From contig NZ_LMGU01000001.1 of the NCBI RefSeq assembly GCF_001427525.1, forward strand, positions 2,983,713-3,047,712: a stretch of 64,000 nt of DNA, in the 5' to 3' direction. The position numbers and the translations under genes were made by a program. Of the stretch, positions 1 through 64,000 are shown piece after piece. Each line of letters begins with the position of its first letter. Position 1 is the first letter of the stretch. The notes beneath the pieces are model-generated. The model saw only the letters and a list, made by a program, of their open reading frames with translations, did no database searches and was not told the DNA's origin. This DNA is from Microbacterium sp. Root61 (lineage in GTDB: Bacteria; Actinomycetota; Actinomycetes; Actinomycetales; Microbacteriaceae).

Positions 1-113
1 TTCCCGGAGTTGCGGGTGATCAGGGCGGTGACGGCCGCGACGATCCCGGGCTGATCCGGGCCATGCACGATCAGACACGCATGGTCACGCAGGGCCTCAG
101 TGTGAACAGTCAT
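1..113 (-). CDS. purU: Formyltetrahydrofolate deformylase, N-terminal fragment (cut by window edge)
   Basis: Only the first 37 codons are inside the window. They start at an ATG (113-111) and read MTVHTEALRDHACLIVHGPD followed by QPGIVAAVTALITRNSG. This is the N-terminal ACT domain of PurU-type deformylases, whose hallmark is a 'PDxPGIVAAV' turn. PurU hydrolyses 10-formyl-THF to formate and THF in the cytosol. It lies 11 bp downstream of metF on the same strand, so the pair is probably one operon. Here PurU would regenerate free THF for the THF-dependent O-demethylase encoded at 48973-50379. A different ACT-domain protein is possible, but the metF context favours PurU. Confidence 0.75.
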   Translation of the reverse strand, partial: MTVHTEALRDHACLIVHGPDQPGIVAAVTALITRNSG

Positions 114-124
114 GATCGAACCCG

Positions 125-1000
125 TCAGGACTGCGCGGCCGCGTACTTATCGGCCCAGTCAGCAGTGGCCTTCAGGCCACCGAACGTGTAGAAGTGCAGC
201 TTCACCGAACCGGTCTTCGGGTCGGCCGCGAGAAGGGCGGACAGGTCCGTGACGAACGTGTCGGGACCGGCCGTGCCGAGCAGGTTGGTCAGCGAGAAGC
301 CGTACTTCTTCACGATCATCGCGTTCGCACCGACGCCGAAACGACGGGCGAAGCCGAGGAGGCGCTTGATGCCGGCGGGGCCGGGCGTGCCGATGCGGAT
401 CTGCGTATCGATGCCCTTGGCGCGGACCTGGTCGATCCAGTTCATCACCGGGTCGGTGTCGAACGCGAACTGCGTCAGGATCGTGGCGTCCAGACCCTGC
501 TCCTTGAGCGAGGCGGACTTGTTCACCAGTGCCGACCAGAGCTGGTCATCGGTGATGTCGGGGTGCCCCTCGGGGTAGCCGGCGATGCTGACGTGCTTGA
601 CGCCGTACTTGGGCAGCAGCCCGGTGCGGATCACGTCGTAGGAGTCCTCGTACGGGCCCTCCGGAGTGGACGGGTCGCCGCCGACGACGAAGACGTTCTC
701 GGTCGCGCCGACCGCCTGCAGGGCTGCGAGGAACTCCTCGAGCTGCTCCTGCGATGCCAGGCGGCGGGCGGAGATGTGCGGCACGGGCACGAAGCCCAGT
801 TCGCGCACGGCCTTGGCCGCGGCGACACGCATCTCGAGATCTTCGTTGCCGAGGAAGGTGACGTTGATGCGCGTACCGGCCGGGATGGAGTCCTTGGCCT
901 CGATCAGTCCGGGCACGTCCTTGCCCGTCATCTCGAGCGAGTAGTCGCTCACGAGCTCAAGCGCAGCCGCCTTGTTCGCCGCCGGGGTGGAGTGTGCCAC
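125..1000 (-). CDS. metF: 5,10-methylenetetrahydrofolate reductase
   Basis: A 291-residue single-domain TIM-barrel MetF-type flavoprotein, the usual length for bacterial MetF. Supporting stretches are FLGNEDLEMR, PHISARRL near residue 75, NVFVVGGDP near 102, and IRIGTPGPAG near 202. The start is GTG at 1000, preceded by a good AAAGGACC ribosome site; no upstream ATG competes. MetF interconverts methyl-THF and methylene-THF. In THF-dependent aromatic O-demethylation it oxidises the methyl-THF made by LigM/DesA-type enzymes. It is followed 11 bp later by purU. The leader carries a TTACCTATA/TATAGGTAA inverted repeat, part of which recurs at the demethylase promoter near 48.9 kb. Confidence 0.88.
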   Translation of the reverse strand: MAHSTPAANKAAALELVSDYSLEMTGKDVPGLIEAKDSIPAGTRINVTFLGNEDLEMRVAAAKAVRELGFVPVPHISARRLASQEQLEEFLAALQAVGATENVFVVGGDPSTPEGPYEDSYDVIRTGLLPKYGVKHVSIAGYPEGHPDITDDQLWSALVNKSASLKEQGLDATILTQFAFDTDPVMNWIDQVRAKGIDTQIRIGTPGPAGIKRLLGFARRFGVGANAMIVKKYGFSLTNLLGTAGPDTFVTDLSALLAADPKTGSVKLHFYTFGGLKATADWADKYAAAQS

Positions 1001-1058
1001 TGATCGAGGTCCTTTCCGCTTTCAGGTGGAGCGCGTCGTCGTGCTTCCGGATGCGACA

Positions 1059-1091
1059 TTACCTATATCCATAGGGAATGTCTATAGGTAA
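1059..1091. promoter_or_regulatory. Inverted repeat, candidate operator upstream of metF
   Basis: Perfect 9-bp arms TTACCTATA (1059-1067) and TATAGGTAA (1083-1091) flank a 15-base spacer that holds a further ATAGGG half-site. The segment ATAGGTAAATTATC (1085-1098) recurs with one mismatch at 48909-48922 in front of the THF-dependent demethylase. The repeat sits about 60 bp upstream of metF. The regulator is unknown; the MarR at 1283-1852 and the GntR at 50437-51102 are candidates. The rest of 1001-1282 shows no gene. Confidence 0.55.
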
Positions 1092-1282
1092 ATTATCGGA
1101 GTATGGATGGGGGCACTGGGAGGCCGGCGGGCGGGCAGGGGGAGGCCGTCACTCGCGCGCGCCGTTCGCCGCGCGGTGGCCGCGGGAGAGCGGTCACGGC
1201 CGGGCGACGCCGGTGGCGCGAGCTGTCCGACGCGGGCACGGTCTGCGTGCGGTCTGGCGCGGCAGAAGGCCACGGCATCCGC

Positions 1283-1852
1283 TCACTCCGCGTCGGTGAC
1301 GTCCGCAGAGAGAGGCGTCGCGGAGAGCTCGGGGGTCTTCTGGAGCAGCCGCGTGAGCAGGCTGTTCAGCTGACGGATTTCATCGGGACTGAGATCGGAG
1401 AGCACGATGTCCTGGCCCTGCAGCGAGATGGGCTTCATGCGATCGTGCATCTCGGCGCCGTCGCGGGTCAGGTAGAGGTGTCGGGAGCCGCGTGCGCCGT
1501 CGGCGGGCACGATGAGGCCGCGACCGATCAGGGTGTTCACGCTCTTGGAGACGACGGCCTTGTTCATCGCGATGAAATCGCAGATGTCACTGGAGGTCGC
1601 GCCCGGCCAGATCGACAGGGCGGAGATCACGCGCCAGTCGTTGGTGCCGAGGTTGAACTCCTGGCGCAGCAGCCGCGATTCGCGCCACACGAGCGCGTTC
1701 GAGAGCAGAGCGAGCAGTCGCGGAGTGAAGTTCTCGCTGTCGATGACGTCGGGCAATGGCGACGTGATGATCTCGACCGAGTCCACGAAGAGGGGCCCGG
1801 CCTCTGCGTCGAGGTCGCCTGCCAACCGTGCTCCGTTCCAGCGGGGAATCAC
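1283..1852 (-). CDS. MarR-family transcriptional regulator (paralogue of 14959-15510)
   Basis: A 189-residue protein with a winged helix around residues 60-140 (ALSIWPGATSSDICDF, then MNKAVVSKSVNTLIGRGLI and a GSRHLYLTRDG wing). It aligns along its length with the regulator at 14959-15510: LLSNALVW/LLSNVLVW, NDWRVISAL/NEWRIVSAL, SKSVNTL/SKSVNVL and ARGSRHLYLT/PRGSRHLFLT. The start used is GTG at 1852. MarR proteins usually repress by binding short palindromes as dimers and release DNA on binding aromatic ligands. It lies downstream of the aldehyde dehydrogenase and upstream of metF on the same strand. Its likely target is the TTTACATGTAAA palindrome at 3555-3566 or the repeat at 1059-1091 (inference). 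Confidence 0.85.
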   Translation of the reverse strand: MIPRWNGARLAGDLDAEAGPLFVDSVEIITSPLPDVIDSENFTPRLLALLSNALVWRESRLLRQEFNLGTNDWRVISALSIWPGATSSDICDFIAMNKAVVSKSVNTLIGRGLIVPADGARGSRHLYLTRDGAEMHDRMKPISLQGQDIVLSDLSPDEIRQLNSLLTRLLQKTPELSATPLSADVTDAE

Positions 1853-1930
1853 GAGGGATTCCGTGAGGCGAGTCTAGCGACGCGAGTCAACGCTGTTGCG
1901 CGCGCCGACGGGGCACAGAAGGCGCCATCG

Positions 1931-1979
1931 GCCGTGGCCGCCACCTCCGGCTCGGGGAGCCGAGGATGCCGGCCACGGC
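1931..1979 (-). terminator. Candidate terminator after the aldehyde dehydrogenase
   Basis: Outer arms GCCGTGGCCG (1931-1940) and CGGCCACGGC (1970-1979) enclose a smaller GGCTC/GAGCC stem. The structure begins seven bases beyond the dehydrogenase stop codon on the minus strand. No clear T-run follows, so termination strength is uncertain. Confidence 0.45.
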
Positions 1980-1985
1980 ACGACA

Positions 1986-3473
1986 TCAGTGCGCCTGGGC
2001 GGCGAGGGCCGCGGCGTCGATGTGCGCGATCGAGCGGGTGTCCTGGAAGGCGCGGATGCCTTCGATGCCCTGCTCGCGGCCCATTCCGGACTGCTTCATG
2101 CCGCCGAACGGCGCGCGCAGGTCGAGGCGGGTCGCGCCGTGGTCGTTGACCCATACGTAGCCGCACTCGAGCTGACCGCCGACGCGGTTGGCGGTGTCGA
2201 CGCTCGCCGTCCACACCGAGCCGCCGAGGCCGCCCCACGAGTCGTTGGCCGCCGCGATCGCCTGCTCCTCGGTGGAGAAGGGCAGGATCGGGATGACCGG
2301 ACCGAACTGCTCCTCGGTGACCACGCGCAGGCTCGGATCGGGATCGACCACGATCGCGGGACGCAGGAAGTTGCCGCCGGCCAGCTCGCCGCCGGGCAGC
2401 TCGCCGAATTCGCGCACGTCGGCGCCGGCATCCTTCGCCTCCTGGATCAGCGTCTCGACGAACGCCTTCTGCACGGGGGAGTGCAGCGGCCCCATCGTGG
2501 TGCCCTCATCCAGGCCGTATCCGATCACGGTCTTCTCGAGTCGGGCCGTGAGGCCGGCGACGACCTCGTCCAGGCGCGAGTCGTGCACGTAGACGCGCTT
2601 GGCGTTCATGCAGATCTGCCCGGTCGTGTCGTAGATCGCGGCGAACAGGCGGTCCAGGTGCGTGTCGTCGATGATCGCGTCTTCGAGCACGATCGCCGCG
2701 TCGTTGCCGCCCAGTTCGAGCGTGACGCGCGTGAGGGTCTGCGACGCCATCTGCATCATGCGCTTGCCGCCGCCCACCGAGCCGGTGAAGCAGACCTTCG
2801 CGACGTCGGTGTTCTGGATGAGGCCGGACATGTTCTCGTCCTTGCCGGTGATCACGTTCAGCACGCCGGCGGGGAGCTTCTCGGCGAGACGCTGCACCAC
2901 GCGGGTCGTGGCCAGCGGTGCCGAGGGCGGCGGCTTCACGATCGACGTGTTGCCGGCCAACAGTGCCTGGGGCAGGGCTGCGCCGAGGATCGCGATCGGC
3001 CAGTTGAACGGCACGATCACGGTGACGACACCCAGTGCCTGGTGGGCGACCGTGGTCTCCACCGGGATGCCGGGCATGACGGGCAGCACCTTGTCGTTGT
3101 CGACCTCGTCGGCGAGCATCAGGGCGAGGTTCCAGCGGATCTCGAACACCAGGGCATCGACCCAGGCCTCGAAGCGGACCTTGCCGTTCTCCTGCGAGAG
3201 GATCGCGGCGTCCTCGTCCCGTTCGTCGGCGATGCCGGCGATCGCGTCGGCCATGATGGCCGCGCGCTCCTTGGCGGACAGGGCCGACCACGCCGGGAAG
3301 GCGGCCTTGGCGGCGGCGACGGCGTCCGAGACGTCTTCGGGCGAAGCGGATGCCGCATACCCCACGACGACCCCCGGTTTGCCCGGATCGGCCACGGCCA
3401 GCGTGTCCGTCGTCTCTCGCGGGACGCCTCCGATGAACAGTCCCGTCCGGACTGCGTTCACTGTTTCAGTCAT
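1986..3473 (-). CDS. NAD(P)-dependent aldehyde dehydrogenase, aromatic-aldehyde type
   Basis: A 495-residue ALDH-superfamily enzyme of normal length. It shows the FNWPIA segment near residue 160, the catalytic-glutamate stretch VTLELGGND near 255, and the nucleophile in DTTGQICMNAKRVYV near 290. The start is ATG at 3473, preceded by AGAGAGGTG; the 20 codons further upstream look non-coding. It oxidises aldehydes to acids; a benzaldehyde- or vanillin-like substrate is inferred from the neighbourhood only. It is divergent from the split-transketolase operon across 220 bp that contains a TTTACATGTAAA palindrome, so both directions may respond to one MarR protein. Confidence 0.85.
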   Translation of the reverse strand: MTETVNAVRTGLFIGGVPRETTDTLAVADPGKPGVVVGYAASASPEDVSDAVAAAKAAFPAWSALSAKERAAIMADAIAGIADERDEDAAILSQENGKVRFEAWVDALVFEIRWNLALMLADEVDNDKVLPVMPGIPVETTVAHQALGVVTVIVPFNWPIAILGAALPQALLAGNTSIVKPPPSAPLATTRVVQRLAEKLPAGVLNVITGKDENMSGLIQNTDVAKVCFTGSVGGGKRMMQMASQTLTRVTLELGGNDAAIVLEDAIIDDTHLDRLFAAIYDTTGQICMNAKRVYVHDSRLDEVVAGLTARLEKTVIGYGLDEGTTMGPLHSPVQKAFVETLIQEAKDAGADVREFGELPGGELAGGNFLRPAIVVDPDPSLRVVTEEQFGPVIPILPFSTEEQAIAAANDSWGGLGGSVWTASVDTANRVGGQLECGYVWVNDHGATRLDLRAPFGGMKQSGMGREQGIEGIRAFQDTRSIAHIDAAALAAQAH

Positions 3474-3554
3474 AGCGATCAAGCACCTCTCTGTGGCTTG
3501 GGAATGCGCGATGAGTGCAATTCTGCACCTCAAACAAGTTTACGTCCATTCTGG

Positions 3555-3566
3555 TTTACATGTAAA
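3555..3566. promoter_or_regulatory. TTTACATGTAAA palindrome, candidate MarR operator
   Basis: A perfect 12-bp palindrome in the divergent promoter region between the aldehyde dehydrogenase (start 3473) and the split transketolase (start 3693). It extends to TG-TTTACATGTAAA-CA with one mismatched pair, and an extra TTTAC half-site lies at 3539-3543. The core TTACATGTAA recurs at 15598-15607 between the second MarR gene and the P450 operon. This supports two paralogous MarR regulators reading one operator type (inference). Confidence 0.65.
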
Positions 3567-3692
3567 TCAGTTCGTGTTACTGTCGCCACGTCGAGATCCC
3601 ACATCGGGATCCGACCGCAGAGCGAGAGTCGATGATGACGCCCACTGGCGCACGCACATCGGTCTCCGTGTCATTCAATGAGGAGGCATGAG

Positions 3693-4571
3693 ATGGGCCA
3701 GGTGACCCTGTCAGCGGCTGAGGATCCGCACACCGTCGCGGAGTTGGAAGACCTCGCGTTCGAGCTGAGGGCGAAGCTGCTGCACCTCTGCGGAACGTAC
3801 GAGGGCGCGGTCCACATCGGCGGCGATCTGTCGTCCGCGGACATCTTCACGGCCCTGTACCACTACGGACTGCACGTCGATCCGAGCGACATCTCCAACC
3901 CGGCGCGGGACCGGTTCGTGCTCAGCAAGGGCCACGCGGCGGTCTGCATGTACATCGCGATGGCGATGCGCGGCTTCTTCTCGTACGACGGCATCGTCGA
4001 CACGTACGGCCAGCTCGACAGCGCCTACGGGATGCACCCGTGCAAGGTGCAGCTGCCGGGTGTCGAGGCATCCACCGGTTCACTCGGTCACGGTCTCCCG
4101 CTGGCCGTGGGCATGGCGTTGAGCGCCCGCGGGCGGGGCGAATCGCACCGCGTCTTCACCCTGATGGGCGACGGTGAGACCGGCGAGGGTTCCGTATGGG
4201 AGGCGGCGATGGCCGCGAACTCCAACAAGCTCGGCAACCTGGTCGCCTTCATCGACCGCAACCGCCAGCTGATGACGAGCTTCGATGAGGAGCGCGTCGT
4301 GCTGGAGCCGTACCCCGACAAGTGGGCCGCGTTCGGCTGGAACGTCGTGCACATCGACGGCCACGACATGGGTGCGCTCGTCGCCGCGCTCGACGGCCTG
4401 CCGGCCACGGACAGCGACAAGCCGACCGTGATCATCGCCGAGACCGTCAAGGGCAAGGGCGTCGACTTCATGGAGCGCAACCTCGCCTGGCACGCCGGTT
4501 CGCTGGGTGCCGCCGACCTGGAGCGCGCGATGGCCGCGCTCGAAGCATCCCGTGAGAAGGAGTCCGTCTGA
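3693..4571 (+). CDS. Transketolase, N-terminal (TPP-binding) subunit
   Basis: A 292-residue protein equal to the pyrophosphate half of transketolase. Visible motifs are SKGHAAVCMY near residue 78, TGSLGHGLPLAVGMAL near 125, and the thiamine-diphosphate motif beginning GDGETGEGSVWEAA near 155 and ending in DRN. The start is ATG at 3693, six bases after a perfect AGGAGG (3681-3686); the ATG at 3678 lies ahead of that site. The C-terminal half is a separate gene overlapping by one base. Split transketolases occur in specialised sugar pathways, for example the apulose-4-phosphate transketolase AptAB. Transferring a two-carbon unit to formaldehyde (dihydroxyacetone synthase) is another possibility here because dihydroxyacetone kinase is nearby. 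The substrate is unknown. Confidence 0.85.
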   Translation: MGQVTLSAAEDPHTVAELEDLAFELRAKLLHLCGTYEGAVHIGGDLSSADIFTALYHYGLHVDPSDISNPARDRFVLSKGHAAVCMYIAMAMRGFFSYDGIVDTYGQLDSAYGMHPCKVQLPGVEASTGSLGHGLPLAVGMALSARGRGESHRVFTLMGDGETGEGSVWEAAMAANSNKLGNLVAFIDRNRQLMTSFDEERVVLEPYPDKWAAFGWNVVHIDGHDMGALVAALDGLPATDSDKPTVIIAETVKGKGVDFMERNLAWHAGSLGAADLERAMAALEASREKESV

Positions 4572-5533
4572 TGCCTGAAACATTCACCTTCGGAGAGATG
4601 CTCTCCGCCCGTTCCGTCATCGGGACGACCCTGGCCGAGCTCGGCGAGACGAACGAGAACCTGTGGGTGCTCACGCCCGATATCGGTGCGACGCTCGTGG
4701 AGTTCCGCGACAAGTACCCGGACCGGTTCGTGGACGTGGGCCTCGCCGAGCAGGCCTGCGTCGGCATCGCCGCCGGGCTCGCCTACGACGGGAACATCCC
4801 GGTCGTGTCCGGGATGCTGCCCTTCCTCTCCATGCGCGCGCTCGAGCAGGTCCGCTCCGACGTCTGCTATCCGAACCTGCCGGTCAAGATCATCGGCACC
4901 CACGGCGGGCTCGTCGGCAACGGCGGGTCCACGCACTACGCCGTCGAGGACCTCGCGCTGATGTGCGCGCTGACCAACATGACGGTCACCTCGATCGGCG
5001 ACCCGTTGATGGTCGGCGAGATCATCCGCCAGTCGATGGACATGCAGGGCCCGATCTACATCCGTCTGGCCGTGGGCAAGAAGGACAAGGTGCTCTACGA
5101 GCCCGGGCAGCACGAGATCCGCATCGGCAAGGGCATCATCGCCCGCGAGGGCACGGATGCCACGATCTTCACGCACGGGACCGTGGTCGCGCAGGCGCTC
5201 GACGCCGCCGAGGAGCTCGCCCAGGACGGTCACTCGGTGCGGGTCGTGGACATGTTCACGCTCAAGCCCATCGACGAGGAGCTCATCGCGCGCTGCGCCG
5301 AGGAGACCGGCGGGCGCTTCGTGATCCTCGAGGACCACCTCGCCTACGGCGGCCTCGCCTCGCGCGTCGCCGATGTCGTGGCCGACCGCGGCATCCACCT
5401 CACCGCGTTCGAGCGCCTCGGCATCCCACAGGTCTACGCCGGCTTCGGCGACGACGAGGAGCTGCGCGACAAGCACGGCTACGGACTCGCCGCGACGCTC
5501 GCCGCCACCCGCCGCGTCATCGCGCACGCCTGA
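4571..5533 (+). CDS. Transketolase, C-terminal subunit
   Basis: A 320-residue partner of the preceding gene, holding the pyrimidine-binding and C-terminal domains. The FVDVGLAEQACVGIAAGLA stretch near residue 55 contains the catalytic glutamate of the pyrimidine half. GTHGGLVGNGGSTHYAVEDL follows near 112, and the C-terminal domain shows VVDMFTLKPID and ILEDH. Its ATG shares one base with the stop of the N-terminal subunit (TGATG), so the two are translationally coupled and presumably form a heterotetramer. Family knowledge gives transfer of a two-carbon ketol group. The acceptor in this organism cannot be read from sequence. Confidence 0.85.
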   Translation: MPETFTFGEMLSARSVIGTTLAELGETNENLWVLTPDIGATLVEFRDKYPDRFVDVGLAEQACVGIAAGLAYDGNIPVVSGMLPFLSMRALEQVRSDVCYPNLPVKIIGTHGGLVGNGGSTHYAVEDLALMCALTNMTVTSIGDPLMVGEIIRQSMDMQGPIYIRLAVGKKDKVLYEPGQHEIRIGKGIIAREGTDATIFTHGTVVAQALDAAEELAQDGHSVRVVDMFTLKPIDEELIARCAEETGGRFVILEDHLAYGGLASRVADVVADRGIHLTAFERLGIPQVYAGFGDDEELRDKHGYGLAATLAATRRVIAHA

Positions 5534-5569
5534 ACCCACGCACCACCGCATCCCTCAACGGAGAGACGA

Positions 5570-6633
5570 ATGAGAACAGTCGCAGTCACCAGGATCGGGA
5601 GTCTTCGCGACCCCGACGAGACGACGCGCGGGATCATCGGGCTGGTCGACCTGCCCGAGCCCGAACTCGGCCCCGAGGATGTCCGCATCCGCGTGGCGTA
5701 CTCGGCCATCTGCGGGTCCGACCCGCACCTGGCCGAGGGCTTCTTCGGCACCGATGTGCCGATCGGGCTCGGTCATGAGCTCTCCGGCGTCGTCGAGGCG
5801 CTGGGGGAGCGTGCGCACCGCAACGGGCTGCGGATCGGCGACCGGGTCGCGGGCAACTTCCTGCGCTTCTGCGGGACCTGCACGCCGTGCCGCGCCGGGC
5901 AGCAGCAGTTCTGCGAGCACGTGCAGGAGTACAACCGCCCCGGCATGGCCGAGACGGTCACGTGGCACGAGTCGCAGGTCTACCCGCTGCCCGACGACGT
6001 CTCGCTGCTCAAGGGCTGCATCCTTGAGCCGACCTCCGTCGCCGTGCGCATCGCCGACAAGACCGGCATCAAGGTCGGCGACCGCGTCGCGATCTGCGGC
6101 GGCGGTCCGATCGGCCAGCTCGTGCTGCAGGTCATGAAGATGAGCGGTGCGACCTCGCTGACCCTCATCGAGCCGATCGCGGAGCGTCGGGAGATGGCGC
6201 TCCGTCACGGCGCCGAGCACGTGATCGATCCGGTCGGCGAGAACCAGGGTCAGCGGGCGGACGAGATCACCGGCGGCCGTGGCTACGACGTCGTGATCGA
6301 CGCATCCGGTTCTCCGCGTGCCGTCGGCGGCCTGCTGGACATCGCGGCGAAGGGCGGGACGGTCGTCTACGGGGCGATGTACCCGCACGACTTCGAAATG
6401 CCGCTGAACCTGTCGGACTACCTGTACCTGAAGGAGCTGACGCTGACCGGAGTGTTCGTCTCGCCGTACGCGTTCCCCCGGGCACTGCAGGTGCTGCCCC
6501 ACCTCGACGTCGACGAGCTGACGCAGTCGGTCTTCGACCTGGAGGATGCCGCGGAGGCGTTCGCCATGCACGTCAGCGGACGCTTCCCGAAGGTCGTCAT
6601 CCGCTGCAATCAGATCGAAGAGGAGGCGCAGCG

Positions 6634-6637
<4 letters not shown>
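5570..6637 (+). CDS. Zinc-dependent medium-chain alcohol dehydrogenase
   Basis: A 355-residue MDR-superfamily dehydrogenase. Catalytic-zinc ligands are visible as AICGSD near residue 47 and LGHE near 66. The structural-zinc loop has four cysteines in CGTCTPCRAGQQQFC near 100-114, and the nucleotide fold has the glycine-rich CGGGPIGQL near 175. The start is ATG at 5570 after GGAGAGA. It overlaps the next gene by ATGA and follows the split transketolase. It should oxidise a secondary alcohol, polyol or sugar with NAD(P)+. The sugar-importer context favours a polyol or sugar substrate over an aryl alcohol, but this is inference. Confidence 0.85.
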
Positions 6638-8166
<1,529 letters not shown>

Positions 8167-8167
8167 C

Positions 8168-9151
8168 ATGGCGCAGACAGAGACCCTCACGATCGCCGCG
8201 GTGGAGCGCGACCGTCCTTCGCCCATGCAGTGGGTGTGGCAGGGCAGCACGGTCATCGCGCTCGCCGTGCTCGTCATCGTGTTCACGATCGCCGGCAACG
8301 GGGTGTTCCTCACCGCCGGCAACATGACGAACATCCTCAACCAGGTCGCGATCCTGACGATCATCGCGGTCGCGCAGACCTTCGTCATGGTCGTCGGGGA
8401 CTTCGACCTGTCCGTGGGTACGACCGCGACGCTCTCCGGCGCGTCGGCTGCCGCTCTCATGATCGCCGGCGTGCCCGTGCCGCTCGCGATCCTCCTGGCG
8501 TTGGTCGTCGGTGCGCTCGTCGGCGTGGTCAACGGCATCCTCGTCGCCTACCTGAACCTGTCCGCGTTCGTCGCGACCCTCGCGACCATGACCACCGTCG
8601 GCGGGCTCGCTCTGATCGTGACGGGCGGAACGACGCTCTACGGCTGGCCGGAGGAGTTCGGCTTCCTCGGGCAGTCGCGGGTGAACGGCATCCCGTTCCC
8701 GGTCATCTACGCGATCGTCATCGCCCTGATCGCCTGGGCGGTCCTGCGCTTCACCACGATCGGGCGTCGCTGGTACGCGATCGGCGGCAACGCCGAAGTG
8801 GCCCGGCTCTCGGGCGTCAGCGTCCGCTCCACGCGCTTCCTCGCGTTCGTGGTCGCCGGCTTCCTCTCCGGCCTGGGCGGCATCGTCCTGGTCAGCCGCC
8901 TCGGCAGCGCCGGCTCCTCCAGCGCCAACGACCTCATGATGTTCGCCGTCGCCGCGGTGTTCCTCGGCATGACCCTGCTGCGGTCGGGCCAGGCGAACAT
9001 CGGCGGGACCATCGTGGGCGTCGCGATCATCGGCGTCGTCCAGAACGGACTCAACATCGTCGGCGTCAACACCTACATCCAGCAGGTGCTCATCGGCGTG
9101 ATCATCATCGCCGCCGTCCTCCTGTCGGGGCTCAAGCAGAAGAACGCGTAG
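8168..9151 (+). CDS. Sugar ABC transporter permease, RbsC type
   Basis: A 327-residue integral membrane protein with about eight to ten hydrophobic segments. The signature VGDFDLSVG lies near residue 75 and GNAEVARLSGV near 210, as in RbsC/XylH/AraH permeases. The start is ATG at 8168, one base after the ATPase stop, with AAGGGA upstream; a longer in-frame version from 8123 would overlap the ATPase C-terminus. It forms the channel of the importer in a CUT2-type homodimer. Confidence 0.9.
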   Translation: MAQTETLTIAAVERDRPSPMQWVWQGSTVIALAVLVIVFTIAGNGVFLTAGNMTNILNQVAILTIIAVAQTFVMVVGDFDLSVGTTATLSGASAAALMIAGVPVPLAILLALVVGALVGVVNGILVAYLNLSAFVATLATMTTVGGLALIVTGGTTLYGWPEEFGFLGQSRVNGIPFPVIYAIVIALIAWAVLRFTTIGRRWYAIGGNAEVARLSGVSVRSTRFLAFVVAGFLSGLGGIVLVSRLGSAGSSSANDLMMFAVAAVFLGMTLLRSGQANIGGTIVGVAIIGVVQNGLNIVGVNTYIQQVLIGVIIIAAVLLSGLKQKNA

Positions 9152-9170
9152 CGAGGCGTCGGCGCCTCGC
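9151..9170 (+). promoter_or_regulatory. Hairpin directly after the permease stop
   Basis: Arms GCGAGGCG and CGCCTCGC pair perfectly around a TCGG tetraloop, starting at the last base of the permease stop codon. There is no T-run, so RNA processing, 3'-end protection or partial termination is more likely than full termination. Together with the next hairpin it could set a different expression level for the binding protein. Confidence 0.5.
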
Positions 9171-9193
9171 CTCCAGACAGACAGATCCCTTAC

Positions 9194-9214
9194 GCCGGGG
9201 TACCCGTCCCCGGC
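9194..9214 (+). promoter_or_regulatory. Second hairpin in the leader of the binding-protein gene
   Basis: Arms GCCGGGG (9194-9200) and CCCCGGC (9208-9214) pair perfectly around a seven-base loop, 44 bases before the binding-protein start. Such 5' hairpins often raise the stability of binding-protein mRNA (inference). Confidence 0.4.
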
Positions 9215-9257
9215 AATCCGACCCGCATCACATGAAAAACGACAAAGGAGTTCGCTC

Positions 9258-10286
9258 ATGCACACTGTAAACACGAAGCGTCGCCTCTCGGCCGCCGCAC
9301 TCACCATCGCCGCGGTGGTGGCTCTCGCCGGATGCTCGGTGACCACCGGCGCCTCGGCCGGCGGCACGAGCAGCGAAGGCAAGACCGACGGGCTCGGCGA
9401 CGACGGCGTCTTCAAGGTGGCGGCGTTCACCGCGGGCTACGCGACTCCCGGTGGAAAGCTCACGCTGGACGCCTTCGTCGAGGAGGGCAACGCCCAGGAG
9501 AACTGGGAAGTGACGCTCTACACCAGCGCGTTCGACTACGACAAGATCAACAGCGACGTCCAGACCGCCATCCAACAGGGCGCGGACGCCATCCTCGCCG
9601 GGTTCCCCGACCCGCGCCAGATCGCGCCGCTCGTGCAGGCGGCCAACGAGGCGGGCATCCCGATCTTCTCGATCGACGGCGGCGTGGAGCCCAACGACGA
9701 CTTCGTCGTGGACATCACCTTCAGCCAGGACCAGATCTCGGACCTCACCGTCGGCGCGCTCGAGGAGGCCATGGGCGGCCTGCAGGGCAAGAACGTCATG
9801 GTGATCGGGCACGACCCGCACATCGGCATCCAGACCCGGTCCAACCTGGCCCTGGACAAGCTCGAGGCGGCCGGAGCGATCATCGCCGGCGGCGGCATGA
9901 AGCAGGCGCTGGACCCGGGAACCGGTCGCACCGAGGCGCTGAACTTCGTCACCGACTACCTGCAGGCCAACCCCGAGGGTCTGGACGGGGTCTGGGTCGG
10001 ATGGGATGACGCCGCTCTCGGCGCGGCACGTGCCATCACGGAGGCCGGCCGCGACGACATCTTCGTCACCGGAGTCGACGCCCTGGGAGAGACCGCGGTC
10101 GAGATCGCGAAGAACGGCCCGATGTACGCGTCCGTCGCGCAGGACTGGATCAAGGTCGTGGACCAGATGATCGCCCTGATGAACGAGTACCGCGACTCGG
10201 CGACGCTGCCCGAGGTCAACTTCATCCCGCTGGACGGCGAGCTGATCGACCGCAGCAACGTCGCGACCTACAAGCCCACCCTCTGA
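9258..10286 (+). CDS. Sugar-type ABC substrate-binding lipoprotein (periplasmic-binding fold I)
   Basis: A 342-residue precursor. The signal peptide is positively charged (KRR) with a hydrophobic stretch ending in the lipobox LAGC, giving lipidation at Cys26. The mature part has RbsB-like features: FSIDGGVEPNDDF near residue 135, QGADAILAGFPDP near 105, and VWVGWDDAALGA near 245. The start is ATG at 9258, nine bases after AAAGGAG. It is the extracytoplasmic ligand receptor for the importer at 6634-9151. The ligand is unknown; a sugar, polyol or sugar acid is most likely. Confidence 0.9.
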   Translation: MHTVNTKRRLSAAALTIAAVVALAGCSVTTGASAGGTSSEGKTDGLGDDGVFKVAAFTAGYATPGGKLTLDAFVEEGNAQENWEVTLYTSAFDYDKINSDVQTAIQQGADAILAGFPDPRQIAPLVQAANEAGIPIFSIDGGVEPNDDFVVDITFSQDQISDLTVGALEEAMGGLQGKNVMVIGHDPHIGIQTRSNLALDKLEAAGAIIAGGGMKQALDPGTGRTEALNFVTDYLQANPEGLDGVWVGWDDAALGAARAITEAGRDDIFVTGVDALGETAVEIAKNGPMYASVAQDWIKVVDQMIALMNEYRDSATLPEVNFIPLDGELIDRSNVATYKPTL

Positions 10287-10300
10287 TCGGGGCTGCCACG

Positions 10301-11122
10301 ATGAGCGCTGCAACCTCGGCCGACCTGTCGGCCTTGTTCGACCTGAGCGGGGACATCGTCGTCGTGACGGGTGCCTCCAGTGGCATCGGGCAGGCGGCGG
10401 CGGAGATCTACGCCGCCGCCGGCGCGACCGTCGTCGTCCTCGGACGCAGCGCGGGACGCGTGGCCGATGTCGCAGCGGAGATCGTCTCCGCCGGAGGAAA
10501 GGCCCATGGGTACGCGGTGGACATCGCCGAGCGCGGCGCGCTGGATGCCGTGTTCGAGCGGATCGCCTCCGAGGTCGGTCGTCCCACGGTGGTCGTCGCG
10601 AATGCGGGGATCGCCGGTGGTGCGAGCTACCTGGGTGAGGGGCGCCTCGCGGACTACTCGGACGCCGAGTGGGACGAGGTCCTCGCGACCAACCTCACCG
10701 GAACGTTCGAGACGGTCCGCGCTGCGGCGCGGGTGCTCGAATCCGGTGGCAGGATCCTGGTCACGGCGTCGACGGCGGGGCTGCGGACCGATCCGATGGT
10801 CTCCTACGCCTACGTCACCACCAAGGCGGGCATCCTCAACCTCGTCCGCCAGCTCTCCCTCGAGCTGGCGCCGCGCGGCATCCGAGTGAATGCGATCGCA
10901 CCCGGTCCGTTCAAGGGCACGCGCATCGGCGACGGCAAGACCGAGATCGCGCCCGAAGACGAGGCGCGGTGGGGGGAGACCATCCCCCTCGGGCGGATGG
11001 GGACAATGACCGAGATCCAGGGGCCCATGCTGTTCCTCGTCTCGCCGGCCTCATCGTTCGTCACGGGGGCGACCCTCGCCGTCGACGGCGGGGCGCTCGC
11101 CCTCTCGCACACCGGATTCTGA
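10301..11122 (+). CDS. SDR-family NAD(P)-dependent oxidoreductase
   Basis: A 273-residue classical short-chain dehydrogenase. Motifs are the cofactor loop GASSGIGQ near residue 26, NAGIAGGAS near 105, a catalytic serine in VTAS near 157 and the YVTTK Tyr/Lys pair near 171. It ends with the usual VDGGALALS. It starts 14 bp after the binding protein and is followed by a strong hairpin. Its substrate is probably a sugar, polyol or acid derivative brought in by the adjacent importer (context only). Confidence 0.88.
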   Translation: MSAATSADLSALFDLSGDIVVVTGASSGIGQAAAEIYAAAGATVVVLGRSAGRVADVAAEIVSAGGKAHGYAVDIAERGALDAVFERIASEVGRPTVVVANAGIAGGASYLGEGRLADYSDAEWDEVLATNLTGTFETVRAAARVLESGGRILVTASTAGLRTDPMVSYAYVTTKAGILNLVRQLSLELAPRGIRVNAIAPGPFKGTRIGDGKTEIAPEDEARWGETIPLGRMGTMTEIQGPMLFLVSPASSFVTGATLAVDGGALALSHTGF

Positions 11123-11139
11123 CAAGAGTCCACCCATCT

Positions 11140-11172
11140 CTGCCGGCGGGGAGCCCTGCTCCCCGCCGGCAG
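11140..11172 (+). terminator. Strong hairpin between the two SDR genes
   Basis: A perfect 15-bp stem (11140-11154 with 11158-11172; arm begins CTGCCGGCGGGG) with a three-base CCT loop, 18 bases after the first SDR stop. No T-run follows and the next ribosome site (GAAGGAG) comes about 10 bases later. It may act as a partial terminator or stabiliser inside the operon. Confidence 0.55.
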
Positions 11173-11195
11173 ACCATCATGAAGGAGCACTCAGA

Positions 11196-11978
11196 ATGAG
11201 GCTTGAAGGAAAAGTCGCCGTCATCACCGGAGGCGCGAGCGGAATCGGTCGCGCGACCGTCATGAAGTTCGTGCAGGAGGGCGCCAAGGTGCTCATCGCC
11301 GATCTCAACCTGGCGCAGGCCGAGGCGGTCGTCGCCGAGGTCGAGGCCGCCGGGTTCGCGGGCGCAGCCGCGGCGGCGCAGGCCGACGTGTCGGTGTACG
11401 CGGATGTCGAAGCCGCCGTCGCCCGCGCGGTCGAGGTGTTCGGCAAGCTCGACGTCATCTTCAACAACGCGGGGATCGCCGGTGGCAAGCCGCTGCTGGA
11501 CCACGACCCCGCCGTCGACTACGCGCCCATGATGCGCATCGATCAGGACGGCGTCTACTACGGCATCCTCGCCGCGGGCCGACAGTTCCGCGATCAGGGC
11601 ACCGGCGGTGTCATCATCAGCACGTCGTCGATCTACGGAGAGCAGGCCGCCGAGCTGTCCTTCACCTACAGCGCGGCCAAGGCATCCGTCATCTCCTTCA
11701 CGCGTTCCGCCGCCTACGAGCTCGCCGAGTACGGCATCCGGGCCGTCGCGATCACGCCTGGGCGCGTCGGCACACCGATCATCAACCAGTTCAGCGACGA
11801 GCTGAAGAGCACGTTCGCGTCCGAGCAGCTGCGCAACAAGATGACCGAGCCGTCCGAGATCGCGAACGTCGTGGCGTTCCTCGCGTCGGACGAGTCGAAC
11901 GTCATCAACGGTACGGTCGTGCACGTGGACGACGGCTACTCGGTGTTCAAGCAGCGTCTCGACCTGCCCACGTTCTAG
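11196..11978 (+). CDS. SDR-family oxidoreductase, glucose/ribitol dehydrogenase type
   Basis: A 260-residue classical SDR. It shows GGASGIGRA near residue 12, the NNAGIAGG motif near 90, SSIYGEQ with the catalytic serine near 147, and the YSAAK Tyr/Lys pair near 160. The C-terminus contains VHVDDGYSVFK. The start is ATG at 11196 after GAAGGAG. It resembles polyol and glucose dehydrogenases. Two SDRs, an MDR dehydrogenase and an epimerase in series suggest stepwise oxidation and isomerisation of a polyhydroxylated substrate before the transketolase step (inference). Confidence 0.88.
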   Translation: MRLEGKVAVITGGASGIGRATVMKFVQEGAKVLIADLNLAQAEAVVAEVEAAGFAGAAAAAQADVSVYADVEAAVARAVEVFGKLDVIFNNAGIAGGKPLLDHDPAVDYAPMMRIDQDGVYYGILAAGRQFRDQGTGGVIISTSSIYGEQAAELSFTYSAAKASVISFTRSAAYELAEYGIRAVAITPGRVGTPIINQFSDELKSTFASEQLRNKMTEPSEIANVVAFLASDESNVINGTVVHVDDGYSVFKQRLDLPTF

Positions 11979-11996
11979 ATCCCTCAGGAGAAGCAG

Positions 11997-12926
11997 ATGA
12001 CTGACGAGATGCCGGTGGCGTCGAACCTCGACGTGGCCTTCCACATCAATGTGCTGCGGCCGACGGTGGATCCGGGGACGCTTCCCGCGGCGCTGGATGC
12101 GATCGTCGCGGCCGGGTACTCGCGGGTCGTGCTGCCTCCGATGGATCCTGCGGCGACGGATGCGGCGACTCTGCGTCGCATCCTCGCCGAGCGGGGGATC
12201 GCGCCCATCGCGATGGGCGGAGGTCAGGGCGGTGCCGCAGACGTGTCCTCTCCCGACCCGGACGTGCGCGCCGCGGGTGCCGCCAGGCTGCGCGGCGCCG
12301 TCGATCTTGCGATCGCCCTGGGCAGCGACCAGCTCAACGGCGTGCCGTACGGCCCGTTCGGTCCCTCCACGCGGGCGACGCCGCGCGACGCGGTCGAGCG
12401 CTCGGCCCTCGAGGTCGGTCGCGTCGCGGACTACGCGCACGAGCGGGGCGTCGCGATGACCTTCGAAGTGCTCAACCGCTACGAGACGTCGATGCTCAAC
12501 ACCGCCGCCCAGGCCGTCGAGTACGTCGCGCTGAGCGGGTCCGATCACCTCCGCATCCACCTCGACACGTTCCACATGGCGATCGAGGAGGCCGACATGT
12601 CCGAAGCGATCCGGCTCGCCCTCCCGAAGCTCGGCTACCTCGAACTCGGCCAGTCCGGACGCGGCCTGCTCAGCACCGGCGCCGTCGACATCCCCGCCGT
12701 CGTGAGCGCCGCCCTCGACGACGGATACGAAGGACGTTGGGGTGTGGAGGCGTTCTCCCGCTCCGTGCTGTCCGAACCCGGCGCCGACATGCTGGCGATC
12801 TGGCGCGCGCCGTACGACGATGGAGCCGAGCTGGCGATCGATGCCATGCGCGTCATCCAGCGCGGATGGTCGATGAGCACCGTCGGTCGCCGCGCGCAGC
12901 GCCTCTCGCGCAGCGCCGCGATCTAG
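11997..12926 (+). CDS. Sugar epimerase/isomerase-type TIM-barrel protein
   Basis: A 309-residue xylose-isomerase-like (AP endonuclease 2 family) TIM barrel. The metal-ligand positions of tagatose/psicose 3-epimerases can be seen: a glutamate in MTFEVLNRYE near residue 155, an aspartate and histidine in HLDTFHM near 190, and a late glutamate in GVEAFSRS near 248. The start is ATG at 11997, shortly after CAGGAG. It probably isomerises a ketose or tetrulose in the pathway fed by the upstream importer. No aromatic role is apparent. Confidence 0.8.
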   Translation: MTDEMPVASNLDVAFHINVLRPTVDPGTLPAALDAIVAAGYSRVVLPPMDPAATDAATLRRILAERGIAPIAMGGGQGGAADVSSPDPDVRAAGAARLRGAVDLAIALGSDQLNGVPYGPFGPSTRATPRDAVERSALEVGRVADYAHERGVAMTFEVLNRYETSMLNTAAQAVEYVALSGSDHLRIHLDTFHMAIEEADMSEAIRLALPKLGYLELGQSGRGLLSTGAVDIPAVVSAALDDGYEGRWGVEAFSRSVLSEPGADMLAIWRAPYDDGAELAIDAMRVIQRGWSMSTVGRRAQRLSRSAAI

Positions 12927-12933
12927 CCGAAAA

Positions 12934-12953
12934 CGGTCCCGACGTGGGGACCG
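12934..12953 (+). promoter_or_regulatory. Small hairpin between epimerase and aldehyde dehydrogenase
   Basis: Arms CGGTCCC (12934-12940) and GGGACCG (12947-12953) pair around a six-base loop just after the epimerase stop. It is too weak to call a terminator; it may be a processing or stability element. Confidence 0.3.
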
Positions 12954-12980
12954 GTCGATGACAACAGGCAAGGAATCGAA

Positions 12981-14465
12981 ATGACCACTCTCACGCAGGC
13001 ACAGCCCCTTCTGCGCACCGCCGATTTCGCGGGCCGGATCTTCATCGACGGCGAATGGGTCGTCGGAGGTGGGGGAGAGATCCCCTCGATCGAGCCCGCC
13101 ACGGGCGCGACCCTCGCGATGGTCGGCATGGCCGATCCCGCCGACGTCGCCCGCGCCGCCGAGGGCGCCGCTCGCGCGCAGAAGGAATGGGCGGCGCTGC
13201 CGCACCCGGCCCGCGCCGCGGTCCTGCGCAAGGCGGGTGCACTGTGGGAGGAGTACGCCGAGGAGATCGGCGGCTGGAACATCCGCGAGGTCGGTGCGAT
13301 CCCGCCGCTGGCCGGCTTCGCGCTGCACGTCAGTGCCGCCGAGTGCTACGAGGCATCCGCTCTGCCGTCCGCCCCGCTCGGGTCGATCCTTTCCAGTGAG
13401 GAGCCGCGGCTCTCGCTCGCGCAGCAGATGCCCGTCGGTGTCGTCGGCGTCATCTCGCCCTTCAATGTGCCGCTCATCCTCGGCATCCGGGCCGTCGCGC
13501 CGGCGCTGGCCTTGGGCAACGCCGTGCTGCTCAAGCCCGACCCGCGCACCGTCATCACCGGCGGCGTCGCCATGGTGCGCATCTTCGAGGAGGCCGGCCT
13601 GCCCGCGGGCCTCCTGCAGCTGGTGCCCGGTGGCGCGGAGGTGGGGGAGGCCATGGTCGCCGACCCGCGCGTGCGCGTCATCGCGTTCACCGGCTCCACC
13701 CGAGCCGGTCGCGCCGTGGGCGAGCTCGCGGGTCGGCACCTGAAGCGCGCGCATCTCGAGCTGGGCGGCAACTCGGCGTACATCATCCGCGCCGACGCCG
13801 ACGTCGACAAGGCCGTCAACCTCGCGACGTGGGGATCGTTCCTGCACCAGGGGCAGATCTGCATGACGGTGGGGCGGCACATCGTGCACGAGTCGCTGTT
13901 CGACGAGTACGTGCAGAAGCTCGCCGCCAAGGCCGACTCGATGCACGTCGGCGACCCGGCCGCCGGTCAGGTGCACCTCGGACCGCTCATCGACGAGGTG
14001 CAGCGGGACCGCGTCCACAGTCTCGTTCAGGATGCCGTCGCCCAGGGCGCTCAGTTGCGGGCCGGAGGGACGTACGACCAGCTCTTCTACCGGCCGACGG
14101 TGCTGGCGAACACGCCGAAGGATGCCGCGGCCTACTGCGAGGAGGTCTTCGGGCCTGTTGCCTCGGTCGTCTCGTACGCCACCGACGACGAGGCGATCGC
14201 CCTCGCCGCCGACACCGAGTACGGGCTGGCGCTCGGCATCGTGACCGCCGACGTGTTCGGAGGGCTCGAGATGGCGCGACGCATCCCGACCGGGATCGTG
14301 CACATCAACGACCAGACGGTCAATGACGAGGCGAACTCGCCGTTCGGCGGCGTGGGGTCGTCCGGCACGGGCTCGCGTCACGGCGGGGCGCAGGCGAACA
14401 TCGACGCGTTCACCGAGACGCGGTGGATCACGATGCGCCGGGAGCCCGGGGCCTACCCGCTCTGA
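12981..14465 (+). CDS. Aldehyde dehydrogenase, benzaldehyde-dehydrogenase-like
   Basis: A 494-residue ALDH. It shows VGVISPFNVPLIL near residue 160, AFTGSTRAGRAVG near 235, the catalytic glutamate in LELGGNSAYII near 258 and the nucleophile in HQGQICMTVGRHIVHE near 290. This pattern (GQICM, GRHIV) is typical of NADP-type benzaldehyde and vanillin dehydrogenases. The start is ATG at 12981 after AAGGAA. It ends the transketolase-importer operon apart from the small HtaA-like gene. Its aromatic flavour contrasts with the sugar-type genes upstream, so an anisaldehyde- or vanillin-like substrate is possible. Confidence 0.85.
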   Translation: MTTLTQAQPLLRTADFAGRIFIDGEWVVGGGGEIPSIEPATGATLAMVGMADPADVARAAEGAARAQKEWAALPHPARAAVLRKAGALWEEYAEEIGGWNIREVGAIPPLAGFALHVSAAECYEASALPSAPLGSILSSEEPRLSLAQQMPVGVVGVISPFNVPLILGIRAVAPALALGNAVLLKPDPRTVITGGVAMVRIFEEAGLPAGLLQLVPGGAEVGEAMVADPRVRVIAFTGSTRAGRAVGELAGRHLKRAHLELGGNSAYIIRADADVDKAVNLATWGSFLHQGQICMTVGRHIVHESLFDEYVQKLAAKADSMHVGDPAAGQVHLGPLIDEVQRDRVHSLVQDAVAQGAQLRAGGTYDQLFYRPTVLANTPKDAAAYCEEVFGPVASVVSYATDDEAIALAADTEYGLALGIVTADVFGGLEMARRIPTGIVHINDQTVNDEANSPFGGVGSSGTGSRHGGAQANIDAFTETRWITMRREPGAYPL

Positions 14466-14486
14466 CCTGCGGGATAGGGTCTGTCC

Positions 14487-14948
14487 GTGACTGGATTTAC
14501 TCCGAACCGGGATGCCGTGCTCCGCTGGGGCATCCGCGACACTCTGCTCGCCTACATGACGCGCAGCTCCGACTTCGAGGTCGAGGCGACGGGCGGCGCG
14601 AGCTTCACCGCCGAGGGCGGCGCCCGGATGACGGGACGGACGGATGCCGCCGGCATCCTGCATCTCGACGGATCCGTCGTCCTGCGCGCCCACGGCGGCG
14701 CGCTGACCGTGCCGCTGATCGCCGTGACGGTGACCGCCGACGCCCTGAGCGTCGACGATCCGGGCAGCGAACCCGATGACGAGGTCGAGCGGGTGACGCT
14801 CGTCGCGCTCGACGAGACGGCTCAGGATGCCGACGGCACCCGCGTCTTCGCCACGAAGCTCTCGAGCGGAGCCGACGCGCTCTTCATGTACAACTACCTG
14901 CCCGGCTCGCCGTTCGACCCGCTTCGGATCGCGTTCGCCCCGGAGTGA
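14487..14948 (+). CDS. Single-domain HtaA-like (possible haem-binding) protein
   Basis: A 153-residue protein with no signal peptide or membrane segment. It has the pattern of an HtaA domain: RWGIRDTLLAYM near residue 13, a central GSVVLRAHGGALTVPL near 68, then an acidic beta-rich stretch. In corynebacterial HtaA a tyrosine and a histidine contact haem; comparable residues here are the Tyr of LLAYM and the His of RAHGG. A paralogue lies at 23129-23572 beside the other P450 set. It starts at GTG and ends 10 bp before the convergent MarR gene. A cytosolic haem-handling role for the nearby P450s is a hypothesis only. Confidence 0.6.
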   Translation: MTGFTPNRDAVLRWGIRDTLLAYMTRSSDFEVEATGGASFTAEGGARMTGRTDAAGILHLDGSVVLRAHGGALTVPLIAVTVTADALSVDDPGSEPDDEVERVTLVALDETAQDADGTRVFATKLSSGADALFMYNYLPGSPFDPLRIAFAPE

Positions 14949-14958
14949 GGCGCGGGGA

Positions 14959-15510
14959 TCAGGAGGCGGCGGCGCGTCCGGCCAGCACGTCCGCCTCGTA
15001 ACGCTGCATCGCGTCGGCCGAGCTCAGCATCCGCACCAGCAGGCGGTTGAGCTCCACGGTCTCCTCGGGGGAGAGGCTTTCGCGCAGGATCTCGTCCCGC
15101 TTGAGTGCGACAGGCATGAGGTCGTCGTGGATGCGCGCGCCCTCGGCGGTCAGGAAGAGATGCCGTGAGCCGCGCGGGCCGTTCAGCTGCGCGATGAGCT
15201 CGCGATCGAGCAGCACGTTGACGCTCTTGGACGCGATCGACTTGTTGATGCCGAGGATGTCGCACAGTTCGCCCGAGGTCGCCCCCGGGTGGTTGCCGAG
15301 CGCGCTCACGATGCGCCACTCGTTGGTGCCGATGCCGTGCAGGTGGTGGAAGACGCGCGATCCGCCCCAGACGAGCACGTTCGAGAGCAGCCCGAGCAGC
15401 GCGGGGGTGTAATCGTCGCGCTCGATCGTGTGCGCCAGTCGCTCGGTGACCAGCCCTTGCTGCACGGCGCGTGCCGTGACTTCGAGCGAGGCTCGTGTGC
15501 CCTCGACCAT
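14959..15510 (-). CDS. MarR-family regulator of the P450 operon
   Basis: A 183-residue winged-helix protein that closely matches the MarR at 1283-1852 (shared blocks TPALLGLLSNVLVW, SKSVNVL, PRGSRHLFLT, LSPEETVELN). The start chosen is ATG at 15510 with GGAGGG ten bases upstream; an ATG at 15528 would add six residues but overlaps that ribosome site. It is divergent from the CYP199-type P450 gene, and the 153-bp gap holds a perfect GATTACATGTAATC palindrome. It probably represses the P450 operon and is relieved by an aromatic acid or its CoA or aldehyde relative (inference). Confidence 0.86.
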   Translation of the reverse strand: MVEGTRASLEVTARAVQQGLVTERLAHTIERDDYTPALLGLLSNVLVWGGSRVFHHLHGIGTNEWRIVSALGNHPGATSGELCDILGINKSIASKSVNVLLDRELIAQLNGPRGSRHLFLTAEGARIHDDLMPVALKRDEILRESLSPEETVELNRLLVRMLSSADAMQRYEADVLAGRAAAS

Positions 15511-15595
15511 GAGTAGGCATCCCTCCATAGGCGCGATTCCGCCCGTTCATCGGCAGTCTACTGGTTGCAAACTGATCATGATTGATATTGAACCT

Positions 15596-15609
15596 GATTA
15601 CATGTAATC
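15596..15609. promoter_or_regulatory. GATTACATGTAATC palindrome, candidate MarR operator
   Basis: A perfect 14-bp palindrome between the divergent MarR (start 15510) and P450 (start 15664) genes. It shares the TTACATGTAA core with 3555-3566. An extra ATCATGAT palindrome lies at 15575-15582. Its position about 55 bp upstream of the P450 start suits a repressor site. Confidence 0.68.
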
Positions 15610-15663
15610 TTGCCGCAATCTCAGTACGCAAGATGTGCTGTGGGTTCGAACAATGGAGTTTTC

Positions 15664-16869
15664 ATGAGTGACCCGATGCTCACCGGCGATGTCGCCGTTC
15701 TGGACATCGACCCCTTCTCCCGCGAGGGGTTGAGTGCGCCGCTGTCCGTGGACGAGGCGATCCGCGAGACCGCCCCGGTCGTCTGGAGCGAGCAGTACGG
15801 CGTGTGGTTCACCGGCCGCTACGAGGTCGTCGAACAGGTCTTCCGCGACTACGAGACGTTCGAGTCCTCCGCCGGCACCGGCATCACCAACACGAAGAAG
15901 TCCGAGAACTGGCGCAAGCCCAGCGTCATCCTCGAGAACGACCCCCCGGGCCACACCAAGTACCGCCGGATCATGTCGTCGGTGCTGAGCCAGCGTGTCG
16001 TGCGCCGCCTCACCGAGGACTTCCAGCAGCAGGCCGACGCCCTCGTGGACAGCGTGGTCCCGAAGCTGGAGTTCAACGCGGCGACCGAGCTCGCCGAGGC
16101 GTTCCCGCTTCAGGTGCTTCCGGATGCCGTCGGCTTCAACCCCGAGGGGCGCGAGCACCTGCTGCCGTACTCGAACCTCAACTTCCAGTCGATGGGTCCG
16201 CGCAACGAGTTCTACGACGCGGCCGTCGCCGCGGCCGGGGAGGCCTCGACCTTCGTGAACTGGCAGATGCGCCGCGAGGCACTCGCCCCGGGCGGCCTCG
16301 GCCACACGATCTACGGCTATGTGGACGAGGGTGAGATCACCGAGGAGGACGCCGGGATGCTGGTGCGCACCTTCCTCTCCGCCGGTGTGGACACGACGAT
16401 CTTCGCCATCCAGTTCGCCCTCAAGGCGCTCGCCGAGCATCCCGAGGCATGGGCAGCGCTGCGCGATGACCCGGGCCTGGCCCGCAAGGTCTTCGAAGAG
16501 GCACTGCGCTGGAGCCCCTCGAGCCCTTACATCGGTCGCACGACCTCGCGCGCCACCGAGCTCGCCGGCACGCGCATCGGCGCGGGCGAGAAGGTCATCA
16601 CGGCGCTCGCCGCCGCGAACCGCGACCCGCGTCGCTGGGAGAACCCCGACGCCTTCGACCTCACCCGCGACCCGAGCGGGCACATGGCATTCGGCACGGG
16701 CATCCACGGATGCGTCGGCCAGATGATGGCGCGGATGGAGGCCACGTGCCTTCTGTCAGCGCTCGCACGTCGAGTCGACACGATCGAACTCGTCGGCGAA
16801 CCCGTCCCGTTCTTCTCGAACTGGCTTCGGGGCTTCGAAGACCTGCCTGTGCGGGTCACCCTTCGCTAG
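15664..16869 (+). CDS. Cytochrome P450, CYP199 type (4-methoxybenzoate O-demethylase-like)
   Basis: A 401-residue soluble P450. It has the canonical I-helix [13 protein letters not shown] stretch ([11 protein letters not shown] near residue 237), the ExxR helix in EEALRWSPS near 280, and the haem loop [11 protein letters not shown] with Cys350. Recalled CYP199A sequences share [43 protein letters not shown] and [12 protein letters not shown]199A4 demethylates 4-methoxybenzoate to 4-hydroxybenzoate and formaldehyde. The start is ATG at 15664 after GGAG. The reductase at 22114-23055 is the likely electron donor, as in the Rhodococcus pbdAB pair (recalled). The product would feed PobA. Confidence 0.85.
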
Positions 16870-16920
16870 CGGCACTCGGCCGCGGCACTGCACCACCTCA
16901 CTCACCAGGAGACACATCAC

Positions 16921-17916
16921 ATGAAGCGATCAGCGAAGATGCTGCTCGGGCTCGGCGCCGTCGTCGCGCTCGCCCTCACCGCGTGCAGCTCGGGAACGCC
17001 CGAATCGGCGGAGTCCACACCCGCCGCCGACGGTGAGCTGCAGACCGTCAACATCGTCGGCGTTCCCGTCGTCGACATGGCGGCGCTGTACGTCGGCGAA
17101 GACCAGGGATTCTTCGCCGAGGAGGGCCTCGAGCTGAACATCGAGTTCGGCCAGGGCACCGCGGCGATGATCCCCGCGCTCATCAACGGCCAGTACGACA
17201 TCCAGTACGGCGGCTCGGTCAACATGCTCCAGGCCGTCGACGCCGAGCTTCCGGTCGTGGCGATCGCCGCGGGCGGGCGCACCACGGGCGTGCAGGGCGA
17301 AGACCACGGTGGTCTGCTCGTGCTCGAAGACAGCCCGATCCAGACCGCGGCCGACCTCGAGGGCAAGACCGTCGCGGTCAACGCCCTCCGTGGCCTGCAC
17401 GAGGTCGCGCTGTGGGCTTCGATCCGCAAGGCCGGCGGCGACCCGACCAAGGTCAACTTCGTCGAGATGGCGCTGCCCGACATGGGTGCGGCCCTCGAGA
17501 GTGGTCAGATCGACGCCGCCTCCACGTCGGAGCCGTTCCTCGGCGTGCTGCAGGGCGAGGGCGCTCGACTGGTCACCAGCCTGTACGTCGACGCCGACCC
17601 CGACTTCGTCACCGCGCTGTACTTCGTCACGGCGGAGAAGGCCGAGAAAGACCGCGACATGATCGAGCGCTTCAACCGCGCGCTGGAGAAGTCGTTCGCG
17701 TACAGCACGGAGAACCCCGACGCCGTGCGTGCGCAGCTGGGCAACTTCACGCAGATCGACCCGGCGCTGATCGAGACGATGATCCTCACGAACTTCAAGT
17801 GGGGCCTCACCGACGCCGACCTGCTGCTGATCGCGAACCTCGCCGCGGACGCCAACTCGCTCGAGGACCCCGAGGCTGCCGCCGAGCGCGCCGCCGCCTT
17901 CATCGACAGCGAGTAG
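16921..17916 (+). CDS. ABC substrate-binding lipoprotein, NMT1/TauA type
   Basis: A 331-residue precursor with a lipoprotein signal peptide ending in the lipobox LTAC (Cys22) and a Ser/Thr-rich linker. The mature domain has the periplasmic-binding fold II pattern of nitrate, taurine and aromatic-acid receptors: LYVGEDQGFFAEEGLEL near residue 57, INGQYDIQYGGSVNML near 90, and ALESGQIDAASTSEPFLG near 192. The start is ATG at 16921 after CAGGAG. It belongs with the permeases at 19664 and 20497 and the ATPase at 21270. The ligand is probably 4-methoxybenzoate or a related acid (context). Confidence 0.88.
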   Translation: MKRSAKMLLGLGAVVALALTACSSGTPESAESTPAADGELQTVNIVGVPVVDMAALYVGEDQGFFAEEGLELNIEFGQGTAAMIPALINGQYDIQYGGSVNMLQAVDAELPVVAIAAGGRTTGVQGEDHGGLLVLEDSPIQTAADLEGKTVAVNALRGLHEVALWASIRKAGGDPTKVNFVEMALPDMGAALESGQIDAASTSEPFLGVLQGEGARLVTSLYVDADPDFVTALYFVTAEKAEKDRDMIERFNRALEKSFAYSTENPDAVRAQLGNFTQIDPALIETMILTNFKWGLTDADLLLIANLAADANSLEDPEAAAERAAAFIDSE

Positions 17917-17945
17917 TCGCTCCCGTTCGAGAGAACAGAATCACC

Positions 17946-19667
17946 ATGAAGAAGATCATCAACGCCCCCGCGGCGGTCATCGAGGACTACATCACGGGCC
18001 TCGTCGCCGCCACCCCGCACCTGGCGCGGGTGCAGGGACTCCCCATCGTCGTGCGCTCCGCCGCGTCGAAGAAGCAGGACGACCGTGTCGCCCTGGTCTC
18101 CGGCGGCGGGTCGGGCCACGAACCGGCGCACGCCGGGTACGTGGGGAGAGGGATGCTGGATGCCGCGGTGCTCGGCCCCGTGTTCACGTCGCCGTCCGTC
18201 GACGCCGTGTACGCCGCGATCGTCGCTTCGGCCACGACCGCGGGGGTGCTGCTCATCGTCAAGAACTACACGGGGGACAGGCTGAACTTCGGCCTGGCCG
18301 CCGAGATGGCGCGAGCGGACGGCATTCCGGTGGAGATGATCGTCGTCGCCGACGACGCGGCCCTGGGGGACTCCTCCAGGGCCGGTCGCCGGGGGTTGAC
18401 CGCGACTGTGCTCGTGCACAAGATCGCCGGTGCCGCCGCCGAGCGCGGCTGGAGCATCCCTCAGATCGTCGCCGTCGTCGAGCGCTTCCTCGCCGGCACC
18501 GCCACGATGGGCGTCGCCCTCGGCCCCTGCTACCTCCCCGGCGCCACCACCCCGAACTTCACCCTCGGTGACACCGAGATCGAGTGGGGCTTGGGCATCC
18601 ACGGCGAGGCCGGCAGCGAACTGGGCACCCTCGTCCCCTCCGCCGACATCGCCGAGCGCCTCGTCGAGACGATCGTCGCCGACCGTGCATTCACTCTCGG
18701 AACCGAGGTCGTCGCCCTCGTCAACTCGCTCGGCGGCACGCCCGACCTCGACCTGCGCATCCTGCACGGCGATGTGCTCGCGGCTCTGTCGGCCCGCGGC
18801 CTGCGGGTGCGGATGACATGGGCCGGCCCCTTCCTCACTTCGCTCGAGATGCCCGGCGCCTCGCTCACTGTCGGCGCGGTCGACGCCGAGCTTCTCGAGC
18901 TGCTGGCCGACGACGCCTTCGTCGCCGCCTTCCCGCGCACCACGGCGTCGCTGGACGCCGATCGCGAGCTCGCGGTTCCGGCACCCGATCTCTTCGTCGC
19001 CGACACCGACGGCGGTGCGTCATCGCCTGCGGTCGCGGCGATCCATCGCGTCGCCCTGCAGGTGCTCGACGCCCTGATCGCGGCCGAGGGCGACCTGACC
19101 GACCTCGATCGGCAGGTCGGCGACGGCGACCTGGGCACGAACCTGGCGCGCGGCGCTGCTGCCGTGGTGGCGGCATCCGCTCGCCTGCGCACCCAGCCCG
19201 ATGCCGCCCGCTACCTCACCGCGGTGTCGGACATCGTGCGCCGCGAGGTCGGCGGCACCTCCGGCCCGCTCTACAGCCTGCTGCTGCTGGCGATGGCCGA
19301 GAGTCTCTCCGGAATCGACGGCGCCCCGAGCCCGGCGGAATGGTCGGCCGCGCTGGTCGCCGGCTCCGCTCGCGTACGCCTGGTCGGCGGGGCCGCCCCG
19401 GGTGACAGCACGATGGTCGACGCCCTGCACCCGGCCGCGGAGTCGCTCGCCGCCGCCACGGCGTTCGGCCCCGAGCGCTCCGCCGACGCCGCTCTCGCGG
19501 CACGGGCCGGCGCCGAGTCCACCGCCGTCCTCACACCCAGCCTCGGCCGCAGCAGCTACGTCGGTGAGCGAGCTGTCGGAATCCCCGACCCCGGCGCGAT
19601 CGCGGTCGCACTGCAGTTCGAAGCGATCGCCCGTGTGCTCGCCGGCGCGGACGGAGCCTCACAGTGA
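17946..19667 (+). CDS. ATP-dependent dihydroxyacetone kinase (fused DhaK-DhaL)
   Basis: A 573-residue single-chain kinase of the usual length. The DhaK part (about 1-330) has the substrate-loop VSGGGSGHEPAHAGYVG near residue 50 and the active-site histidine in GLGIHGEAGSELG near 220. The DhaL part (about 360-570) has the metal/ADP motif VGDGDLGTNLARG near 395 and GDSTMVDAL near 485. It phosphorylates dihydroxyacetone, and sometimes glyceraldehyde, to the triose phosphate. It sits between the binding protein and permease of an aromatic-acid importer, overlapping the permease by GTGA. This odd position points to handling of dihydroxyacetone made from P450-released formaldehyde (hypothesis). Confidence 0.88.
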   Translation: MKKIINAPAAVIEDYITGLVAATPHLARVQGLPIVVRSAASKKQDDRVALVSGGGSGHEPAHAGYVGRGMLDAAVLGPVFTSPSVDAVYAAIVASATTAGVLLIVKNYTGDRLNFGLAAEMARADGIPVEMIVVADDAALGDSSRAGRRGLTATVLVHKIAGAAAERGWSIPQIVAVVERFLAGTATMGVALGPCYLPGATTPNFTLGDTEIEWGLGIHGEAGSELGTLVPSADIAERLVETIVADRAFTLGTEVVALVNSLGGTPDLDLRILHGDVLAALSARGLRVRMTWAGPFLTSLEMPGASLTVGAVDAELLELLADDAFVAAFPRTTASLDADRELAVPAPDLFVADTDGGASSPAVAAIHRVALQVLDALIAAEGDLTDLDRQVGDGDLGTNLARGAAAVVAASARLRTQPDAARYLTAVSDIVRREVGGTSGPLYSLLLLAMAESLSGIDGAPSPAEWSAALVAGSARVRLVGGAAPGDSTMVDALHPAAESLAAATAFGPERSADAALAARAGAESTAVLTPSLGRSSYVGERAVGIPDPGAIAVALQFEAIARVLAGADGASQ

Positions 19668-20494
19668 CCGCGACCACCGTGATCGCAACGTCGGTGCGCC
19701 GTCGTCGTCGCCGCCGCACGTCCGTCAGCCTCGAGCCGCTGCTGTGGGGCGTCGCGGGCATCGCCACCCTCGCGGTGCTGCTCGAGATCCTGCCGCAGAT
19801 GGGGATCGTCAACCCGACCTATTTCCCGCCGCTGCACGAGATCCTGCAGGCGCTCGGCGCGCAGCTGCAGTCGCCCGTATTCTGGGCGGCCTTCGGCGCG
19901 ACCGTCGCCGGCTGGCTCATCGGATTGACGATCGCGACCATTGCCGGAGTCATCCTGGGTGTCATCATCGCGAGCGTCCCGGTCGTGGACAAGATGCTCG
20001 CCTCCACCATCGAGTTCCTGCGACCGATCCCCTCGGTCGCGCTCGTCCCCATCGCCGCGCTGATGTTCGGCACGACGATGCAGGCGACCCTGCTGCTGGT
20101 CGTGTTCGCCAGCATCTGGCCGGTCCTGCTGCAGGTCATCTACGGGGTGCGCGATGTCGACAGGGTCGCCCTGGACACGGCCAAGAGCTACCGGCTCGGC
20201 CGCTCCCGCACCATCCGGCAGGTGATCTGGCCGAGCATGATGCCCTACCTCATCGTCGGCATCCGCCTCTCGGCCGCCGTCGCGCTGATCCTCGAGATCA
20301 CTGGCGAGCTCGTGATCGGCTCGCCCGGCATCGGCAAGCTCGTCGCCACCGCGCAGTCGTCCGCGGCGTACGCCAACATGTACGCCCTGGTGCTCGTCGC
20401 CGCCCTGCTGGGCGTCGTGATCAACGTCGGCACCCGTCTGGTGGAGGGCCGTGCCCTGTTCTGGCACGCCTCGGTCCGATCGGAAGTGGTGTGA
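19664..20494 (+). CDS. ABC transporter permease, SsuC/TauC type (first)
   Basis: A 276-residue membrane protein with about six hydrophobic segments after an Arg-rich N-terminus. The binding-protein-dependent EAA loop is seen around residue 165 (ALDTAKSYRLGRSRTI), preceded by EFLRPIPSVALVPIAAL, typical of SsuC/TauC permeases. It starts at GTG overlapping the kinase stop. It pairs with the next permease to form a heterodimeric channel. Confidence 0.88.
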   Translation: MTATTVIATSVRRRRRRRTSVSLEPLLWGVAGIATLAVLLEILPQMGIVNPTYFPPLHEILQALGAQLQSPVFWAAFGATVAGWLIGLTIATIAGVILGVIIASVPVVDKMLASTIEFLRPIPSVALVPIAALMFGTTMQATLLLVVFASIWPVLLQVIYGVRDVDRVALDTAKSYRLGRSRTIRQVIWPSMMPYLIVGIRLSAAVALILEITGELVIGSPGIGKLVATAQSSAAYANMYALVLVAALLGVVINVGTRLVEGRALFWHASVRSEVV

Positions 20495-20496
20495 GC

Positions 20497-21264
20497 ATGA
20501 AGGCACTCCGCTGGATCTTCGTCACCTTCGCCGTGCCGGTCGTGCTGATCGCGCTGTGGACCCTGTTCGCCGAGATCGCGAACAGCCTCTACTGGCCGTC
20601 GCCGGTCAAGATCGTCGGGGTCTTCCCCCAGACATGGCTGGACGGCCAGCTCAGCACAGACGTGCTCCCGAGCCTCACGCGCCTCGCGATCGGCTACATC
20701 TGCGCGGTCGTCATCGCGCTGATCCTCGGGATCGTGGTCGGATCGTTCCGCCGCCTGCGGCTGTACCTCGAGCCGGTGTTCGAGCTGTTCCGCGCCATCC
20801 CGCCGCCGCTGCTGGTGCCGATCGTGATGCTGTTCACCGGTCGCGGTGCGGGCATGCAGATCACGGTCATCGCGTTCGGCTGCCTCTGGCCGATCCTGAT
20901 CAACACGGTCGAGGGCGTGCGCGGCATCGACATGACCCAACTCGACACGGCGAAGTCGTACCGGATCTCCGGATGGCGGCGCCTGACCACGGTCGTGCTG
21001 CCCGCGGCATCCCCCAAGATCTTCGTCGGAGCCCGCCAGGCGCTGTCCATCGGCATCATCATGATGGTCATCTCCGAGATGTTCGTCTCCACCGACGGCA
21101 TCGGCTTCAACATCATCCAGTTCCAGCGACTCTTCCAGTTCAAGGAGATGTGGAGCGGAATCATCCTGCTCGGCATCGTCGGCGTCGTCGCGAACGTCAT
21201 CTTCAAGTTCATCGAGCGTCGTGTGCTGCGTTGGTACGTCGGCATGCAGACCCAGGAGAGGTGA
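20497..21264 (+). CDS. ABC transporter permease, SsuC/TauC type (second)
   Basis: A 255-residue membrane protein with six or so transmembrane segments. It has ELFRAIPPPLLVPIVMLF near residue 90 and the EAA-like loop QLDTAKSYRISGWRRL near 150. The start is ATG at 20497, two bases after the preceding stop. It is similar to, but distinct from, the first permease. Its counterpart in the second importer is at 30446-31270. Confidence 0.88.
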   Translation: MKALRWIFVTFAVPVVLIALWTLFAEIANSLYWPSPVKIVGVFPQTWLDGQLSTDVLPSLTRLAIGYICAVVIALILGIVVGSFRRLRLYLEPVFELFRAIPPPLLVPIVMLFTGRGAGMQITVIAFGCLWPILINTVEGVRGIDMTQLDTAKSYRISGWRRLTTVVLPAASPKIFVGARQALSIGIIMMVISEMFVSTDGIGFNIIQFQRLFQFKEMWSGIILLGIVGVVANVIFKFIERRVLRWYVGMQTQER

Positions 21265-21269
21265 GGGCC

Positions 21270-22088
21270 GTGGCCCAGAACGAAAACGACGTCATCCTGC
21301 ACGTCGACAAACTGCGCAAGGTCTACGGATCGGGCGACACCGCCGTCGAAGCCATCGGCAACCTCGACTTCACGATCGGCAAGAACGAACTGGTCTGCAT
21401 CGTCGGCCCGTCCGGTGCCGGCAAGACGACGTTCCTGCGCTGCGTGTCGGGGCTGCTCGCCCCCACGTCCGGGCAGGTGCTGCTGGAGGGCGAGCCGGTC
21501 ACCGGACCCCCTGAGGGTATGGCGGTCGTGCTCCAGGAGTACGGGCGGAGCCTCTACCCGTGGCTCACGGTGCACGACAACGTCGAGCTGCCGCTGAAGG
21601 CCAAGGGTCTGGCGAAGGCGGAGCGCGCCCGGCTGGTGTCGCAGGCGCTGGAGGCCGTGGGGCTCGCCGGCGCCGGCAAGAAGCACCCCTGGCAGCTGTC
21701 CGGCGGCATGCAACAGCGCGTCGCGATCGCCCGGGCGATCGCGTACGAGCCGCACATCCTCGTGATGGACGAGCCGTTCGCGGCCGTCGACGCGCAGACG
21801 CGCGCCGAGCTCGAGGACCTCGTCCGTCACCTGTGGAAGCAGCTCGGCGTCACCGTGCTCTTCGTCACGCACGACATCGATGAGTCGGTCTACCTCGCGC
21901 AGCGCGTGCTGGTGCTCTCGCACGCCCCGACCTTCATCCTCAAGGAGGTGCCGATCGACCTTCCCGACGAGCGCGACCAGCTCTCCACCCGGGCGCTCCC
22001 CGAGTTCGCCGCGCTCCGCACCGAGGTGTACGAGCTCATCCAGCAGGCCAAGCACATCACCTACCGCACCGCGCAGGTCCCGTCATGA
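21270..22088 (+). CDS. ABC transporter ATPase, SsuB/TauB type
   Basis: A 272-residue single ABC cassette. Walker A is GPSGAGKTTF near residue 47, the signature LSGGMQQRVAIARA lies near 145, and Walker B LVMDEPFAAVD follows. The Q-loop QEYGRSLYPWL is the aromatic-rich form usual in Tau/Ssu/nitrate ATPases. The start is GTG at 21270 after GAGAGGTGAG. It energises the importer encoded from 16921. Confidence 0.9.
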   Translation: MAQNENDVILHVDKLRKVYGSGDTAVEAIGNLDFTIGKNELVCIVGPSGAGKTTFLRCVSGLLAPTSGQVLLEGEPVTGPPEGMAVVLQEYGRSLYPWLTVHDNVELPLKAKGLAKAERARLVSQALEAVGLAGAGKKHPWQLSGGMQQRVAIARAIAYEPHILVMDEPFAAVDAQTRAELEDLVRHLWKQLGVTVLFVTHDIDESVYLAQRVLVLSHAPTFILKEVPIDLPDERDQLSTRALPEFAALRTEVYELIQQAKHITYRTAQVPS

Positions 22089-22113
22089 GTGCGGCAGCCG
22101 ACAGGACAGACGG

Positions 22114-23055
22114 ATGCTGACGCTGCAGGTCGCGTCGAGGGTCGATGAGGCGCGGGGCATCGCCGGGCTCGTCCTGACCGATCCGCAGGGACTCCCGCTC
22201 CCGGAGTGGGCGCCCGGCGCGCACATCGACGTGCACATCGACCGTCCGGGGGAGTCGCCGCTGGTGCGGCAGTACTCGCTGTGCGGCGATCCGGGCGATC
22301 GCTCGGCCTACCGGATCGCGGTGCTGCTCGAGGAGCACGGCGAGGGCGGTAGCGCGCACCTGCATGCGCACGTCCGTCCGGGGCAGCTGGTGCGTGTGTC
22401 GGCGCCGCGCGACCTGTTCGGATACGGGGTGGCGGAACGGATGACCTTCGTCGCCGGGGGCATCGGCATCACGCCGATCCTGCCGATGGTCGCCGCGGCC
22501 GAGGCCGCCGGAGCGGACTGGCAGCTGCACTACGCCGGACGCGAGCCCTCGACCATGGCCTTCGGCGCCGACCTGCAGCGCTACGGCAGCCGCGTGCACA
22601 TGTACGTCAGTTCGGAAGGCGAGCGGATGGCGCTGCCGGGGATCGTCGCGGATGCCGCGGCATCCGCCGTCTACGCATGCGGGCCGTCGCGGCTGCTGGA
22701 TGCGCTCGAATCCGCGGTGGAGGGCACCGATGTGACGCTGCACGTCGAGCGCTTCACGAACGACAACATCGTCGCCACCGAGGCCGACCACGCGTTCGAC
22801 GTGGAGCTGTCGCTGCTCGGCAAGACCATCACGATCCTGCCGGGCGAGTCGATCCTCGACCGTGTCGCCGAGGCCGGCGTCGCGGCGCCGTCCTCGTGTC
22901 GCGGCGGCACGTGCGGCACGTGCGAGACGTTCGTCCTGGAGGGTGAGCCGGATCACCGCGACGCCGTGCTCAACGCCAAGGAGCGCGAGGAGTCCGAGGT
23001 CATGATGATCTGCGTCTCGCGCTGCAAGGGCAAGAGGCTGGTGCTCGAGCTCTGA
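22114..23055 (+). CDS. Phthalate-dioxygenase-type reductase (FMN, NAD, [2Fe-2S])
   Basis: A 313-residue oxygenase reductase. The flavin domain shows VRQYSLCGDPGD near residue 52, the NAD domain shows FVAGGIGITPILPM near 112, and YACGPSRLLDAL follows near 187. The C-terminal plant-type [2Fe-2S] centre has cysteines in SCRGGTCGTCETF near 266-274 and in MICVSRCKG. This order (flavin, NAD, iron-sulphur) is that of phthalate dioxygenase reductase and VanB. As the last gene of the operon led by the CYP199-type P450, it is the probable electron donor, as for Rhodococcus PbdB (recalled). A Rieske oxygenase partner is absent from the window. Confidence 0.87.
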   Translation: MLTLQVASRVDEARGIAGLVLTDPQGLPLPEWAPGAHIDVHIDRPGESPLVRQYSLCGDPGDRSAYRIAVLLEEHGEGGSAHLHAHVRPGQLVRVSAPRDLFGYGVAERMTFVAGGIGITPILPMVAAAEAAGADWQLHYAGREPSTMAFGADLQRYGSRVHMYVSSEGERMALPGIVADAAASAVYACGPSRLLDALESAVEGTDVTLHVERFTNDNIVATEADHAFDVELSLLGKTITILPGESILDRVAEAGVAAPSSCRGGTCGTCETFVLEGEPDHRDAVLNAKEREESEVMMICVSRCKGKRLVLEL

Positions 23056-23073
23056 CACTTCACCGGACGACGA

Positions 23074-23108
23074 GAGGAGGGCCCCGGCGAATCGCCGGGG
23101 CCTTCCTC
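23074..23108. terminator. Bidirectional terminator between the reductase and the HtaA-like gene
   Basis: Left arm 23074-23089 and right arm 23093-23108 form a 16-bp stem with one G-T wobble and an AAT loop (core GCCCCGGCG/CGCCGGGGC). It is followed by a short pyrimidine run. It separates the convergent P450 operon (plus) and the HtaA-ferredoxin-P450 operon (minus). Confidence 0.75.
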
Positions 23109-23128
23109 TGTTCCCCTCCCGGTCGAGG

Positions 23129-23572
23129 TCAGCCGATCTCGACCGGGTCGAACCCGGTGCCCGCGCGGTAGGTGCCGAGGAACTGATCGGCACCGTCGGC
23201 GGTGAGCACCGTCGCGCTCACGCCCCGCCACTCGACGGACGGTGCGGCATCGACGAGGACGACGAATCCGCTCCGGCCGCGAGCATCATCCGGGTCCGCG
23301 ATCGTCAGCAGCGAGGTGTCACCGCGCAGGACGATCCAGGGTTCGGCGATGTCCAGGGCGAGCAGCCCGCCGTGGGCGCGCAGTTGCACGGCGCCGGAGA
23401 ACGCTGCCAGGACGCCGCATCCGTCCCATTCCTCAGGTGCCGATGGGTCCGCAGGGAACACCGTCCGGCCATCAGCACCGGCGTGCGCACCGGCGTGGAC
23501 GATGCCGCCGTCGAATCGGCGAACGTAGTCGAGCAGGCTCCGCTTGATCCCCCACCGCAGCATGCCGGTCAT
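23129..23572 (-). CDS. Single-domain HtaA-like (possible haem-binding) protein, second copy
   Basis: A 147-residue soluble protein paralogous to 14487-14948. It has the HtaA pattern MLRWGIKRSLLDYVRRFDGG at the N-terminus, FP and W-G-GV spacing in the middle, and AVQLRAHGGLLALDIAEPWIVL near residue 70. There is no signal peptide, so it is cytosolic, unlike exported HtaA. The ATG at 23572 overlaps the ferredoxin-reductase stop (ATGA), so it is the last gene of the P450-ferredoxin-reductase operon. The recurring link with P450 genes suggests haem handling or another accessory role (inference). Confidence 0.62.
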   Translation of the reverse strand: MTGMLRWGIKRSLLDYVRRFDGGIVHAGAHAGADGRTVFPADPSAPEEWDGCGVLAAFSGAVQLRAHGGLLALDIAEPWIVLRGDTSLLTIADPDDARGRSGFVVLVDAAPSVEWRGVSATVLTADGADQFLGTYRAGTGFDPVEIG

Positions 23573-24807
23573 CGGTCGACGAGGGTGCGCGCGCGGTCGC
23601 GCAGGGTGAAGTCGGGTTCCAGGGCGTCCTCCACCCGCAGACCCGTGTTCGAGGCCAGGAGCCGCCGCGCGGCCAGATGCGATGCCGCATCGTTGACCGA
23701 CTCGACGCACACGAGCGCACCCTCCGCGAAGCGCAGCACCGACAGGCGACCAGCCGGATCGCCGACCAGGACGCACCGATCGTCGGCGCCGCCCACCCCG
23801 GCGATCTGCAGGCGCATGCCCCCCTGCACGGACCAGAACCACGGCACCTCGTCGTAGTCGCCTGCTCCCGTCGTGATGACGGCGGCGACGTGGCGCGCCT
23901 GGTCCGTGGCGTTCTGCACGGATTCGAGGCGCATCGGCCGACCCGACGCGGAGGCGATCGCGGCGCAGTCTCCGATCGCGAAGATGTGCGGATCGCTCGT
24001 GCGCAGTTCCGTCGAGACGATGACTCCATCTTCGACGTGGAGTCCGGCCTCCGCCGCGAGCCGTGTGCGTGGCGCGACGCCGACGCCGGCGACTACGGTG
24101 TCGACCTCGATTGTGGATCCATCGCTCAACATGACCGCGGTACTGCCGTCGGGGAGGGATGCGACGCTCAACGCTTCGGTGTCCAGGCGCACGTCGATGC
24201 CGGCGGAACAGTGTCGGTCGGCGATCACCGAAGCCATCGCCGCACTGAGCGATCGGGGCATCACCTGCGCTCCGCGACCGATGACGGTGACGGCTGCACC
24301 CATGCCGCGCGCCACCCCCGCGATCTCGAGACCGATGAACCCCGCGCCGATGATCAGAACGCTCTGCGAGCCGGCGAGTCGCGTCCGCAGGGTGGCGGCA
24401 TCAGCCAGCGACCGGAGGATGCGCACATCGTTGTCCTGTGCGGCGAACGGCAATCGAGCGGGCTCGGATCCGGTCGCCAGGATCAGCCGGCCGAACGGCA
24501 GCCGCGTCCCGTCGCTCAGCACGACCTCGCGGCGGAGACGATCGATCGCTCCGACGGAGGCTCCCCGGCGCAGCTCGATGCCGGCCTGGGCGTAGTGGCT
24601 CTCCGCACGCAGCGGCAACGCCTCGTCCGATGAGATGAGGCCTTCCTTTGACAGCGGAGGCCTTTGGTAGGGGAGATCCTCCTGCTCGTCGAGGAGGGTG
24701 ATCGCGCCGTGCCAGCCCTGTCGTCGCAGAGCATCCGCCGCCTCGACGCCGGCGTGTCCCGCGCCGACGATGACAATCCCGGTGGAGTTCTCCGAGGACA
24801 CGATCAC
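23569..24807 (-). CDS. FAD-dependent ferredoxin reductase of the P450 system
   Basis: A 412-residue reductase of the putidaredoxin-reductase family. The FAD fold is seen in IVIVGAGHAGVEAADALR near residue 11 and the NAD fold in VLIIGAGFIGLEIAG near 150. ATG-type LILATGSEPARLPF and IFAIGDCAA near 285 complete the family pattern. The start is GTG at 24807, overlapping the ferredoxin stop (GTGA). It passes electrons from NAD(P)H to the adjacent [2Fe-2S] ferredoxin, which reduces the P450 at 25138-26340, a class I chain. Confidence 0.9.
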   Translation of the reverse strand: MIVSSENSTGIVIVGAGHAGVEAADALRRQGWHGAITLLDEQEDLPYQRPPLSKEGLISSDEALPLRAESHYAQAGIELRRGASVGAIDRLRREVVLSDGTRLPFGRLILATGSEPARLPFAAQDNDVRILRSLADAATLRTRLAGSQSVLIIGAGFIGLEIAGVARGMGAAVTVIGRGAQVMPRSLSAAMASVIADRHCSAGIDVRLDTEALSVASLPDGSTAVMLSDGSTIEVDTVVAGVGVAPRTRLAAEAGLHVEDGVIVSTELRTSDPHIFAIGDCAAIASASGRPMRLESVQNATDQARHVAAVITTGAGDYDEVPWFWSVQGGMRLQIAGVGGADDRCVLVGDPAGRLSVLRFAEGALVCVESVNDAASHLAARRLLASNTGLRVEDALEPDFTLRDRARTLVDR

Positions 24808-25127
24808 ACCTGCACGGACGGGATCTCGACCACCAGCTCATCGCATTGCGCAGATCCGCGCAGCTGGCAGGAGAGTCGCGAGCGCTCGGTGCGCTCTGCG
24901 GCGGCGCTGTCGAGCATCTCGTCCTCGTCCTCGCTGACCACGGGGAGCTGATTGCGGAAGAGGTCGCTCACATAGACATGGCATGTGGCGCACATCGCCT
25001 GGCCACCGCATTCTCCGACGATGCCTGGGACACCGGCGGTGACTGCTGCGCGCATCAGGCTGGTGCCGTCGGGGACATCCAGCACCGTCCGCGTGCCGTC
25101 GGGGTGAACATATTCAACGCGTGTCAT
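24804..25127 (-). CDS. [2Fe-2S] ferredoxin, putidaredoxin type
   Basis: A 107-residue ferredoxin. The cluster ligands follow CX5CX2C (GECGGQAMCATC near residues 39-48) plus a later cysteine in LSCQL near 86, as in putidaredoxin and adrenodoxin. VSEDEDEMLD is the acidic surface patch usual in these proteins. The start is ATG at 25127 after GAGAGGT; an upstream extension overlaps the P450 and is rejected. It shuttles electrons from the reductase to the P450 on either side. Confidence 0.92.
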   Translation of the reverse strand: MTRVEYVHPDGTRTVLDVPDGTSLMRAAVTAGVPGIVGECGGQAMCATCHVYVSDLFRNQLPVVSEDEDEMLDSAAAERTERSRLSCQLRGSAQCDELVVEIPSVQV

Positions 25128-25137
25128 CGTCGACCTC

Positions 25138-26340
25138 TCAGTTCCAGGTGACCGGCAGGGCGGTGATTCCGCGGAACGCCCACCCGTCCCATGTGACGTC
25201 GCGCGATTCGTCGACCCGGAGACCGGGGAACCGTCGGTACAGTGCCGGCATCGCGATGCGGCCGATGGATGATTCGGCGACCCACTTGCCGGCACACATG
25301 TGGGTGCCGCTCCCGAACCCGAGGTGTCGGTGCTCGTCGCGACCGACCCGGAACGCGTCGGGATCGTGGAAGACGTTGCCGTCGCGGTTGGCCGATGCGA
25401 GGATCAGCCCGATCTGACTGTCCGCGGGGATCGTCGCCCCCGCCACGGTCACATCCCGCTTCGTCTCGCGGGTGACCATGCCGATCGGGGTGTAGTACCG
25501 CACGGTCTCGTCGAACACGGCTCCCCACTCGGCGGGGTCGGCATCGACGGCGGGGCGCATCTCGGGGTGGCGGTCCAGGAGGAGTGCGATGCTCGTCACC
25601 ATGTGCTGGGGTTCGTTGACCCCACCGGAGATCGTGAGATAGATGTTCGCGCGTACGGCTTCTTCGGACATTCCACCGTGCAGCAGCAGCGACGCCATCG
25701 AGTCGTCCGGATGCCGCAGCAAGTAGGGGAGGAGGTCGTCCAGGACGGCGTCCGCCTCCGTGCGCGACCGGTCGCAGCGATCCCAGATGGACTGCTCCTC
25801 GAGAACGTTGCCCGATCCGGCGATGAAGTCGGCGGACCACCGCGCGAAGGTGTCGACGTCGACGTCGCGATACCCGATGAGATCGATGAGGTTCTTGGCA
25901 GCGAGCGGGCGGGCGAAGTCGCGGTTGAGGTCGGGTGTCGCCGCGTCGACGTCGGCGAGTCGGTCCAGGGCCGCGTCCGCGTTGGTGGCGAACATCCCGT
26001 TCCACAGTGCGCTGATCTTCTTCGGGCGCAGCGTCGGATTGACTGCACCCCGCTCCGCTGCGTGTTCGGGGTCGTCCTTGCGCACCATCGGCCGGGAGCC
26101 GATCGCACGGATCATGTGCGCGTTGGTGACGTGGGAGGAGAAGATCTCGGGGTTCTGCTCGCCGAACACGCAGCCGGCGAAGTCGCTGATGAGCACCTTC
26201 CGCACGGACGGGACCCAGGCGACGGGAGCCTCTCGCCGCAGTGCGGCGTAGATCGGATACGGGTCCGCGCGCAGTTCGACGGGGTCGATCCCGGTGACCG
26301 TCGGCAGACCTGCTGCGACCGACTCGATGGTGATGCTCAC
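25138..26340 (-). CDS. Cytochrome P450, GcoA/CYP255-like
   Basis: A 400-residue soluble P450. The haem loop is FGSGTHMCAGK with Cys349, and the ExxR helix is in DETVRYYTP. The I-helix has ISGGVNEPQHM near residue 240 in place of the usual AGxDT; recalled guaiacol demethylase GcoA has the similar GAMQEPGH there. The C-terminal WAFRGITALPVTW resembles GcoA's WGFRGPTSLHVTW. The start taken is GTG at 26340, six bases after GGAG; GTG at 26352 is possible. A methoxy- or alkoxy-arene O-dealkylase is the best guess. Unlike GcoA, which uses the single-chain reductase GcoB, this one has a separate ferredoxin and reductase. Confidence 0.82.
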   Translation of the reverse strand: MSITIESVAAGLPTVTGIDPVELRADPYPIYAALRREAPVAWVPSVRKVLISDFAGCVFGEQNPEIFSSHVTNAHMIRAIGSRPMVRKDDPEHAAERGAVNPTLRPKKISALWNGMFATNADAALDRLADVDAATPDLNRDFARPLAAKNLIDLIGYRDVDVDTFARWSADFIAGSGNVLEEQSIWDRCDRSRTEADAVLDDLLPYLLRHPDDSMASLLLHGGMSEEAVRANIYLTISGGVNEPQHMVTSIALLLDRHPEMRPAVDADPAEWGAVFDETVRYYTPIGMVTRETKRDVTVAGATIPADSQIGLILASANRDGNVFHDPDAFRVGRDEHRHLGFGSGTHMCAGKWVAESSIGRIAMPALYRRFPGLRVDESRDVTWDGWAFRGITALPVTWN

Positions 26341-26362
26341 GGTGGACTCCACTCTGTGTCCG

Positions 26363-26380
26363 TGTCGCGGCGGTGCGACA
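26363..26380. promoter_or_regulatory. Inverted repeat upstream of the GcoA-like P450
   Basis: Arms TGTCGC and GCGACA around a six-base spacer, 23 bp upstream of the P450 start and 33 bp beyond the IclR stop. It is a possible operator for the downstream-facing P450 operon, with no independent support. Confidence 0.3.
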
Positions 26381-26413
26381 GTGAGACGCTAGAACGCGGC
26401 CGTGGCCCCCGGG

Positions 26414-27226
26414 TCAGTTCTCCATTTGATGCGGAGAACCCGCTGCGCGCGCGACCGAATCCCCGTATCCGGAATAGTGCCGCTTGAGCGCGGACCCGAT
26501 CGCCCGGGCCGCAGGCAGCAGCACCGAGAGAACCTGCTCTTCACGCGGGTCTTCGCTCGGCACGATCGCGCTTATGGCGGCGACGGCATTGCCCATGATT
26601 CCCAGGACCGGCACTGCGATCGCCGTCGCGGCTGGATCGATGTATCCCTTGGTCACCGCGTAGCCTTGCTGACGGATCGTCTTCAGGTCCTGCCGCATCT
26701 CTGCGGGCGAGCGCAGCGGGGCGAACGCAAACGGCGCGCGGGGTTGGCGGAGCATGCTCTCGCGCGTCTCCTGGTCGCTGAACGCCGCCAGGACCAGGCC
26801 GCTCGACGTGCTGTAGAAGGGCATGCGGCCGCCGACCACGACGAAGTTCACGGCCGAGCGCGGTGCCGACAGTCGTTCGAGGTAGAGCACCTCATCGTCG
26901 TGCAGGACGCCGAGCTGGAGGTTCTGACCGATCGCCGCGTGCGTCGCGCGGAGGATGGGCATCGCGATCTCTCGGATCCCGAGCGCTCCGGGCGTGCGGA
27001 CCGCGAACTCCCACATTCTCAGGCCGATCCGGTAGCGGCGGGTGGGGAGACGCTCCAGCAGGCCGAGCTCGACGAGTTCGCCGAGCAGCCGATGCGTTGT
27101 GGACAACGGCATGCCCGACTTTTCGGCTATCTGTGTCGCGCTGAGGTCGCGGACACCTGTGTCGAAGGTCTCGAAGACGCGCACTGCGCGGCTGAGGGAT
27201 GACTCTCCGGCCGATGAACGGGCCAT
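26414..27226 (-). CDS. IclR-family transcriptional regulator
   Basis: A 270-residue IclR protein. The N-terminal winged helix has LSATQIAEKSGMPLSTTHRLLGELVELGLLE-type spacing near residues 25-55, and the C-terminal ligand domain shows STSSGLVLAAF near 135 and VLGIMGNAVAAISAIVP near 220. The start is ATG at 27226 with GGAGGAT upstream. It is closely similar to the IclR at 52481-53347 (shared RTPGALGIRE/RTPGALGLRE). It sits between the P450 operon and the second Tau-type importer and probably controls one or both in response to an aromatic acid. Confidence 0.9.
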   Translation of the reverse strand: MARSSAGESSLSRAVRVFETFDTGVRDLSATQIAEKSGMPLSTTHRLLGELVELGLLERLPTRRYRIGLRMWEFAVRTPGALGIREIAMPILRATHAAIGQNLQLGVLHDDEVLYLERLSAPRSAVNFVVVGGRMPFYSTSSGLVLAAFSDQETRESMLRQPRAPFAFAPLRSPAEMRQDLKTIRQQGYAVTKGYIDPAATAIAVPVLGIMGNAVAAISAIVPSEDPREEQVLSVLLPAARAIGSALKRHYSGYGDSVARAAGSPHQMEN

Positions 27227-27324
27227 GCCATCCTCCAGGATCTGCGGGGTCGCGGTCGCCCGTCGTCGTCAATTTCTACTCATGATAGGGAGTCGGCGAT
27301 CGGGTCGGTTCACATTCCCCGAAG

Positions 27325-27360
27325 CTCGTCCTCGTGCATAACGGCGTGCACGAGGACGAG
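27325..27360 (+). promoter_or_regulatory. Hairpin touching the ribosome site of the binding-protein gene
   Basis: A perfect 14-bp stem, arms 27325-27338 and 27347-27360 (arm core CTCGTCCTCGTGCA), with an eight-base loop. Its right arm ends in GAG, the first bases of the GAGAGG ribosome site (27358-27363) of the gene starting at 27371. Folding could restrict translation or protect the mRNA 5' end. Confidence 0.55.
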
Positions 27361-27370
27361 AGGCACATCA

Positions 27371-28357
27371 ATGAAGAAGAGTCTTGCTTTTGCGGCCGTG
27401 GGGGCCATTGCCGCTGCTGCGCTGGTGTTGAGCGGGTGCACCGACTCAGGCGGCACTGCCGCCCCGAGCACGGAGTCGAGCGAAGACGGGGAACTGCGCT
27501 CGGTACGGGTCGCCGCCCTCCCGATCACGGAGACTGCGGCGCTGTGGGCCGCTATCGACGAGGGCATCTTCGCGGACCATGGCCTTGAGGTTGAGGTCGT
27601 GCCGGCTCAGGGCGGCGCTCAGGCGATCCCCGCGCTGCTGAGTGGCGACATTCAGTTCGCGATCGGGCAGCCCTTCGGCCCGTTCCGCGCGGACCTCCAA
27701 GATCTCGGTGTCGTCATCATCGGCAACTACGCCCCGAGCTTCGCGGACGGGCAGGACACCAGTGGCGTGGTGGCTTCCGCGGCCTCCGGGATCACTCGAC
27801 CTGCCGACTTGAGCGGCAAGCGGGTATCGGTGAACAGTCTCGGCGCGGCCGGCGATGTGACGATCATGGGCGCAGTCGCGGCCGACGGCGGTGACCCGAC
27901 CACGATCGAGTTCGTCGAGGTCGCGTTCCCTGATGCGGCCGGTCAACTCGATGCCGGGAACATCGACGCGGCCTGGGTCCCGGAGCCGTTCATGTCGGGA
28001 TACGTCGCCTCCGGTGGCACTTTCGTCATGCATCCGTTCCAGGAAACGGTCCCCGGATTGACCACGTTGACGACGATCACGACGGATGCCCTCGTCGAGT
28101 CCGATCCGGAGCTGGTCGACGACTTCGCTGCGGCCATGACCGAGGCCCTGGAGTGGGCGAACACCAATGAACCGGCTCTTCGCCAGGCGATCAAGGACAA
28201 CCTGAAGCTGCCCGACGCGGTCGCCGACAGCATCAAGCTCCCGGTGTACTCCTTCGAGTTGAAGCGTTCCGACCTCGAAGAGCTCGCCGCGCTTGCAGTG
28301 ACCTACGGGGTGCTGCCGGAGACTCCGGACTTCGACCGGATCATCCAGCAGCGCTAG
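27371..28357 (+). CDS. ABC substrate-binding lipoprotein, NMT1/TauA type (first of two)
   Basis: A 328-residue precursor with a lipobox LSGC (Cys23) followed by a short Ser/Thr linker. The mature part has RVAALPITETAALWAAIDEG near residue 47, LLSGDIQFAIGQPFGPFRADL near 95 and DAGNIDAAWVPEPFM near 195. It is a near-duplicate of the next gene. The start is ATG at 27371. It is the receptor for the Tau/Ssu-type importer at 29649-32063. The ligand is probably an aromatic acid, not known. Confidence 0.88.
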   Translation: MKKSLAFAAVGAIAAAALVLSGCTDSGGTAAPSTESSEDGELRSVRVAALPITETAALWAAIDEGIFADHGLEVEVVPAQGGAQAIPALLSGDIQFAIGQPFGPFRADLQDLGVVIIGNYAPSFADGQDTSGVVASAASGITRPADLSGKRVSVNSLGAAGDVTIMGAVAADGGDPTTIEFVEVAFPDAAGQLDAGNIDAAWVPEPFMSGYVASGGTFVMHPFQETVPGLTTLTTITTDALVESDPELVDDFAAAMTEALEWANTNEPALRQAIKDNLKLPDAVADSIKLPVYSFELKRSDLEELAALAVTYGVLPETPDFDRIIQQR

Positions 28358-28403
28358 TCGGGCGACCGGGTCGTGACGGTGTGTACTCGCGGCCCGGCGG
28401 CCC

Positions 28404-28436
28404 CACTGTTATTCACAGTAATCGTGACGAGCGTCA
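28404..28436. promoter_or_regulatory. Pair of inverted repeats upstream of a TTGACA element
   Basis: ACTGT-TATTC-ACAGT (28404-28418) is followed by GTGACG-AG-CGTCAC (28423-28436). A consensus -35 TTGACA lies at 28445-28450 with a weak CATGCT-like -10 17 bases later. This suggests the second binding protein has its own regulated promoter. IclR (26414-27226) or the PaaX-type protein (32105-32914) could be the binder. Confidence 0.5.
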
Positions 28437-28579
28437 CAGTTTTCTTGACAATGAGCGGACGGTGACTCATGCTGACTAGGTCAACACACTGGCGTGCCGA
28501 CTTCTTCTCCGTGGTTACGGAAGGGGCTTCATCGTCGCGCTGTCGACGTGTGAAAATCCCCACCACGAGAGGCCATTCG

Positions 28580-29569
28580 ATGAAGAAAGCTCTTGCCGCC
28601 ATCGCTTTGAGCGCGGTTGCCGCACTGACCCTGGCCGGCTGCACCGACTCCGGTGCTGCGCCCTCCACCAGTCCCACCGACGACGCCGGACCCACGGAAC
28701 TCACGAGCATCCGCGTCGCCGCACTCCCCATCGCCGAGACCGGTGCCCTGTGGGCCGCGATCGACGAAGGCATCTTCGAAGAGCATGGTCTCGACGTCGA
28801 GATCGTCCCCGCCCAGGGAGGGGCGCAGGCGATCCCCGCCCTCCTCAGCGGTGACATCGACTTCGCCATCGGCCAGCCCTTCGGCCCATTCCGCGCCGAT
28901 CTGCAAGACCTCGGCGTCGCGATCATCAGCAACTACGCCAGCGCGCTGCCTGTCAGCGCGGGTAAGGATGTCAACGCTGTCGTCGCGCTGGCCGACTCCG
29001 GCATCGTGAGCCCGAAGGACCTCGCAGGCAAGCGCGTCTCGGTGAACAGCCTCGGTGCCGCCGGCGACGTGACCATCATGAAGGCCGTGGAAGACGACGG
29101 CGGCGACCCCTCGACGATCGAGTTCGTCGAGGTGGCGTTCCCCGATGCGCAGGCACAGCTGGATGCCGGCAACATCGACGCTGCCTGGGTGCCGGACCCG
29201 TTCATGTCGATGATCGCGGGCGCGGGCGGCAACATCGTCGTCTACCCGTACCAGGCGACCATCCCCGGCCTTGCGCTGCTCACCAACATCACGACGCAGG
29301 AGAAGATCGACACCGATCCCGAGCTCGTCACGGCGTACGCGGACGCGATGGCCGAGGCCTTGGACTGGGCGGCCGCGAATGAGGACGCCGTGCGCGCCGC
29401 GATCGTGACCTACATGAAGATCCCCGAGGCGGGGGCCGCCGGCATCACCCTGCCGATCTTCACCGCCGAGTTGGACGTCGACAACCTCAAGACACTGGCC
29501 GACCTCGCCGTCGGCTACGGCGTCCTGCCGGCCGTGCCGGACTTCGACCGGCTGATCCAGCTGCAGTAA
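28580..29569 (+). CDS. ABC substrate-binding lipoprotein, NMT1/TauA type (second, paralogue)
   Basis: A 329-residue lipoprotein precursor, lipobox LAGC (Cys22). It matches the preceding gene almost throughout (for example AQGGAQAIPALLSGDI, IGQPFGPFRADLQDLGV, GKRVSVNSLGAAGDVTIM). The C-terminal third differs most. The start is ATG at 28580 after GAGAGG. It most likely arose by tandem duplication and gives the same importer a second ligand specificity (inference). Confidence 0.88.
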   Translation: MKKALAAIALSAVAALTLAGCTDSGAAPSTSPTDDAGPTELTSIRVAALPIAETGALWAAIDEGIFEEHGLDVEIVPAQGGAQAIPALLSGDIDFAIGQPFGPFRADLQDLGVAIISNYASALPVSAGKDVNAVVALADSGIVSPKDLAGKRVSVNSLGAAGDVTIMKAVEDDGGDPSTIEFVEVAFPDAQAQLDAGNIDAAWVPDPFMSMIAGAGGNIVVYPYQATIPGLALLTNITTQEKIDTDPELVTAYADAMAEALDWAAANEDAVRAAIVTYMKIPEAGAAGITLPIFTAELDVDNLKTLADLAVGYGVLPAVPDFDRLIQLQ

Positions 29570-29576
29570 TTCGTCC

Positions 29577-29609
29577 GTGCGGGATGCCTCGGACCGAGGC
29601 ATCCCGCAC
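29577..29609 (+). terminator. Strong hairpin after the second binding protein
   Basis: Two 16-base arms (29577-29592 and 29594-29609; core GGGATGCCTCGG) pair perfectly around a single base, so in practice the loop is a few bases wider. It follows the stop by seven bases. With no T-run it probably attenuates read-through into the permease genes, keeping the binding protein in excess. Confidence 0.6.
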
Positions 29610-29648
29610 GCCACCGTAAACATCCGCCCCCACCCGATCGGAATGCTC

Positions 29649-30449
29649 ATGCCTCGCACCGCGACCCGCACGCGGCGCACCCTGCGCAAGGCCGCGCTCG
29701 GCGCTGCCGGACTGGTCGGCTTCCTCGTCGTCTGGCAGTTGATTCCGACGCTCGGCATCATCAGTCCTCAGTACCTCCCATACGCCACGGACACCCTGGC
29801 CGGGCTCGCACAGATGCTCACCGACCTCGAGTTCTGGCGCAACGTCGGTTACACCATGACCTCGTGGGGGATCGGTCTGCTCATCGCCACGGTCCTCGGC
29901 GTCTCCCTAGGCACCGTCATCGGCCTGGTGCCGTTCCTCCGCCGGGCGACCCACACCACCGTCGAGTTCCTCCGGCCGATCCCATCCGTCGCCCTGATCC
30001 CGCTCGCGATCCTCGTCTACGGCCTGCAGATGCAGGCGGCGCTGGTCATCATCGTCTTCGCGAGCTTCTGGCAGATGTTCGTGCAGGTGCTCTACGGGGT
30101 GGCCGATGTCGATACGGTCGCTCGTGACACGGCCCGCAGCTTCGGTCTCGGCCGCGGATCGCGGCTGTTCAACCTCGTGCTGCCCACCGCGCTGCCGTAC
30201 GTCATGACCGGGCTGAGGCTGGCCGCATCCGTGGCGCTGATCCTTGCGATCACCGCCGAGATGGTCATCACCAACCCCGGCCTCGGACGCCTGATCAACA
30301 CCGCGCGCAACGCCGGCGACACCGTGGCGCTGTACGCGCTCGTGGTGGTCACGGGTCTGCTGGGCCTGGTCATCAATCTCGTATTCCGCTTCATCGAGCG
30401 CCGGTCACTGTCCTGGCATCAGTCCGTCCGTGGGGAGGAGGTCCTATGA
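29649..30449 (+). CDS. ABC transporter permease, SsuC/TauC type (second importer, first permease)
   Basis: A 266-residue membrane protein with about six transmembrane segments after an Arg/Thr-rich N-terminus. EFLRPIPSVALIPLAIL near residue 100 and the EAA-like loop VARDTARSFGLGRGSR near 155 match the permease at 19664-20494. The start used is ATG at 29649; ATG at 29643 is equally in frame. It overlaps the next gene by ATGA. Confidence 0.87.
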   Translation: MPRTATRTRRTLRKAALGAAGLVGFLVVWQLIPTLGIISPQYLPYATDTLAGLAQMLTDLEFWRNVGYTMTSWGIGLLIATVLGVSLGTVIGLVPFLRRATHTTVEFLRPIPSVALIPLAILVYGLQMQAALVIIVFASFWQMFVQVLYGVADVDTVARDTARSFGLGRGSRLFNLVLPTALPYVMTGLRLAASVALILAITAEMVITNPGLGRLINTARNAGDTVALYALVVVTGLLGLVINLVFRFIERRSLSWHQSVRGEEVL

Positions 30450-31270
30450 CGCTCTACACCAGCACCGTCGTCACGCCGCGTCGTCCGTCGCGCGTCTGGG
30501 CCAAGGTCGGCGAATCGACCGCGTACGCGATCGGGCTGCCGTTCCTGCTGCTCGTGATCTGGGGAATCTGGTCCACGATCGCGCCGGCGAAGTTCTTCCC
30601 CTCCCCAGTCGTGATCATCCAGACCTTCGTCGACACGTGGATCGGGCCGGCGTTCTTCACCGACGTGCTTCCGAGCCTGGGCCGCCTGGCGCTGGCGATC
30701 ATCCTGTCCATCGTGATCGGTATCGCCGCGGGCGCGGTGATCGGTCTCGTCCGCTGGCTGCGCGAGCTGCTCGAGCCGCTGCTGGAGTTCTTCCGCGCCA
30801 TCCCGCCACCGGTGCTGATCCCGGTGGCGATGCTGCTCATGGGTATCACCGACACGATGAAGGTCGCGGTCATCGTGGCCGGTGCGGTGTGGCCGGTGCT
30901 GCTGAACACCATCGACGGCGTGCGATCGACGGATTCGGTCATGACCGAGACAGCGCGGTCATTCGCACTCACCCGAGCAGAACGCATCCGCTATCTCGTG
31001 CTTCCGGCTGCGAGCCCGCGCATCATGGCGGGGGTGCGGCAATCGATCTCGATCGCGCTCATCATGATGGTCATCTCCGAGATGTTCGGATCTTCGTCCG
31101 GTCTCGGTTTTCAAATCTTCTACTACCAGCGCAACTACCTCATCGCCGAGATGTGGAGCGGCATCCTGCTCCTCGGTCTCATCGGTGTGCTGCTCGCGGC
31201 GATCTTCGGATTCGCCGAGCGTCGAGTGTTGCGCTGGTACCACGGAATCAAGGAGGTCGAACGTGCCTGA
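30446..31270 (+). CDS. ABC transporter permease, SsuC/TauC type (second importer, second permease)
   Basis: A 274-residue membrane protein. EFFRAIPPPVLIPVAMLL near residue 115 and the EAA-like loop MTETARSFALTRAERI near 170 mirror the permease at 20497-21264. The ATG overlaps the previous stop and its end overlaps the ATPase start by eight bases. It forms the channel with the preceding gene product. Confidence 0.87.
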   Translation: MTLYTSTVVTPRRPSRVWAKVGESTAYAIGLPFLLLVIWGIWSTIAPAKFFPSPVVIIQTFVDTWIGPAFFTDVLPSLGRLALAIILSIVIGIAAGAVIGLVRWLRELLEPLLEFFRAIPPPVLIPVAMLLMGITDTMKVAVIVAGAVWPVLLNTIDGVRSTDSVMTETARSFALTRAERIRYLVLPAASPRIMAGVRQSISIALIMMVISEMFGSSSGLGFQIFYYQRNYLIAEMWSGILLLGLIGVLLAAIFGFAERRVLRWYHGIKEVERA

Positions 31271-32063
31271 CGTACTGCTCAAGGTCGAACATCTGAACAA
31301 GGTCTACGAATCGTCGACCGGCAATGTCGAGGCGATCGGCGACATCAGCTTCTCGATGGGTTCCGGAGAGCTCGTCTGCATCGTCGGTCCGTCCGGATGC
31401 GGCAAGACGACCCTGTTGAAGTGCATCGCCGGTCTGCTGCGACCGACGTCCGGTCTCGTCGAGCTCGACGGCAAGAAGGTGACCGGGCCGCCGCCGAACA
31501 TGGCGCTCGTCTTCCAGGAATACGGGCGAAGCCTGTACCCGTGGCTGACGGTGCGCGGCAACGTCGAACTGCCGTTGCGGCACAAGAAGCTGCCCCGCGC
31601 CGACCGGGACCGTCTGGTGGACGACGCGCTCACGGCGGTCGGCCTGGACCACGCGTCCAAGAGCTATCCCTGGCAGCTGTCCGGCGGGATGCAGCAGCGC
31701 GTCGCCATCGCCCGCGCGGTGGCGTATCAGCCCGAAGTCCTGATCATGGACGAGCCGTTCGCGGCGGTCGATGCGCAGACGCGTGCCGACCTCGAGGACC
31801 TGGTCCGCACGCTGCACCGCGAACGGGGCATGTCGATCCTCTTCGTCACGCACGACATCGATGAGTCGGTGTACCTTGGCGAACGGGTGGTCGTCCTGTC
31901 CAAATCACCGACCTGGGTGCAAGAAGACCTGGCGATCGATCTGGCACCCGAACGAGACCAGATCACGACGAGGGCGCTGCCGCGCTTCACGGAGCTGCGC
32001 ACCCACGTGTACGAGCAGATTCAGCGAGCAAAGCGCGGCGAGGCCGTACGCCCGACGGCATGA
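31263..32063 (+). CDS. ABC transporter ATPase, SsuB/TauB type (second importer)
   Basis: A 266-residue ABC cassette. Walker A is GPSGCGKTTLL near residue 42, the signature LSGGMQQRVAIARAV lies near 140, and Walker B LIMDEPFAAVD follows. It closely matches the ATPase at 21270-22088, including QEYGRSLYPWL and VTHDIDESVYL. The start is GTG at 31263 after AAGGAGG, overlapping the permease end. Confidence 0.9.
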   Translation: MPDVLLKVEHLNKVYESSTGNVEAIGDISFSMGSGELVCIVGPSGCGKTTLLKCIAGLLRPTSGLVELDGKKVTGPPPNMALVFQEYGRSLYPWLTVRGNVELPLRHKKLPRADRDRLVDDALTAVGLDHASKSYPWQLSGGMQQRVAIARAVAYQPEVLIMDEPFAAVDAQTRADLEDLVRTLHRERGMSILFVTHDIDESVYLGERVVVLSKSPTWVQEDLAIDLAPERDQITTRALPRFTELRTHVYEQIQRAKRGEAVRPTA

Positions 32064-32104
32064 CACCGGCAGTTCGCGTGCGACGTGCCGAGGAGAGGGC
32101 AGGC

Positions 32105-32914
32105 ATGCGCAAGCGCGCACCCAAGGAGCTTCTCCTCGCCTTCCTCGGAGAGTTCGTCGTCGATGCGGACGTCGCCCCGATCCGGGCGAGTGCCTTCATC
32201 GATGTGTTGGAGGGCGCCGGCATCGCGGCGCCCGCAACGCGAGCGACGCTGGACCGGCTGGAGCAGACCGGCCTCATCTCGCGTGAGCGCAGTGGCCGCG
32301 AGATCCTGTTCTCGCTCACGGAGGCCGGCGGTGTGCTGCTGCGCGAAGCGACGGCCCGAGTGCGAGGGCTCCACCCCTTCGACCCGCAGGGGACGGGATG
32401 GACGCTGGTCACGTTCACGATCCCCGAGGAGCAGCGCACCCTGCGGCACCGGCTGCGCTCGACACTGGCGTGGGAGGGGTTCGCCTCGATCCGGGACGGC
32501 CTGTGGCTCGCGCCCGGTGCAGTCGACCTGGACGCGTCGCTGGAGCCGCTGCGCACGGATCTGCCGGCCGACAGCGTCGTGGCGTTCCATGCCCGAGAGC
32601 TGCCGACATTCTCCATCGCGGGCGCCGTCCGCGCCGCCTGGGACATCGAGGCGATCCGTCAGGCCCACCTCGACTTCATCGCCACGTGGACCGATCCCGC
32701 TGCGCTCAGCGGCGCGGCGCTGGCCGTCAGAACCGCACTCGTCGCCGACTGGCTGTCGCTGCTTCGTGCTGACCCGCGCCTACCGCGCGAGTTCATGGAC
32801 GACGATTGGCCGTCCGCCCGATCTGTCGCGACCTACCACCACTGTCGAACTACGCTTGCGGCGGGATCCGCTGAGCAGTTCGCCCAGCTGGTCGCGCCTC
32901 GCGTGGGAGTCTGA
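32105..32914 (+). CDS. PaaX-family transcriptional regulator
   Basis: A 269-residue protein with a PaaX-type winged helix (KELLLAFLGEFVVDAD, ATRATLDRLEQTGLISRERSGREILFS-like region within residues 5-85). A central domain with WTLVTFTIPEEQRTLRHRLRS and GLWLAPGAVDLDASLEPL and a C-terminal DDDWPSARS stretch follow, all typical of PaaX proteins that sense aryl-CoA or related ligands. The start is ATG at 32105 with a strong GAGGAGAGG site; an ATG at 32060 that overlaps the ATPase stop is the alternative. It is last in the importer operon and convergent with the CoA ligase. The target is unknown. Confidence 0.82.
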   Translation: MRKRAPKELLLAFLGEFVVDADVAPIRASAFIDVLEGAGIAAPATRATLDRLEQTGLISRERSGREILFSLTEAGGVLLREATARVRGLHPFDPQGTGWTLVTFTIPEEQRTLRHRLRSTLAWEGFASIRDGLWLAPGAVDLDASLEPLRTDLPADSVVAFHARELPTFSIAGAVRAAWDIEAIRQAHLDFIATWTDPAALSGAALAVRTALVADWLSLLRADPRLPREFMDDDWPSARSVATYHHCRTTLAAGSAEQFAQLVAPRVGV

Positions 32915-32920
32915 GGCGCG

Positions 32921-34444
32921 TCAGCCGCCGTAGCGGGCCCGCAGATCCGCCTTGCGCACCTTGCCGGACGCTGTGCGCGGGAGGGTGTCGACGACGATGA
33001 CCTTCTTGGGAAGTTTGAACCGGGCGAGCTTGCCGTCCAGGTCGGCACGGACGGACTCCGTCGTCGCTGCGGCGCCGTCGCGCACCGTCACGATCGCCCA
33101 CGGCACCTCGCCCCACTGCGGGTCGACGACGCCGATCACGGCCACACCGGTGACCCCGTCGATGTCATTGATGAGGTTCTCGATCTCGGCCGGATAGATG
33201 TTCTCGCCGCCGGAGATGATCATGTCCTTCAGGCGGTCGGAGATGTAGAGGTATCCGTCGGCGTCGAGATAGCCCATGTCGCCGGAGCGGAACCACCCGT
33301 CCGGCGAGAACGCCGAGGCGGTGGCCTCGGACAGCTGGTGGTACCCGGGGAATACATTCGGCCCCGAGATCTCGATCTCGCCGACGGTGCCGCGCGGAAC
33401 CATCTCCCCGTGCTCGTCGGCGATGCGCACGTCGGTGAAGAAGTGGGCGAGGCCCACACTCCCCTGCTTCTGCCGCGTCATCGTGGGGGAGAGGGACGTC
33501 GCTCCCGGCGAGGTCTCCGTCATGCCGTAGCCCTGCGAGAACGACAGCCCGCGCTCCTCGAACGCGTTGAGGATACGGGTGGGCACGGCGGACCCGCCGC
33601 ATGTCAGCTTCTGCAGTGTCGACAGATCGGTGCGGGCCCAGTTCGGGTGATCCGCCAGGAGCTGGTAGGTCGTCGGCACGCCGCTGAGCATGGTGACGCC
33701 GTGTCGTTCGATGAGCTCGAGCGCGCGGCCGGGCTCGAACCCCTTCTCGAGCACGATCGTGGCGCCCTTGAGCATGATCGGGAGTGCCCCCATGCCGAGG
33801 GATGCCGCGTGGAACAGCGGCGAGATCATGAGCGCGACATCCGTGGAGACGATGTCGTAGTCCACCAGGCAGTTCAGCGACACCCAGGTCAGGTTCTCGT
33901 GCGTGAGCACGGCACCCTTCGCCTTGCCGGTGGTGCCCGAGGTGTACAGGATCGCCGCGGGGTCGCTCAGAGCCACCTCGACGTCGGTGTGCCCGCCCGT
34001 ACTCGAGCGGATCAGACGTGAGAGCCCGGGACGCTCGTCCGTGCCCTCGCCGGTGACGATCACGTGTGCGATCGTGGCAGCGGCGATGCCATTGCCGACC
34101 CGGTCGGTCAGCTCGGCGTCGTGGATCAGGACCCGGGCGCCGGAATCGGTCAGCACGTGTGCGATCTCCGGTGCCGCGAGCCGCGTGTTGACCGGCACGA
34201 AGACGGCTCCGAGCTGCGCCGCTCCGAACAGCACATGGAGGAACTCAGGACTGTTCTCGCCGATGAAGGCGACGCGATCGCCTTTTCGGACGCCGCGGAG
34301 CCACAACAGCGCCGAGACGCGGTCGGCGCGATCCGCCAGCTGGCGATAGGTCTGGCGCTCATCGTCCCCGTAGATCAGCGCAATCTTCTCGGGCGACTTC
34401 AGTCGCCGCTTGGCCATCCAGGCACCGAGTCCGTGGTTGTGCAT
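32921..34444 (-). CDS. Acyl-CoA synthetase (feruloyl/4-coumaroyl-CoA ligase-like)
   Basis: A 507-residue adenylate-forming ligase. The AMP-binding P-loop is YTSGTTGKAKGAVLTH near residue 170, GYGMTETSPG lies near 310, and the C-terminal YISDRLKDMIISGGENIYPAE near 400 ends with the catalytic lysine region KVIVVDTLPRTASGKVRK. It activates a carboxylic acid to its CoA thioester in the cytosol. With the acyl-CoA dehydrogenase, MaoC hydratase, SDR and amidohydrolase upstream it should start CoA-dependent shortening of a phenylpropanoid side chain (p-coumarate, ferulate or dihydro forms). It is the last gene of that set, convergent with the PaaX gene. Confidence 0.83.
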   Translation of the reverse strand: MHNHGLGAWMAKRRLKSPEKIALIYGDDERQTYRQLADRADRVSALLWLRGVRKGDRVAFIGENSPEFLHVLFGAAQLGAVFVPVNTRLAAPEIAHVLTDSGARVLIHDAELTDRVGNGIAAATIAHVIVTGEGTDERPGLSRLIRSSTGGHTDVEVALSDPAAILYTSGTTGKAKGAVLTHENLTWVSLNCLVDYDIVSTDVALMISPLFHAASLGMGALPIMLKGATIVLEKGFEPGRALELIERHGVTMLSGVPTTYQLLADHPNWARTDLSTLQKLTCGGSAVPTRILNAFEERGLSFSQGYGMTETSPGATSLSPTMTRQKQGSVGLAHFFTDVRIADEHGEMVPRGTVGEIEISGPNVFPGYHQLSEATASAFSPDGWFRSGDMGYLDADGYLYISDRLKDMIISGGENIYPAEIENLINDIDGVTGVAVIGVVDPQWGEVPWAIVTVRDGAAATTESVRADLDGKLARFKLPKKVIVVDTLPRTASGKVRKADLRARYGG

Positions 34445-34479
34445 CGTTCTCTCCGTTGAGGCGGTGTTCGGGTGCGCTC

Positions 34480-34546
34480 CGTCTCGCCTCGCCCGCTCAA
34501 CGACCCGGGGTGGAACCAGCGGGCACTGAGCGAGCGAGGCGAGACG
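34480..34546. repeat. REP-like extragenic palindrome
   Basis: Twenty-base arms (34480-34499 and 34527-34546) pair with one mismatch around a 27-base loop; arm core GTCTCGCCTCGC with GCGAGGCGAGAC. The composition resembles the dispersed GTCTCGC...GCTCGCTCAACGACC repeats recalled from Microbacterium-type genomes. It lies in the 108-bp gap between the CoA ligase and the hydratase and may also cause partial termination. Confidence 0.6.
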
Positions 34547-34552
34547 AAGGTG

Positions 34553-35005
34553 TCAGGCGTAGAAGCGGTAGAGGCCGCGTGCGACGACGGCCGGCTTCGT
34601 GCCGCCTTCGATCTCGATGGTCTGGTCGACGGCGAACTGGAGACCGCCGGCGACTTCGGTCACCTCGGCGATGACGGCGTTCATGCGCACCTTCGCGCCG
34701 ACCTTGACGGGCGAGACGAAGCGCACCTTGTCGAGGCCGTAGTTGACCTTGGTGCTGACATCGGTGACGTCGAACAGCTCGGACCAGAACTTCACTGCGA
34801 GCGAGAGCGTCAGGAAGCCGTGGGCGATCGGGGCGCCGAACGGGCCCTCGACGGCGCGTGCGGGATCGACATGGATCCACTGCTGGTCGTCGGTCGCGTC
34901 GGCGAACAGCTGGACGCGGTCCTGAGTGACCTCGAGCCACTCGGTCCAGCCGAGGTCGGTGCCGGCGAGCTTTGCGGCGTCGGCGTAGGCGACGATGGTG
35001 GTCAT
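34553..35005 (-). CDS. MaoC-family (R)-enoyl-CoA hydratase
   Basis: A 150-residue hot-dog-fold protein. The hydratase-2 catalytic pair is visible in FADATDDQQWIHVDPARA near residues 35-50 (Asp and His), followed by GPFGAPIAHGFLTLSL. The start is ATG at 35005. It would hydrate the side-chain double bond of a cinnamoyl-CoA-type intermediate. It sits between the CoA ligase and the acyl-CoA dehydrogenase on the same strand. Hydration by a MaoC protein instead of a crotonase-type enzyme (Ech) argues for the beta-oxidation route, not the Fcs/Ech vanillin route. Confidence 0.88.
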   Translation of the reverse strand: MTTIVAYADAAKLAGTDLGWTEWLEVTQDRVQLFADATDDQQWIHVDPARAVEGPFGAPIAHGFLTLSLAVKFWSELFDVTDVSTKVNYGLDKVRFVSPVKVGAKVRMNAVIAEVTEVAGGLQFAVDQTIEIEGGTKPAVVARGLYRFYA

Positions 35006-35042
35006 GGGTGCTGCCTTTCGTTGGGAATGAGGGATGACGTGT

Positions 35043-36212
35043 TCAGAGGAACGCGGAGCGTCCGGTGAGGGACCGGCCCACGATCAGGGCATTGATCTCG
35101 TGGGTGCCTTCGTAGGAGTAGACCGCCTCGGCATCGGCGAAGAAGCGGGCGACGTCGTTCTCGAGGACGATGCCGTTGCCCCCCACGACCTCTCGAGCCA
35201 GTGCGACCGTTTCGCGGGCGCGCAGCGATGTCCACATCTTCGCGAGCGACGAGTCCTCGTCGCGATAGTGGCCGGCGTCCTGACGGCGGGACAGCTGCAC
35301 GACCATCCCGAGTGACGCGGTGACGTTTCCGAGCATCCGCGCCAGCTTCTCCTGCACGAGCTGGAAACCGCCGAGGGGGCGACCGAACTGCTCCCGCTCG
35401 GTGACGTAGCGCAGCGCAGCTTCGAACGCTCCCGCCTGCACGCCGGTCGCGATCCACGCGACATCGGAGCGCATACGGCGCAGGAGCCCTCCGACGTCGC
35501 GGAACGAGTTGATGTTCTGCAGTCGATCGGCCTCATCGACGCGCACGCCGTCGATCGTGATGACGGCGTTCTGCATGATGCGCAGCGATGTCTTGTGGGG
35601 GATCTTCTCAAGCGTCATGCCGGGAGCGTCCCGGGCGACCAGGAACGCCTTGATCTGCCCGTCGGCGATGTCGCGTGCGAACACCGCGATGACATCGGCG
35701 CCGAACGCGCCGCCGATCCAGCGCTTCTCGCCGTCGAGGACCCACGTGTCGCCGTCGCGGCGGGCGGTCGTGGCCAGTCCGCCGGCGATGTCGCTGCCGT
35801 GCTCGGGCTCGGTCAAGGCGAAGGTGCCCTTCAGCGTGAACGAGCGGATGAGCGGGTCGAGCCGTGCGGCCTGTGCCGCGGACCCGCCGATTCCCACCGT
35901 GGTGCGGAAGAGACCGGATTGCGCGTTGTACCAGGTCGCCAGCGAGGCGTCAGTGCGCGCGAGGACGAAGTTGCGGAACCCGGCGAACAGGGTGGTGTCG
36001 GCCTCGCCGGTGCCGCGCAGCTCGACGGGGTCCATGAGATCCAGTGGGATGAGCGCGTCGCCGAACGCATCGGGCAGCTCCGCGCGTTCCCACGCGTCGG
36101 TCAGGACAGGGCGGATGTCGCGGGTCAGGGTGTCGTCGAGATCCGCCAGCACGCCACGGGCTGCGGGGCTGAGATGTTCGGCGAAGCCGTATGCATCGCT
36201 GATGAGATCCAT
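35043..36212 (-). CDS. Acyl-CoA dehydrogenase
   Basis: A 389-residue flavoprotein of normal length. FALTEPEHGSDIAGGLATTARR near residue 140 is the FAD/substrate motif, DTWVLDGEKRWIGGA follows, and VVGGNGIVLENDVARFFADAEAVYSYEGTHEI-type spacing near 345-375 carries the catalytic glutamate (YEGTHEIN). It introduces an alpha-beta double bond into an acyl-CoA. Its presence suggests the cluster can also take saturated side chains such as hydroxyphenylpropionates. The start is ATG at 36212, two bases after the amidohydrolase stop region. Confidence 0.88.
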   Translation of the reverse strand: MDLISDAYGFAEHLSPAARGVLADLDDTLTRDIRPVLTDAWERAELPDAFGDALIPLDLMDPVELRGTGEADTTLFAGFRNFVLARTDASLATWYNAQSGLFRTTVGIGGSAAQAARLDPLIRSFTLKGTFALTEPEHGSDIAGGLATTARRDGDTWVLDGEKRWIGGAFGADVIAVFARDIADGQIKAFLVARDAPGMTLEKIPHKTSLRIMQNAVITIDGVRVDEADRLQNINSFRDVGGLLRRMRSDVAWIATGVQAGAFEAALRYVTEREQFGRPLGGFQLVQEKLARMLGNVTASLGMVVQLSRRQDAGHYRDEDSSLAKMWTSLRARETVALAREVVGGNGIVLENDVARFFADAEAVYSYEGTHEINALIVGRSLTGRSAFL

Positions 36213-36213
36213 G

Positions 36214-37101
36214 TCAGCTCGACAGGCCGAGGAGGCGGGCGGCGTTGTCGCGCATGATGCCCGGCATGACCTCGGGCTTCAGTGCTGTCTTGGCGGCATC
36301 CGCGATCCACCGATCGGGAGTGAGGAGCGGGAAGTCCGAGCCGAAGAGCACCCGTGTCTTCAGGTACGAGTTCGCGGCGCGCACGAGCGTCTCGGGGAAG
36401 TACTTGGGGCTCCAGCCGGACAGGTCGATCCACGTATTGTGCTTGTGGGTCGCGACGCTCAGGGCTTCGTCCTGCCACGGCACCGAGGGGTGGGCCATGA
36501 TGATCTGGAGGTCAGGGAAGTCCGCCGCCACGGGGTCGAGCAGGATCGGATTGGACAGGCCGAGGCGGAAACCGTACCCGCCGGGCATGCCGGCGCCGAT
36601 GCCCGTCTGTCCGGTGTGGAAGAGGGCGACCGCACCGAGTTCCTGGATCGCCCCGTACAGGGGGTAGTAGGCCTCGTTGCTGGGATCGAAGCCCTGGACG
36701 GTCGGATGGAACTTGAACCCTCGTACGCCGTGCTCCTCCACCAGCCGTCGTGCCTGCTCGGGGGCCGCTGCGCCGGAGAGCGGGTCGACCGAGCCGAACG
36801 GGATGAGCACGTCGTTGTTGCGAGCGGCCCCCTCGGCGATCTCCGCGCTGGAGATCGCCGGGTGGCCGAGCCGCGTGGTGGCGTCCACCGTGAAGACCAC
36901 GGCCGCCATCGAGCGTTCGCGATAGTACGCCGCGACACTGTCGAGGTCGGGACGGGGGGCATCGGCGCTGAAGTACTTCGATGCGGCCTCGACGAGGTCG
37001 GCGGGCAGCGACGCGTGGCCGTGCGCATCGACCTCGATGTGCACGTGCATGTCGATGGCAGTCAGCGCGGACACATCGATCGCGGGTTCGTAGCGGGTCA
37101 T
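36214..37101 (-). CDS. Amidohydrolase-2 family hydrolase/lyase
   Basis: A 295-residue metal-dependent TIM barrel. The metal ligands of the ACMSD-like family are visible: DMHVHIE near residue 18, FKFHPTVQGF near 128, IMAHPSVPW near 205 and the late aspartate in LFGSDFPLLTP near 255. The start is ATG at 37101. Clusters for p-hydroxycinnamate breakdown in Rhodococcus (cou genes, recalled) also contain an amidohydrolase, proposed to split the beta-keto aryl-CoA in place of a thiolase. No thiolase is present here, so the same role is plausible but unproven. Confidence 0.82.
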   Translation of the reverse strand: MTRYEPAIDVSALTAIDMHVHIEVDAHGHASLPADLVEAASKYFSADAPRPDLDSVAAYYRERSMAAVVFTVDATTRLGHPAISSAEIAEGAARNNDVLIPFGSVDPLSGAAAPEQARRLVEEHGVRGFKFHPTVQGFDPSNEAYYPLYGAIQELGAVALFHTGQTGIGAGMPGGYGFRLGLSNPILLDPVAADFPDLQIIMAHPSVPWQDEALSVATHKHNTWIDLSGWSPKYFPETLVRAANSYLKTRVLFGSDFPLLTPDRWIADAAKTALKPEVMPGIMRDNAARLLGLSS

Positions 37102-37129
37102 GGTCGGTCCGTTCGTCAGCGAGTGGACG

Positions 37130-38077
37130 CTACGCGGTGGGCGCGGGGCGCTGCAGGTCTTCGGGCAGCGGAGGGAAGCTCTCGCCGACGGACTGCAGCG
37201 AGCTGCCGACGCTGGCCGGGAACTCGGCCTCGAGGGCTTCGTAGGACCAGCCGCCGTCGTGGTATTCGGTGACGACGGCTTCGGGGTGCGACCAGAGCTG
37301 CAGGCGGTCGCCGCCCACGCCGATGGCCTGACCGGTGACGTCGGCTGCGGCATCCGAGGCAAGGTAGGCGATGACGCCGGCGACGTCGTCGGACGTGCCG
37401 AAGCCGAGGTCGTGGCGGAAGAACGCCGGCATCGGCTCACCCTGCGCGTCCGCTTCGACGGCGGCGGCGAAGTAGGGGACCGTGGCAGTCATCGCGGTCG
37501 CGGCGACCGGGATGACCGCGTTCGCGGTGATGCCGGCGCGCTTGAGCTCGAGCGCCCAGGTGCGCACCATGCCGACGATGCCGGCCTTGGCGGCGGCGTA
37601 GTTGGTCTGGCCGAAGTTGCCGCGCTGCCCGGTCGGGGAGCCGATCGTGATGATGCGGCCGCCCTCACCCTGCTCGCGCATGTGCAGCACTGCTTCGCGC
37701 ACGCACGTGAAGGTGCCCCGCAGGTGCACGTTGATGACGGTGTCGAAGTCGTCGTCGCTCATCTTCCACAGGACGGTGTCGCGCAGCACGCCGGCGTTGG
37801 TGACGAGGATGTCGAGGCGTCCGAACGTGTCGACGGCTGCGGCCACGAGCTGCTTCGCCGTGTCGGTCGGGCCGACCGGAGCGACCACGGCGACGGCCTT
37901 GCCGCCGGCGGACTCGATCGTCGCGACCGCGTCGGCCGCGGTCTGCGCGTCGACGTCGTTGATGACGACGGATGCTCCCTGCCGTGCCAGCTCGGCGGCG
38001 TAGGCCAGACCCAGGCCGCGGCCCGATCCGGTGACGATGGCGACCTTGCCGGCCAGCGGGGTCTCGGTGTTGGTCAT
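37130..38077 (-). CDS. SDR-family 3-hydroxyacyl-CoA dehydrogenase-like protein
   Basis: A 315-residue SDR. The cofactor loop is GSGRGLGLAYA near residue 17, NAGVLRD lies near 97, a serine in TIGSPTGQRGNFGQ near 148 and the YAAAK pair near 162. This resembles the MFE-2-type hydroxyacyl-CoA dehydrogenase domain, longer than a minimal SDR because of a C-terminal tail. With the MaoC hydratase it would oxidise the beta-hydroxy aryl-CoA to the beta-keto form. It is the first gene of the minus-strand side-chain operon and is divergent from the MarR gene at 38183. Confidence 0.86.
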   Translation of the reverse strand: MTNTETPLAGKVAIVTGSGRGLGLAYAAELARQGASVVINDVDAQTAADAVATIESAGGKAVAVVAPVGPTDTAKQLVAAAVDTFGRLDILVTNAGVLRDTVLWKMSDDDFDTVINVHLRGTFTCVREAVLHMREQGEGGRIITIGSPTGQRGNFGQTNYAAAKAGIVGMVRTWALELKRAGITANAVIPVAATAMTATVPYFAAAVEADAQGEPMPAFFRHDLGFGTSDDVAGVIAYLASDAAADVTGQAIGVGGDRLQLWSHPEAVVTEYHDGGWSYEALEAEFPASVGSSLQSVGESFPPLPEDLQRPAPTA

Positions 38078-38130
38078 GGGAACTCCTTCGTTGCAGGCTC
38101 ACGGATCGTCCTTCCCCCATTGAAGTGAAT

Positions 38131-38151
38131 ATCGTTGAAGAAGTCAACTAT
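38131..38151. promoter_or_regulatory. Inverted repeat in the divergent SDR/MarR promoter region
   Basis: ATCGTTGA (38131-38138) and TCAACTAT (38144-38151) are inverted with one mismatch around AGAAG. TGCTATGAT at 38168-38176 looks like an extended -10 of the MarR promoter. The repeat lies just upstream of it, so the MarR protein could control both the side-chain operon and itself. Confidence 0.5.
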
Positions 38152-38182
38152 TGAAAACGAGAGGTTTTGCTATGATCGGCCC

Positions 38183-38653
38183 ATGGTGAAGCAGCGGGAT
38201 GACTCACCCGTGGAAGCGGGCGACGCGATGCGTGAGTCTCCCCTCGCGGACGATCTCAGCTTCCTGCTCGCGCGTGCGAACGCGTTGTCGTTGGCCGCGG
38301 GCAACGCGGCGCTCGCCGAGCACGGCCTGCGGGCACGCTCGTACTCGGTGCTGGCACTCGCTGCGGGCGACTTCCGGCCTTCGCAGCGGGATCTCGCGGA
38401 GTATCTGCGGCTCGACCCGAGTCAGGTCGTCGCGCTCGTGGACGGCCTGCAGACCAGGGGGCTCGTGCGGCGCGAACCCGATCCGACCGACCGCCGGGCA
38501 AACGTCGTGGTCGCAACCGACGAGGGCCGCGAGATCTACCGGCGCGCGAGTGTGTCGGCCCGCGACGCCGAGCAGCGACTGCACCGCGGTCTCACCTCGG
38601 AGGCGCGCGAGGAGCTCGGCGCACTGCTGAGGGCGCTCGCGTTCCCGGCCTGA
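38183..38653 (+). CDS. MarR-family regulator of the side-chain degradation operon
   Basis: A 156-residue winged-helix protein. The recognition region is PSQRDLAEYLRLDPSQVVALVDGLQTRGLVRREPDPTDRR-like within residues 65-105, with the typical DxRxxxV wing. The start is ATG at 38183 because the upstream in-frame codons run through the promoter repeat. It is divergent from the SDR gene and probably acts like CouR/PhdR, which sense hydroxycinnamoyl-CoA or the free acid (recalled family examples). Confidence 0.85.
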   Translation: MVKQRDDSPVEAGDAMRESPLADDLSFLLARANALSLAAGNAALAEHGLRARSYSVLALAAGDFRPSQRDLAEYLRLDPSQVVALVDGLQTRGLVRREPDPTDRRANVVVATDEGREIYRRASVSARDAEQRLHRGLTSEAREELGALLRALAFPA

Positions 38654-38762
38654 TCGCGCTCGACGTGCGCACGCTCGACACGAGCGGCGCCGGACGCCGG
38701 CGAGATCGACACGCTCTCCACCGCGCTGCGGACCCTGGCGAGCGCGCCCGACGCCGACTGGT

Positions 38763-38780
38763 CGGCGCCGGCCGGCGCCG
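38763..38780. terminator. GC-rich palindrome between convergent genes
   Basis: CGGCGCCGGCCGGCGCCG is an 18-bp perfect palindrome immediately beyond the stop codon of the minus-strand monooxygenase and 109 bp past the MarR stop. It could end transcription from both sides. No T-run is present. Confidence 0.4.
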
Positions 38781-40706
38781 TCAGCGGGCGGAGCTGTTCG
38801 CCGCTGCGGTGGTGCCTACCGGGAGCATGAACCGGCCGAGGAAGTCGGTGAGCTCTTCGATGCCGTCCAGCGGCAGCACGTGCGCCACGTACTGATCCGG
38901 ACGCACCAGGACGAGGCATCCGCTCTCGCGATCGACGCCACGTGCGTCGAAGATGTCCACGCCGGCGTTCGCGGTGAACGCCTTCTCGTAGTCGGCGAGA
39001 CCGTAGCGGCCCTTGTGCGGCCGCAGGATCTCGGGCAACGCCGTCGGCTCGACGCTGGTGTGCGGCTGCTGCAGGATGCCGCGGACGTCCAGGACGGCGT
39101 CCAGGTCGGCCCCGGCGGGCGTGAACCGTGCGATCGGCGAGTCCGGCCCCTCGGCGAGGGCCGCGCAGAACGCACGTAGGCGCGACTGCGGGTCATCGAT
39201 CGATCGGCGGTCCGCGAACGCGTACAGCCGCCAGCGGCCGTCGGCCTGGGCGACGTGCCCCAGCTCCATCTGCTTGGCGTCTGCGAGGCGCATCACCTGC
39301 GCGGAGTGGAAGCGCTCGCCGATCGGGAACCCCGCGGCCAGATGCTGCGAGGCGCCCCCGCCGGTGAGCAGGCTCGGCTGGTACTGCGTGGCCATGCCGG
39401 CCGTGTAGCGCCCCTGCTTCTGGAAGTGGTTCTGGAGCGCGTCGGGGTCTACGCCCTCGCCGGTCATCGTGTCCAGCGGCTTGGCGCTCATCATGGCCGC
39501 CCACTCCTTGTCGAAGCGGATGAGGTCGCCCGCGACCGACTGGCGCTCCGCCGAGTACGTGTGCAGCAGCGCCGGGGCGCTGCGCCCCTCGAGCACCGCG
39601 GCGAGCTTCCAGCCCAGGTTGAACGCATCCTGCATCGAGACGTTCATGCCCTGCCCGGCCTTGGGGCTGTGGGTGTGGCAGGCGTCGCCGGCGATGAAGA
39701 CGTGCGGAAGCCGCGTCTCGATCTCGTCCTCGGGGACGTCGTCGAACTTGTCGGTGAGGCGCTGTCCGATCTCGTAGATCGACCACCACACGATCTCCTG
39801 CACGTCGAAGCGGTGCGGATGCAGGATGCGCTGCGCGGCGGCGATGACGTCGTCGGATGTGAGGGCGCGCTCGGCCACCCGCTCGCCGGGCTGGAGTTCG
39901 TCCATCTCGATGTAGAGGCGCACCATGTAACCGCCCTCGCGCGGGATGATGATCATGTTGCCGACCTCGGCGGACTGGATGACCGACTTGAAGCGGATGT
40001 CGGGGTAGTCCGTGACGGCGAGGACGTCCATGACGCCCCACGCCTGGTTGGCGGAGTCGCCCTTGAGCTCGCGCCCGATCGAGCGGCGGACCGCGCTGCG
40101 CGCGCCGTCGCAGCCGACGACGTACTTCGCGCGGACATCGCGCGATGTGCCGTCCGCGGCCTGCATCGTCACCGTCACCGGGTGCGAGCCGGTGTCCGCG
40201 ACCTGCACGTCGGTGACGTCGAGGCCGTAGTCGGGCTCGAGGTGGCTCGCGGAGTCACGCATCGAATCGAGCAGGAAGTCCTGCACGCGGGCCTGGTTGA
40301 GGATGACGTGCGGGAACTCCGACAGCCCGTCCTCGACATCCTGGATGCGACCGCTGCGCGTGATGCTGCTGCGGTCCTGCGCGTCGGGACGCCAGAACAC
40401 GGTCTCGTTGACCCAGTACGACTCGCGCAGCAGGCGCGCGCTGAAGCCGAAGGCGTCGAACATCTCGACACTGCGGCACGCGAGGCCGTCGGCCTGGCCC
40501 ATCTGGAGTGCGCCGTCGCGGCGCTCCACGACGCGGGTGCGGATGTCGGGGAAGGCGGCCAGCTGGGCGGCGAGCACGAGTCCGGCGGGTCCCGTGCCGA
40601 CGATGAGCACGTCGACCTCGTCGGGAAGGCCGGTGTCGGCCTGTGTCGGGTCGACCGGGTGCTTCTCGGGGTCTCCAGGGCGGAACCCGTTCAGGTACGA
40701 CTGCAT
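38781..40706 (-). CDS. mobA: 3-hydroxybenzoate 4-monooxygenase
   Basis: A 641-residue flavoprotein, matching the roughly 640-residue MobA type. FAD motifs are DVLIVGTGPAGLVLAAQL near residue 33, CDGARSAVRRS near 200 and FIAGDACHTHSPKAGQGMN near 335; a thioredoxin-like C-terminal domain follows, as in phenol hydroxylases. It hydroxylates 3-hydroxybenzoate to protocatechuate with NADPH and O2. The start is ATG at 40706 after AGGAGAGGAC. Its leader holds a TATAAT -10 (40761-40756, minus). The product feeds pcaHG at 59.4 kb. A phenol-type substrate cannot be fully excluded. Confidence 0.82.
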   Translation of the reverse strand: MQSYLNGFRPGDPEKHPVDPTQADTGLPDEVDVLIVGTGPAGLVLAAQLAAFPDIRTRVVERRDGALQMGQADGLACRSVEMFDAFGFSARLLRESYWVNETVFWRPDAQDRSSITRSGRIQDVEDGLSEFPHVILNQARVQDFLLDSMRDSASHLEPDYGLDVTDVQVADTGSHPVTVTMQAADGTSRDVRAKYVVGCDGARSAVRRSIGRELKGDSANQAWGVMDVLAVTDYPDIRFKSVIQSAEVGNMIIIPREGGYMVRLYIEMDELQPGERVAERALTSDDVIAAAQRILHPHRFDVQEIVWWSIYEIGQRLTDKFDDVPEDEIETRLPHVFIAGDACHTHSPKAGQGMNVSMQDAFNLGWKLAAVLEGRSAPALLHTYSAERQSVAGDLIRFDKEWAAMMSAKPLDTMTGEGVDPDALQNHFQKQGRYTAGMATQYQPSLLTGGGASQHLAAGFPIGERFHSAQVMRLADAKQMELGHVAQADGRWRLYAFADRRSIDDPQSRLRAFCAALAEGPDSPIARFTPAGADLDAVLDVRGILQQPHTSVEPTALPEILRPHKGRYGLADYEKAFTANAGVDIFDARGVDRESGCLVLVRPDQYVAHVLPLDGIEELTDFLGRFMLPVGTTAAANSSAR

Positions 40707-40755
40707 CGGCGTCCTCTCCTTCGTGCATCTCCGCGCATTAATACGTGTACGGACG

Positions 40756-40761
40756 ATTATA
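40756..40761 (-). promoter_or_regulatory. Candidate -10 element of mobA
   Basis: Read on the minus strand this is TATAAT, 50 bp upstream of the mobA start codon. No convincing -35 is visible, which fits an activator- or repressor-controlled promoter. CGTACACGTATTAAT just downstream may hold an operator. Confidence 0.4.
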
Positions 40762-40823
40762 GCCTCACGTGTGCCGAGACCGCCAGGAGCGGATGCCGCG
40801 AGCTCACTCGCGGGACGACCATG

Positions 40824-41741
40824 TCAGTCGGCGGAGGGGATCGCGACCTGCGTGAGGGCGGTGAGGAACACCGCGCGTCGGGAAGCGGGAAGGGGCTCGA
40901 GCACCCGCTGCTGCACCGCTTCCACCCGCGGTGCGTACGCGGTCGCCGCGCGCTGGGCGTCGTCGGTGAGGGAGAGCACGCTCCGGCGGCGGTCGGCCGG
41001 GTCGCGATGGCTCAGCAGCCACCCGCGCCGGGCCAGCCGATCGACGATGTCGGCCGCCGTCGACTTGTCGAGCGCGGCCAGGGCGCCGAGTTTCCGCTGG
41101 CTGATCTCGGGATGCCGCGCGAGCACGTACATCGTCGCGAACTGGGGACCGGTGAGCTCGTGGTCGAACTCTTCGGCGAACAGCGCGGTGTGCACCTGCT
41201 GCGCCCGTCGGACCAGGTGGCCGGGAATCCACAGCGGTGACGAGGATGCACCGTCCCCGTTCGGATCGTCGTCGCTGACGGTGTCCAGGCGCGCGATCAC
41301 CGCGAGGTCCGCCACGAAACGATCTCGCTCGTCGCTCGGCAGCGGCGCGAGGAGACGGGACTGGACATGCTGCACCCGCGGGGTGAGGTCTTCCAGGGCC
41401 AGTGTCGCCGCCGGGGTGAGCGCGAGCACGTCGCGGCGCGCATCCCGGGGATCCCGATGGCGGGTGATCCAGGCCTTGCGCACGAGCCGGGCGACGACCT
41501 CCATCGTGCTCGACTTGTCCAGCGATGCCAGTTCGCCGGCACGACGTTGATCGATGCCGGGCCACGCGGCCACGGAGGCGAGCAGCGAGTACTGCGGGCT
41601 GGTCAGCTCCGAACCGAGCTCCTCCGCCCAGATGGCGTTGTGCACCTGCTGCGAACGCCGCAGCAGGTGGCCGCAGGCGGCTTCGAGTGCCGGATCCGCG
41701 CGCAGCGCCGCCGAAATATCGATGGCATCGGTGGATGGCAT
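40824..41741 (-). CDS. Tandem MarR-MarR fusion regulator
   Basis: A 305-residue protein with two complete MarR domains in one chain. Domain 1 (about 20-150) reads LLRRSQQVHNAIWAEELGSEL, TSPQYSLLASV and LDKSSTMEVVARLVRKAWI. Domain 2 (about 175-300) repeats LVRRAQQVHTALFAEEFDHEL, TGPQFATMYVL and LDKSTAADIVDRLARRGWL. A roughly 20-residue Asp/Gly/Ser-rich linker joins them. The start is ATG at 41741 after GGAGGT. It lies upstream of mobA on the same strand and is the obvious regulator candidate. MarR proteins normally dimerise from one-domain chains, so this is a built-in pseudo-dimer. Confidence 0.85.
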   Translation of the reverse strand: MPSTDAIDISAALRADPALEAACGHLLRRSQQVHNAIWAEELGSELTSPQYSLLASVAAWPGIDQRRAGELASLDKSSTMEVVARLVRKAWITRHRDPRDARRDVLALTPAATLALEDLTPRVQHVQSRLLAPLPSDERDRFVADLAVIARLDTVSDDDPNGDGASSSPLWIPGHLVRRAQQVHTALFAEEFDHELTGPQFATMYVLARHPEISQRKLGALAALDKSTAADIVDRLARRGWLLSHRDPADRRRSVLSLTDDAQRAATAYAPRVEAVQQRVLEPLPASRRAVFLTALTQVAIPSAD

Positions 41742-41821
41742 GCGACCTCCGCTCTGCTCGCCGCGTCGCCCAGGATACCCGCGCCGACCCGGAAAGGAGC
41801 GGGCGGATGGCCACGATCGGA

Positions 41822-42862
41822 TCACGACAGCGCGCCGGTCACCCACATCACGATCAGGGACGTGCCCATCACCAGGACCCACAGGATCGCGCCGAGCAGG
41901 AGCGGCCGCCATCCTGCGCGGCGGACCGCCCGGAGATCGGTGGAGAGGCCGATGCCGGCCAGTGCGGTCGCGATCAGGAAGACGCTCCCCTCGACCAGCA
42001 CGTCGCGTGCGCCGCCGGGCAGATCCACGAACGAGTTCGCGACCGCCACGACGAGGAACCCGACCAGGAACCACGGCACGAGCTTCACGACGCGCCCCGG
42101 TGTCAGGCGCTGAGGCGTGGCGCCTTTCCGTGCCTCGACCACGGCGAGCCCGACGCTGATGGGGACGATCATGAGGGTGCGCACGAGCTTCACGACCACC
42201 GCGAATCCCAGTGCCGCGGCGCCGTACATGCTCGCGACGGCCACGACCGAGCTCGTGTCGTTGACGGCTGTCCCGGCGAACAGGCCGAAGGCATGCGGGT
42301 CCATGTGCAGCAGATGGCCGATCGCCGGGAAGACCGCGATCGCGAGGATGTTGAACAGGAAGATCGTCGACACGGCGTACGAGACCTCGGCGCTGGCCGC
42401 GCCGATGACGGGCGCCACGGCGGCGATGGCGGACGCCCCGCAGATGCCGGTGCCCACCCCGATCAGGGTGCGCAGGCGCTCCGCGACGCCCAGCATCCGT
42501 CCGATCCCCCATGCCGCGAGCAGGCACACGGCGAGCGAGGAGAGCATCACCGGCAGAGATTCGAGGCCCACCTCCAAGATGCTCTGCAGCGAGAGCTGGA
42601 AGCCGAGCAGCACCACCGCGCACTGCAGCAGGAACCTGGCGGAGAAGGCGATGCCGGCGCCCAGGCGAGAAGCCGGACGCCGAACCACGGCGATGGTGAC
42701 CCCGATCACGACGGCGGGCAGCGCGGAGCCGACGACCGGGACGAGCCTGCCGATAATCGTGGCGACCGCCGCGATCGCCAGGCACAGTGCGGCGCCCGGC
42801 GTGACCTGGGTGACCCGGTGGACGAGGCGGGCGGAGAGCGTGGTGAGGGTCGCAGCGGGCAT
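41822..42862 (-). CDS. YeiH/UPF0324-family membrane protein (putative exporter)
   Basis: A 346-residue integral membrane protein with about ten hydrophobic segments. The family signature GVGTGICGASAIAAVAPVIGA is near residue 135 and FAGTAVNDTSSVVA near 195. YeiH-type proteins are described as putative sulphate or anion exporters; the true substrate is not established. The start is ATG at 42862. It is divergent from a LysR gene across 83 bp containing a TACAACT/AGTTGTA palindrome, the usual yeiE-yeiH-like arrangement. A link with aromatic metabolism is unclear. Confidence 0.83.
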   Translation of the reverse strand: MPAATLTTLSARLVHRVTQVTPGAALCLAIAAVATIIGRLVPVVGSALPAVVIGVTIAVVRRPASRLGAGIAFSARFLLQCAVVLLGFQLSLQSILEVGLESLPVMLSSLAVCLLAAWGIGRMLGVAERLRTLIGVGTGICGASAIAAVAPVIGAASAEVSYAVSTIFLFNILAIAVFPAIGHLLHMDPHAFGLFAGTAVNDTSSVVAVASMYGAAALGFAVVVKLVRTLMIVPISVGLAVVEARKGATPQRLTPGRVVKLVPWFLVGFLVVAVANSFVDLPGGARDVLVEGSVFLIATALAGIGLSTDLRAVRRAGWRPLLLGAILWVLVMGTSLIVMWVTGALS

Positions 42863-42918
42863 GCTTCCACGCTGTCAGCGGCGCTCCGGCGCGGGAACCC
42901 GGTCGCTGCCTGCAGGGG

Positions 42919-42935
42919 TACAACTGGCAGTTGTA
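42919..42935. promoter_or_regulatory. LysR-type operator between yeiH-like and lysR genes
   Basis: TACAACT-GGC-AGTTGTA is a perfect interrupted palindrome, 10 bp upstream of the LysR start codon and 57 bp from the YeiH start. It fits the T-N11-A LysR box and probable autoregulation. Confidence 0.65.
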
Positions 42936-42945
42936 TCCTGGATGG

Positions 42946-43878
42946 ATGGATTGGACGCCGCACGTCGCCGCGATGAAGGTGCTCGAGGCGGTCATCCGCA
43001 CCGGCAGCATCTCCGCCGCGGCGCGGGAGCTCGGCGTCAGTCAGCAGTCGGTCTCGGCGCGGGTGCGATCCTTCGAGCGACTGCTCGGGGTCGAGCTCAT
43101 CGTGCGCTCGCCCTCCGGGGTCGTTCCGACCTTCGACGGCGAAGCGGTGCTGTCGTGGGCCGCCGACGTGCTGGCGGCCGTCGACCGCTTCGGCACTGCC
43201 GCCGAGCTGCTGCGCGACTCGCCCGATCGGGTCCTGCGCGTCGCGGCAAGTCAGACGGTGGCGGCGCATCTGCTCCCCGGCTGGGTGATGGGCCTGCGGC
43301 GACAGCAGCTCGCCTCCGATCGCACGCCGGTGCAGACGCAGCTGCGCACGGGCAACAGTGCGCAGGTCGTCGAGCTGCTGCATGCCGGCGAGATCGACCT
43401 CGGCTTCATAGAGACGCCCGTGCTTCCGCAGGGACTCGGGCACTCCACGGTGGCTGTGGACCGCCTCATCCCCGTCGTCTCGCCCGTGCATCCGTGGGCG
43501 GGGCGCCGTGAGGTCGACATCGCCGAGCTCGCGGACACTCCGCTGGTGGCCCGCGAAGAAGGATCGGGCACCCGCGAGGCATGGGAGCGCGCCGTGCGGC
43601 TGATCCTCACCCGTGCTGCGGTCGAGCCGTGTCTCGTCCTCTCCAGCACCGCCGCCGTGCGCTCCGCGGTCGCCGAGGGCATCGCACCGGCGATGCTCAG
43701 CGAGCTCGCGGTGGCCGACGACATCCTTCTCGGGAGGATCCATCCGCTCGAGATCCAGGGGCACGCGATCACCCGGCCGCTCACCGCCCTGTGGCGCGGC
43801 GGGGCACGCGACCTGCTCGGCTCAGCCCGCGAGCTCGTGGACGCGGCCTCCCGCGCCAGTCGACGCGCCGCGGGCTAG
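42946..43878 (+). CDS. LysR-family transcriptional regulator
   Basis: A 310-residue LysR protein. The helix-turn-helix is seen in ISAAARELGVSQQSVSARVRSFERLLG near residues 24-50 and a periplasmic-binding-like effector domain follows. The start is ATG at 42946 (MDWTPHVAAM), as a TTG at 42931 lies inside the palindrome. With so short a leader it may be nearly leaderless. It probably activates the divergent YeiH-like gene. It ends five bases before the convergent MFS gene. Confidence 0.88.
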   Translation: MDWTPHVAAMKVLEAVIRTGSISAAARELGVSQQSVSARVRSFERLLGVELIVRSPSGVVPTFDGEAVLSWAADVLAAVDRFGTAAELLRDSPDRVLRVAASQTVAAHLLPGWVMGLRRQQLASDRTPVQTQLRTGNSAQVVELLHAGEIDLGFIETPVLPQGLGHSTVAVDRLIPVVSPVHPWAGRREVDIAELADTPLVAREEGSGTREAWERAVRLILTRAAVEPCLVLSSTAAVRSAVAEGIAPAMLSELAVADDILLGRIHPLEIQGHAITRPLTALWRGGARDLLGSARELVDAASRASRRAAG

Positions 43879-43883
43879 CCGCG

Positions 43884-45089
43884 TCAGCGCTCGAGGACGA
43901 AGCGGTCGCGCCCCACGAGCATGCCGACCACACCCTGCGCGATCAGCACCAGCAGCATGAGACCGAGGGAGAGGGCCCATCCGCCGGTGGCAGCGTGCAG
44001 CCAGCCGAACGCGACCGGGCCCATCGCGGCGATGATGTAACCGACCGACTGGGACATGCCCGACAGGGCGGCCGCGGTGTCGTGGTCGCGGGCGCGCTGG
44101 GCCATCAGCGTCAGCGACATTCCGAGGGATGCCCCGGACGTCGAGCCGATGCACGCGGCCCACAGCATGATCGCCTGCGGGGCGAGCATCAGGCCGAGGA
44201 CGCCGATGATCCCGACGATCGGGAGCAGCGCCGGAATGAACCGACGCGCGCGACCGCGCAGCAGGAACGGCAGGGTCAGGGAGCCCGCGATCGAGAACAG
44301 CTGGTAGAGCATGACGTCGAAGCCGGCGACGACCGGAGTGCGTCCGATCGACGTGGAGATCGTCGCGAGCCACGTGACGACCATGTAGAAGATCGTCGCC
44401 TGGAACGCCATGTACCCGGCCACCAGCCAGGCCGTGCGGTCGGTCCAGATGCCGGTGCGGGCGCGGCGGCCGGTCGTGGCTGCGGCGACCGGTGCGCGTT
44501 CGCCGCGGTGCGCCCAGAGCCATGCGCCGATCGCGAACGGCAGCAGTACGCCGCCGACCACGAGCAGGGCGAAGCGCCACCCCGCCGGGTCCTGCGGCCA
44601 CGACAGGTTCGAGATGGGTACGACGACGCCGGAGGCGATCGCGCCGAAGCCGCCCAGCAGAGCCGAGTACAGCGCGGTCATGCCGGCGACGTTGCCGGAG
44701 AAGTCGCGCTTGACCACGGCCGGCATGAGCACGTTGACGATGGCCAGCGCGATGCCCAGCAGGGCGGTGCCGATCCAGAGGCTGGCGACCGGGCCGGGCA
44801 GTGAGCGCACGACGGTGCCCACCGTGAGCAGCACGAGGGACCACAGCATGACCCGGGACATCCCGAACCGGCGGGTCAGATCGTGCGCGATCGGCGAGAA
44901 GAGCGCCCACGCCACCAGGGGGACGGAGGCGATCAGCCCGAGCGCACCCGTGGCCATGCCGGTGTCGGTGCCGATCTGGTCCAGCAACGGACCCACCGCC
45001 GTGATGGTCGGTCGCATGTTCGCGGCGACCAGGCATACGGCGACGAAAAGGAGCAGCCGCGACGGCCGCTCAGCCTTGCGGCCGTCCAT
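43884..45089 (-). CDS. MFS transporter, CynX/NimT type
   Basis: A 401-residue protein with 12 predicted hydrophobic segments. NMRPTITAVGPLLDQI near residue 24 is the hallmark of the CynX/NimT group of small-anion and nitroimidazole/cyanate carriers, which also includes aromatic-acid clusters. The start is ATG at 45089 after GGAGGACC; an upstream ATG is not preceded by a good site. It follows the extradiol dioxygenase on the same strand but is separated by two hairpins. A substrate such as a methoxylated benzoate or gallate is inferred from position. Confidence 0.82.
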   Translation of the reverse strand: MDGRKAERPSRLLLFVAVCLVAANMRPTITAVGPLLDQIGTDTGMATGALGLIASVPLVAWALFSPIAHDLTRRFGMSRVMLWSLVLLTVGTVVRSLPGPVASLWIGTALLGIALAIVNVLMPAVVKRDFSGNVAGMTALYSALLGGFGAIASGVVVPISNLSWPQDPAGWRFALLVVGGVLLPFAIGAWLWAHRGERAPVAAATTGRRARTGIWTDRTAWLVAGYMAFQATIFYMVVTWLATISTSIGRTPVVAGFDVMLYQLFSIAGSLTLPFLLRGRARRFIPALLPIVGIIGVLGLMLAPQAIMLWAACIGSTSGASLGMSLTLMAQRARDHDTAAALSGMSQSVGYIIAAMGPVAFGWLHAATGGWALSLGLMLLVLIAQGVVGMLVGRDRFVLER

Positions 45090-45123
45090 GGGTCCTCCAG
45101 TGTTCCGGCGCCGATACGACATC

Positions 45124-45177
45124 AATGGCCGGGTGGTCTCCCACCCGGCCATTCCAGCATCGATCCTCCGCGGAGGA
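45124..45177 (-). terminator. Two hairpins between dioxygenase and MFS genes
   Basis: A perfect 13-bp stem (45124-45136 with 45141-45153; arms AATGGCCGGGTGG and CCACCCGGCCATT) has a TCTC tetraloop, and TCCTCCG/CGGAGGA forms a second palindrome at 45164-45177. Both lie between the dioxygenase stop at 45212 and the MFS start at 45089. They probably reduce read-through into the transporter gene. Confidence 0.6.
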
Positions 45178-45211
45178 CCGACGGGATCCCACCCACTGGG
45201 CGGGACCCGCT

Positions 45212-46165
45212 TCAGGAGGTGACGTTCGGCGTGCCGTGCGTGTGGAAGGTCTCGATGGTCTTCATGCCCCACGCCTGACCCTTCTTGCGCTCCTCCGAAG
45301 TCCACTCCACGACGGGGGAGTCGGGGTCCAGCAGCAGGCGGGCGCCGGCATTGGCGAACTCGATGCGGTTGCCGCCGGGCTCCCACACGTAGAGGAAGAA
45401 CGTCTGGTTGATCGCGTGCTTGTGCGGGCCGGACTCGATGTGGATGCCGTTCTCCAGGAAGATGTCGGCGGCCTTGAGGATGTCCTCGCGCGTGTCCGGA
45501 GCGAAGGCGATGTGGTGCAGGCGGTCGCCGTGCTTGGTCCAGTCATCGGAGTACACGACGTCGTACGACTTGTTGTTGAAGTGGAACCACCAGGCGGCGT
45601 AGCCGCCGTCATCCAGCGCGATGCGCTCGCTCTCGCGGCCGCCGAGGGCCTTGGCGATGAACTCGCCGTTGGCCACGACATCCTTCGCGAGGAAGTTGAT
45701 GTGATCGAGGCGGCGCGCGTTCACTCCGCGGCCCGGGAAGGCGGACGCCTGGTTCTTCAGGGCCGGCTTGTCATCGGTCGCGACATATCGCTCGGACTCG
45801 TAGTAGATCGCCATCTTGTGACCGTCGGGGTCGCGGAACTCGAACGTCGGGCCGGTGCCGACCTCGCCGTCCACCCAGCCTTCGCCGAGACCCGTCTCCT
45901 TGATCGCCGCGACGCGACGCTCCAGGGCGTCCTGGCTCGAGGCCCGGAACGACGTGCGGCCCACGCCGGCGTCGGCGGATGCCGTGAGCTTGATCGTGTA
46001 CTGCTGGTACTCGTCCCACGTGCGCAGGTAGACGGAGTCGCCCTTCTCCTCGACGACGCGCATGGCGAGCAGGTCCTGGAAGAACCACAGGCTCTTGTCG
46101 AACGTCGCGGTGAGAAGTTCGACGTTGCCCAGGTGGGCCACGTCGAAGGAGGTGTAATCGGTCAC
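45212..46165 (-). CDS. Type I (VOC-fold) extradiol dioxygenase
   Basis: A 317-residue two-domain vicinal-oxygen-chelate protein, similar in length to catechol 2,3-dioxygenase (XylE, 307). Predicted Fe(II) ligands align with XylE: His155 in RRLDHINF, His218 in RLHHIAF and Glu269 in NRIEF, with Tyr259 in FFLYVWEP. The start is GTG at 46165 with GAGGACA upstream. The three genes upstream convert oxalomesaconate, so the expected substrate is gallate or 3-O-methylgallate. Known gallate dioxygenases (DesB, GalA) and 3-O-methylgallate dioxygenase (DesZ) are LigAB-type, an unrelated fold. A catechol substrate is the alternative. Confidence 0.85.
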   Translation of the reverse strand: MTDYTSFDVAHLGNVELLTATFDKSLWFFQDLLAMRVVEEKGDSVYLRTWDEYQQYTIKLTASADAGVGRTSFRASSQDALERRVAAIKETGLGEGWVDGEVGTGPTFEFRDPDGHKMAIYYESERYVATDDKPALKNQASAFPGRGVNARRLDHINFLAKDVVANGEFIAKALGGRESERIALDDGGYAAWWFHFNNKSYDVVYSDDWTKHGDRLHHIAFAPDTREDILKAADIFLENGIHIESGPHKHAINQTFFLYVWEPGGNRIEFANAGARLLLDPDSPVVEWTSEERKKGQAWGMKTIETFHTHGTPNVTS

Positions 46166-46208
46166 AGTGCTGTCCTCTCCGACAGTCGGGTTCGGTCGTT
46201 CAGATGGG

Positions 46209-47288
46209 TCAGAGGCGAGGGCGCGGGAAGACCGTGCCGTCGAAGATCTTGCGGGCCGTGCGAAGCGACATGGAGGAAGCCCGCCATGTGCCGTCGGGGT
46301 CCTGCGCGACGCGGACCCGAGCCGGGAACGTGCCGGTCGGGTGCTCGATCAGGTACGGACCGTCGCTCGGCACACGCGCGAAGTCGGCGCCGACGGCGCC
46401 GGGGATGCTCACGCCGGCGGCGACGGATGCCGCCATCAGGACGCCGATCGAGGTGTGCACGCGCGCGGGAATGAAAGCCCGGGTGCCGACCACGCCGTCG
46501 CCCTGCGGCGGTGAGATCAGGAACATCTTGGGGACGGTCTGCGCGCTCACGTCGCCGAGGCCCATGATCTCGCCCGCGCGCAGGCGGATCTCCTCGACGC
46601 GGCGGGTGAGATCCGCGTCGGCCTCGAGCTCTTCGGGGCTCTCCCGGCCGGTCACCGCGAACTCGTCTGCGCGCAGCAGCACGACGGGCATCCCGTTGTC
46701 GACGAGGGTGACCCGGTGTCCGGCGATGTCGTCGGCGGCGTTGCCGGTGGGCAGCAGCGGACGGTCGCCGGCGGACATCTCGAGCTCGATCGGCGCGGCC
46801 GTGCCGGGCACGCCGTCGATCGAGGCATCGCCGTCGTAGACCGGGAGGCCCTCGGCGACGGGGAAGACGGCGGTGGCCGTATCGCCGGTGTTCACGAGCC
46901 GGATGCGGACGCTCGCCTCGGCGCCGTCGGCGCAGATCAGGCCGCGCTCGAGGGCGAACGGCCCAATGCCGGCCAGGAGGTTGCCGCACGTCTGCGCGTC
47001 GCTCACGACGGGGCGATCCACGACGATCTGCAGGAACAGGTAGTCGACATCGATGCCGGGCGTCGTGGACGTCGAGACGATCGCGACCTTGCTGGTCAAG
47101 GGGTGCGCGCCGCCGAGCCCGTCGATCTGCGTCGGATCGGGGCTGCCCATGATCCGCAGCAGCAGGTCGTCACGCTCGGCGGGGTCGGCGGGCAGATCGG
47201 ACGCGAGGAAGTACGCGCCCTTGGACGTGCCGCCGCGCATCAGCATGCAGCGGACGCCGTGCACCGTCATCCGCTCAGCCGCGCCCAT
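46209..47288 (-). CDS. galD: 4-oxalomesaconate tautomerase (PrpF/GalD family)
   Basis: A 359-residue diaminopimelate-epimerase-fold protein. The PrpF signature MRGGTSKGAYF is near residue 17, the GLGGAHPLTSKVAIV stretch near 58 and DAQTCGNLLAGIGPFALERGL near 98. GalD tautomerises the keto and enol forms of 4-oxalomesaconate in gallate breakdown. Two starts are possible: ATG at 47288 (GAGG site, overlapping the aldolase by 14 bases) or ATG at 47270. It sits between the aldolase and the dioxygenase. PrpF of the methylcitrate pathway is the alternative, but no prp genes are near. Confidence 0.85.
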   Translation of the reverse strand: MGAAERMTVHGVRCMLMRGGTSKGAYFLASDLPADPAERDDLLLRIMGSPDPTQIDGLGGAHPLTSKVAIVSTSTTPGIDVDYLFLQIVVDRPVVSDAQTCGNLLAGIGPFALERGLICADGAEASVRIRLVNTGDTATAVFPVAEGLPVYDGDASIDGVPGTAAPIELEMSAGDRPLLPTGNAADDIAGHRVTLVDNGMPVVLLRADEFAVTGRESPEELEADADLTRRVEEIRLRAGEIMGLGDVSAQTVPKMFLISPPQGDGVVGTRAFIPARVHTSIGVLMAASVAAGVSIPGAVGADFARVPSDGPYLIEHPTGTFPARVRVAQDPDGTWRASSMSLRTARKIFDGTVFPRPRL

Positions 47289-47997
47289 GCTCCGCCTCGA
47301 AGTCCTGTGCGGTGACGTAGGTGACGCCGAGGTCGGCGAGCAGCGGGCGAAGGTTGTTGCGGTCGAGGCTCAGATCGCCCGCCTGGTACGCCGCGCGCGA
47401 GCCCGCTTCCTTGGCGACGCGCGCGTCGGAGGCGAGCAGAACGGCGGATGCCTCGGCCCTGGGCACACACACCACACCGTCGTCGTCGGCCACGATGATG
47501 TCACCTGCGCACACGACCGTGTCGCCGACCGTGATCGGCACGTTGACACTGCCGGCGGTGGCCTTGACCGTGCCCTGCGCGTTGACCGCGGCCGACCAGA
47601 CGTGGAAGCCCATCGCCCGCAGGTCCACGACATCGCGGACCCCGCCGGTGGTGACCAGCCCGAGCACGCCGCGCTGCTGCAGGGCCGTGGCGAACAGCTC
47701 GCCGAACGATCCGTCCAGCGAGGGGGACGTGGTGGTGACGACGAGGATGTCGCCGGCCCGGCACTGCTCCACGGCGGCGTGGATCATCAGGTTGTCGCCG
47801 GGCCAGTTGAGCACGGTGACCGCGGAGCCCGCGATGCGTGCGCCGTCCTGGAGCGGGCGGAGTGCGGCGCCGACGAGTCCGCGGCGGCCCATGGCCTCGT
47901 GGACGGTGGCGACACCGTGCACGCCGAGGGCGTCGATGGTCGCGGCATCCGCTCGTTCGATGTCGGTGACGACGAATCCGGTGCGTCCGACGCTCAT
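47275..47997 (-). CDS. 4-carboxy-4-hydroxy-2-oxoadipate aldolase (RraA/HMG-aldolase family)
   Basis: A 240-residue RraA-fold class II aldolase of normal length for LigK/GalC. Typical stretches are ATVHEAMGRRGLVG near residue 30, DNLMIHAAVEQCRAGDILVV near 67, LGLVTTGGVRDVVDL near 108 and ADDDGVVCVPR near 175. It cleaves 4-carboxy-4-hydroxy-2-oxoadipate to pyruvate and oxaloacetate and often decarboxylates oxaloacetate. The ATG at 47997 overlaps the hydratase stop (ATGA). The position between hydratase and tautomerase supports the assignment over the RNase-regulator RraA. Confidence 0.85.
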   Translation of the reverse strand: MSVGRTGFVVTDIERADAATIDALGVHGVATVHEAMGRRGLVGAALRPLQDGARIAGSAVTVLNWPGDNLMIHAAVEQCRAGDILVVTTTSPSLDGSFGELFATALQQRGVLGLVTTGGVRDVVDLRAMGFHVWSAAVNAQGTVKATAGSVNVPITVGDTVVCAGDIIVADDDGVVCVPRAEASAVLLASDARVAKEAGSRAAYQAGDLSLDRNNLRPLLADLGVTYVTAQDFEAEHGRG

Positions 47998-48749
47998 GCC
48001 AGGGTGTCCGTGACCTGCGGGTAGTAGCGCATGTACGCCTCGCCCATCGTGTCGACAGGCAGTCCCAGGTTGGGGCCGGCGTTGCGCTTGACCTGCACGC
48101 CCCTGCGGACCGCGAGGGAGGTGTAGTACTCCCACATGTGCTTCTGCGCGGGCAGGCACTCCATCGCCTTCTGCTTCAGCGGGAACGCCTCGGTGATGTC
48201 CAGCAGCACGTTCGGCTTGAAGTCGCACTGCTCGGGCTGGTGCGGCTCGAAGAAGAAGACCGGGGGAGCCCCGATGATCTCGTCGCGCGAGGGATAGGAA
48301 CCGTCGGAGTTCGCGACGCCGATGGCCTGTGCGAGCACGCGGGCCTGCAGCGCCATGCGCGCCGCAGCCGGGTGGTCGCCGTTGTACGGGTCTTCGAGCG
48401 GGTGGGTGAGCACGACGGTCGGCTGCACGCGACGGTAGACGTCGACGAGCTTCGCGACGGCCTCGGGGGACTCGATCAGCGGGTAGTCACCCAGATCGAG
48501 GAACTCGATGTCGGCGCCGAGCGCGGCGGCGGCCGCGGCGGCCTCGTCGCGCCGGATGGCCTTGATCTCATCCAGCGGCTTGCCCTGCAGCCACTGGCTG
48601 GCCGACTCCCCGCGCTCGCCGTAGGAGAGGCACACCACGGTGGCGCGCTCGCCGCGCATCGTCGCCGCCGCGATGGCCCCGGCGGCCCGCCACACGAAGT
48701 CGCCCGCGTGGGCGCTCACGACCAGAAGGGAGGGGGATGTCTGCGCCAA
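47994..48749 (-). CDS. galB: 4-oxalomesaconate hydratase (PIG-L/GalB family)
   Basis: A 251-residue LmbE/PIG-L-fold zinc protein, close to the length of Pseudomonas GalB. LLVVSAHAGDFVWRAAGAIA near residue 10 replaces the deacetylase AHxDD with HAGDF, as expected for GalB. The second zinc region is HPLEDPYNGDHPAAARM near 115. The start is TTG at 48749, with AGGATC upstream; no ATG or GTG lies near the expected N-terminus. It hydrates 4-oxalomesaconate to 4-carboxy-4-hydroxy-2-oxoadipate. It is the first gene of the minus-strand operon and divergent from the O-demethylase. Confidence 0.82.
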   Translation of the reverse strand: MAQTSPSLLVVSAHAGDFVWRAAGAIAAATMRGERATVVCLSYGERGESASQWLQGKPLDEIKAIRRDEAAAAAAALGADIEFLDLGDYPLIESPEAVAKLVDVYRRVQPTVVLTHPLEDPYNGDHPAAARMALQARVLAQAIGVANSDGSYPSRDEIIGAPPVFFFEPHQPEQCDFKPNVLLDITEAFPLKQKAMECLPAQKHMWEYYTSLAVRRGVQVKRNAGPNLGLPVDTMGEAYMRYYPQVTDTLA

Positions 48750-48867
48750 GGGAAGGGATCCTGTCTGCCACCGAATGGGGAATCGCCGGGGCGCGCGTCT
48801 CTGCGTCGAGGACTGCGGCCCGTCTCGATCCCTCAGGCAACCACACCTCTGGTGCATTGGTCAAGAT

Positions 48868-50379
<1,512 letters not shown>

Positions 50380-50382
50380 TTC

Positions 50383-50420
50383 CGAAAGGGCCCCGGGAGG
50401 CGACTCCCGGGGCCCTTTCG
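50383..50420. terminator. Strong bidirectional terminator
   Basis: A perfect 17-bp stem (50383-50399 with 50404-50420; core AAAGGGCCCCGGGAG) has a GCGA tetraloop, and the arm bases AAA/TTT give a T-run of three on each strand. It lies between the convergent demethylase and GntR genes. Confidence 0.85.
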
Positions 50421-50436
50421 CGTGCGCTGCGCGGGC

Positions 50437-51102
50437 TCAGGCGAGCTCGCGGAGGGCCTCGATGACGCTCAGCAGGTGGACGCGCACGGCCTCGCGCGCG
50501 GCCTCCGGGTCGCGCGCCGTGATGGCGTCGATGATCGCGATGTGCTCCAGCACCGACACCTTCGCGCGCGACACGCGCGACCACAGCTTGAACTGGTGGC
50601 GGACGCTCTGGGCGTGGAGGCGGGCGAGCACATCCGACGCGGTCGCATGGCGGCTGATCTCGCGGATCCGCTGGTCCAGCAGCCGGTTGAGCCGCGCATA
50701 CTCGGCGAGGTCGCCCTCGGCGACCGAGTCGAGCAGCCGCACCCGCAGTCGGGTGAACTCGGCGATCTCGGTATCGGTGATCGACTCGGCGGTCTTGGCC
50801 GCGCACAGCTCCTCGATACCGCTGCGCACCTCGAGGATCTCGATCGCCTCATCCAGTGAGATGGCGCGCACGCGCGACCCCTTGTTCGGCAGGCGCTCGA
50901 CGAGGCCCTCGTTGGCGAGCTCCAGCAGCGCCGTGCGCACCGTTGCGCGGCTCGCGGCGAACGTGTCGCTCAGGTCGGCCTCGATGAGCCGCTGATTCGG
51001 GGCGTAGTCGCCCTGGATGATCGCATCGCGGATGCCATCGACCACGCGCGTCCCCGCGCTCTCCGGTGCCCCTGGTTCGTCGACTTCGACGCTGATCGAC
51101 AT
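50437..51102 (-). CDS. GntR-family regulator (FCD/FadR-C subfamily)
   Basis: A 221-residue protein. The N-terminal winged helix shows IRDAIIQGDYAPNQRLIEADLSD near residue 24 and SRATVRTALLELANEGLVERLPNKG, and the C-terminal FCD domain has an all-helical pattern with the metal-binding Asp/His positions (ARLNRLLDQRI, HIAIIDAITARD). The start is ATG at 51102 after AAGGAG. FCD proteins bind carboxylic acids. It is convergent with the demethylase. A TATTGT-TC-ACAATA repeat lies 51 bp upstream of it, so autoregulation is likely and control of the demethylase and gal-type operon plausible. Confidence 0.88.
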   Translation of the reverse strand: MSISVEVDEPGAPESAGTRVVDGIRDAIIQGDYAPNQRLIEADLSDTFAASRATVRTALLELANEGLVERLPNKGSRVRAISLDEAIEILEVRSGIEELCAAKTAESITDTEIAEFTRLRVRLLDSVAEGDLAEYARLNRLLDQRIREISRHATASDVLARLHAQSVRHQFKLWSRVSRAKVSVLEHIAIIDAITARDPEAAREAVRVHLLSVIEALRELA

Positions 51103-51152
51103 GAGACTCCTTCTGTGAGCGGCCGGTGTGACCCGCCACAAGTTCAAGCCAC

Positions 51153-51166
51153 TATTGTTCACAATA
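51153..51166. promoter_or_regulatory. TATTGTTCACAATA palindrome, candidate GntR operator
   Basis: A perfect 14-bp interrupted palindrome upstream of the GntR gene, with the TTGT/ACAA half-sites common for FCD-type regulators. TATAGGT directly overlaps its right edge (51165-51171), echoing the ATAGGT element at 1085 and 48909. Confidence 0.6.
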
Positions 51167-51270
51167 TAGGTGCGGGATGCATAGCCTGCAGCGCAATCTC
51201 GGCGCATTTCGGTGCTGAGCCGCCGGGATCCAGTGGGTCGACGCCGCGGATTCTCCCGATCGAGGACAAC

Positions 51271-51306
51271 GACGACGGGCCCGGGCGATCGCCCGGGCCC
51301 GTCGTC
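51271..51306. terminator. 36-bp perfect palindrome after the MetE-like gene
   Basis: Two 18-base arms (51271-51288 and 51289-51306; arm GACGACGGGCCCGGGCGA) are perfectly complementary with no spacer, so the folded loop is a few bases at the centre. It begins 13 bases beyond the MetE-like stop and is the probable terminator for that gene. Confidence 0.7.
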
Positions 51307-51319
51307 ATGTCGCTACGCG

Positions 51320-52438
51320 TCAGGCGTCGGCCCAGACGTCCGCGGCGATCGCGACGGTGGTCTCGATCTTGGCCCACTGCTCGTCCTCGGACAGCACGTT
51401 GCCCTCCTCGGTCGAGGCGAAGCCGCACTGCGGGCTCAGCGCCAGCTGCGCGAGCGGCGCGACGGCGGATGCCTCGTCGATGCGACGCTTGATCGCGTCG
51501 GCGTCCTCGAGCTCACCGGACTTGGTCGTGATGAGGCCGAGCTCGACGACCTTGTCGCCCTGCGGCAGGAATCGCAGGGGCTCGAAGCCGCCGGCGCGCT
51601 CGTTGTCGTACTCGAGGAAGTAGCCGTCGAACGTGGTCTCACCCAGCAGCTGCTCGGCGACCGGCTCGTACCCGCCGGAGGAGATCCACGTCGAGCGGAA
51701 GTTGCCGCGGCAGACGTGGGTCGTGACGACCATGTCGGCGGGCTTGTCGCGCAGCGACGCGTTGATCAGTGCCGCGTACCGCTCGGCGAGGTGATCGGTG
51801 CGGATGCCGCGTTCGGCCGCCTTCTTCAGCTCGTCCTCCGAGCAGAGGTACGCCCATGCGGTGTCGTCGAACTGCAGGTAGCGGCATCCCGCGTCGTAGA
51901 ACGCCTGGACGGCGGAGCGGTAGGTCGCCGCGAGGTCTTCGAGGATGTCGTCGTGGTCGCCGTAGGACGATCCCGCGAGGGCGTCGCGCTCGAGGCGGAA
52001 GTCCAGGACCGTCGGGGCCGGGATGCTGATCTTCGGCGTCACGCCGGCTGCTTCGGCGACGGGCTTGAGGAAGCGGAAGTGCTCGAGCATCGGGTGATCG
52101 GCGGGGAAGCCGACCGGTCCGTCGATGTGCAGGCCGAGCGGGCGGGTCTGCACGCCCTGGAACTGGATGCCGTGATCGAGCTCGACCACGTTCACGCCGT
52201 CCAGCATCCCGAAGAAGTCGAAGTGCCACCACGAACGGCGGAACTCGCCGTCGGTGGCGACCTTGAGGCCGGCCTGCGCCTGGCGGGCGACCAGCGAGGT
52301 GATCGCCTCGTCCTCGACGGCGCGCAGCTCGGCGGCGTCGATCTCGCCCGCGGCGAGACGCACGCGGGCCGCCTTGACGGCGTCGGGGCGGAGGAAGCTG
52401 CCGACGATATCGGCGCGGAACGGCGGGTTCACAGACAT
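51320..52438 (-). CDS. MetE-like (cobalamin-independent) methyltransferase, C-terminal-domain type
   Basis: A 372-residue single-barrel protein related to the catalytic half of MetE and to the YxjG/YxjH group. Predicted zinc ligands are His and Cys in TTHVCRGN near residue 240, Glu in FLEYDNERAG near 280 and Cys in LSPQCGFAS near 345. FDDTAWAYL and DGEFRRSWWHFDF are also family-typical. It may move a methyl group from methyl-THF to homocysteine. Given the THF-dependent demethylase 1 kb away, it could use aromatic methoxyl carbon to make methionine (inference). Another thiol acceptor is possible. Confidence 0.8.
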   Translation of the reverse strand: MSVNPPFRADIVGSFLRPDAVKAARVRLAAGEIDAAELRAVEDEAITSLVARQAQAGLKVATDGEFRRSWWHFDFFGMLDGVNVVELDHGIQFQGVQTRPLGLHIDGPVGFPADHPMLEHFRFLKPVAEAAGVTPKISIPAPTVLDFRLERDALAGSSYGDHDDILEDLAATYRSAVQAFYDAGCRYLQFDDTAWAYLCSEDELKKAAERGIRTDHLAERYAALINASLRDKPADMVVTTHVCRGNFRSTWISSGGYEPVAEQLLGETTFDGYFLEYDNERAGGFEPLRFLPQGDKVVELGLITTKSGELEDADAIKRRIDEASAVAPLAQLALSPQCGFASTEEGNVLSEDEQWAKIETTVAIAADVWADA

Positions 52439-52480
52439 GCCGACAACCCTACTTGAGCGTGGATCGGGCCCCTGGCGGCA

Positions 52481-53347
52481 TTACGCTCCGCGACTGACGG
52501 AGATCGATTCGAGGTACTCCATCGACTTGAGCGACGAGTTCACGAGCGGCCGGAACCGCCCGCCCGGCGTGGCCGACGGGTGACCGGTCGGGAGATAGGC
52601 GGCCCGCAGCGCGACGGAGATCTCCCGCGCGGCGTGCGAGAGCAGTTCGATGTGTCCGAGCACGGGTACGTCGTCGTTGGGGACGACGAGTCCGATCGCG
52701 GCGATCACGTCGTTGTGTGCGCCGTACACCGGCACGGCGATGCCGCGGGACTCCTCGTGGATGTGCCCGTCGGTGACCGCCCAGCCGTCCGCGCGCACCC
52801 TCCGCAGCATCGCCCGCAGCTCCCGCTCCGTCGTGATCGTGTGCGGAGTGAATCGATGCATCGGCTTGGACAGCACCTCCTCGAGCACGGCCGGACCGGC
52901 GTGCGCGAGCATCACCAGCCCGCTGGAGGACGCGTGCACCGGAATGCGGCCGCCGATCAGGGTGGCGTTGACGACCGCGTCGCGCACCGACAGGCGGTCG
53001 AGGAAGAGCACCTCGGTGCCGCTCAGCACGGCCAGCTGGATGTGCTGGCGCACGCGGGCGTGCACGGCCTGCAGGTACGGGCGGGCGAGCTCGCGCAGGC
53101 CCAGGGCGCCGGGGGTGCGGCAGGCGAGCTCCCACAGTCGGATCCCGAGGCGATAGGTGCGATCGGGGAGGCGTTCGAGGAGGCCCTCGTGCTCGAGCTC
53201 GGCGACGATCCGGTGCGCCGTGGAGGGGGCGAGGCCGGCGCGGTCGGAGATCTCGGTCAGCGTGAGGAACGGCACGGCCGCCTCGAACGTGCCGAGTACT
53301 CTCAGGTGTTTACTGAGGACGGATTCGCCCCCGGATGCTCGCGCCAC
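52481..53347 (-). CDS. IclR-family transcriptional regulator
   Basis: A 288-residue IclR protein. The winged helix lies in residues 15-55 (LTLTEISDRAGLAPSTAHRIVAELEHEGLLERL) and the effector domain shows RTPGALGLRELARPYL near 75, SSSGLVMLAHAG near 140 and VYGAHNDVIAAIGLVVP near 215. The start taken is GTG at 53347 with GGAAGG six bases upstream; longer versions run through palindromic DNA at 53412-53436. It is divergent from the Liv-type importer and probably controls it. It is paralogous to the IclR at 26414-27226. Confidence 0.87.
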   Translation of the reverse strand: MARASGGESVLSKHLRVLGTFEAAVPFLTLTEISDRAGLAPSTAHRIVAELEHEGLLERLPDRTYRLGIRLWELACRTPGALGLRELARPYLQAVHARVRQHIQLAVLSGTEVLFLDRLSVRDAVVNATLIGGRIPVHASSSGLVMLAHAGPAVLEEVLSKPMHRFTPHTITTERELRAMLRRVRADGWAVTDGHIHEESRGIAVPVYGAHNDVIAAIGLVVPNDDVPVLGHIELLSHAAREISVALRAAYLPTGHPSATPGGRFRPLVNSSLKSMEYLESISVSRGA

Positions 53348-53411
53348 GATGCGCCTTCCGCTTTCGGACGGCACCCTCGCCGCCGTGTCCAGCCTGCTCT
53401 GACTGGATATC

Positions 53412-53620
53412 CTATGCTCCATAGTTCCATTGAACGGAAGTGATCGGCAGTGGACGCCGGTGGCGATCGTAGCCTGTGGATCTCTCACATTCGGACGACG
53501 GAGTCCGTGCAAGAGCACGATTTCCGTCTCCGTGACCCCTCAAGATCACGAAGCGGAATCCTTTGCGTAAACTCGTTCCAAAATCGTTGACAATCTCGTT
53601 GTCGATCTCTAGCGTCAACG
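53412..53620. promoter_or_regulatory. Divergent promoter region between IclR and the Liv-type importer
   Basis: This 334-bp gene-free stretch (53348-53681) holds several palindromes. CTATG-CTC-CATAG (53412-53424) and GTTC-CATT-GAAC (53425-53436) are near the IclR gene. A TTGACA -35 (53587-53592) lies within GACAA-TCTCG-TTGTC (53589-53603) and CGTTGAC...GTCAACG (53585-53591 and 53614-53620). The first pair could be IclR sites; the second overlaps the probable promoter of the importer. The -10 is weak (TAGCGT near 53610). Confidence 0.5.
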
Positions 53621-53681
53621 AGGTGCGATCCGTCACGGTCCGCATACCCGAGAGCAATGACGCACCCAGGAGAGGTTGCCC

Positions 53682-54464
53682 ATGGCCGCGCGCCTGAGCC
53701 TGAGAGACGTGAACCTCCGTTTCGGCGGCATCAAAGTCCTCGAAGACGTGAGCTTCGAGGTCGAGCCGGGATCCATCCACGGCCTGGTCGGCCCCAACGG
53801 CGCCGGCAAGACGTCGCTGTTCAACTGCATCAGCGGCCACTACAAGCCCAGCTCGGGATCGATCACGATCGACGGCGAGGAAGTGCTCGGGCTCGCTCCC
53901 TCCAAGCTCGCCCGTCACGGGCTCGCTCGCACGTTCCAGCATCCGGCGCTGCAGTTGAAGGCCACCGTGCTGGAGAACGTGCTGCTCGGCGGGCACACCG
54001 AACTGCCCGGCGGACCCCTCTCATGGTCGCTGCGCCTCCCCTTCACAGGGCGTGCCGAGCGCCGGCTGCGCGCCGAAGCGCTCGAGCTGCTCGAGCGCAC
54101 CAACCTCGGCTGGGCGGCCGACCTGCCCGCCGACGAACTGAGCCACGGTCTGCACAAGGGCATCGAGCTGTGCCGCGCACTGCTGTCCAAGCCGTCGCTG
54201 CTGCTGCTGGACGAGCCGGCCGCCGGTCTCTCGCACGGCGAGGTCGAGCAGTTCATCGCCACGGTCAAGCGCCTGCGCGCCGAAGACGACATCACCGTCA
54301 TCATCGTGGAGCACCACATGGGCCTGATCTCCGCACTCACCGACCAGGTCGTCGTGCTCGATCACGGGCGCAAGCTCATGGAAGGCACCGCCGCACAAGC
54401 GCAGTCCGACCCACGAGTGATCGAGGCCTATCTCGGAAAGGACGCGGTCGATGACGCTGCTTGA
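53682..54464 (+). CDS. Branched-chain-type ABC transporter ATPase (LivG-like)
   Basis: A 260-residue cassette. Walker A is GPNGAGKTSLFN near residue 38, the GLARTFQHPALQLKATVLENVLLG stretch near 82 is the LivG Q-loop, and LLLLDEPAAGLSHGE is Walker B near 175. The signature is atypical (LSHGLHKGIELCRAL). The start is ATG at 53682 after AGGAGAGG. It overlaps the next ATPase gene by 14 bases. Such HAAT-type importers often carry benzoate-like acids when near pca genes. Confidence 0.88.
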   Translation: MAARLSLRDVNLRFGGIKVLEDVSFEVEPGSIHGLVGPNGAGKTSLFNCISGHYKPSSGSITIDGEEVLGLAPSKLARHGLARTFQHPALQLKATVLENVLLGGHTELPGGPLSWSLRLPFTGRAERRLRAEALELLERTNLGWAADLPADELSHGLHKGIELCRALLSKPSLLLLDEPAAGLSHGEVEQFIATVKRLRAEDDITVIIVEHHMGLISALTDQVVVLDHGRKLMEGTAAQAQSDPRVIEAYLGKDAVDDAA

Positions 54465-55161
54465 ACTCGTCGACGTCACGGCGGCGTACGGTCCGGTGCA
54501 GGTGCTGGAGAGCGTTTCGCTCGAGGTCCCCGAAGGGGGCGCGGTCGGGATCCTCGGCGCCAACGGCGCGGGCAAGACCACCACCCTGCGAGCGATCAGC
54601 GGCACGGTGCGCACCGGCGGGAAGATCTCGTTCGACGGTCGCGACATCCGCGGCCTCGGTCCGGACAAGGTCGCCGCCCTCGGCATCGCGCACGTCCCGG
54701 AAGGGCGCGGCACGCTGGGCCAGCTCACCGTGCGCGAGAACCTCCGCGTCGGCGCCTATCTCCGCAAGGACCGCAAGGCGATCGCGGCGGACATCGATTA
54801 CTGCCTCGACCTCTTCCCGAACCTGCAGGCCCGGATCGGCTCCAGCGCGGCTGCGCTCTCCGGCGGAGAGCAGCAGATGCTCGCCGTCGGCCGCGCGTTC
54901 ATGGCCAAGCCGCGGCTGCTCCTGCTGGACGAGGCGTCGCTCGGGCTCGCGCCCAGCACCGCCAAGCTGGTCTACGAAGCGATTGGCCGGCTCCGCAAGG
55001 AGTCCGGCATCGCGATGCTGATCGTCGAACAGAACGCCAACCTCGCTTTTTCCCTCGTCGACACCGCGACCGTCCTGGAGACGGGTCGCAATGCGCTGAC
55101 CGGCACCTCTGCCGAGCTCAAGGGCATGGACGAGATCCGACGCGCCTACCTGGGGGGTTGA
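54451..55161 (+). CDS. Branched-chain-type ABC transporter ATPase (LivF-like)
   Basis: A 236-residue cassette. Walker A is GANGAGKTTTLR near residue 37, IAHVPEGRGTLGQLTVRENL near 85 is typical of LivF, the signature is LSGGEQQMLAVGRAFMAKP near 135, and Walker B is LLLLDEASLGLAP. The start is ATG at 54451 after GGAAAGGACG. It pairs with the LivG-like protein to power the importer. Confidence 0.92.
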   Translation: MTLLELVDVTAAYGPVQVLESVSLEVPEGGAVGILGANGAGKTTTLRAISGTVRTGGKISFDGRDIRGLGPDKVAALGIAHVPEGRGTLGQLTVRENLRVGAYLRKDRKAIAADIDYCLDLFPNLQARIGSSAAALSGGEQQMLAVGRAFMAKPRLLLLDEASLGLAPSTAKLVYEAIGRLRKESGIAMLIVEQNANLAFSLVDTATVLETGRNALTGTSAELKGMDEIRRAYLGG

Positions 55162-55164
55162 CCG

Positions 55165-56046
55165 ATGGGCACCTTCATCCAGCTCGTCATCGATGGACTT
55201 TCGACCGGATCGATCTACGGCGCGCTCGCGCTCGCGATCGTCCTCGTGAACCAGGCGACGGGCCTCATCAACTTCGCACAGGGCGGAATGGCGGTCCTCT
55301 CCGCCTACATCGCGTACGTGTTCACCCAGCTGGGTCTGCCCGTGCTCGTCGCGATCCTGATCTCGGTCGTGATCTCCTTCTTCATCGGAGCCATCGTCGA
55401 GCGGTTCCTGGTCCGAAAGTTCGAGCGGGGCGACCCCGACACGGCCGTCGTCGTGACCATCGGCATCCTGACCCTGGTCACCGGCATCTGCGCGTGGATC
55501 TGGGGCTACAACAACCGCCAGTTCCCGTCCCTGTTCCCGCTCACCAGCGTGAACGTGTTCGGCGCCGTGATCAGCGTCCGCTCGCTCGGTACGATCCTCG
55601 CGATCGTGCTGATCATGATCGTGCTGCAGCTCCTCTTCATGAAGACGAAGTTCGGGCTCGCGCTGCGCGCCGTCGCCATCAACCCGCAGTCCGCGGCGTT
55701 CTCGGGTCTGCCCGTGGGTCGTCTGCTGATGGCGGGCTGGGGTCTGGCCGCCTCGCTCGGCGCGATCGCCGGATCGCTGGTCGCCCCGCAGCTCACGCTG
55801 ACACCCGGGATGCTGGACACGGCGCTCGTCTACGCCCTCGCCGCGGTGATCCTCGGCGGGCTCACCAGCCCGATCGGTGCGATCGTGGCCGCCTGGTCGA
55901 TCGGCGTGCTGGAGAACCTCGCCGCCGTCTACGTGCCCTTCATCGGGCATGACCTCAAGATCGCCGTGCCGTTCATCCTGATCTTCGTGATCCTGATCGT
56001 TCGTCCTCAGGGCCTGTTCGGCCGGAAAGTCGTGGTGCGGGTCTGA
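55165..56046 (+). CDS. Branched-chain-type ABC transporter permease (LivH-like)
   Basis: A 293-residue membrane protein with eight or so hydrophobic segments. GLSTGSIYGALALAIVLVNQATGLINFAQG-type spacing at residues 10-40 and FGLALRAVAINPQSAAFSGLPVGR near 165 are LivH hallmarks. It starts at ATG four bases after the LivF-like gene and overlaps the next gene by one base. Confidence 0.92.
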   Translation: MGTFIQLVIDGLSTGSIYGALALAIVLVNQATGLINFAQGGMAVLSAYIAYVFTQLGLPVLVAILISVVISFFIGAIVERFLVRKFERGDPDTAVVVTIGILTLVTGICAWIWGYNNRQFPSLFPLTSVNVFGAVISVRSLGTILAIVLIMIVLQLLFMKTKFGLALRAVAINPQSAAFSGLPVGRLLMAGWGLAASLGAIAGSLVAPQLTLTPGMLDTALVYALAAVILGGLTSPIGAIVAAWSIGVLENLAAVYVPFIGHDLKIAVPFILIFVILIVRPQGLFGRKVVVRV

Positions 56047-57158
56047 TGGGCGGCGTGAACGACATGACGTACGGGATGCCGCGAGCCGGGGCATCCGGCT
56101 TCTTCCAGAAGTCCTGGGTGCGCTGGGGCCTGATCGTGCTGCTGGGCGTGGTGCTCATCGTGGCGCCGCTGGTCCTGCCGCAGTTCGCGAACCAGACGCT
56201 CATCCGCATCGGCGTGTACGCCGTCGCGGTGCTGGGCCTGAACATCGTGATGGGCTACGGCGGGCAGGTGAACCTGGGACAGATCTTCTTCCTCGGTCTC
56301 GGTGCCTATGTCACCGCCTACGGCGTCGCTAACGAGTGGAACATCGTCCTGGTGCTGGCCGCCGCGATCGTGATCCCCGGTGTGGTCGGACTGCTGGTGT
56401 CCTTGGCCGCCGCACGACTGGGCGGTCTCGCGATCGCCATGGTCACCATCGCCCTCCCGATCGTCGGCGTCCCGCTCGCGAAGCGCTTCTCCGATGTGAC
56501 GGGCGGCTCGCAGGGGATCTCGGCGCGCTTCTCCGACGCCCCCGAGTGGACCGGTCTCTACAACGACCAGTGGCAGTTCTACATCGTCGCCCTCATCGCG
56601 GTGGTCGCCTTCGTGCTGGGACGCAACTTCGTCCGGGGCAAGTTCGGGCGGGCGCTCGCGATCGTGAAGGAGAACGAGTCGGTCGCCTCGTCGATGGGCA
56701 TCTCGCCCTACCGCTACAAGGTGCTGGCCTTCACCGTTGCCTCGCTGTTCGGCGGTGCGAGCGGGTTCCTCTATATGGTGGCCGTCCAGTACACGTCGCC
56801 GGAGACGCTCAGCTTCCACCACTCGATCAGCCTGCTGGCCGCCATGGTCATCGGCGGCGCCGGCAGCATCGTCGGATCCCTGATCGGCGGCGCGTACTAC
56901 GTCTTCGTCCCGCAGGCCACGAATGCGATCGACCCGAACCTGACGGCGATCATCCAGGGCGTCATCCTGCTCGTCGTGCTGTTCGTCCTCCCCGGCGGGC
57001 TCGTGAGCCTCCCGCGCAGGATCAAGCGCATGATGCGGCGCTCCGGCCCTTCGGCCGGTCCTACTGCGCCCGCTCCACAGACCACTCCTTCGTCGGGCCC
57101 TGAGCTGGGTGCCGCCGAGGAGGGACCGCAACAGACAGAGAGGCAAGGCCAAGCATGA
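56046..57158 (+). CDS. Branched-chain-type ABC transporter permease (LivM-like)
   Basis: A 370-residue membrane protein. VAVLGLNIVMGYGGQVNLGQIFFLGLGAY-like spacing near residues 58-85 and FGRALAIVKENESVASSMGISPYRYK near 200 mark the LivM family. A Pro/Ser-rich cytosolic tail of about 40 residues is longer than usual. The start is ATG at 56046, sharing one base with the LivH stop. It overlaps the binding-protein gene by ATGA. Confidence 0.9.
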   Translation: MGGVNDMTYGMPRAGASGFFQKSWVRWGLIVLLGVVLIVAPLVLPQFANQTLIRIGVYAVAVLGLNIVMGYGGQVNLGQIFFLGLGAYVTAYGVANEWNIVLVLAAAIVIPGVVGLLVSLAAARLGGLAIAMVTIALPIVGVPLAKRFSDVTGGSQGISARFSDAPEWTGLYNDQWQFYIVALIAVVAFVLGRNFVRGKFGRALAIVKENESVASSMGISPYRYKVLAFTVASLFGGASGFLYMVAVQYTSPETLSFHHSISLLAAMVIGGAGSIVGSLIGGAYYVFVPQATNAIDPNLTAIIQGVILLVVLFVLPGGLVSLPRRIKRMMRRSGPSAGPTAPAPQTTPSSGPELGAAEEGPQQTERQGQA

Positions 57159-58426
57159 ACATGCGCAAGAGAGCAAGGGGCATCGTCGGCGTCGTCGCCA
57201 TGGCGTCCATCGTCGCTGTCGCCCTGGCAGGGTGCTCCCGCGGGGGCACCGAAGACGGCGGTGGCACCGACGGCAGTGCTGCCCCGGCCAGCCCCGGCAT
57301 CACCGACACCAGCATCACCTTCGGCATCACCAGCCCGCTGACCGGCGCCACCGCCGGCCCCGGCAACTGCACTGTCGACGGCGCCCTGGCGTACTTCGGC
57401 GTGAAGAACGCCGAGGGCGGCATCGAGTTCGGCGACGGCAAGACCCGTACGGTCGAGATCAAGGCGTACGACGACGGCTACGACCCGCAGAAGGCGCTCG
57501 CCAACTTCCAGCAGATGGTCTCGGACGGCGTCTTCGCCGCCGGACTCGGCCTGGGCACGCCCACCAACCGCGCCTGGCGTGAGGCGGCCATCGACGAGGG
57601 CGTGCCGCAGGTGCTCGTCCAGACCGGTGACCCGCTGTTCAGTGACCGCGAGGAGAGCCCCGAGCAGATCGGTCTCGTGCCGATCTACCAGCAGGAGGGT
57701 GCCGCGTTCGGCGAGCTGCTGGCCAGCTCGGACGAGCCGCACAAGGTCGCGATCCTGTCGCAGAACGACGACTACGGCAAGGGCTACGTCGAGGGTCTCA
57801 AGGACGCCATCGCGGATGCCGACAACATCGAGATCGTGGGCGAGCTCACGTACGAGGCGACCGACACCTCCGTCGACGCACAGCTCACCGAGCTGGCGGC
57901 GACCGGTGCGGACGTCTTCTTCAACGCGATGTCGATCACCCCGCTGGTGATCTCGTCGCTGCAGAAGGCGCAGCAGATCGGCTGGCTGCCCAGCTGGTTC
58001 CTGCCGTCCAACACGTCGAGCCCGGTCGCGATCCTCGAGCCGGGTGGGGCGTCGGCATTCCCCGGCATCTACTCGGTCGCGTTCTCGCAGTCCGCGGCGA
58101 GCCCCGCGTTCCAGGAGAGCGAAGAGGGCAAGGCGTTCCTCGCGGCGATCGACGAGTACACCAACCAGGACGGCGTCCCGGCGTTCCCGCACTGCGTGTG
58201 GAGCTGGATCGGCGCCGCGACGCTCGAGCAGGCCTTCATGAAGATGGAAGAGCCGACCCGCGAGAGCTTCATGGCAGCACTCATGAGCATCGAGGACTTC
58301 CAGGCCCCGTTCATGCTCGAGGGCTCCGACATCAACACGACCGTCGACGGCAAGCCCGCCGTCTCGAGCGTGCAGGTGCAGAAGTACAACGGCAAGGGCT
58401 ACGCCACTGCCGAGACCTTCGGTTGA
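57155..58426 (+). CDS. Branched-chain-type ABC substrate-binding lipoprotein
   Basis: A 423-residue precursor with a signal peptide ending in the lipobox LAGC (Cys26) and a Gly/Ser/Thr-rich linker. ITFGITSPLTGATAGPG near residue 50, VEIKAYDDGYDPQKALANFQQMV near 105, and VAILSQNDDYGKGYVEGLKDA near 195 are typical of LivJ/aromatic-acid receptors. The pca genes downstream suggest 4-hydroxybenzoate, protocatechuate or similar as ligand (inference). A terminator hairpin follows. Confidence 0.9.
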   Translation: MNMRKRARGIVGVVAMASIVAVALAGCSRGGTEDGGGTDGSAAPASPGITDTSITFGITSPLTGATAGPGNCTVDGALAYFGVKNAEGGIEFGDGKTRTVEIKAYDDGYDPQKALANFQQMVSDGVFAAGLGLGTPTNRAWREAAIDEGVPQVLVQTGDPLFSDREESPEQIGLVPIYQQEGAAFGELLASSDEPHKVAILSQNDDYGKGYVEGLKDAIADADNIEIVGELTYEATDTSVDAQLTELAATGADVFFNAMSITPLVISSLQKAQQIGWLPSWFLPSNTSSPVAILEPGGASAFPGIYSVAFSQSAASPAFQESEEGKAFLAAIDEYTNQDGVPAFPHCVWSWIGAATLEQAFMKMEEPTRESFMAALMSIEDFQAPFMLEGSDINTTVDGKPAVSSVQVQKYNGKGYATAETFG

Positions 58427-58444
58427 TCGGCGCGAGCTGATCCG

Positions 58445-58486
58445 ACAGACCGGGGCGGTCCGCACGTGCGGGCCGCCCCGGCCTGT
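58445..58486 (+). terminator. Terminator after the Liv-type importer operon
   Basis: A 16-bp stem with one G-T pair (arm core CCGGGGCGG/CCGCCCCGG, joined by GCACGTGC) is extended by ACAG/CTGT across a mismatch. It lies 19 bases beyond the binding-protein stop and is followed by TGTG. It should isolate the importer operon from the IclR gene. Confidence 0.7.
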
Positions 58487-58537
58487 GTGCTCGGGGTCGG
58501 AGAGACGGACGGGTTAGCCTCGGCAAGGGAGGGCGAG

Positions 58538-59305
58538 ATGGCGGATGACACGAGCGGCGAGGGACTCCTTTCGCGCGCGATGCGGATGCTGCGCGCCTTC
58601 TCCGAGGACGACGAGAGGCTGACCGCGGCCGAGCTGGCCGTGCGCACCGGCCTGCCGCGCTCGACGGCGCACCGCCTCGCCGGCGAGATGATGGCGCTCG
58701 GGATGCTGGACCGGCTGCCCGACGGCGCGTACACGATCGGCACCGGGCTGTGGGAGGTGGGCGAGCTCGCCCCCGTTTCGGTGCGACTGCGCGAGCGCGC
58801 CCTGCCGCACATGCTGCGCCTGTACGAGGCGAGCGGTGAGAACGTGCACCTCGCCGTCCTGAGCAGCGAGGACCCGGCCGCCGCCGAGGCGCTCTACGTC
58901 GCCCGTGTCACCGGCCCGCACTCGATCCCGACCCTCAGCCGCATGGGCGGTCGGCACCCGCTGCACACCACCGGCGTCGGCAAGGCACTCCTGGCGCAGC
59001 GCGACGACGAATGGCTGGACGTCTTCTTCCAGCGCACCCTCGAGCGCGAGACCGTCCACTCCATCACCGACGAGCGCCAGCTGCGCGAGGAGATCCGCTT
59101 CGCCCGGTCGCGCGGGTTCTCCACCACGCGACAGGAGATGACCCTCGGCAACGTCTCGGTCGCGGCATCCCTCCCGCGCGTCTGGGGCCTGCCGCCCACC
59201 GCGGTCGGCGTCGTCACCCACTTGGCCCGCGCCGACGAGCGCCGCCTCGGCGCCCTCGTGTCCGCCGCCGCGCGAGACATCGCGAAAGACCTCGCCGCGC
59301 CCTGA
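58538..59305 (+). CDS. IclR-family regulator of the pca operon
   Basis: A 255-residue IclR protein. The winged helix lies in residues 18-60 (LTAAELAVRTGLPRSTAHRLAGEMMALGMLDRL) and the effector domain has HPLHTTGVGKALLAQ near 145 and GFSTTRQEMTLGNVSVAASLP near 195. The start is ATG at 58538 after AAGGGAGG. It is 94 bp upstream of pcaH on the same strand. IclR proteins such as PcaR and PcaU commonly control pca genes in response to beta-ketoadipate or protocatechuate. Confidence 0.88.
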   Translation: MADDTSGEGLLSRAMRMLRAFSEDDERLTAAELAVRTGLPRSTAHRLAGEMMALGMLDRLPDGAYTIGTGLWEVGELAPVSVRLRERALPHMLRLYEASGENVHLAVLSSEDPAAAEALYVARVTGPHSIPTLSRMGGRHPLHTTGVGKALLAQRDDEWLDVFFQRTLERETVHSITDERQLREEIRFARSRGFSTTRQEMTLGNVSVAASLPRVWGLPPTAVGVVTHLARADERRLGALVSAAARDIAKDLAAP

Positions 59306-59399
59306 GCCGCACCCTGAGGATCCCACTGGGTGAGACGAAACCCCCTGTGCGGAGGGTCCAGCGTGTCACGCTGATCTGAGCATCCGTCAAGGGAGACCC

Positions 59400-60215
59400 A
59401 TGAGCACGTCCACGACCGCCGCAGCGCCGGAGTCCCTCCTCGCTTCGCCCGATCAGCTATCGCAGAACGAGATCACCGCGGAGATCCGGCACTACCACGC
59501 CGCCGCCGAAGCGCGTGAGGCCGCGGGCGAGCACGTCCGTGCGACCGCCCACGACTTCCCGCCGTACCGCTCCAGCATCCTGCGCCACCCGACCAAGAAC
59601 CTGCGCCTGGTCGACCCCGAGACGATCGAACTGTGGTCGCCGGCGTTCGGGCAGCGGGATGTCGCCGCCATCGAGGCCGACCTCACGCTCCAGCACACGG
59701 GCGAGCCTCAGGGTGAGCGCATCACGGTGCAGGGGCGACTGCTCGACTCCTGGGGCCGCCCGGTCGCGAACCAGCTGATCGAGGTGTGGCAGGCCAATGC
59801 CGCCGGCCGCTACATCCACCAGCGCGACCAGCATCCCGCGCCGCTGGACCCGAACTTCACGGGCGCCGGTCGCATGGTCACGAACGACAACGGCGAGTAC
59901 AAGTTCACGACCATCAAGCCCGGTCCGTACCCGTGGAAGAACCACGTCAATGCGTGGCGCCCCGCGCACATCCACTTCTCCGTCTTCGGTGCGAGCTTCA
60001 CGCAGCGCATCATCACGCAGATGTACTTCCCCGGCGACCCGCTGTTCGCGCTGGACCCGATCTACAACTCCATCCACCGCCAGAAGGACCGCGACCAGCT
60101 CATCGGCGCCTACAACCACGACCTCACCGTGCCCGAGTTCTCCATGGGCTACGAGTGGGACATCGTGGTCGACGGCCCGGATGCGACGTGGTTCGAGCCC
60201 GAGGGAGAGCACTGA
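59400..60215 (+). CDS. pcaH: Protocatechuate 3,4-dioxygenase, beta subunit
   Basis: A 271-residue intradiol dioxygenase subunit. The Fe(III) ligands are visible: a tyrosine in AAGRYIHQ near residue 137, the second in KPGPYPWKN near 178, and the two histidines in RPAHIHFSVFG near 190-192. LLDSWGRPVANQLIEVWQAN is the conserved beta-sandwich start. It cleaves protocatechuate to 3-carboxy-cis,cis-muconate with the alpha subunit. The start is ATG at 59400 after AAGGGAGA. It shares one base with pcaG (TGATG). Confidence 0.96.
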   Translation: MSTSTTAAAPESLLASPDQLSQNEITAEIRHYHAAAEAREAAGEHVRATAHDFPPYRSSILRHPTKNLRLVDPETIELWSPAFGQRDVAAIEADLTLQHTGEPQGERITVQGRLLDSWGRPVANQLIEVWQANAAGRYIHQRDQHPAPLDPNFTGAGRMVTNDNGEYKFTTIKPGPYPWKNHVNAWRPAHIHFSVFGASFTQRIITQMYFPGDPLFALDPIYNSIHRQKDRDQLIGAYNHDLTVPEFSMGYEWDIVVDGPDATWFEPEGEH

Positions 60216-60775
60216 TGCCCGCGCCCCAGAAGACCCACGCCGGCACCCCCGGTCAGACCATCGGCCCGTTCTTCGCGTTCGGTCTGGACTACGACAAGAA
60301 GCACGAAGCCGCCTTCCCGCACTCGCCCGGCGCGATCGTGCTCGGCGGCATCGTCTACGACGGCGACGGTGCACCGATCCCCGACGCGATCGTCGAGATC
60401 TTCGGCGCCGATTCGGACGGCACCGTGCCGCGCGGCCGCGGCTCGCGTCGCCGTGACGACCACACCTTCACCGGATTCGGCCGTTCCGCGACCACCGACG
60501 AGGGCGGCTACGAGTTCTGGACCCGCAACCCGGGCGCGATCGACGGCAAGGCGCCCTTCTTCGCCGTCGTCGTGTTCGCCCGCGGGTTGCCCGACAAGCT
60601 CCACACCCGGATCTACCTCCCGGAGAACGCCGAGCTGCTCGCGGCCGACCCGCTGCTGTCCTCGCTCACGCCGGAGGAGCGCGCTACGCTCGTGGCGACG
60701 CGCACCCCCGAGGGGTACCTGCGGCACGACATCCGGCTGCAGGGCGAGAAGGAGACCGTGTTCCTTGACTTCTGA
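60215..60775 (+). CDS. pcaG: Protocatechuate 3,4-dioxygenase, alpha subunit
   Basis: A 186-residue non-iron-binding partner of PcaH. GQTIGPFFAFGL near residue 13, VYDGDGAPIPDAIVEIF near 48, FTGFGRSATTDEGGYEFWTRNPG near 87 and HTRIYLPE near 130 are typical. The start is ATG at 60215. Its end overlaps the TTG start of pcaB by about ten bases, so translation of the whole pca set is coupled. Confidence 0.95.
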   Translation: MPAPQKTHAGTPGQTIGPFFAFGLDYDKKHEAAFPHSPGAIVLGGIVYDGDGAPIPDAIVEIFGADSDGTVPRGRGSRRRDDHTFTGFGRSATTDEGGYEFWTRNPGAIDGKAPFFAVVVFARGLPDKLHTRIYLPENAELLAADPLLSSLTPEERATLVATRTPEGYLRHDIRLQGEKETVFLDF

Positions 60776-62159
60776 CGACGGGTCGCCGGCGGCGGCCCCC
60801 GGGGCGCTGCAGGTCCGTGAGCCGGTCGATGTCGGGCTGCTCTCGCCCGTGTCGATCGGCGTGACGGACGAGGCATCCGACCGCGCCTTCGTGCGCGAAC
60901 TCGTCGGCGCTGAACTGGCGCTGATGCAGGCGCTCGTCGAGGTCGGCGTGGCGCCGGCATCGGTCGCCGCAGTCGTCACGGCGGTGCGCGAAGCCCCGCC
61001 CGAGATCGACCTCGCCGCGCTCGCGCACGCCTCGGTCGCCGGCGGCAACCCGGTTATCCCGCTGATCCCGCTGCTGAAGGCGCACGTCGCCCGGGTGGAT
61101 CCGGATGCCGCAGCCTGGGTGCACAAGGGTGCCACCAGTCAAGACATCATGGACTCCGCTCTGATGACCCTCGCGCGGGAGGCCGCGGCATCCGTCGTGG
61201 AATCCCTCTGGCAGACCGCGGGCGCCCTCGAAGTCCTCGCCCGCGCCCACCGCGACGACGCCGCCGCCGCCCGCACGCTCACACAGCACGCGGTGCCGAC
61301 GACGCTCGGGCTGAAGGCCGCGAACTGGCTCACCGCCGTCGTGCACGTGCGCGAGCGGCTCGCGGCCGTCGCGACGCAGCTGCCGGCGCAGCTCGGCGGC
61401 GCCGGCGGCACGCTCGCCTCGTTCGTCGAGCTCTTCGGACCGGATGCCGCGGCCGAGCTCCCGGCCCTGTACGCGCACGAGCTCGGGCTGCGCGTGCCGG
61501 ATGCCCCCTGGCACACCGACCGCGGGCCGGTGACCGAGCTCGGCGACGCGCTGGCCGCTGCCGTCGCAGCGGTCGGGACCTTCGCGTCGGACGTCGCGGT
61601 GCTCGCCCGCACCGAGGTGGGCGAAGCGGCGGTCGGTGCCGGTGGTGGATCCAGTGCCATGCCGCAGAAGCAGAACCCGGTCGATGCGGTGCTGATCCGC
61701 TCCGCCGCGCTGCGCGCACCGGGCCTCGCCGCCCAGCTGCACCTCGCCGCGGGGCTCGCGGTCGACGAGCGCCCCGACGGCGCATGGCACGCCGAATGGC
61801 CCGCCCTGCAGGACCTGCTGCGGGTCGCGCTCGGCGCGACGGCGCGCGCAGCGCACCTCGCCGCCGGCCTGACCTTCGACCCGGCCCGCGCCCGCCGCAA
61901 CCTCGACCTCACCGACGGACTCATCGTCAGCGAGCGGCTCGGACTCGCACTCGTCCCGCGCATCGGCAAGGCGCGGTTCGACGCGCTCATCGCCGAGGCA
62001 TCCGGTGGGACCGACCTCGCCGTGCTCGTGCGCGCGCTGCCCGAAGCCGCCGATCTCGATGTCGACGACCTCCTCGACCCGGCGCGCTACGTCGGACTCG
62101 CTCCCCGACTCGTGGATGCCGCGCTCCATCGCGCGGTGCAGAAAGGCATTCGTCTGTGA
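60765..62159 (+). CDS. pcaB: 3-carboxy-cis,cis-muconate cycloisomerase
   Basis: A 464-residue fumarase/aspartase-superfamily enzyme. WVHKGATSQDIMDSALM near residue 120 and the signature GGGSSAMPQKQNPVDA near 295 are clear. It converts 3-carboxymuconate to 4-carboxymuconolactone. The start is TTG at 60765, with AGGAG about ten bases upstream inside pcaG; no ATG or GTG is well placed near the N-terminus. It overlaps pcaD by GTGA. Confidence 0.92.
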   Translation: MTSDDGSPAAAPGALQVREPVDVGLLSPVSIGVTDEASDRAFVRELVGAELALMQALVEVGVAPASVAAVVTAVREAPPEIDLAALAHASVAGGNPVIPLIPLLKAHVARVDPDAAAWVHKGATSQDIMDSALMTLAREAAASVVESLWQTAGALEVLARAHRDDAAAARTLTQHAVPTTLGLKAANWLTAVVHVRERLAAVATQLPAQLGGAGGTLASFVELFGPDAAAELPALYAHELGLRVPDAPWHTDRGPVTELGDALAAAVAAVGTFASDVAVLARTEVGEAAVGAGGGSSAMPQKQNPVDAVLIRSAALRAPGLAAQLHLAAGLAVDERPDGAWHAEWPALQDLLRVALGATARAAHLAAGLTFDPARARRNLDLTDGLIVSERLGLALVPRIGKARFDALIAEASGGTDLAVLVRALPEAADLDVDDLLDPARYVGLAPRLVDAALHRAVQKGIRL

Positions 62160-62917
62160 CCGTTCCGTCCCTCACGCTCACCTCGCTGGGCGGTGCCGCT
62201 GACGCGCCGCTCGTCGTACTCGGCTCCTCCCTCGGCACCTCGTCGATCCTCTGGGAGGACGTCGCACCGGCCCTGGCTGCGGATTACCGCGTGCTCGCAT
62301 GGGATCTCCCCGGACACGGCGCGTCACCCGCCGCATCCGACTCGTTCTCGGTCGCCGACCTGGCCGATGCCGTCGCCGACACGGTCGGCGAGCCGTTCCT
62401 GTATGCCGGAGTCTCGCTCGGCGGTGCCGTCGGGCTCACGCTGGCGCTGCGGCATCCGTCGCTCGTCCGTCGCGCGGCGATCGTCGCCTCCGGCGCACAG
62501 CTCGGCGAGCCGTCCGGTTGGCACGAGCGCGCCGCGCAGATCCGGGCGCAGTCGACCTCGAGCGTCATCGTCGGTTCGGCGCAGCGCTGGTTCGCGCCCG
62601 ATTCGATCGCGCAGCGGCCGGAGCTGTCCGGGCGTCTGCTGCACGCGCTGCAGGACGCTGACGACGAAAGTTACGCGCTGTGCTGCGAGGCGCTCGCCGC
62701 GTACGATGTGCGTCCGTCGCTCGGGGAGATCCGGATGCCGGTGCTCGCCGTCTGGGGCCAGTTCGACGCCGTGGCCCCCGAGGCCAAATCCGTCGAGATC
62801 GCCTCGGGTGTGGCATCCGGTTCGATCGTGGAGATCGCGGATGCCGCGCATCTTCCCCCCGCCGAGCAGCCGGTCGCCACGGCCGCGGCTCTGCTCGACT
62901 TCTTCCAGGAGGCATGA
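62156..62917 (+). CDS. pcaD: 3-oxoadipate enol-lactonase
   Basis: A 253-residue alpha/beta-hydrolase. The oxyanion region is LVVLGSSLGTSSILWEDV near residue 19, the nucleophile elbow is AGVSLGGAVG with Ser near 86, an aspartate lies in VWGQFDAVAPE near 200 and the histidine in ADAAHLPPAEQ near 230. It hydrolyses 3-oxoadipate enol-lactone to beta-ketoadipate. The start is GTG at 62156. pcaC follows as a separate gene, unlike many actinobacteria where a fused PcaL (PcaD-PcaC) is found. Confidence 0.92.
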   Translation: MTVPSLTLTSLGGAADAPLVVLGSSLGTSSILWEDVAPALAADYRVLAWDLPGHGASPAASDSFSVADLADAVADTVGEPFLYAGVSLGGAVGLTLALRHPSLVRRAAIVASGAQLGEPSGWHERAAQIRAQSTSSVIVGSAQRWFAPDSIAQRPELSGRLLHALQDADDESYALCCEALAAYDVRPSLGEIRMPVLAVWGQFDAVAPEAKSVEIASGVASGSIVEIADAAHLPPAEQPVATAAALLDFFQEA

Positions 62918-63315
62918 TGCGACCCGCAGGCGAAGGACTCTCCGACGAGGAGCGCTACGACCAGGGCATGGCCGTGCGCCGCGCCGTGCTGTCGGACGCC
63001 CACGTCGACCGCTCCACGGCGGCCGCGACCGAGCTGACGGCGGAATGGCAGGACTTCATCACCCGCGTCGCGTGGGGCGACGTGTGGTCGCGCCCCGGCC
63101 TGGACCGCCGCTCGCGCTCGATCGCGGTGCTGTCCTCACTCATCGCGCACGGGCATCACGAGGAGCTCGCGATGCACCTGAGCGCCGCGCGCCGCAATGG
63201 CCTGACGCTGGACGAGATCAAGGAAGTCATCCTGCAGAGCGCCATCTACTCCGGCGTCCCCGCCGCGAACACGGCGTACCGCATCGCCGGCGAGGTCTTC
63301 GCCGGCGAGCTGTAG
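62917..63315 (+). CDS. pcaC: 4-carboxymuconolactone decarboxylase
   Basis: A 132-residue CMD/AhpD-fold protein of normal PcaC length. RYDQGMAVRRAVLSDAHVDRS near residue 12, WGDVWSRPGLDRRSRSIAVLS near 53, and the active-site HGHHEELAMH near 78 are typical. It decarboxylates 4-carboxymuconolactone. The start is ATG at 62917, four bases after AGGAGG; ATG at 62914 is possible. It overlaps or abuts the pcaD stop. The later steps (PcaIJ, PcaF) are not in the window. Confidence 0.93.
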   Translation: MRPAGEGLSDEERYDQGMAVRRAVLSDAHVDRSTAAATELTAEWQDFITRVAWGDVWSRPGLDRRSRSIAVLSSLIAHGHHEELAMHLSAARRNGLTLDEIKEVILQSAIYSGVPAANTAYRIAGEVFAGEL

Positions 63316-63316
63316 G

Positions 63317-63352
63317 CGCGGGGCGGCTCGGTTCGACCAGCGCGACCCCGCG
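63317..63352. terminator. Weak hairpin between convergent pcaC and pobA
   Basis: CGCGGGG (63317-63323) and CCCCGCG (63346-63352) can pair around a 22-base loop containing a minor stem. It fills the short gap between the convergent genes and may stop both transcripts. Confidence 0.4.
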
Positions 63353-63353
63353 G

Positions 63354-64000
63354 CTACCGGCCGTCGAGAGGCCAGCCGGTGTACGCCTCCGCGAGGTAGC
63401 GGCGGCCAGACTCGGACTCCACCACGGAGCGCAGCTCGCCGAGCTGGCGCAGGCGGTCGAAGTCCGAGGCATCCGGGGCCACGTGGAGCATGCTCGTCAT
63501 CCACCAGGAGAAGTGCTGCGCCTTCCAGATGCGGCGCAGGGCCTTCTCCGGGTACTCCTCGAGCAGCCGCGCGTCGCCCTCGAGCAGCAGCGCGCGGAGA
63601 GCCTTGTCGAGCAGGATGACATCGGCGACGGCGAGGTTCATGCCCTTCGCGCCGGTCGGCGGCACGGTGTGCGCAGCGTCTCCGACCAGGGCTACACGTC
63701 CCTTCAGCAGCTCGTGGGCGACGAAGCTGCGGAAGCGCAGCACGTCACGCTGGAAGATCGGACCTTCGGCGAGGGTGTGCCCATCCACGCGCGACTGCAG
63801 ATCATCCCAGATCTGCTGGTCGCTCATCGCGTTCGGGTCCATCTCGGGGTCGCACTGCAGGTACATCCGCTGCACGGTGGCGCTGCGCTGGCTGATCAGC
63901 GCGAAGCCGTTCGGGGAGTTGCTGTAGATCAGCTCGTCCGAGCTCGGCGGCGCTTCGCACAGGATGCCGAACCACGCGAACGGATACTCGCGGAAGTAGC
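63354..64000 (-). CDS. pobA: 4-hydroxybenzoate 3-monooxygenase, C-terminal part (cut by window edge)
   Basis: The reading frame runs off the right edge, so the N-terminal FAD fold is missing. The visible 214 or so residues start YFREYPFAWFGILCEAPPSS and contain RFRSFVAHELLKGRVALVGDAAHTVPPTGAKGMN-like segments, the second FAD motif GDAAHTVPPTGAKG, then WWMTSMLH and a C-terminus ending RRYLAEAYTGWPLDG. This matches PobA (about 394 residues). It hydroxylates 4-hydroxybenzoate to protocatechuate with NAD(P)H and O2. It is convergent with pcaC. It would take the 4-hydroxybenzoate released by the CYP199-type P450. Confidence 0.93.
   Translation of the reverse strand, partial: YFREYPFAWFGILCEAPPSSDELIYSNSPNGFALISQRSATVQRMYLQCDPEMDPNAMSDQQIWDDLQSRVDGHTLAEGPIFQRDVLRFRSFVAHELLKGRVALVGDAAHTVPPTGAKGMNLAVADVILLDKALRALLLEGDARLLEEYPEKALRRIWKAQHFSWWMTSMLHVAPDASDFDRLRQLGELRSVVESESGRRYLAEAYTGWPLDGR

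Follow-up and report, generated by a model that had tools for sequence, protein, structure and literature searches.

A two-domain VOC-fold enzyme encoded by Microbacterium sp. Root61 is very probably a gallate dioxygenase that replaces the unrelated LigAB/GalA type and opens a 4-oxalomesaconate (OMA) route running through GalD, GalB and an aldolase. The assignment draws on what we observed directly: the genes, their recurrence at related loci, the lack of a LigB match in the genome, the fold of a structural model and the residue pattern of the enzyme. We infer the substrate, bond cleaved, product and metal of the enzyme, with gallate the best-supported substrate in these sequence comparisons.

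Gene content of the window and genome

The window, the whole stretch of 64,000 nucleotides that was analysed, contains the following genes:

45212..46165, minus strand: VOC-fold (type I) extradiol dioxygenase (317 aa), proposed gallate dioxygenase yielding 4-oxalomesaconate
46209..47288, minus strand: GalD-like 4-oxalomesaconate tautomerase, PrpF family (NF033377 442.9, cut-off 440; PF04303 302.3)
47275..47997, minus strand: GalC/LigK-like 4-carboxy-4-hydroxy-2-oxoadipate (CHA) aldolase, RraA family (NF006731 303.6, cut-off 179; PF03737 137.2)
47994..48749, minus strand: GalB-like 4-oxalomesaconate hydratase, PIG-L fold (5cgz 258.9 bits; PF02585 85.2)
48973..50379, plus strand: divergent LigM-like tetrahydrofolate-dependent vanillate/3-O-methylgallate O-demethylase (NF047885 917.9, cut-off 580; 5tl4 732.3 bits)
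50437..51207, minus strand: GntR/FCD regulator; similar regulators recur at related loci
51320..52438, minus strand: MetE-like methyltransferase (NF005085 563.7, cut-off 313)
52481..53518, minus strand: IclR regulator, nearest model PcaR/PcaU/PobR (TIGR02431 137.4, below cut-off 284.75)
59400..60775, plus strand: pcaH and pcaG, protocatechuate 3,4-dioxygenase (intradiol) (TIGR02422 342.5, cut-off 296.4; TIGR02423 166.5, cut-off 126.25)

The sequence-only reading had described GalB-, CHA-aldolase- and GalD-like genes alongside the VOC gene, with a divergent O-demethylase; all four pathway genes were recovered on the minus strand, and the O-demethylase proved to be LigM-like. The locus thus unites an OMA hydratase, an OMA tautomerase and a CHA aldolase, the combination by which we recognized a gal pathway. 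The structural match of GalB, 5cgz, is a 4-oxalomesaconate hydratase, and the aldolase scored 267.6 against TIGR02798, below that model's cut-off of 304.5. The longest GalB frame, starting with ATG, extends to 48857; because matches in other genomes begin inside it, at residues 26-42 and mostly 35-40, the start is likely the TTG codon present at 48749. Short overlaps of a few bases join the GalB, aldolase and GalD genes, and the VOC gene lies 43 bases further on, so a single four-gene operon is plausible. The MetE-like methyltransferase, whose counterparts occur near 31/114 related loci, is a possible sink for methyl groups derived from LigM.

As reported earlier, no LigAB-type gene is present in the window. 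A LigAB gallate dioxygenase was also sought elsewhere, and PF02900 (the LigB domain) gave 0 matches in the whole genome (4.02 Mb, 99.9% complete), in a search for which 4/14 control genomes were positive. The predicted pcaHG genes, ~13 kb from the VOC gene, provide protocatechuate with its own ring cleavage here. The genome encodes another LigM-like protein as well as a DesA-like one; its DesA-like genes score below the DesA cut-off of 800. Queries for LigI (PDC hydrolase) and DUF1932, both run without a positive control, found no match in the genome.

Fold and active-site residues of the VOC enzyme

Pfam matches of the VOC protein were to Glyoxalase families only, with no LigB domain (PF02900) among them. 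The best NCBIfam model was TIGR03211 (catechol_2_3), which aligned over the whole length at 306.7 bits and has a curated cut-off of 320.2. In the structure search proposed with the sequence-only reading, the AlphaFold2 model (mean pLDDT 87.2) matched 3lm4 and 7q2a by Foldseek at TM 0.89, which places a two-domain VOC fold across the entire protein. The XylE-like ligands claimed from the sequence were borne out: His155 and His218 are kept in 214/214 aligned rows (window, relatives and outgroups) and Glu269 in 213/214, the remaining row having a gap. In solved VOC dioxygenases the aligned positions hold conserved His, His and Glu, and the three residues are the putative metal ligands of a 2-His-1-Glu triad.

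The second-sphere His at position 200 of homoprotocatechuate 2,3-dioxygenase (HPCD), described as important in PMC10760822, is absent from the VOC enzyme. Its place is taken by Tyr201, which is Tyr in 209/209 rows of relatives and His in 3lm4 and in two tree members, L124 and L003. Tyr201 was considered as a marker of gallate cleavage and dropped, since 119/120 members of the 9wgj group, which go by the name catechol 2,3-dioxygenase, also have it. The clade-marking residues are Arg226 and Arg276, both conserved in the clade together with Arg293. Arg276, found in 208/209 relatives versus 3/120 of the 9wgj group, separates the two better than Tyr201.

PDB entry 9wgj (named Catechol 1,2-dioxygenase) is 51% identical to the window enzyme and has Tyr201 and Arg293 in common with it, whereas its group carries Tyr at 276 (114/120) and a one-residue deletion at 272 (117/120). 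It is identical to the Geobacillus protein P0121, named catechol 2,3-dioxygenase, over the 312 residues compared, and its organism is presumed from that identity. It was absent among the best 50 fold-search matches (library to 2026-04-08). The catechol-type VOC dioxygenases HPCD and AphC/3lm4 share the fold (TM 0.82-0.89 by query length), the metal ligands, His250 and Tyr259; unlike them, the window enzyme has Tyr201 for His200, conserved Arg226, Arg276 and Arg293, and an OMA-pathway context.

Recurrence of the gene set and choice of substrate

We compared 114 non-identical related loci, some on short contigs. An OMA hydratase was encoded within 9.5 kb of the VOC gene at 85/114, as GalB in 69 cases and as the unrelated LigJ in 16, never both together; the two LigJ queries each hit OMA hydratases of known structure. 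GalC and GalD were both present at 82/114 loci, and hydratase, aldolase and tautomerase at 81/114. Because the set recurs across phyla, chance is excluded as its explanation. The route had been called actinobacterial, which holds for Actinomycetota but is too narrow, as relatives of the enzyme also occur in Alphaproteobacteria, Pantoea, Chimaeribacter and Thermus oshimai. No OMA-pathway gene was within range at 22/114 loci: 13 Microvirga (MetE in 13/13, VanA in 10/13), three Sinomonas, Tersicoccus, Nitratireductor, Pantoea, Chimaeribacter and two order-sample genomes. One genome, G121, encodes GalB, GalC and GalD, but neither a VOC enzyme (at E 1e-60) nor a LigB domain was matched in it.

On the VOC tree, the OMA-linked branch comprised 49 rows (SH-aLRT 99). 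Hydratase type required 7 changes among the 38 branch rows with a known hydratase, a count that leaves out L116, where no GalB was found and the VOC is the same as in L056. The tree has long branches (L002, L003 and L124) and an unsure outgroup order. GalB was encoded in 8/9 VOC genomes versus 6/141 others in the family sample, and in 7/16 versus 0/281 in the order sample, among the best 8 candidates scored per genome. Seven order-sample genomes had both, and in two of these, G280 and G322, GalB and VOC lay far apart among the candidates scored. LigB was found in 2/9 VOC genomes and 34/141 others in the family sample, and was commoner in VOC genomes (9/16) than in others (59/281) in the order sample (Fisher p 0.003). 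LigB absence was therefore dropped as a general signature of VOC genomes; the gallate claim rests on the lack of LigB in this genome and on gene linkage.

In the proposed pathway, the 2-His-1-Glu metal of the VOC enzyme would coordinate two of the three gallate hydroxyls and, with O2, the enzyme would cleave the C4-C5 bond to give OMA in a single step. OMA would be tautomerised by GalD and hydrated to CHA by GalB, and the aldolase would split CHA into pyruvate and oxaloacetate. Upstream, LigM would convert 3-O-methylgallate to gallate and vanillate to protocatechuate, the latter exiting via pcaHG.

Between the two substrates first put forward, gallate and 3-O-methylgallate, gallate fits better. 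We consider it improbable that the enzyme cleaves 3-O-methylgallate to CHMOD or PDC, later converted to OMA, even with O-demethylases near many VOC genes (LigM/DesA-type at 63/114 loci, VanA-type at 11/114). Precedents come from passages describing direct cleavage of 3-O-methylgallate by a LigAB-type enzyme in Pseudomonas NGC7 (PMC12314914) and its acceptance by GalA itself (PMC12481942). However, such a route would need a CHMOD esterase or PDC hydrolase, and LigI was near only 2/114 loci (its genes checked against 4d8l), in addition to the negative genome query. Neither O-demethylase type was found at 40/114 loci, 8 of which also lacked a pathway gene and 32 of which had at least one in the flank. 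Gallate is favored because four-gene loci occur without a detected O-demethylase (Rhizobium Q54, Rhizobium SL42, Thioclava and a Paracoccaceae plasmid), and because the operon of a walnut Agrobacterium is followed by a tannase gene.

It is less probable still that the VOC enzyme is a protocatechuate 4,5-dioxygenase whose product reaches OMA through a DUF1932 dehydrogenase and a hydrolase. DUF1932 genes, which have no role in the gallate scheme, are near 65/114 loci, and a Thermus oshimai plasmid joins VOC, GalB, GalC, a DUF1932-like gene, a DUF6282 hydrolase and a 4-hydroxybenzoate 3-monooxygenase. Against this stand the nearby pcaHG, the negative DUF1932 and LigI queries in the same genome, and the four-gene operons without O-demethylase, in which no PDC hydrolase was seen. 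Least likely, and barely credible, is an ordinary catechol 2,3-dioxygenase in the operon by happenstance: the TIGR03211 score falls just below its cut-off and relatives bear that name in several sources, but VOC-OMA linkage is found repeatedly across phyla and in differing gene orders, and the two relatives that adjoin catechol meta-cleavage genes (L124 and Thermus HB8) have ~41% identity, His201 and no Arg276.

Relation to known systems

The gallate dioxygenase proposed here belongs to a different superfamily from GalA and DesB and, as a strong prediction, would be their non-homologous replacement; the comparative genomics strongly support the earlier suggestion of an alternative, unrelated ring-cleavage enzyme. 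What is new would be the VOC enzyme within a variant of the known gal pathway, the downstream OMA route being already known. The bacterial gallate dioxygenases in the passages cited, namely GalA, DesB and, with gallate cleavage as a side activity, PcaA, belong to the LigB type (PMC4250580, PMC3962378, PMC8431788), and PMC4250580 files gallate dioxygenases in the LigB superfamily. The gal pathway of Pseudomonas putida KT2440 (GalA-D), as described in PMC12314914 and PMC10512348, has GalB-, GalC- and GalD-like genes and the OMA route in common with our locus, which differs in its operon-encoded VOC enzyme and a genome without a LigB match. The syringate/gallate branch of Sphingobium SYK-6 (DesA, LigM, DesB) is matched by the LigM-like gene, well above cut-off, and by a DesA-like gene elsewhere, but that gene scores below the DesA cut-off and SYK-6 DesB is described as type II (PMC3962378). 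An actinobacterial precedent for gallate to OMA is PcaA of Pseudarthrobacter phenanthrenivorans Sphe3 (PMC8431788); it is described there as a type II protocatechuate 4,5-dioxygenase with gallate as a side substrate, whereas the window enzyme has the VOC fold. BLC23O of Bacillus ligniniphilus, a catechol 2,3-dioxygenase of 283 aa, is credited with slight action on gallic acid, weak and by Folin-Ciocalteu only (14% phenolic signal loss in 6 h; PMC9925492). Beyond it, no VOC gallate dioxygenase was named in the open-licence literature, among the matches listed.

Both hydrolysable tannins and syringyl lignin commonly lead to gallate. The sequence-only reading had emphasized syringyl lignin; the two LigM-like genes and the DesA-like gene of this genome make a syringate route possible, but syringyl lignin is one of several possible inputs, with tannins another. 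The chances are about even that these enzymes form a widespread, hitherto unrecognized family of gallate dioxygenases with the VOC fold, frequently catalogued as catechol 2,3-dioxygenase, through which Actinomycetota, Alphaproteobacteria and some Gammaproteobacteria catabolise tannins and syringyl lignin, with Tyr for the second-sphere His and Arg276 or Arg226 holding the gallate carboxylate. If true, gallate catabolism may be present in genomes where it seems to be missing, and the label catechol 2,3-dioxygenase would need replacing on many proteins. One ring cleavage would then be served by two unrelated folds, and the family would offer a natural His-to-Tyr change within a well-studied active site.

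Four-gene cluster and its genomic setting

Four tightly spaced genes for a predicted aromatic ring-cleavage route lie divergent from a LigM-type O-demethylase gene, and further relevant features lie on either side.

45212..48749, minus strand, read from 48749 down: GalB-like 4-oxalomesaconate (OMA) hydratase, CHA aldolase (GalC), GalD-like OMA tautomerase, two-domain VOC dioxygenase
45212..46165, minus strand: the VOC dioxygenase itself (317 aa)
38781-40706: flavoprotein of the phenol 2-monooxygenase type near the cluster (NF006144, 1013.3 bits, cut-off 560)
~53657-58426: ABC transporter set of the branched-chain type (named by reading), preceding the pca genes
59400-60775: pcaH and pcaG, both above NCBIfam cut-offs
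59400-63315: whole pca set; downstream of pcaHG, pcaC above its cut-off and pcaB- and pcaD-like frames below theirs

The aldolase passed the curated NCBIfam model NF006731 (303.6, cut-off 179) and scored 267.6, below 304.5, with a second model, TIGR02798, while the tautomerase passed NF033377 by a narrow margin (442.9, cut-off 440). No OMA-hydratase model was among the NCBIfam matches of GalB; against the solved structure 5cgz, an OMA hydratase, it scored 258.9 bits. The top NCBIfam model for the VOC protein was catechol 2,3-dioxygenase, slightly under its cut-off (306.7, cut-off 320.2), and LigM scored far above its own (917.9, cut-off 580). Coordinates, model scores and the 5cgz match thus bear out the sequence-only reading of GalB-, aldolase- and GalD-like genes beside a two-domain VOC dioxygenase. 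That reading had also seen no LigAB-type gene in the window, an absence that extends to the whole 4.02-Mb genome: a search with PF02900 (LigB) gave 0 matches and was positive in 4 of 14 control genomes. Three further VOC relatives in the genome share at most 31% identity with the window protein.

Protocatechuate needs additional enzymes to reach OMA, and here it has its own provision in the pca genes. A second LigM-like gene (71% identity; G000:C1 2981443 onward, L125) ends 0.9 kb before the window start; adjoining PurU- and MTHFR-like genes run into the window's first kilobase (the MTHFR-like part), and the three likely form a C1-handling set. As a DesA-like gene lies ~122 kb beyond the window end, the genome holds LigM, a second LigM-like gene and a DesA-like one, so conversion of syringate to gallate is possible on paper.

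Neighbours of VOC genes and two unrelated hydratases

A genome-contig scan confirmed 100 VOC relatives; we kept the best 80 and added 8 loci of a family sample, 15 of an order sample and 14 of 15 hand-picked plasmid regions (75 plasmid records matched the window protein). A catechol-type locus (L135) and the GalB-only loci and 41% paralogue (L111, L120-L124) were left out. The resulting 117 loci became 114 once three with identical VOC sequences were removed.

Neighbours were counted within 9.5 kb; the counts are minimum values because some contigs are short, and they are not independent, many loci coming from related genera. GalB was found at 69/114 loci, a LigJ-type hydratase at 16 and both together at none. 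GalC and GalD each occurred at 87 loci (82 with both), hydratase plus GalC plus GalD at 81, and at least one of these four pathway genes (GalB, LigJ, GalC, GalD) at 92. O-demethylases were of the LigM/DesA type at 63 loci and VanA at 11; MetE-like genes stood at 31, tannase-like genes at 3 (two of them, L052 and L142, recognised only through partial, local similarity), and LigI and LigB, the latter searched with a single query, at 2 each. None of the four pathway genes was found within 9.5 kb at 22/114 loci: 13 Microvirga (MetE in 13/13, VanA in 10/13), 3 Sinomonas, and single loci from Tersicoccus, Nitratireductor, Pantoea and Chimaeribacter; the other two belong to order-sample genomes (G280, G322) whose GalB lies elsewhere on the VOC contig. 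A DUF1932/6-phosphogluconate-dehydrogenase-like oxidoreductase, for which the textbook gallate route has no step, accompanies the pathway across phyla (65/114 loci; e.g. L006 3315-4187, L127 3414-4301). None was seen in the window operon, and one query, run without a positive control, gave 0 matches in this genome.

The two hydratases come from unrelated families, PIG-L for GalB and amidohydrolase for LigJ. Both LigJ queries matched solved OMA hydratases (L052: 2gwg 585.9 bits, 6dxq 475.7 bits; L153: 6dxq 616.3 bits). A quick tree built from 66 VOC proteins put the 49 that are OMA-linked on a single branch (SH-aLRT 99), on which hydratase type requires 7 changes over 38 rows with a known hydratase. 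Because the hydratase partner swaps while its function persists, the VOC product most likely is what both hydratases require, with GalD in between.

Co-occurrence was scored genome-wide. Among 150 family genomes (VOC-positive at identity of at least 57%; G046, a 41% match, placed among the others), GalB was present in 8/9 VOC genomes compared to 6/141 others, and among 297 order genomes in 7/16 compared to 0/281. LigB occurred in 2/9 and 9/16 VOC genomes, respectively; in the order sample it was commoner there than in others (59/281, p 0.003), which tells against a simple story. In seven of the nine order-sample genomes with both LigB and VOC, the VOC gene stands in a cluster of the LigJ type. 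G121, listed as 100% complete, has an OMA cassette (GalB, GalC, GalD, DUF1932, GntR; L111, 6592-10230), yet searches of its genome gave neither a VOC match at E 1e-60 nor a LigB match. The GalB match of G215 (C3 719774-720535) has one in-frame TGA counted, either a pseudogene or a sequencing error.

Active site of the VOC clade

The predicted model of the VOC protein (316 residues, start codon omitted; mean pLDDT 87.2) matched VOC dioxygenases over its full length in a fold search. We compared 209 clade rows (the window protein, those of 88 loci, and 120 from databases at 67-90% identity, taken as sequences without gene context) with the 120 proteins closest to 9wgj, a PDB entry at 51% identity; these are mostly Bacillota where named, with some Ktedonobacteria. 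Tyr201, which aligns with His200 of homoprotocatechuate dioxygenase (position counted from printed alignment coordinates), occurs in 209/209 clade rows and 119/120 of the 9wgj group; His occupies it in L124, L003, Thermus HB8 and the catechol-type enzyme 3lm4. Arg276 occurs in 208/209 clade rows (the remaining row is a gap) compared to 3/120, and Arg226 in 208/209 compared to 37/120, while Arg293 is common to both groups. All 29 additional clade loci have Tyr201 and Arg276. Arg276 or Arg226 could therefore be considered a candidate carboxylate binder. L124 and Thermus HB8, with His201 and lacking Arg276, both lie in meta-cleavage clusters, that of L124 with genes for 4-hydroxy-2-oxovalerate aldolase (463.4, cut-off 286) and acetaldehyde dehydrogenase (441.6, cut-off 282.25). 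Entry 9wgj bears the intradiol name Catechol 1,2-dioxygenase on a VOC extradiol sequence, probably a naming error.

Predicted substrate and relation to known enzymes

Gallate gives OMA in one extradiol step, and 3-O-methylgallate requires additional enzymes (PMC12314914). In Agrobacterium tumefaciens 186 from walnut (L127), GalB, VOC, aldolase and tautomerase genes are followed 189 bases on by a tannase-family gene. Loci of Rhizobium Q54, Thioclava, a Paracoccaceae plasmid and Rhizobium SL42 have the four genes with a LysR-type regulator (gbpR in the Paracoccaceae record), DUF1932 in 3/4 and TRAP transporters in 3/4. Neither the annotation nor our searches showed an O-demethylase at these loci. 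Overall, 40/114 flanks lacked a LigM/DesA- or VanA-type gene, and 32 of those 40 had a pathway gene. The sequence-only reading had named gallate or 3-O-methylgallate as substrate; because of the tannase-linked operon and the pathway loci without O-demethylase, the evidence favours gallate as the predicted substrate, and the 3-O-methylgallate part is less favoured.

The L127 operon and tannase lie on a pAt plasmid typed as conjugative, in a strain from a tannin-rich host plant. Two clusters carrying LigI, L128 (Roseomonas, with a LigB gene too) and L153 (Agrobacterium from rose), may serve other substrates. A Thermus oshimai JL-2 plasmid (L152, 6956-13355) combines VOC, GalB, GalC, DUF1932-like, DUF6282 hydrolase and 4-hydroxybenzoate 3-monooxygenase genes, possibly a VOC-type protocatechuate route.

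Among the papers listed by our searches of an open-licence library, none named a VOC gallate dioxygenase. AromaDeg places gallate dioxygenases in the LigB superfamily (PMC4250580), PMC3962378 classes DesB as type II, and the catechol 2,3-dioxygenase BLC23O lowered the gallic acid phenolic signal by 14% in 6 h (PMC9925492). Since BLC23O acts on gallic acid, a gallate-acting VOC enzyme is, by analogy, chemically credible. Compared with the known gallate pathway, the route would be the same; the predicted new element is its ring-opening enzyme, replaced here by one of a different fold.
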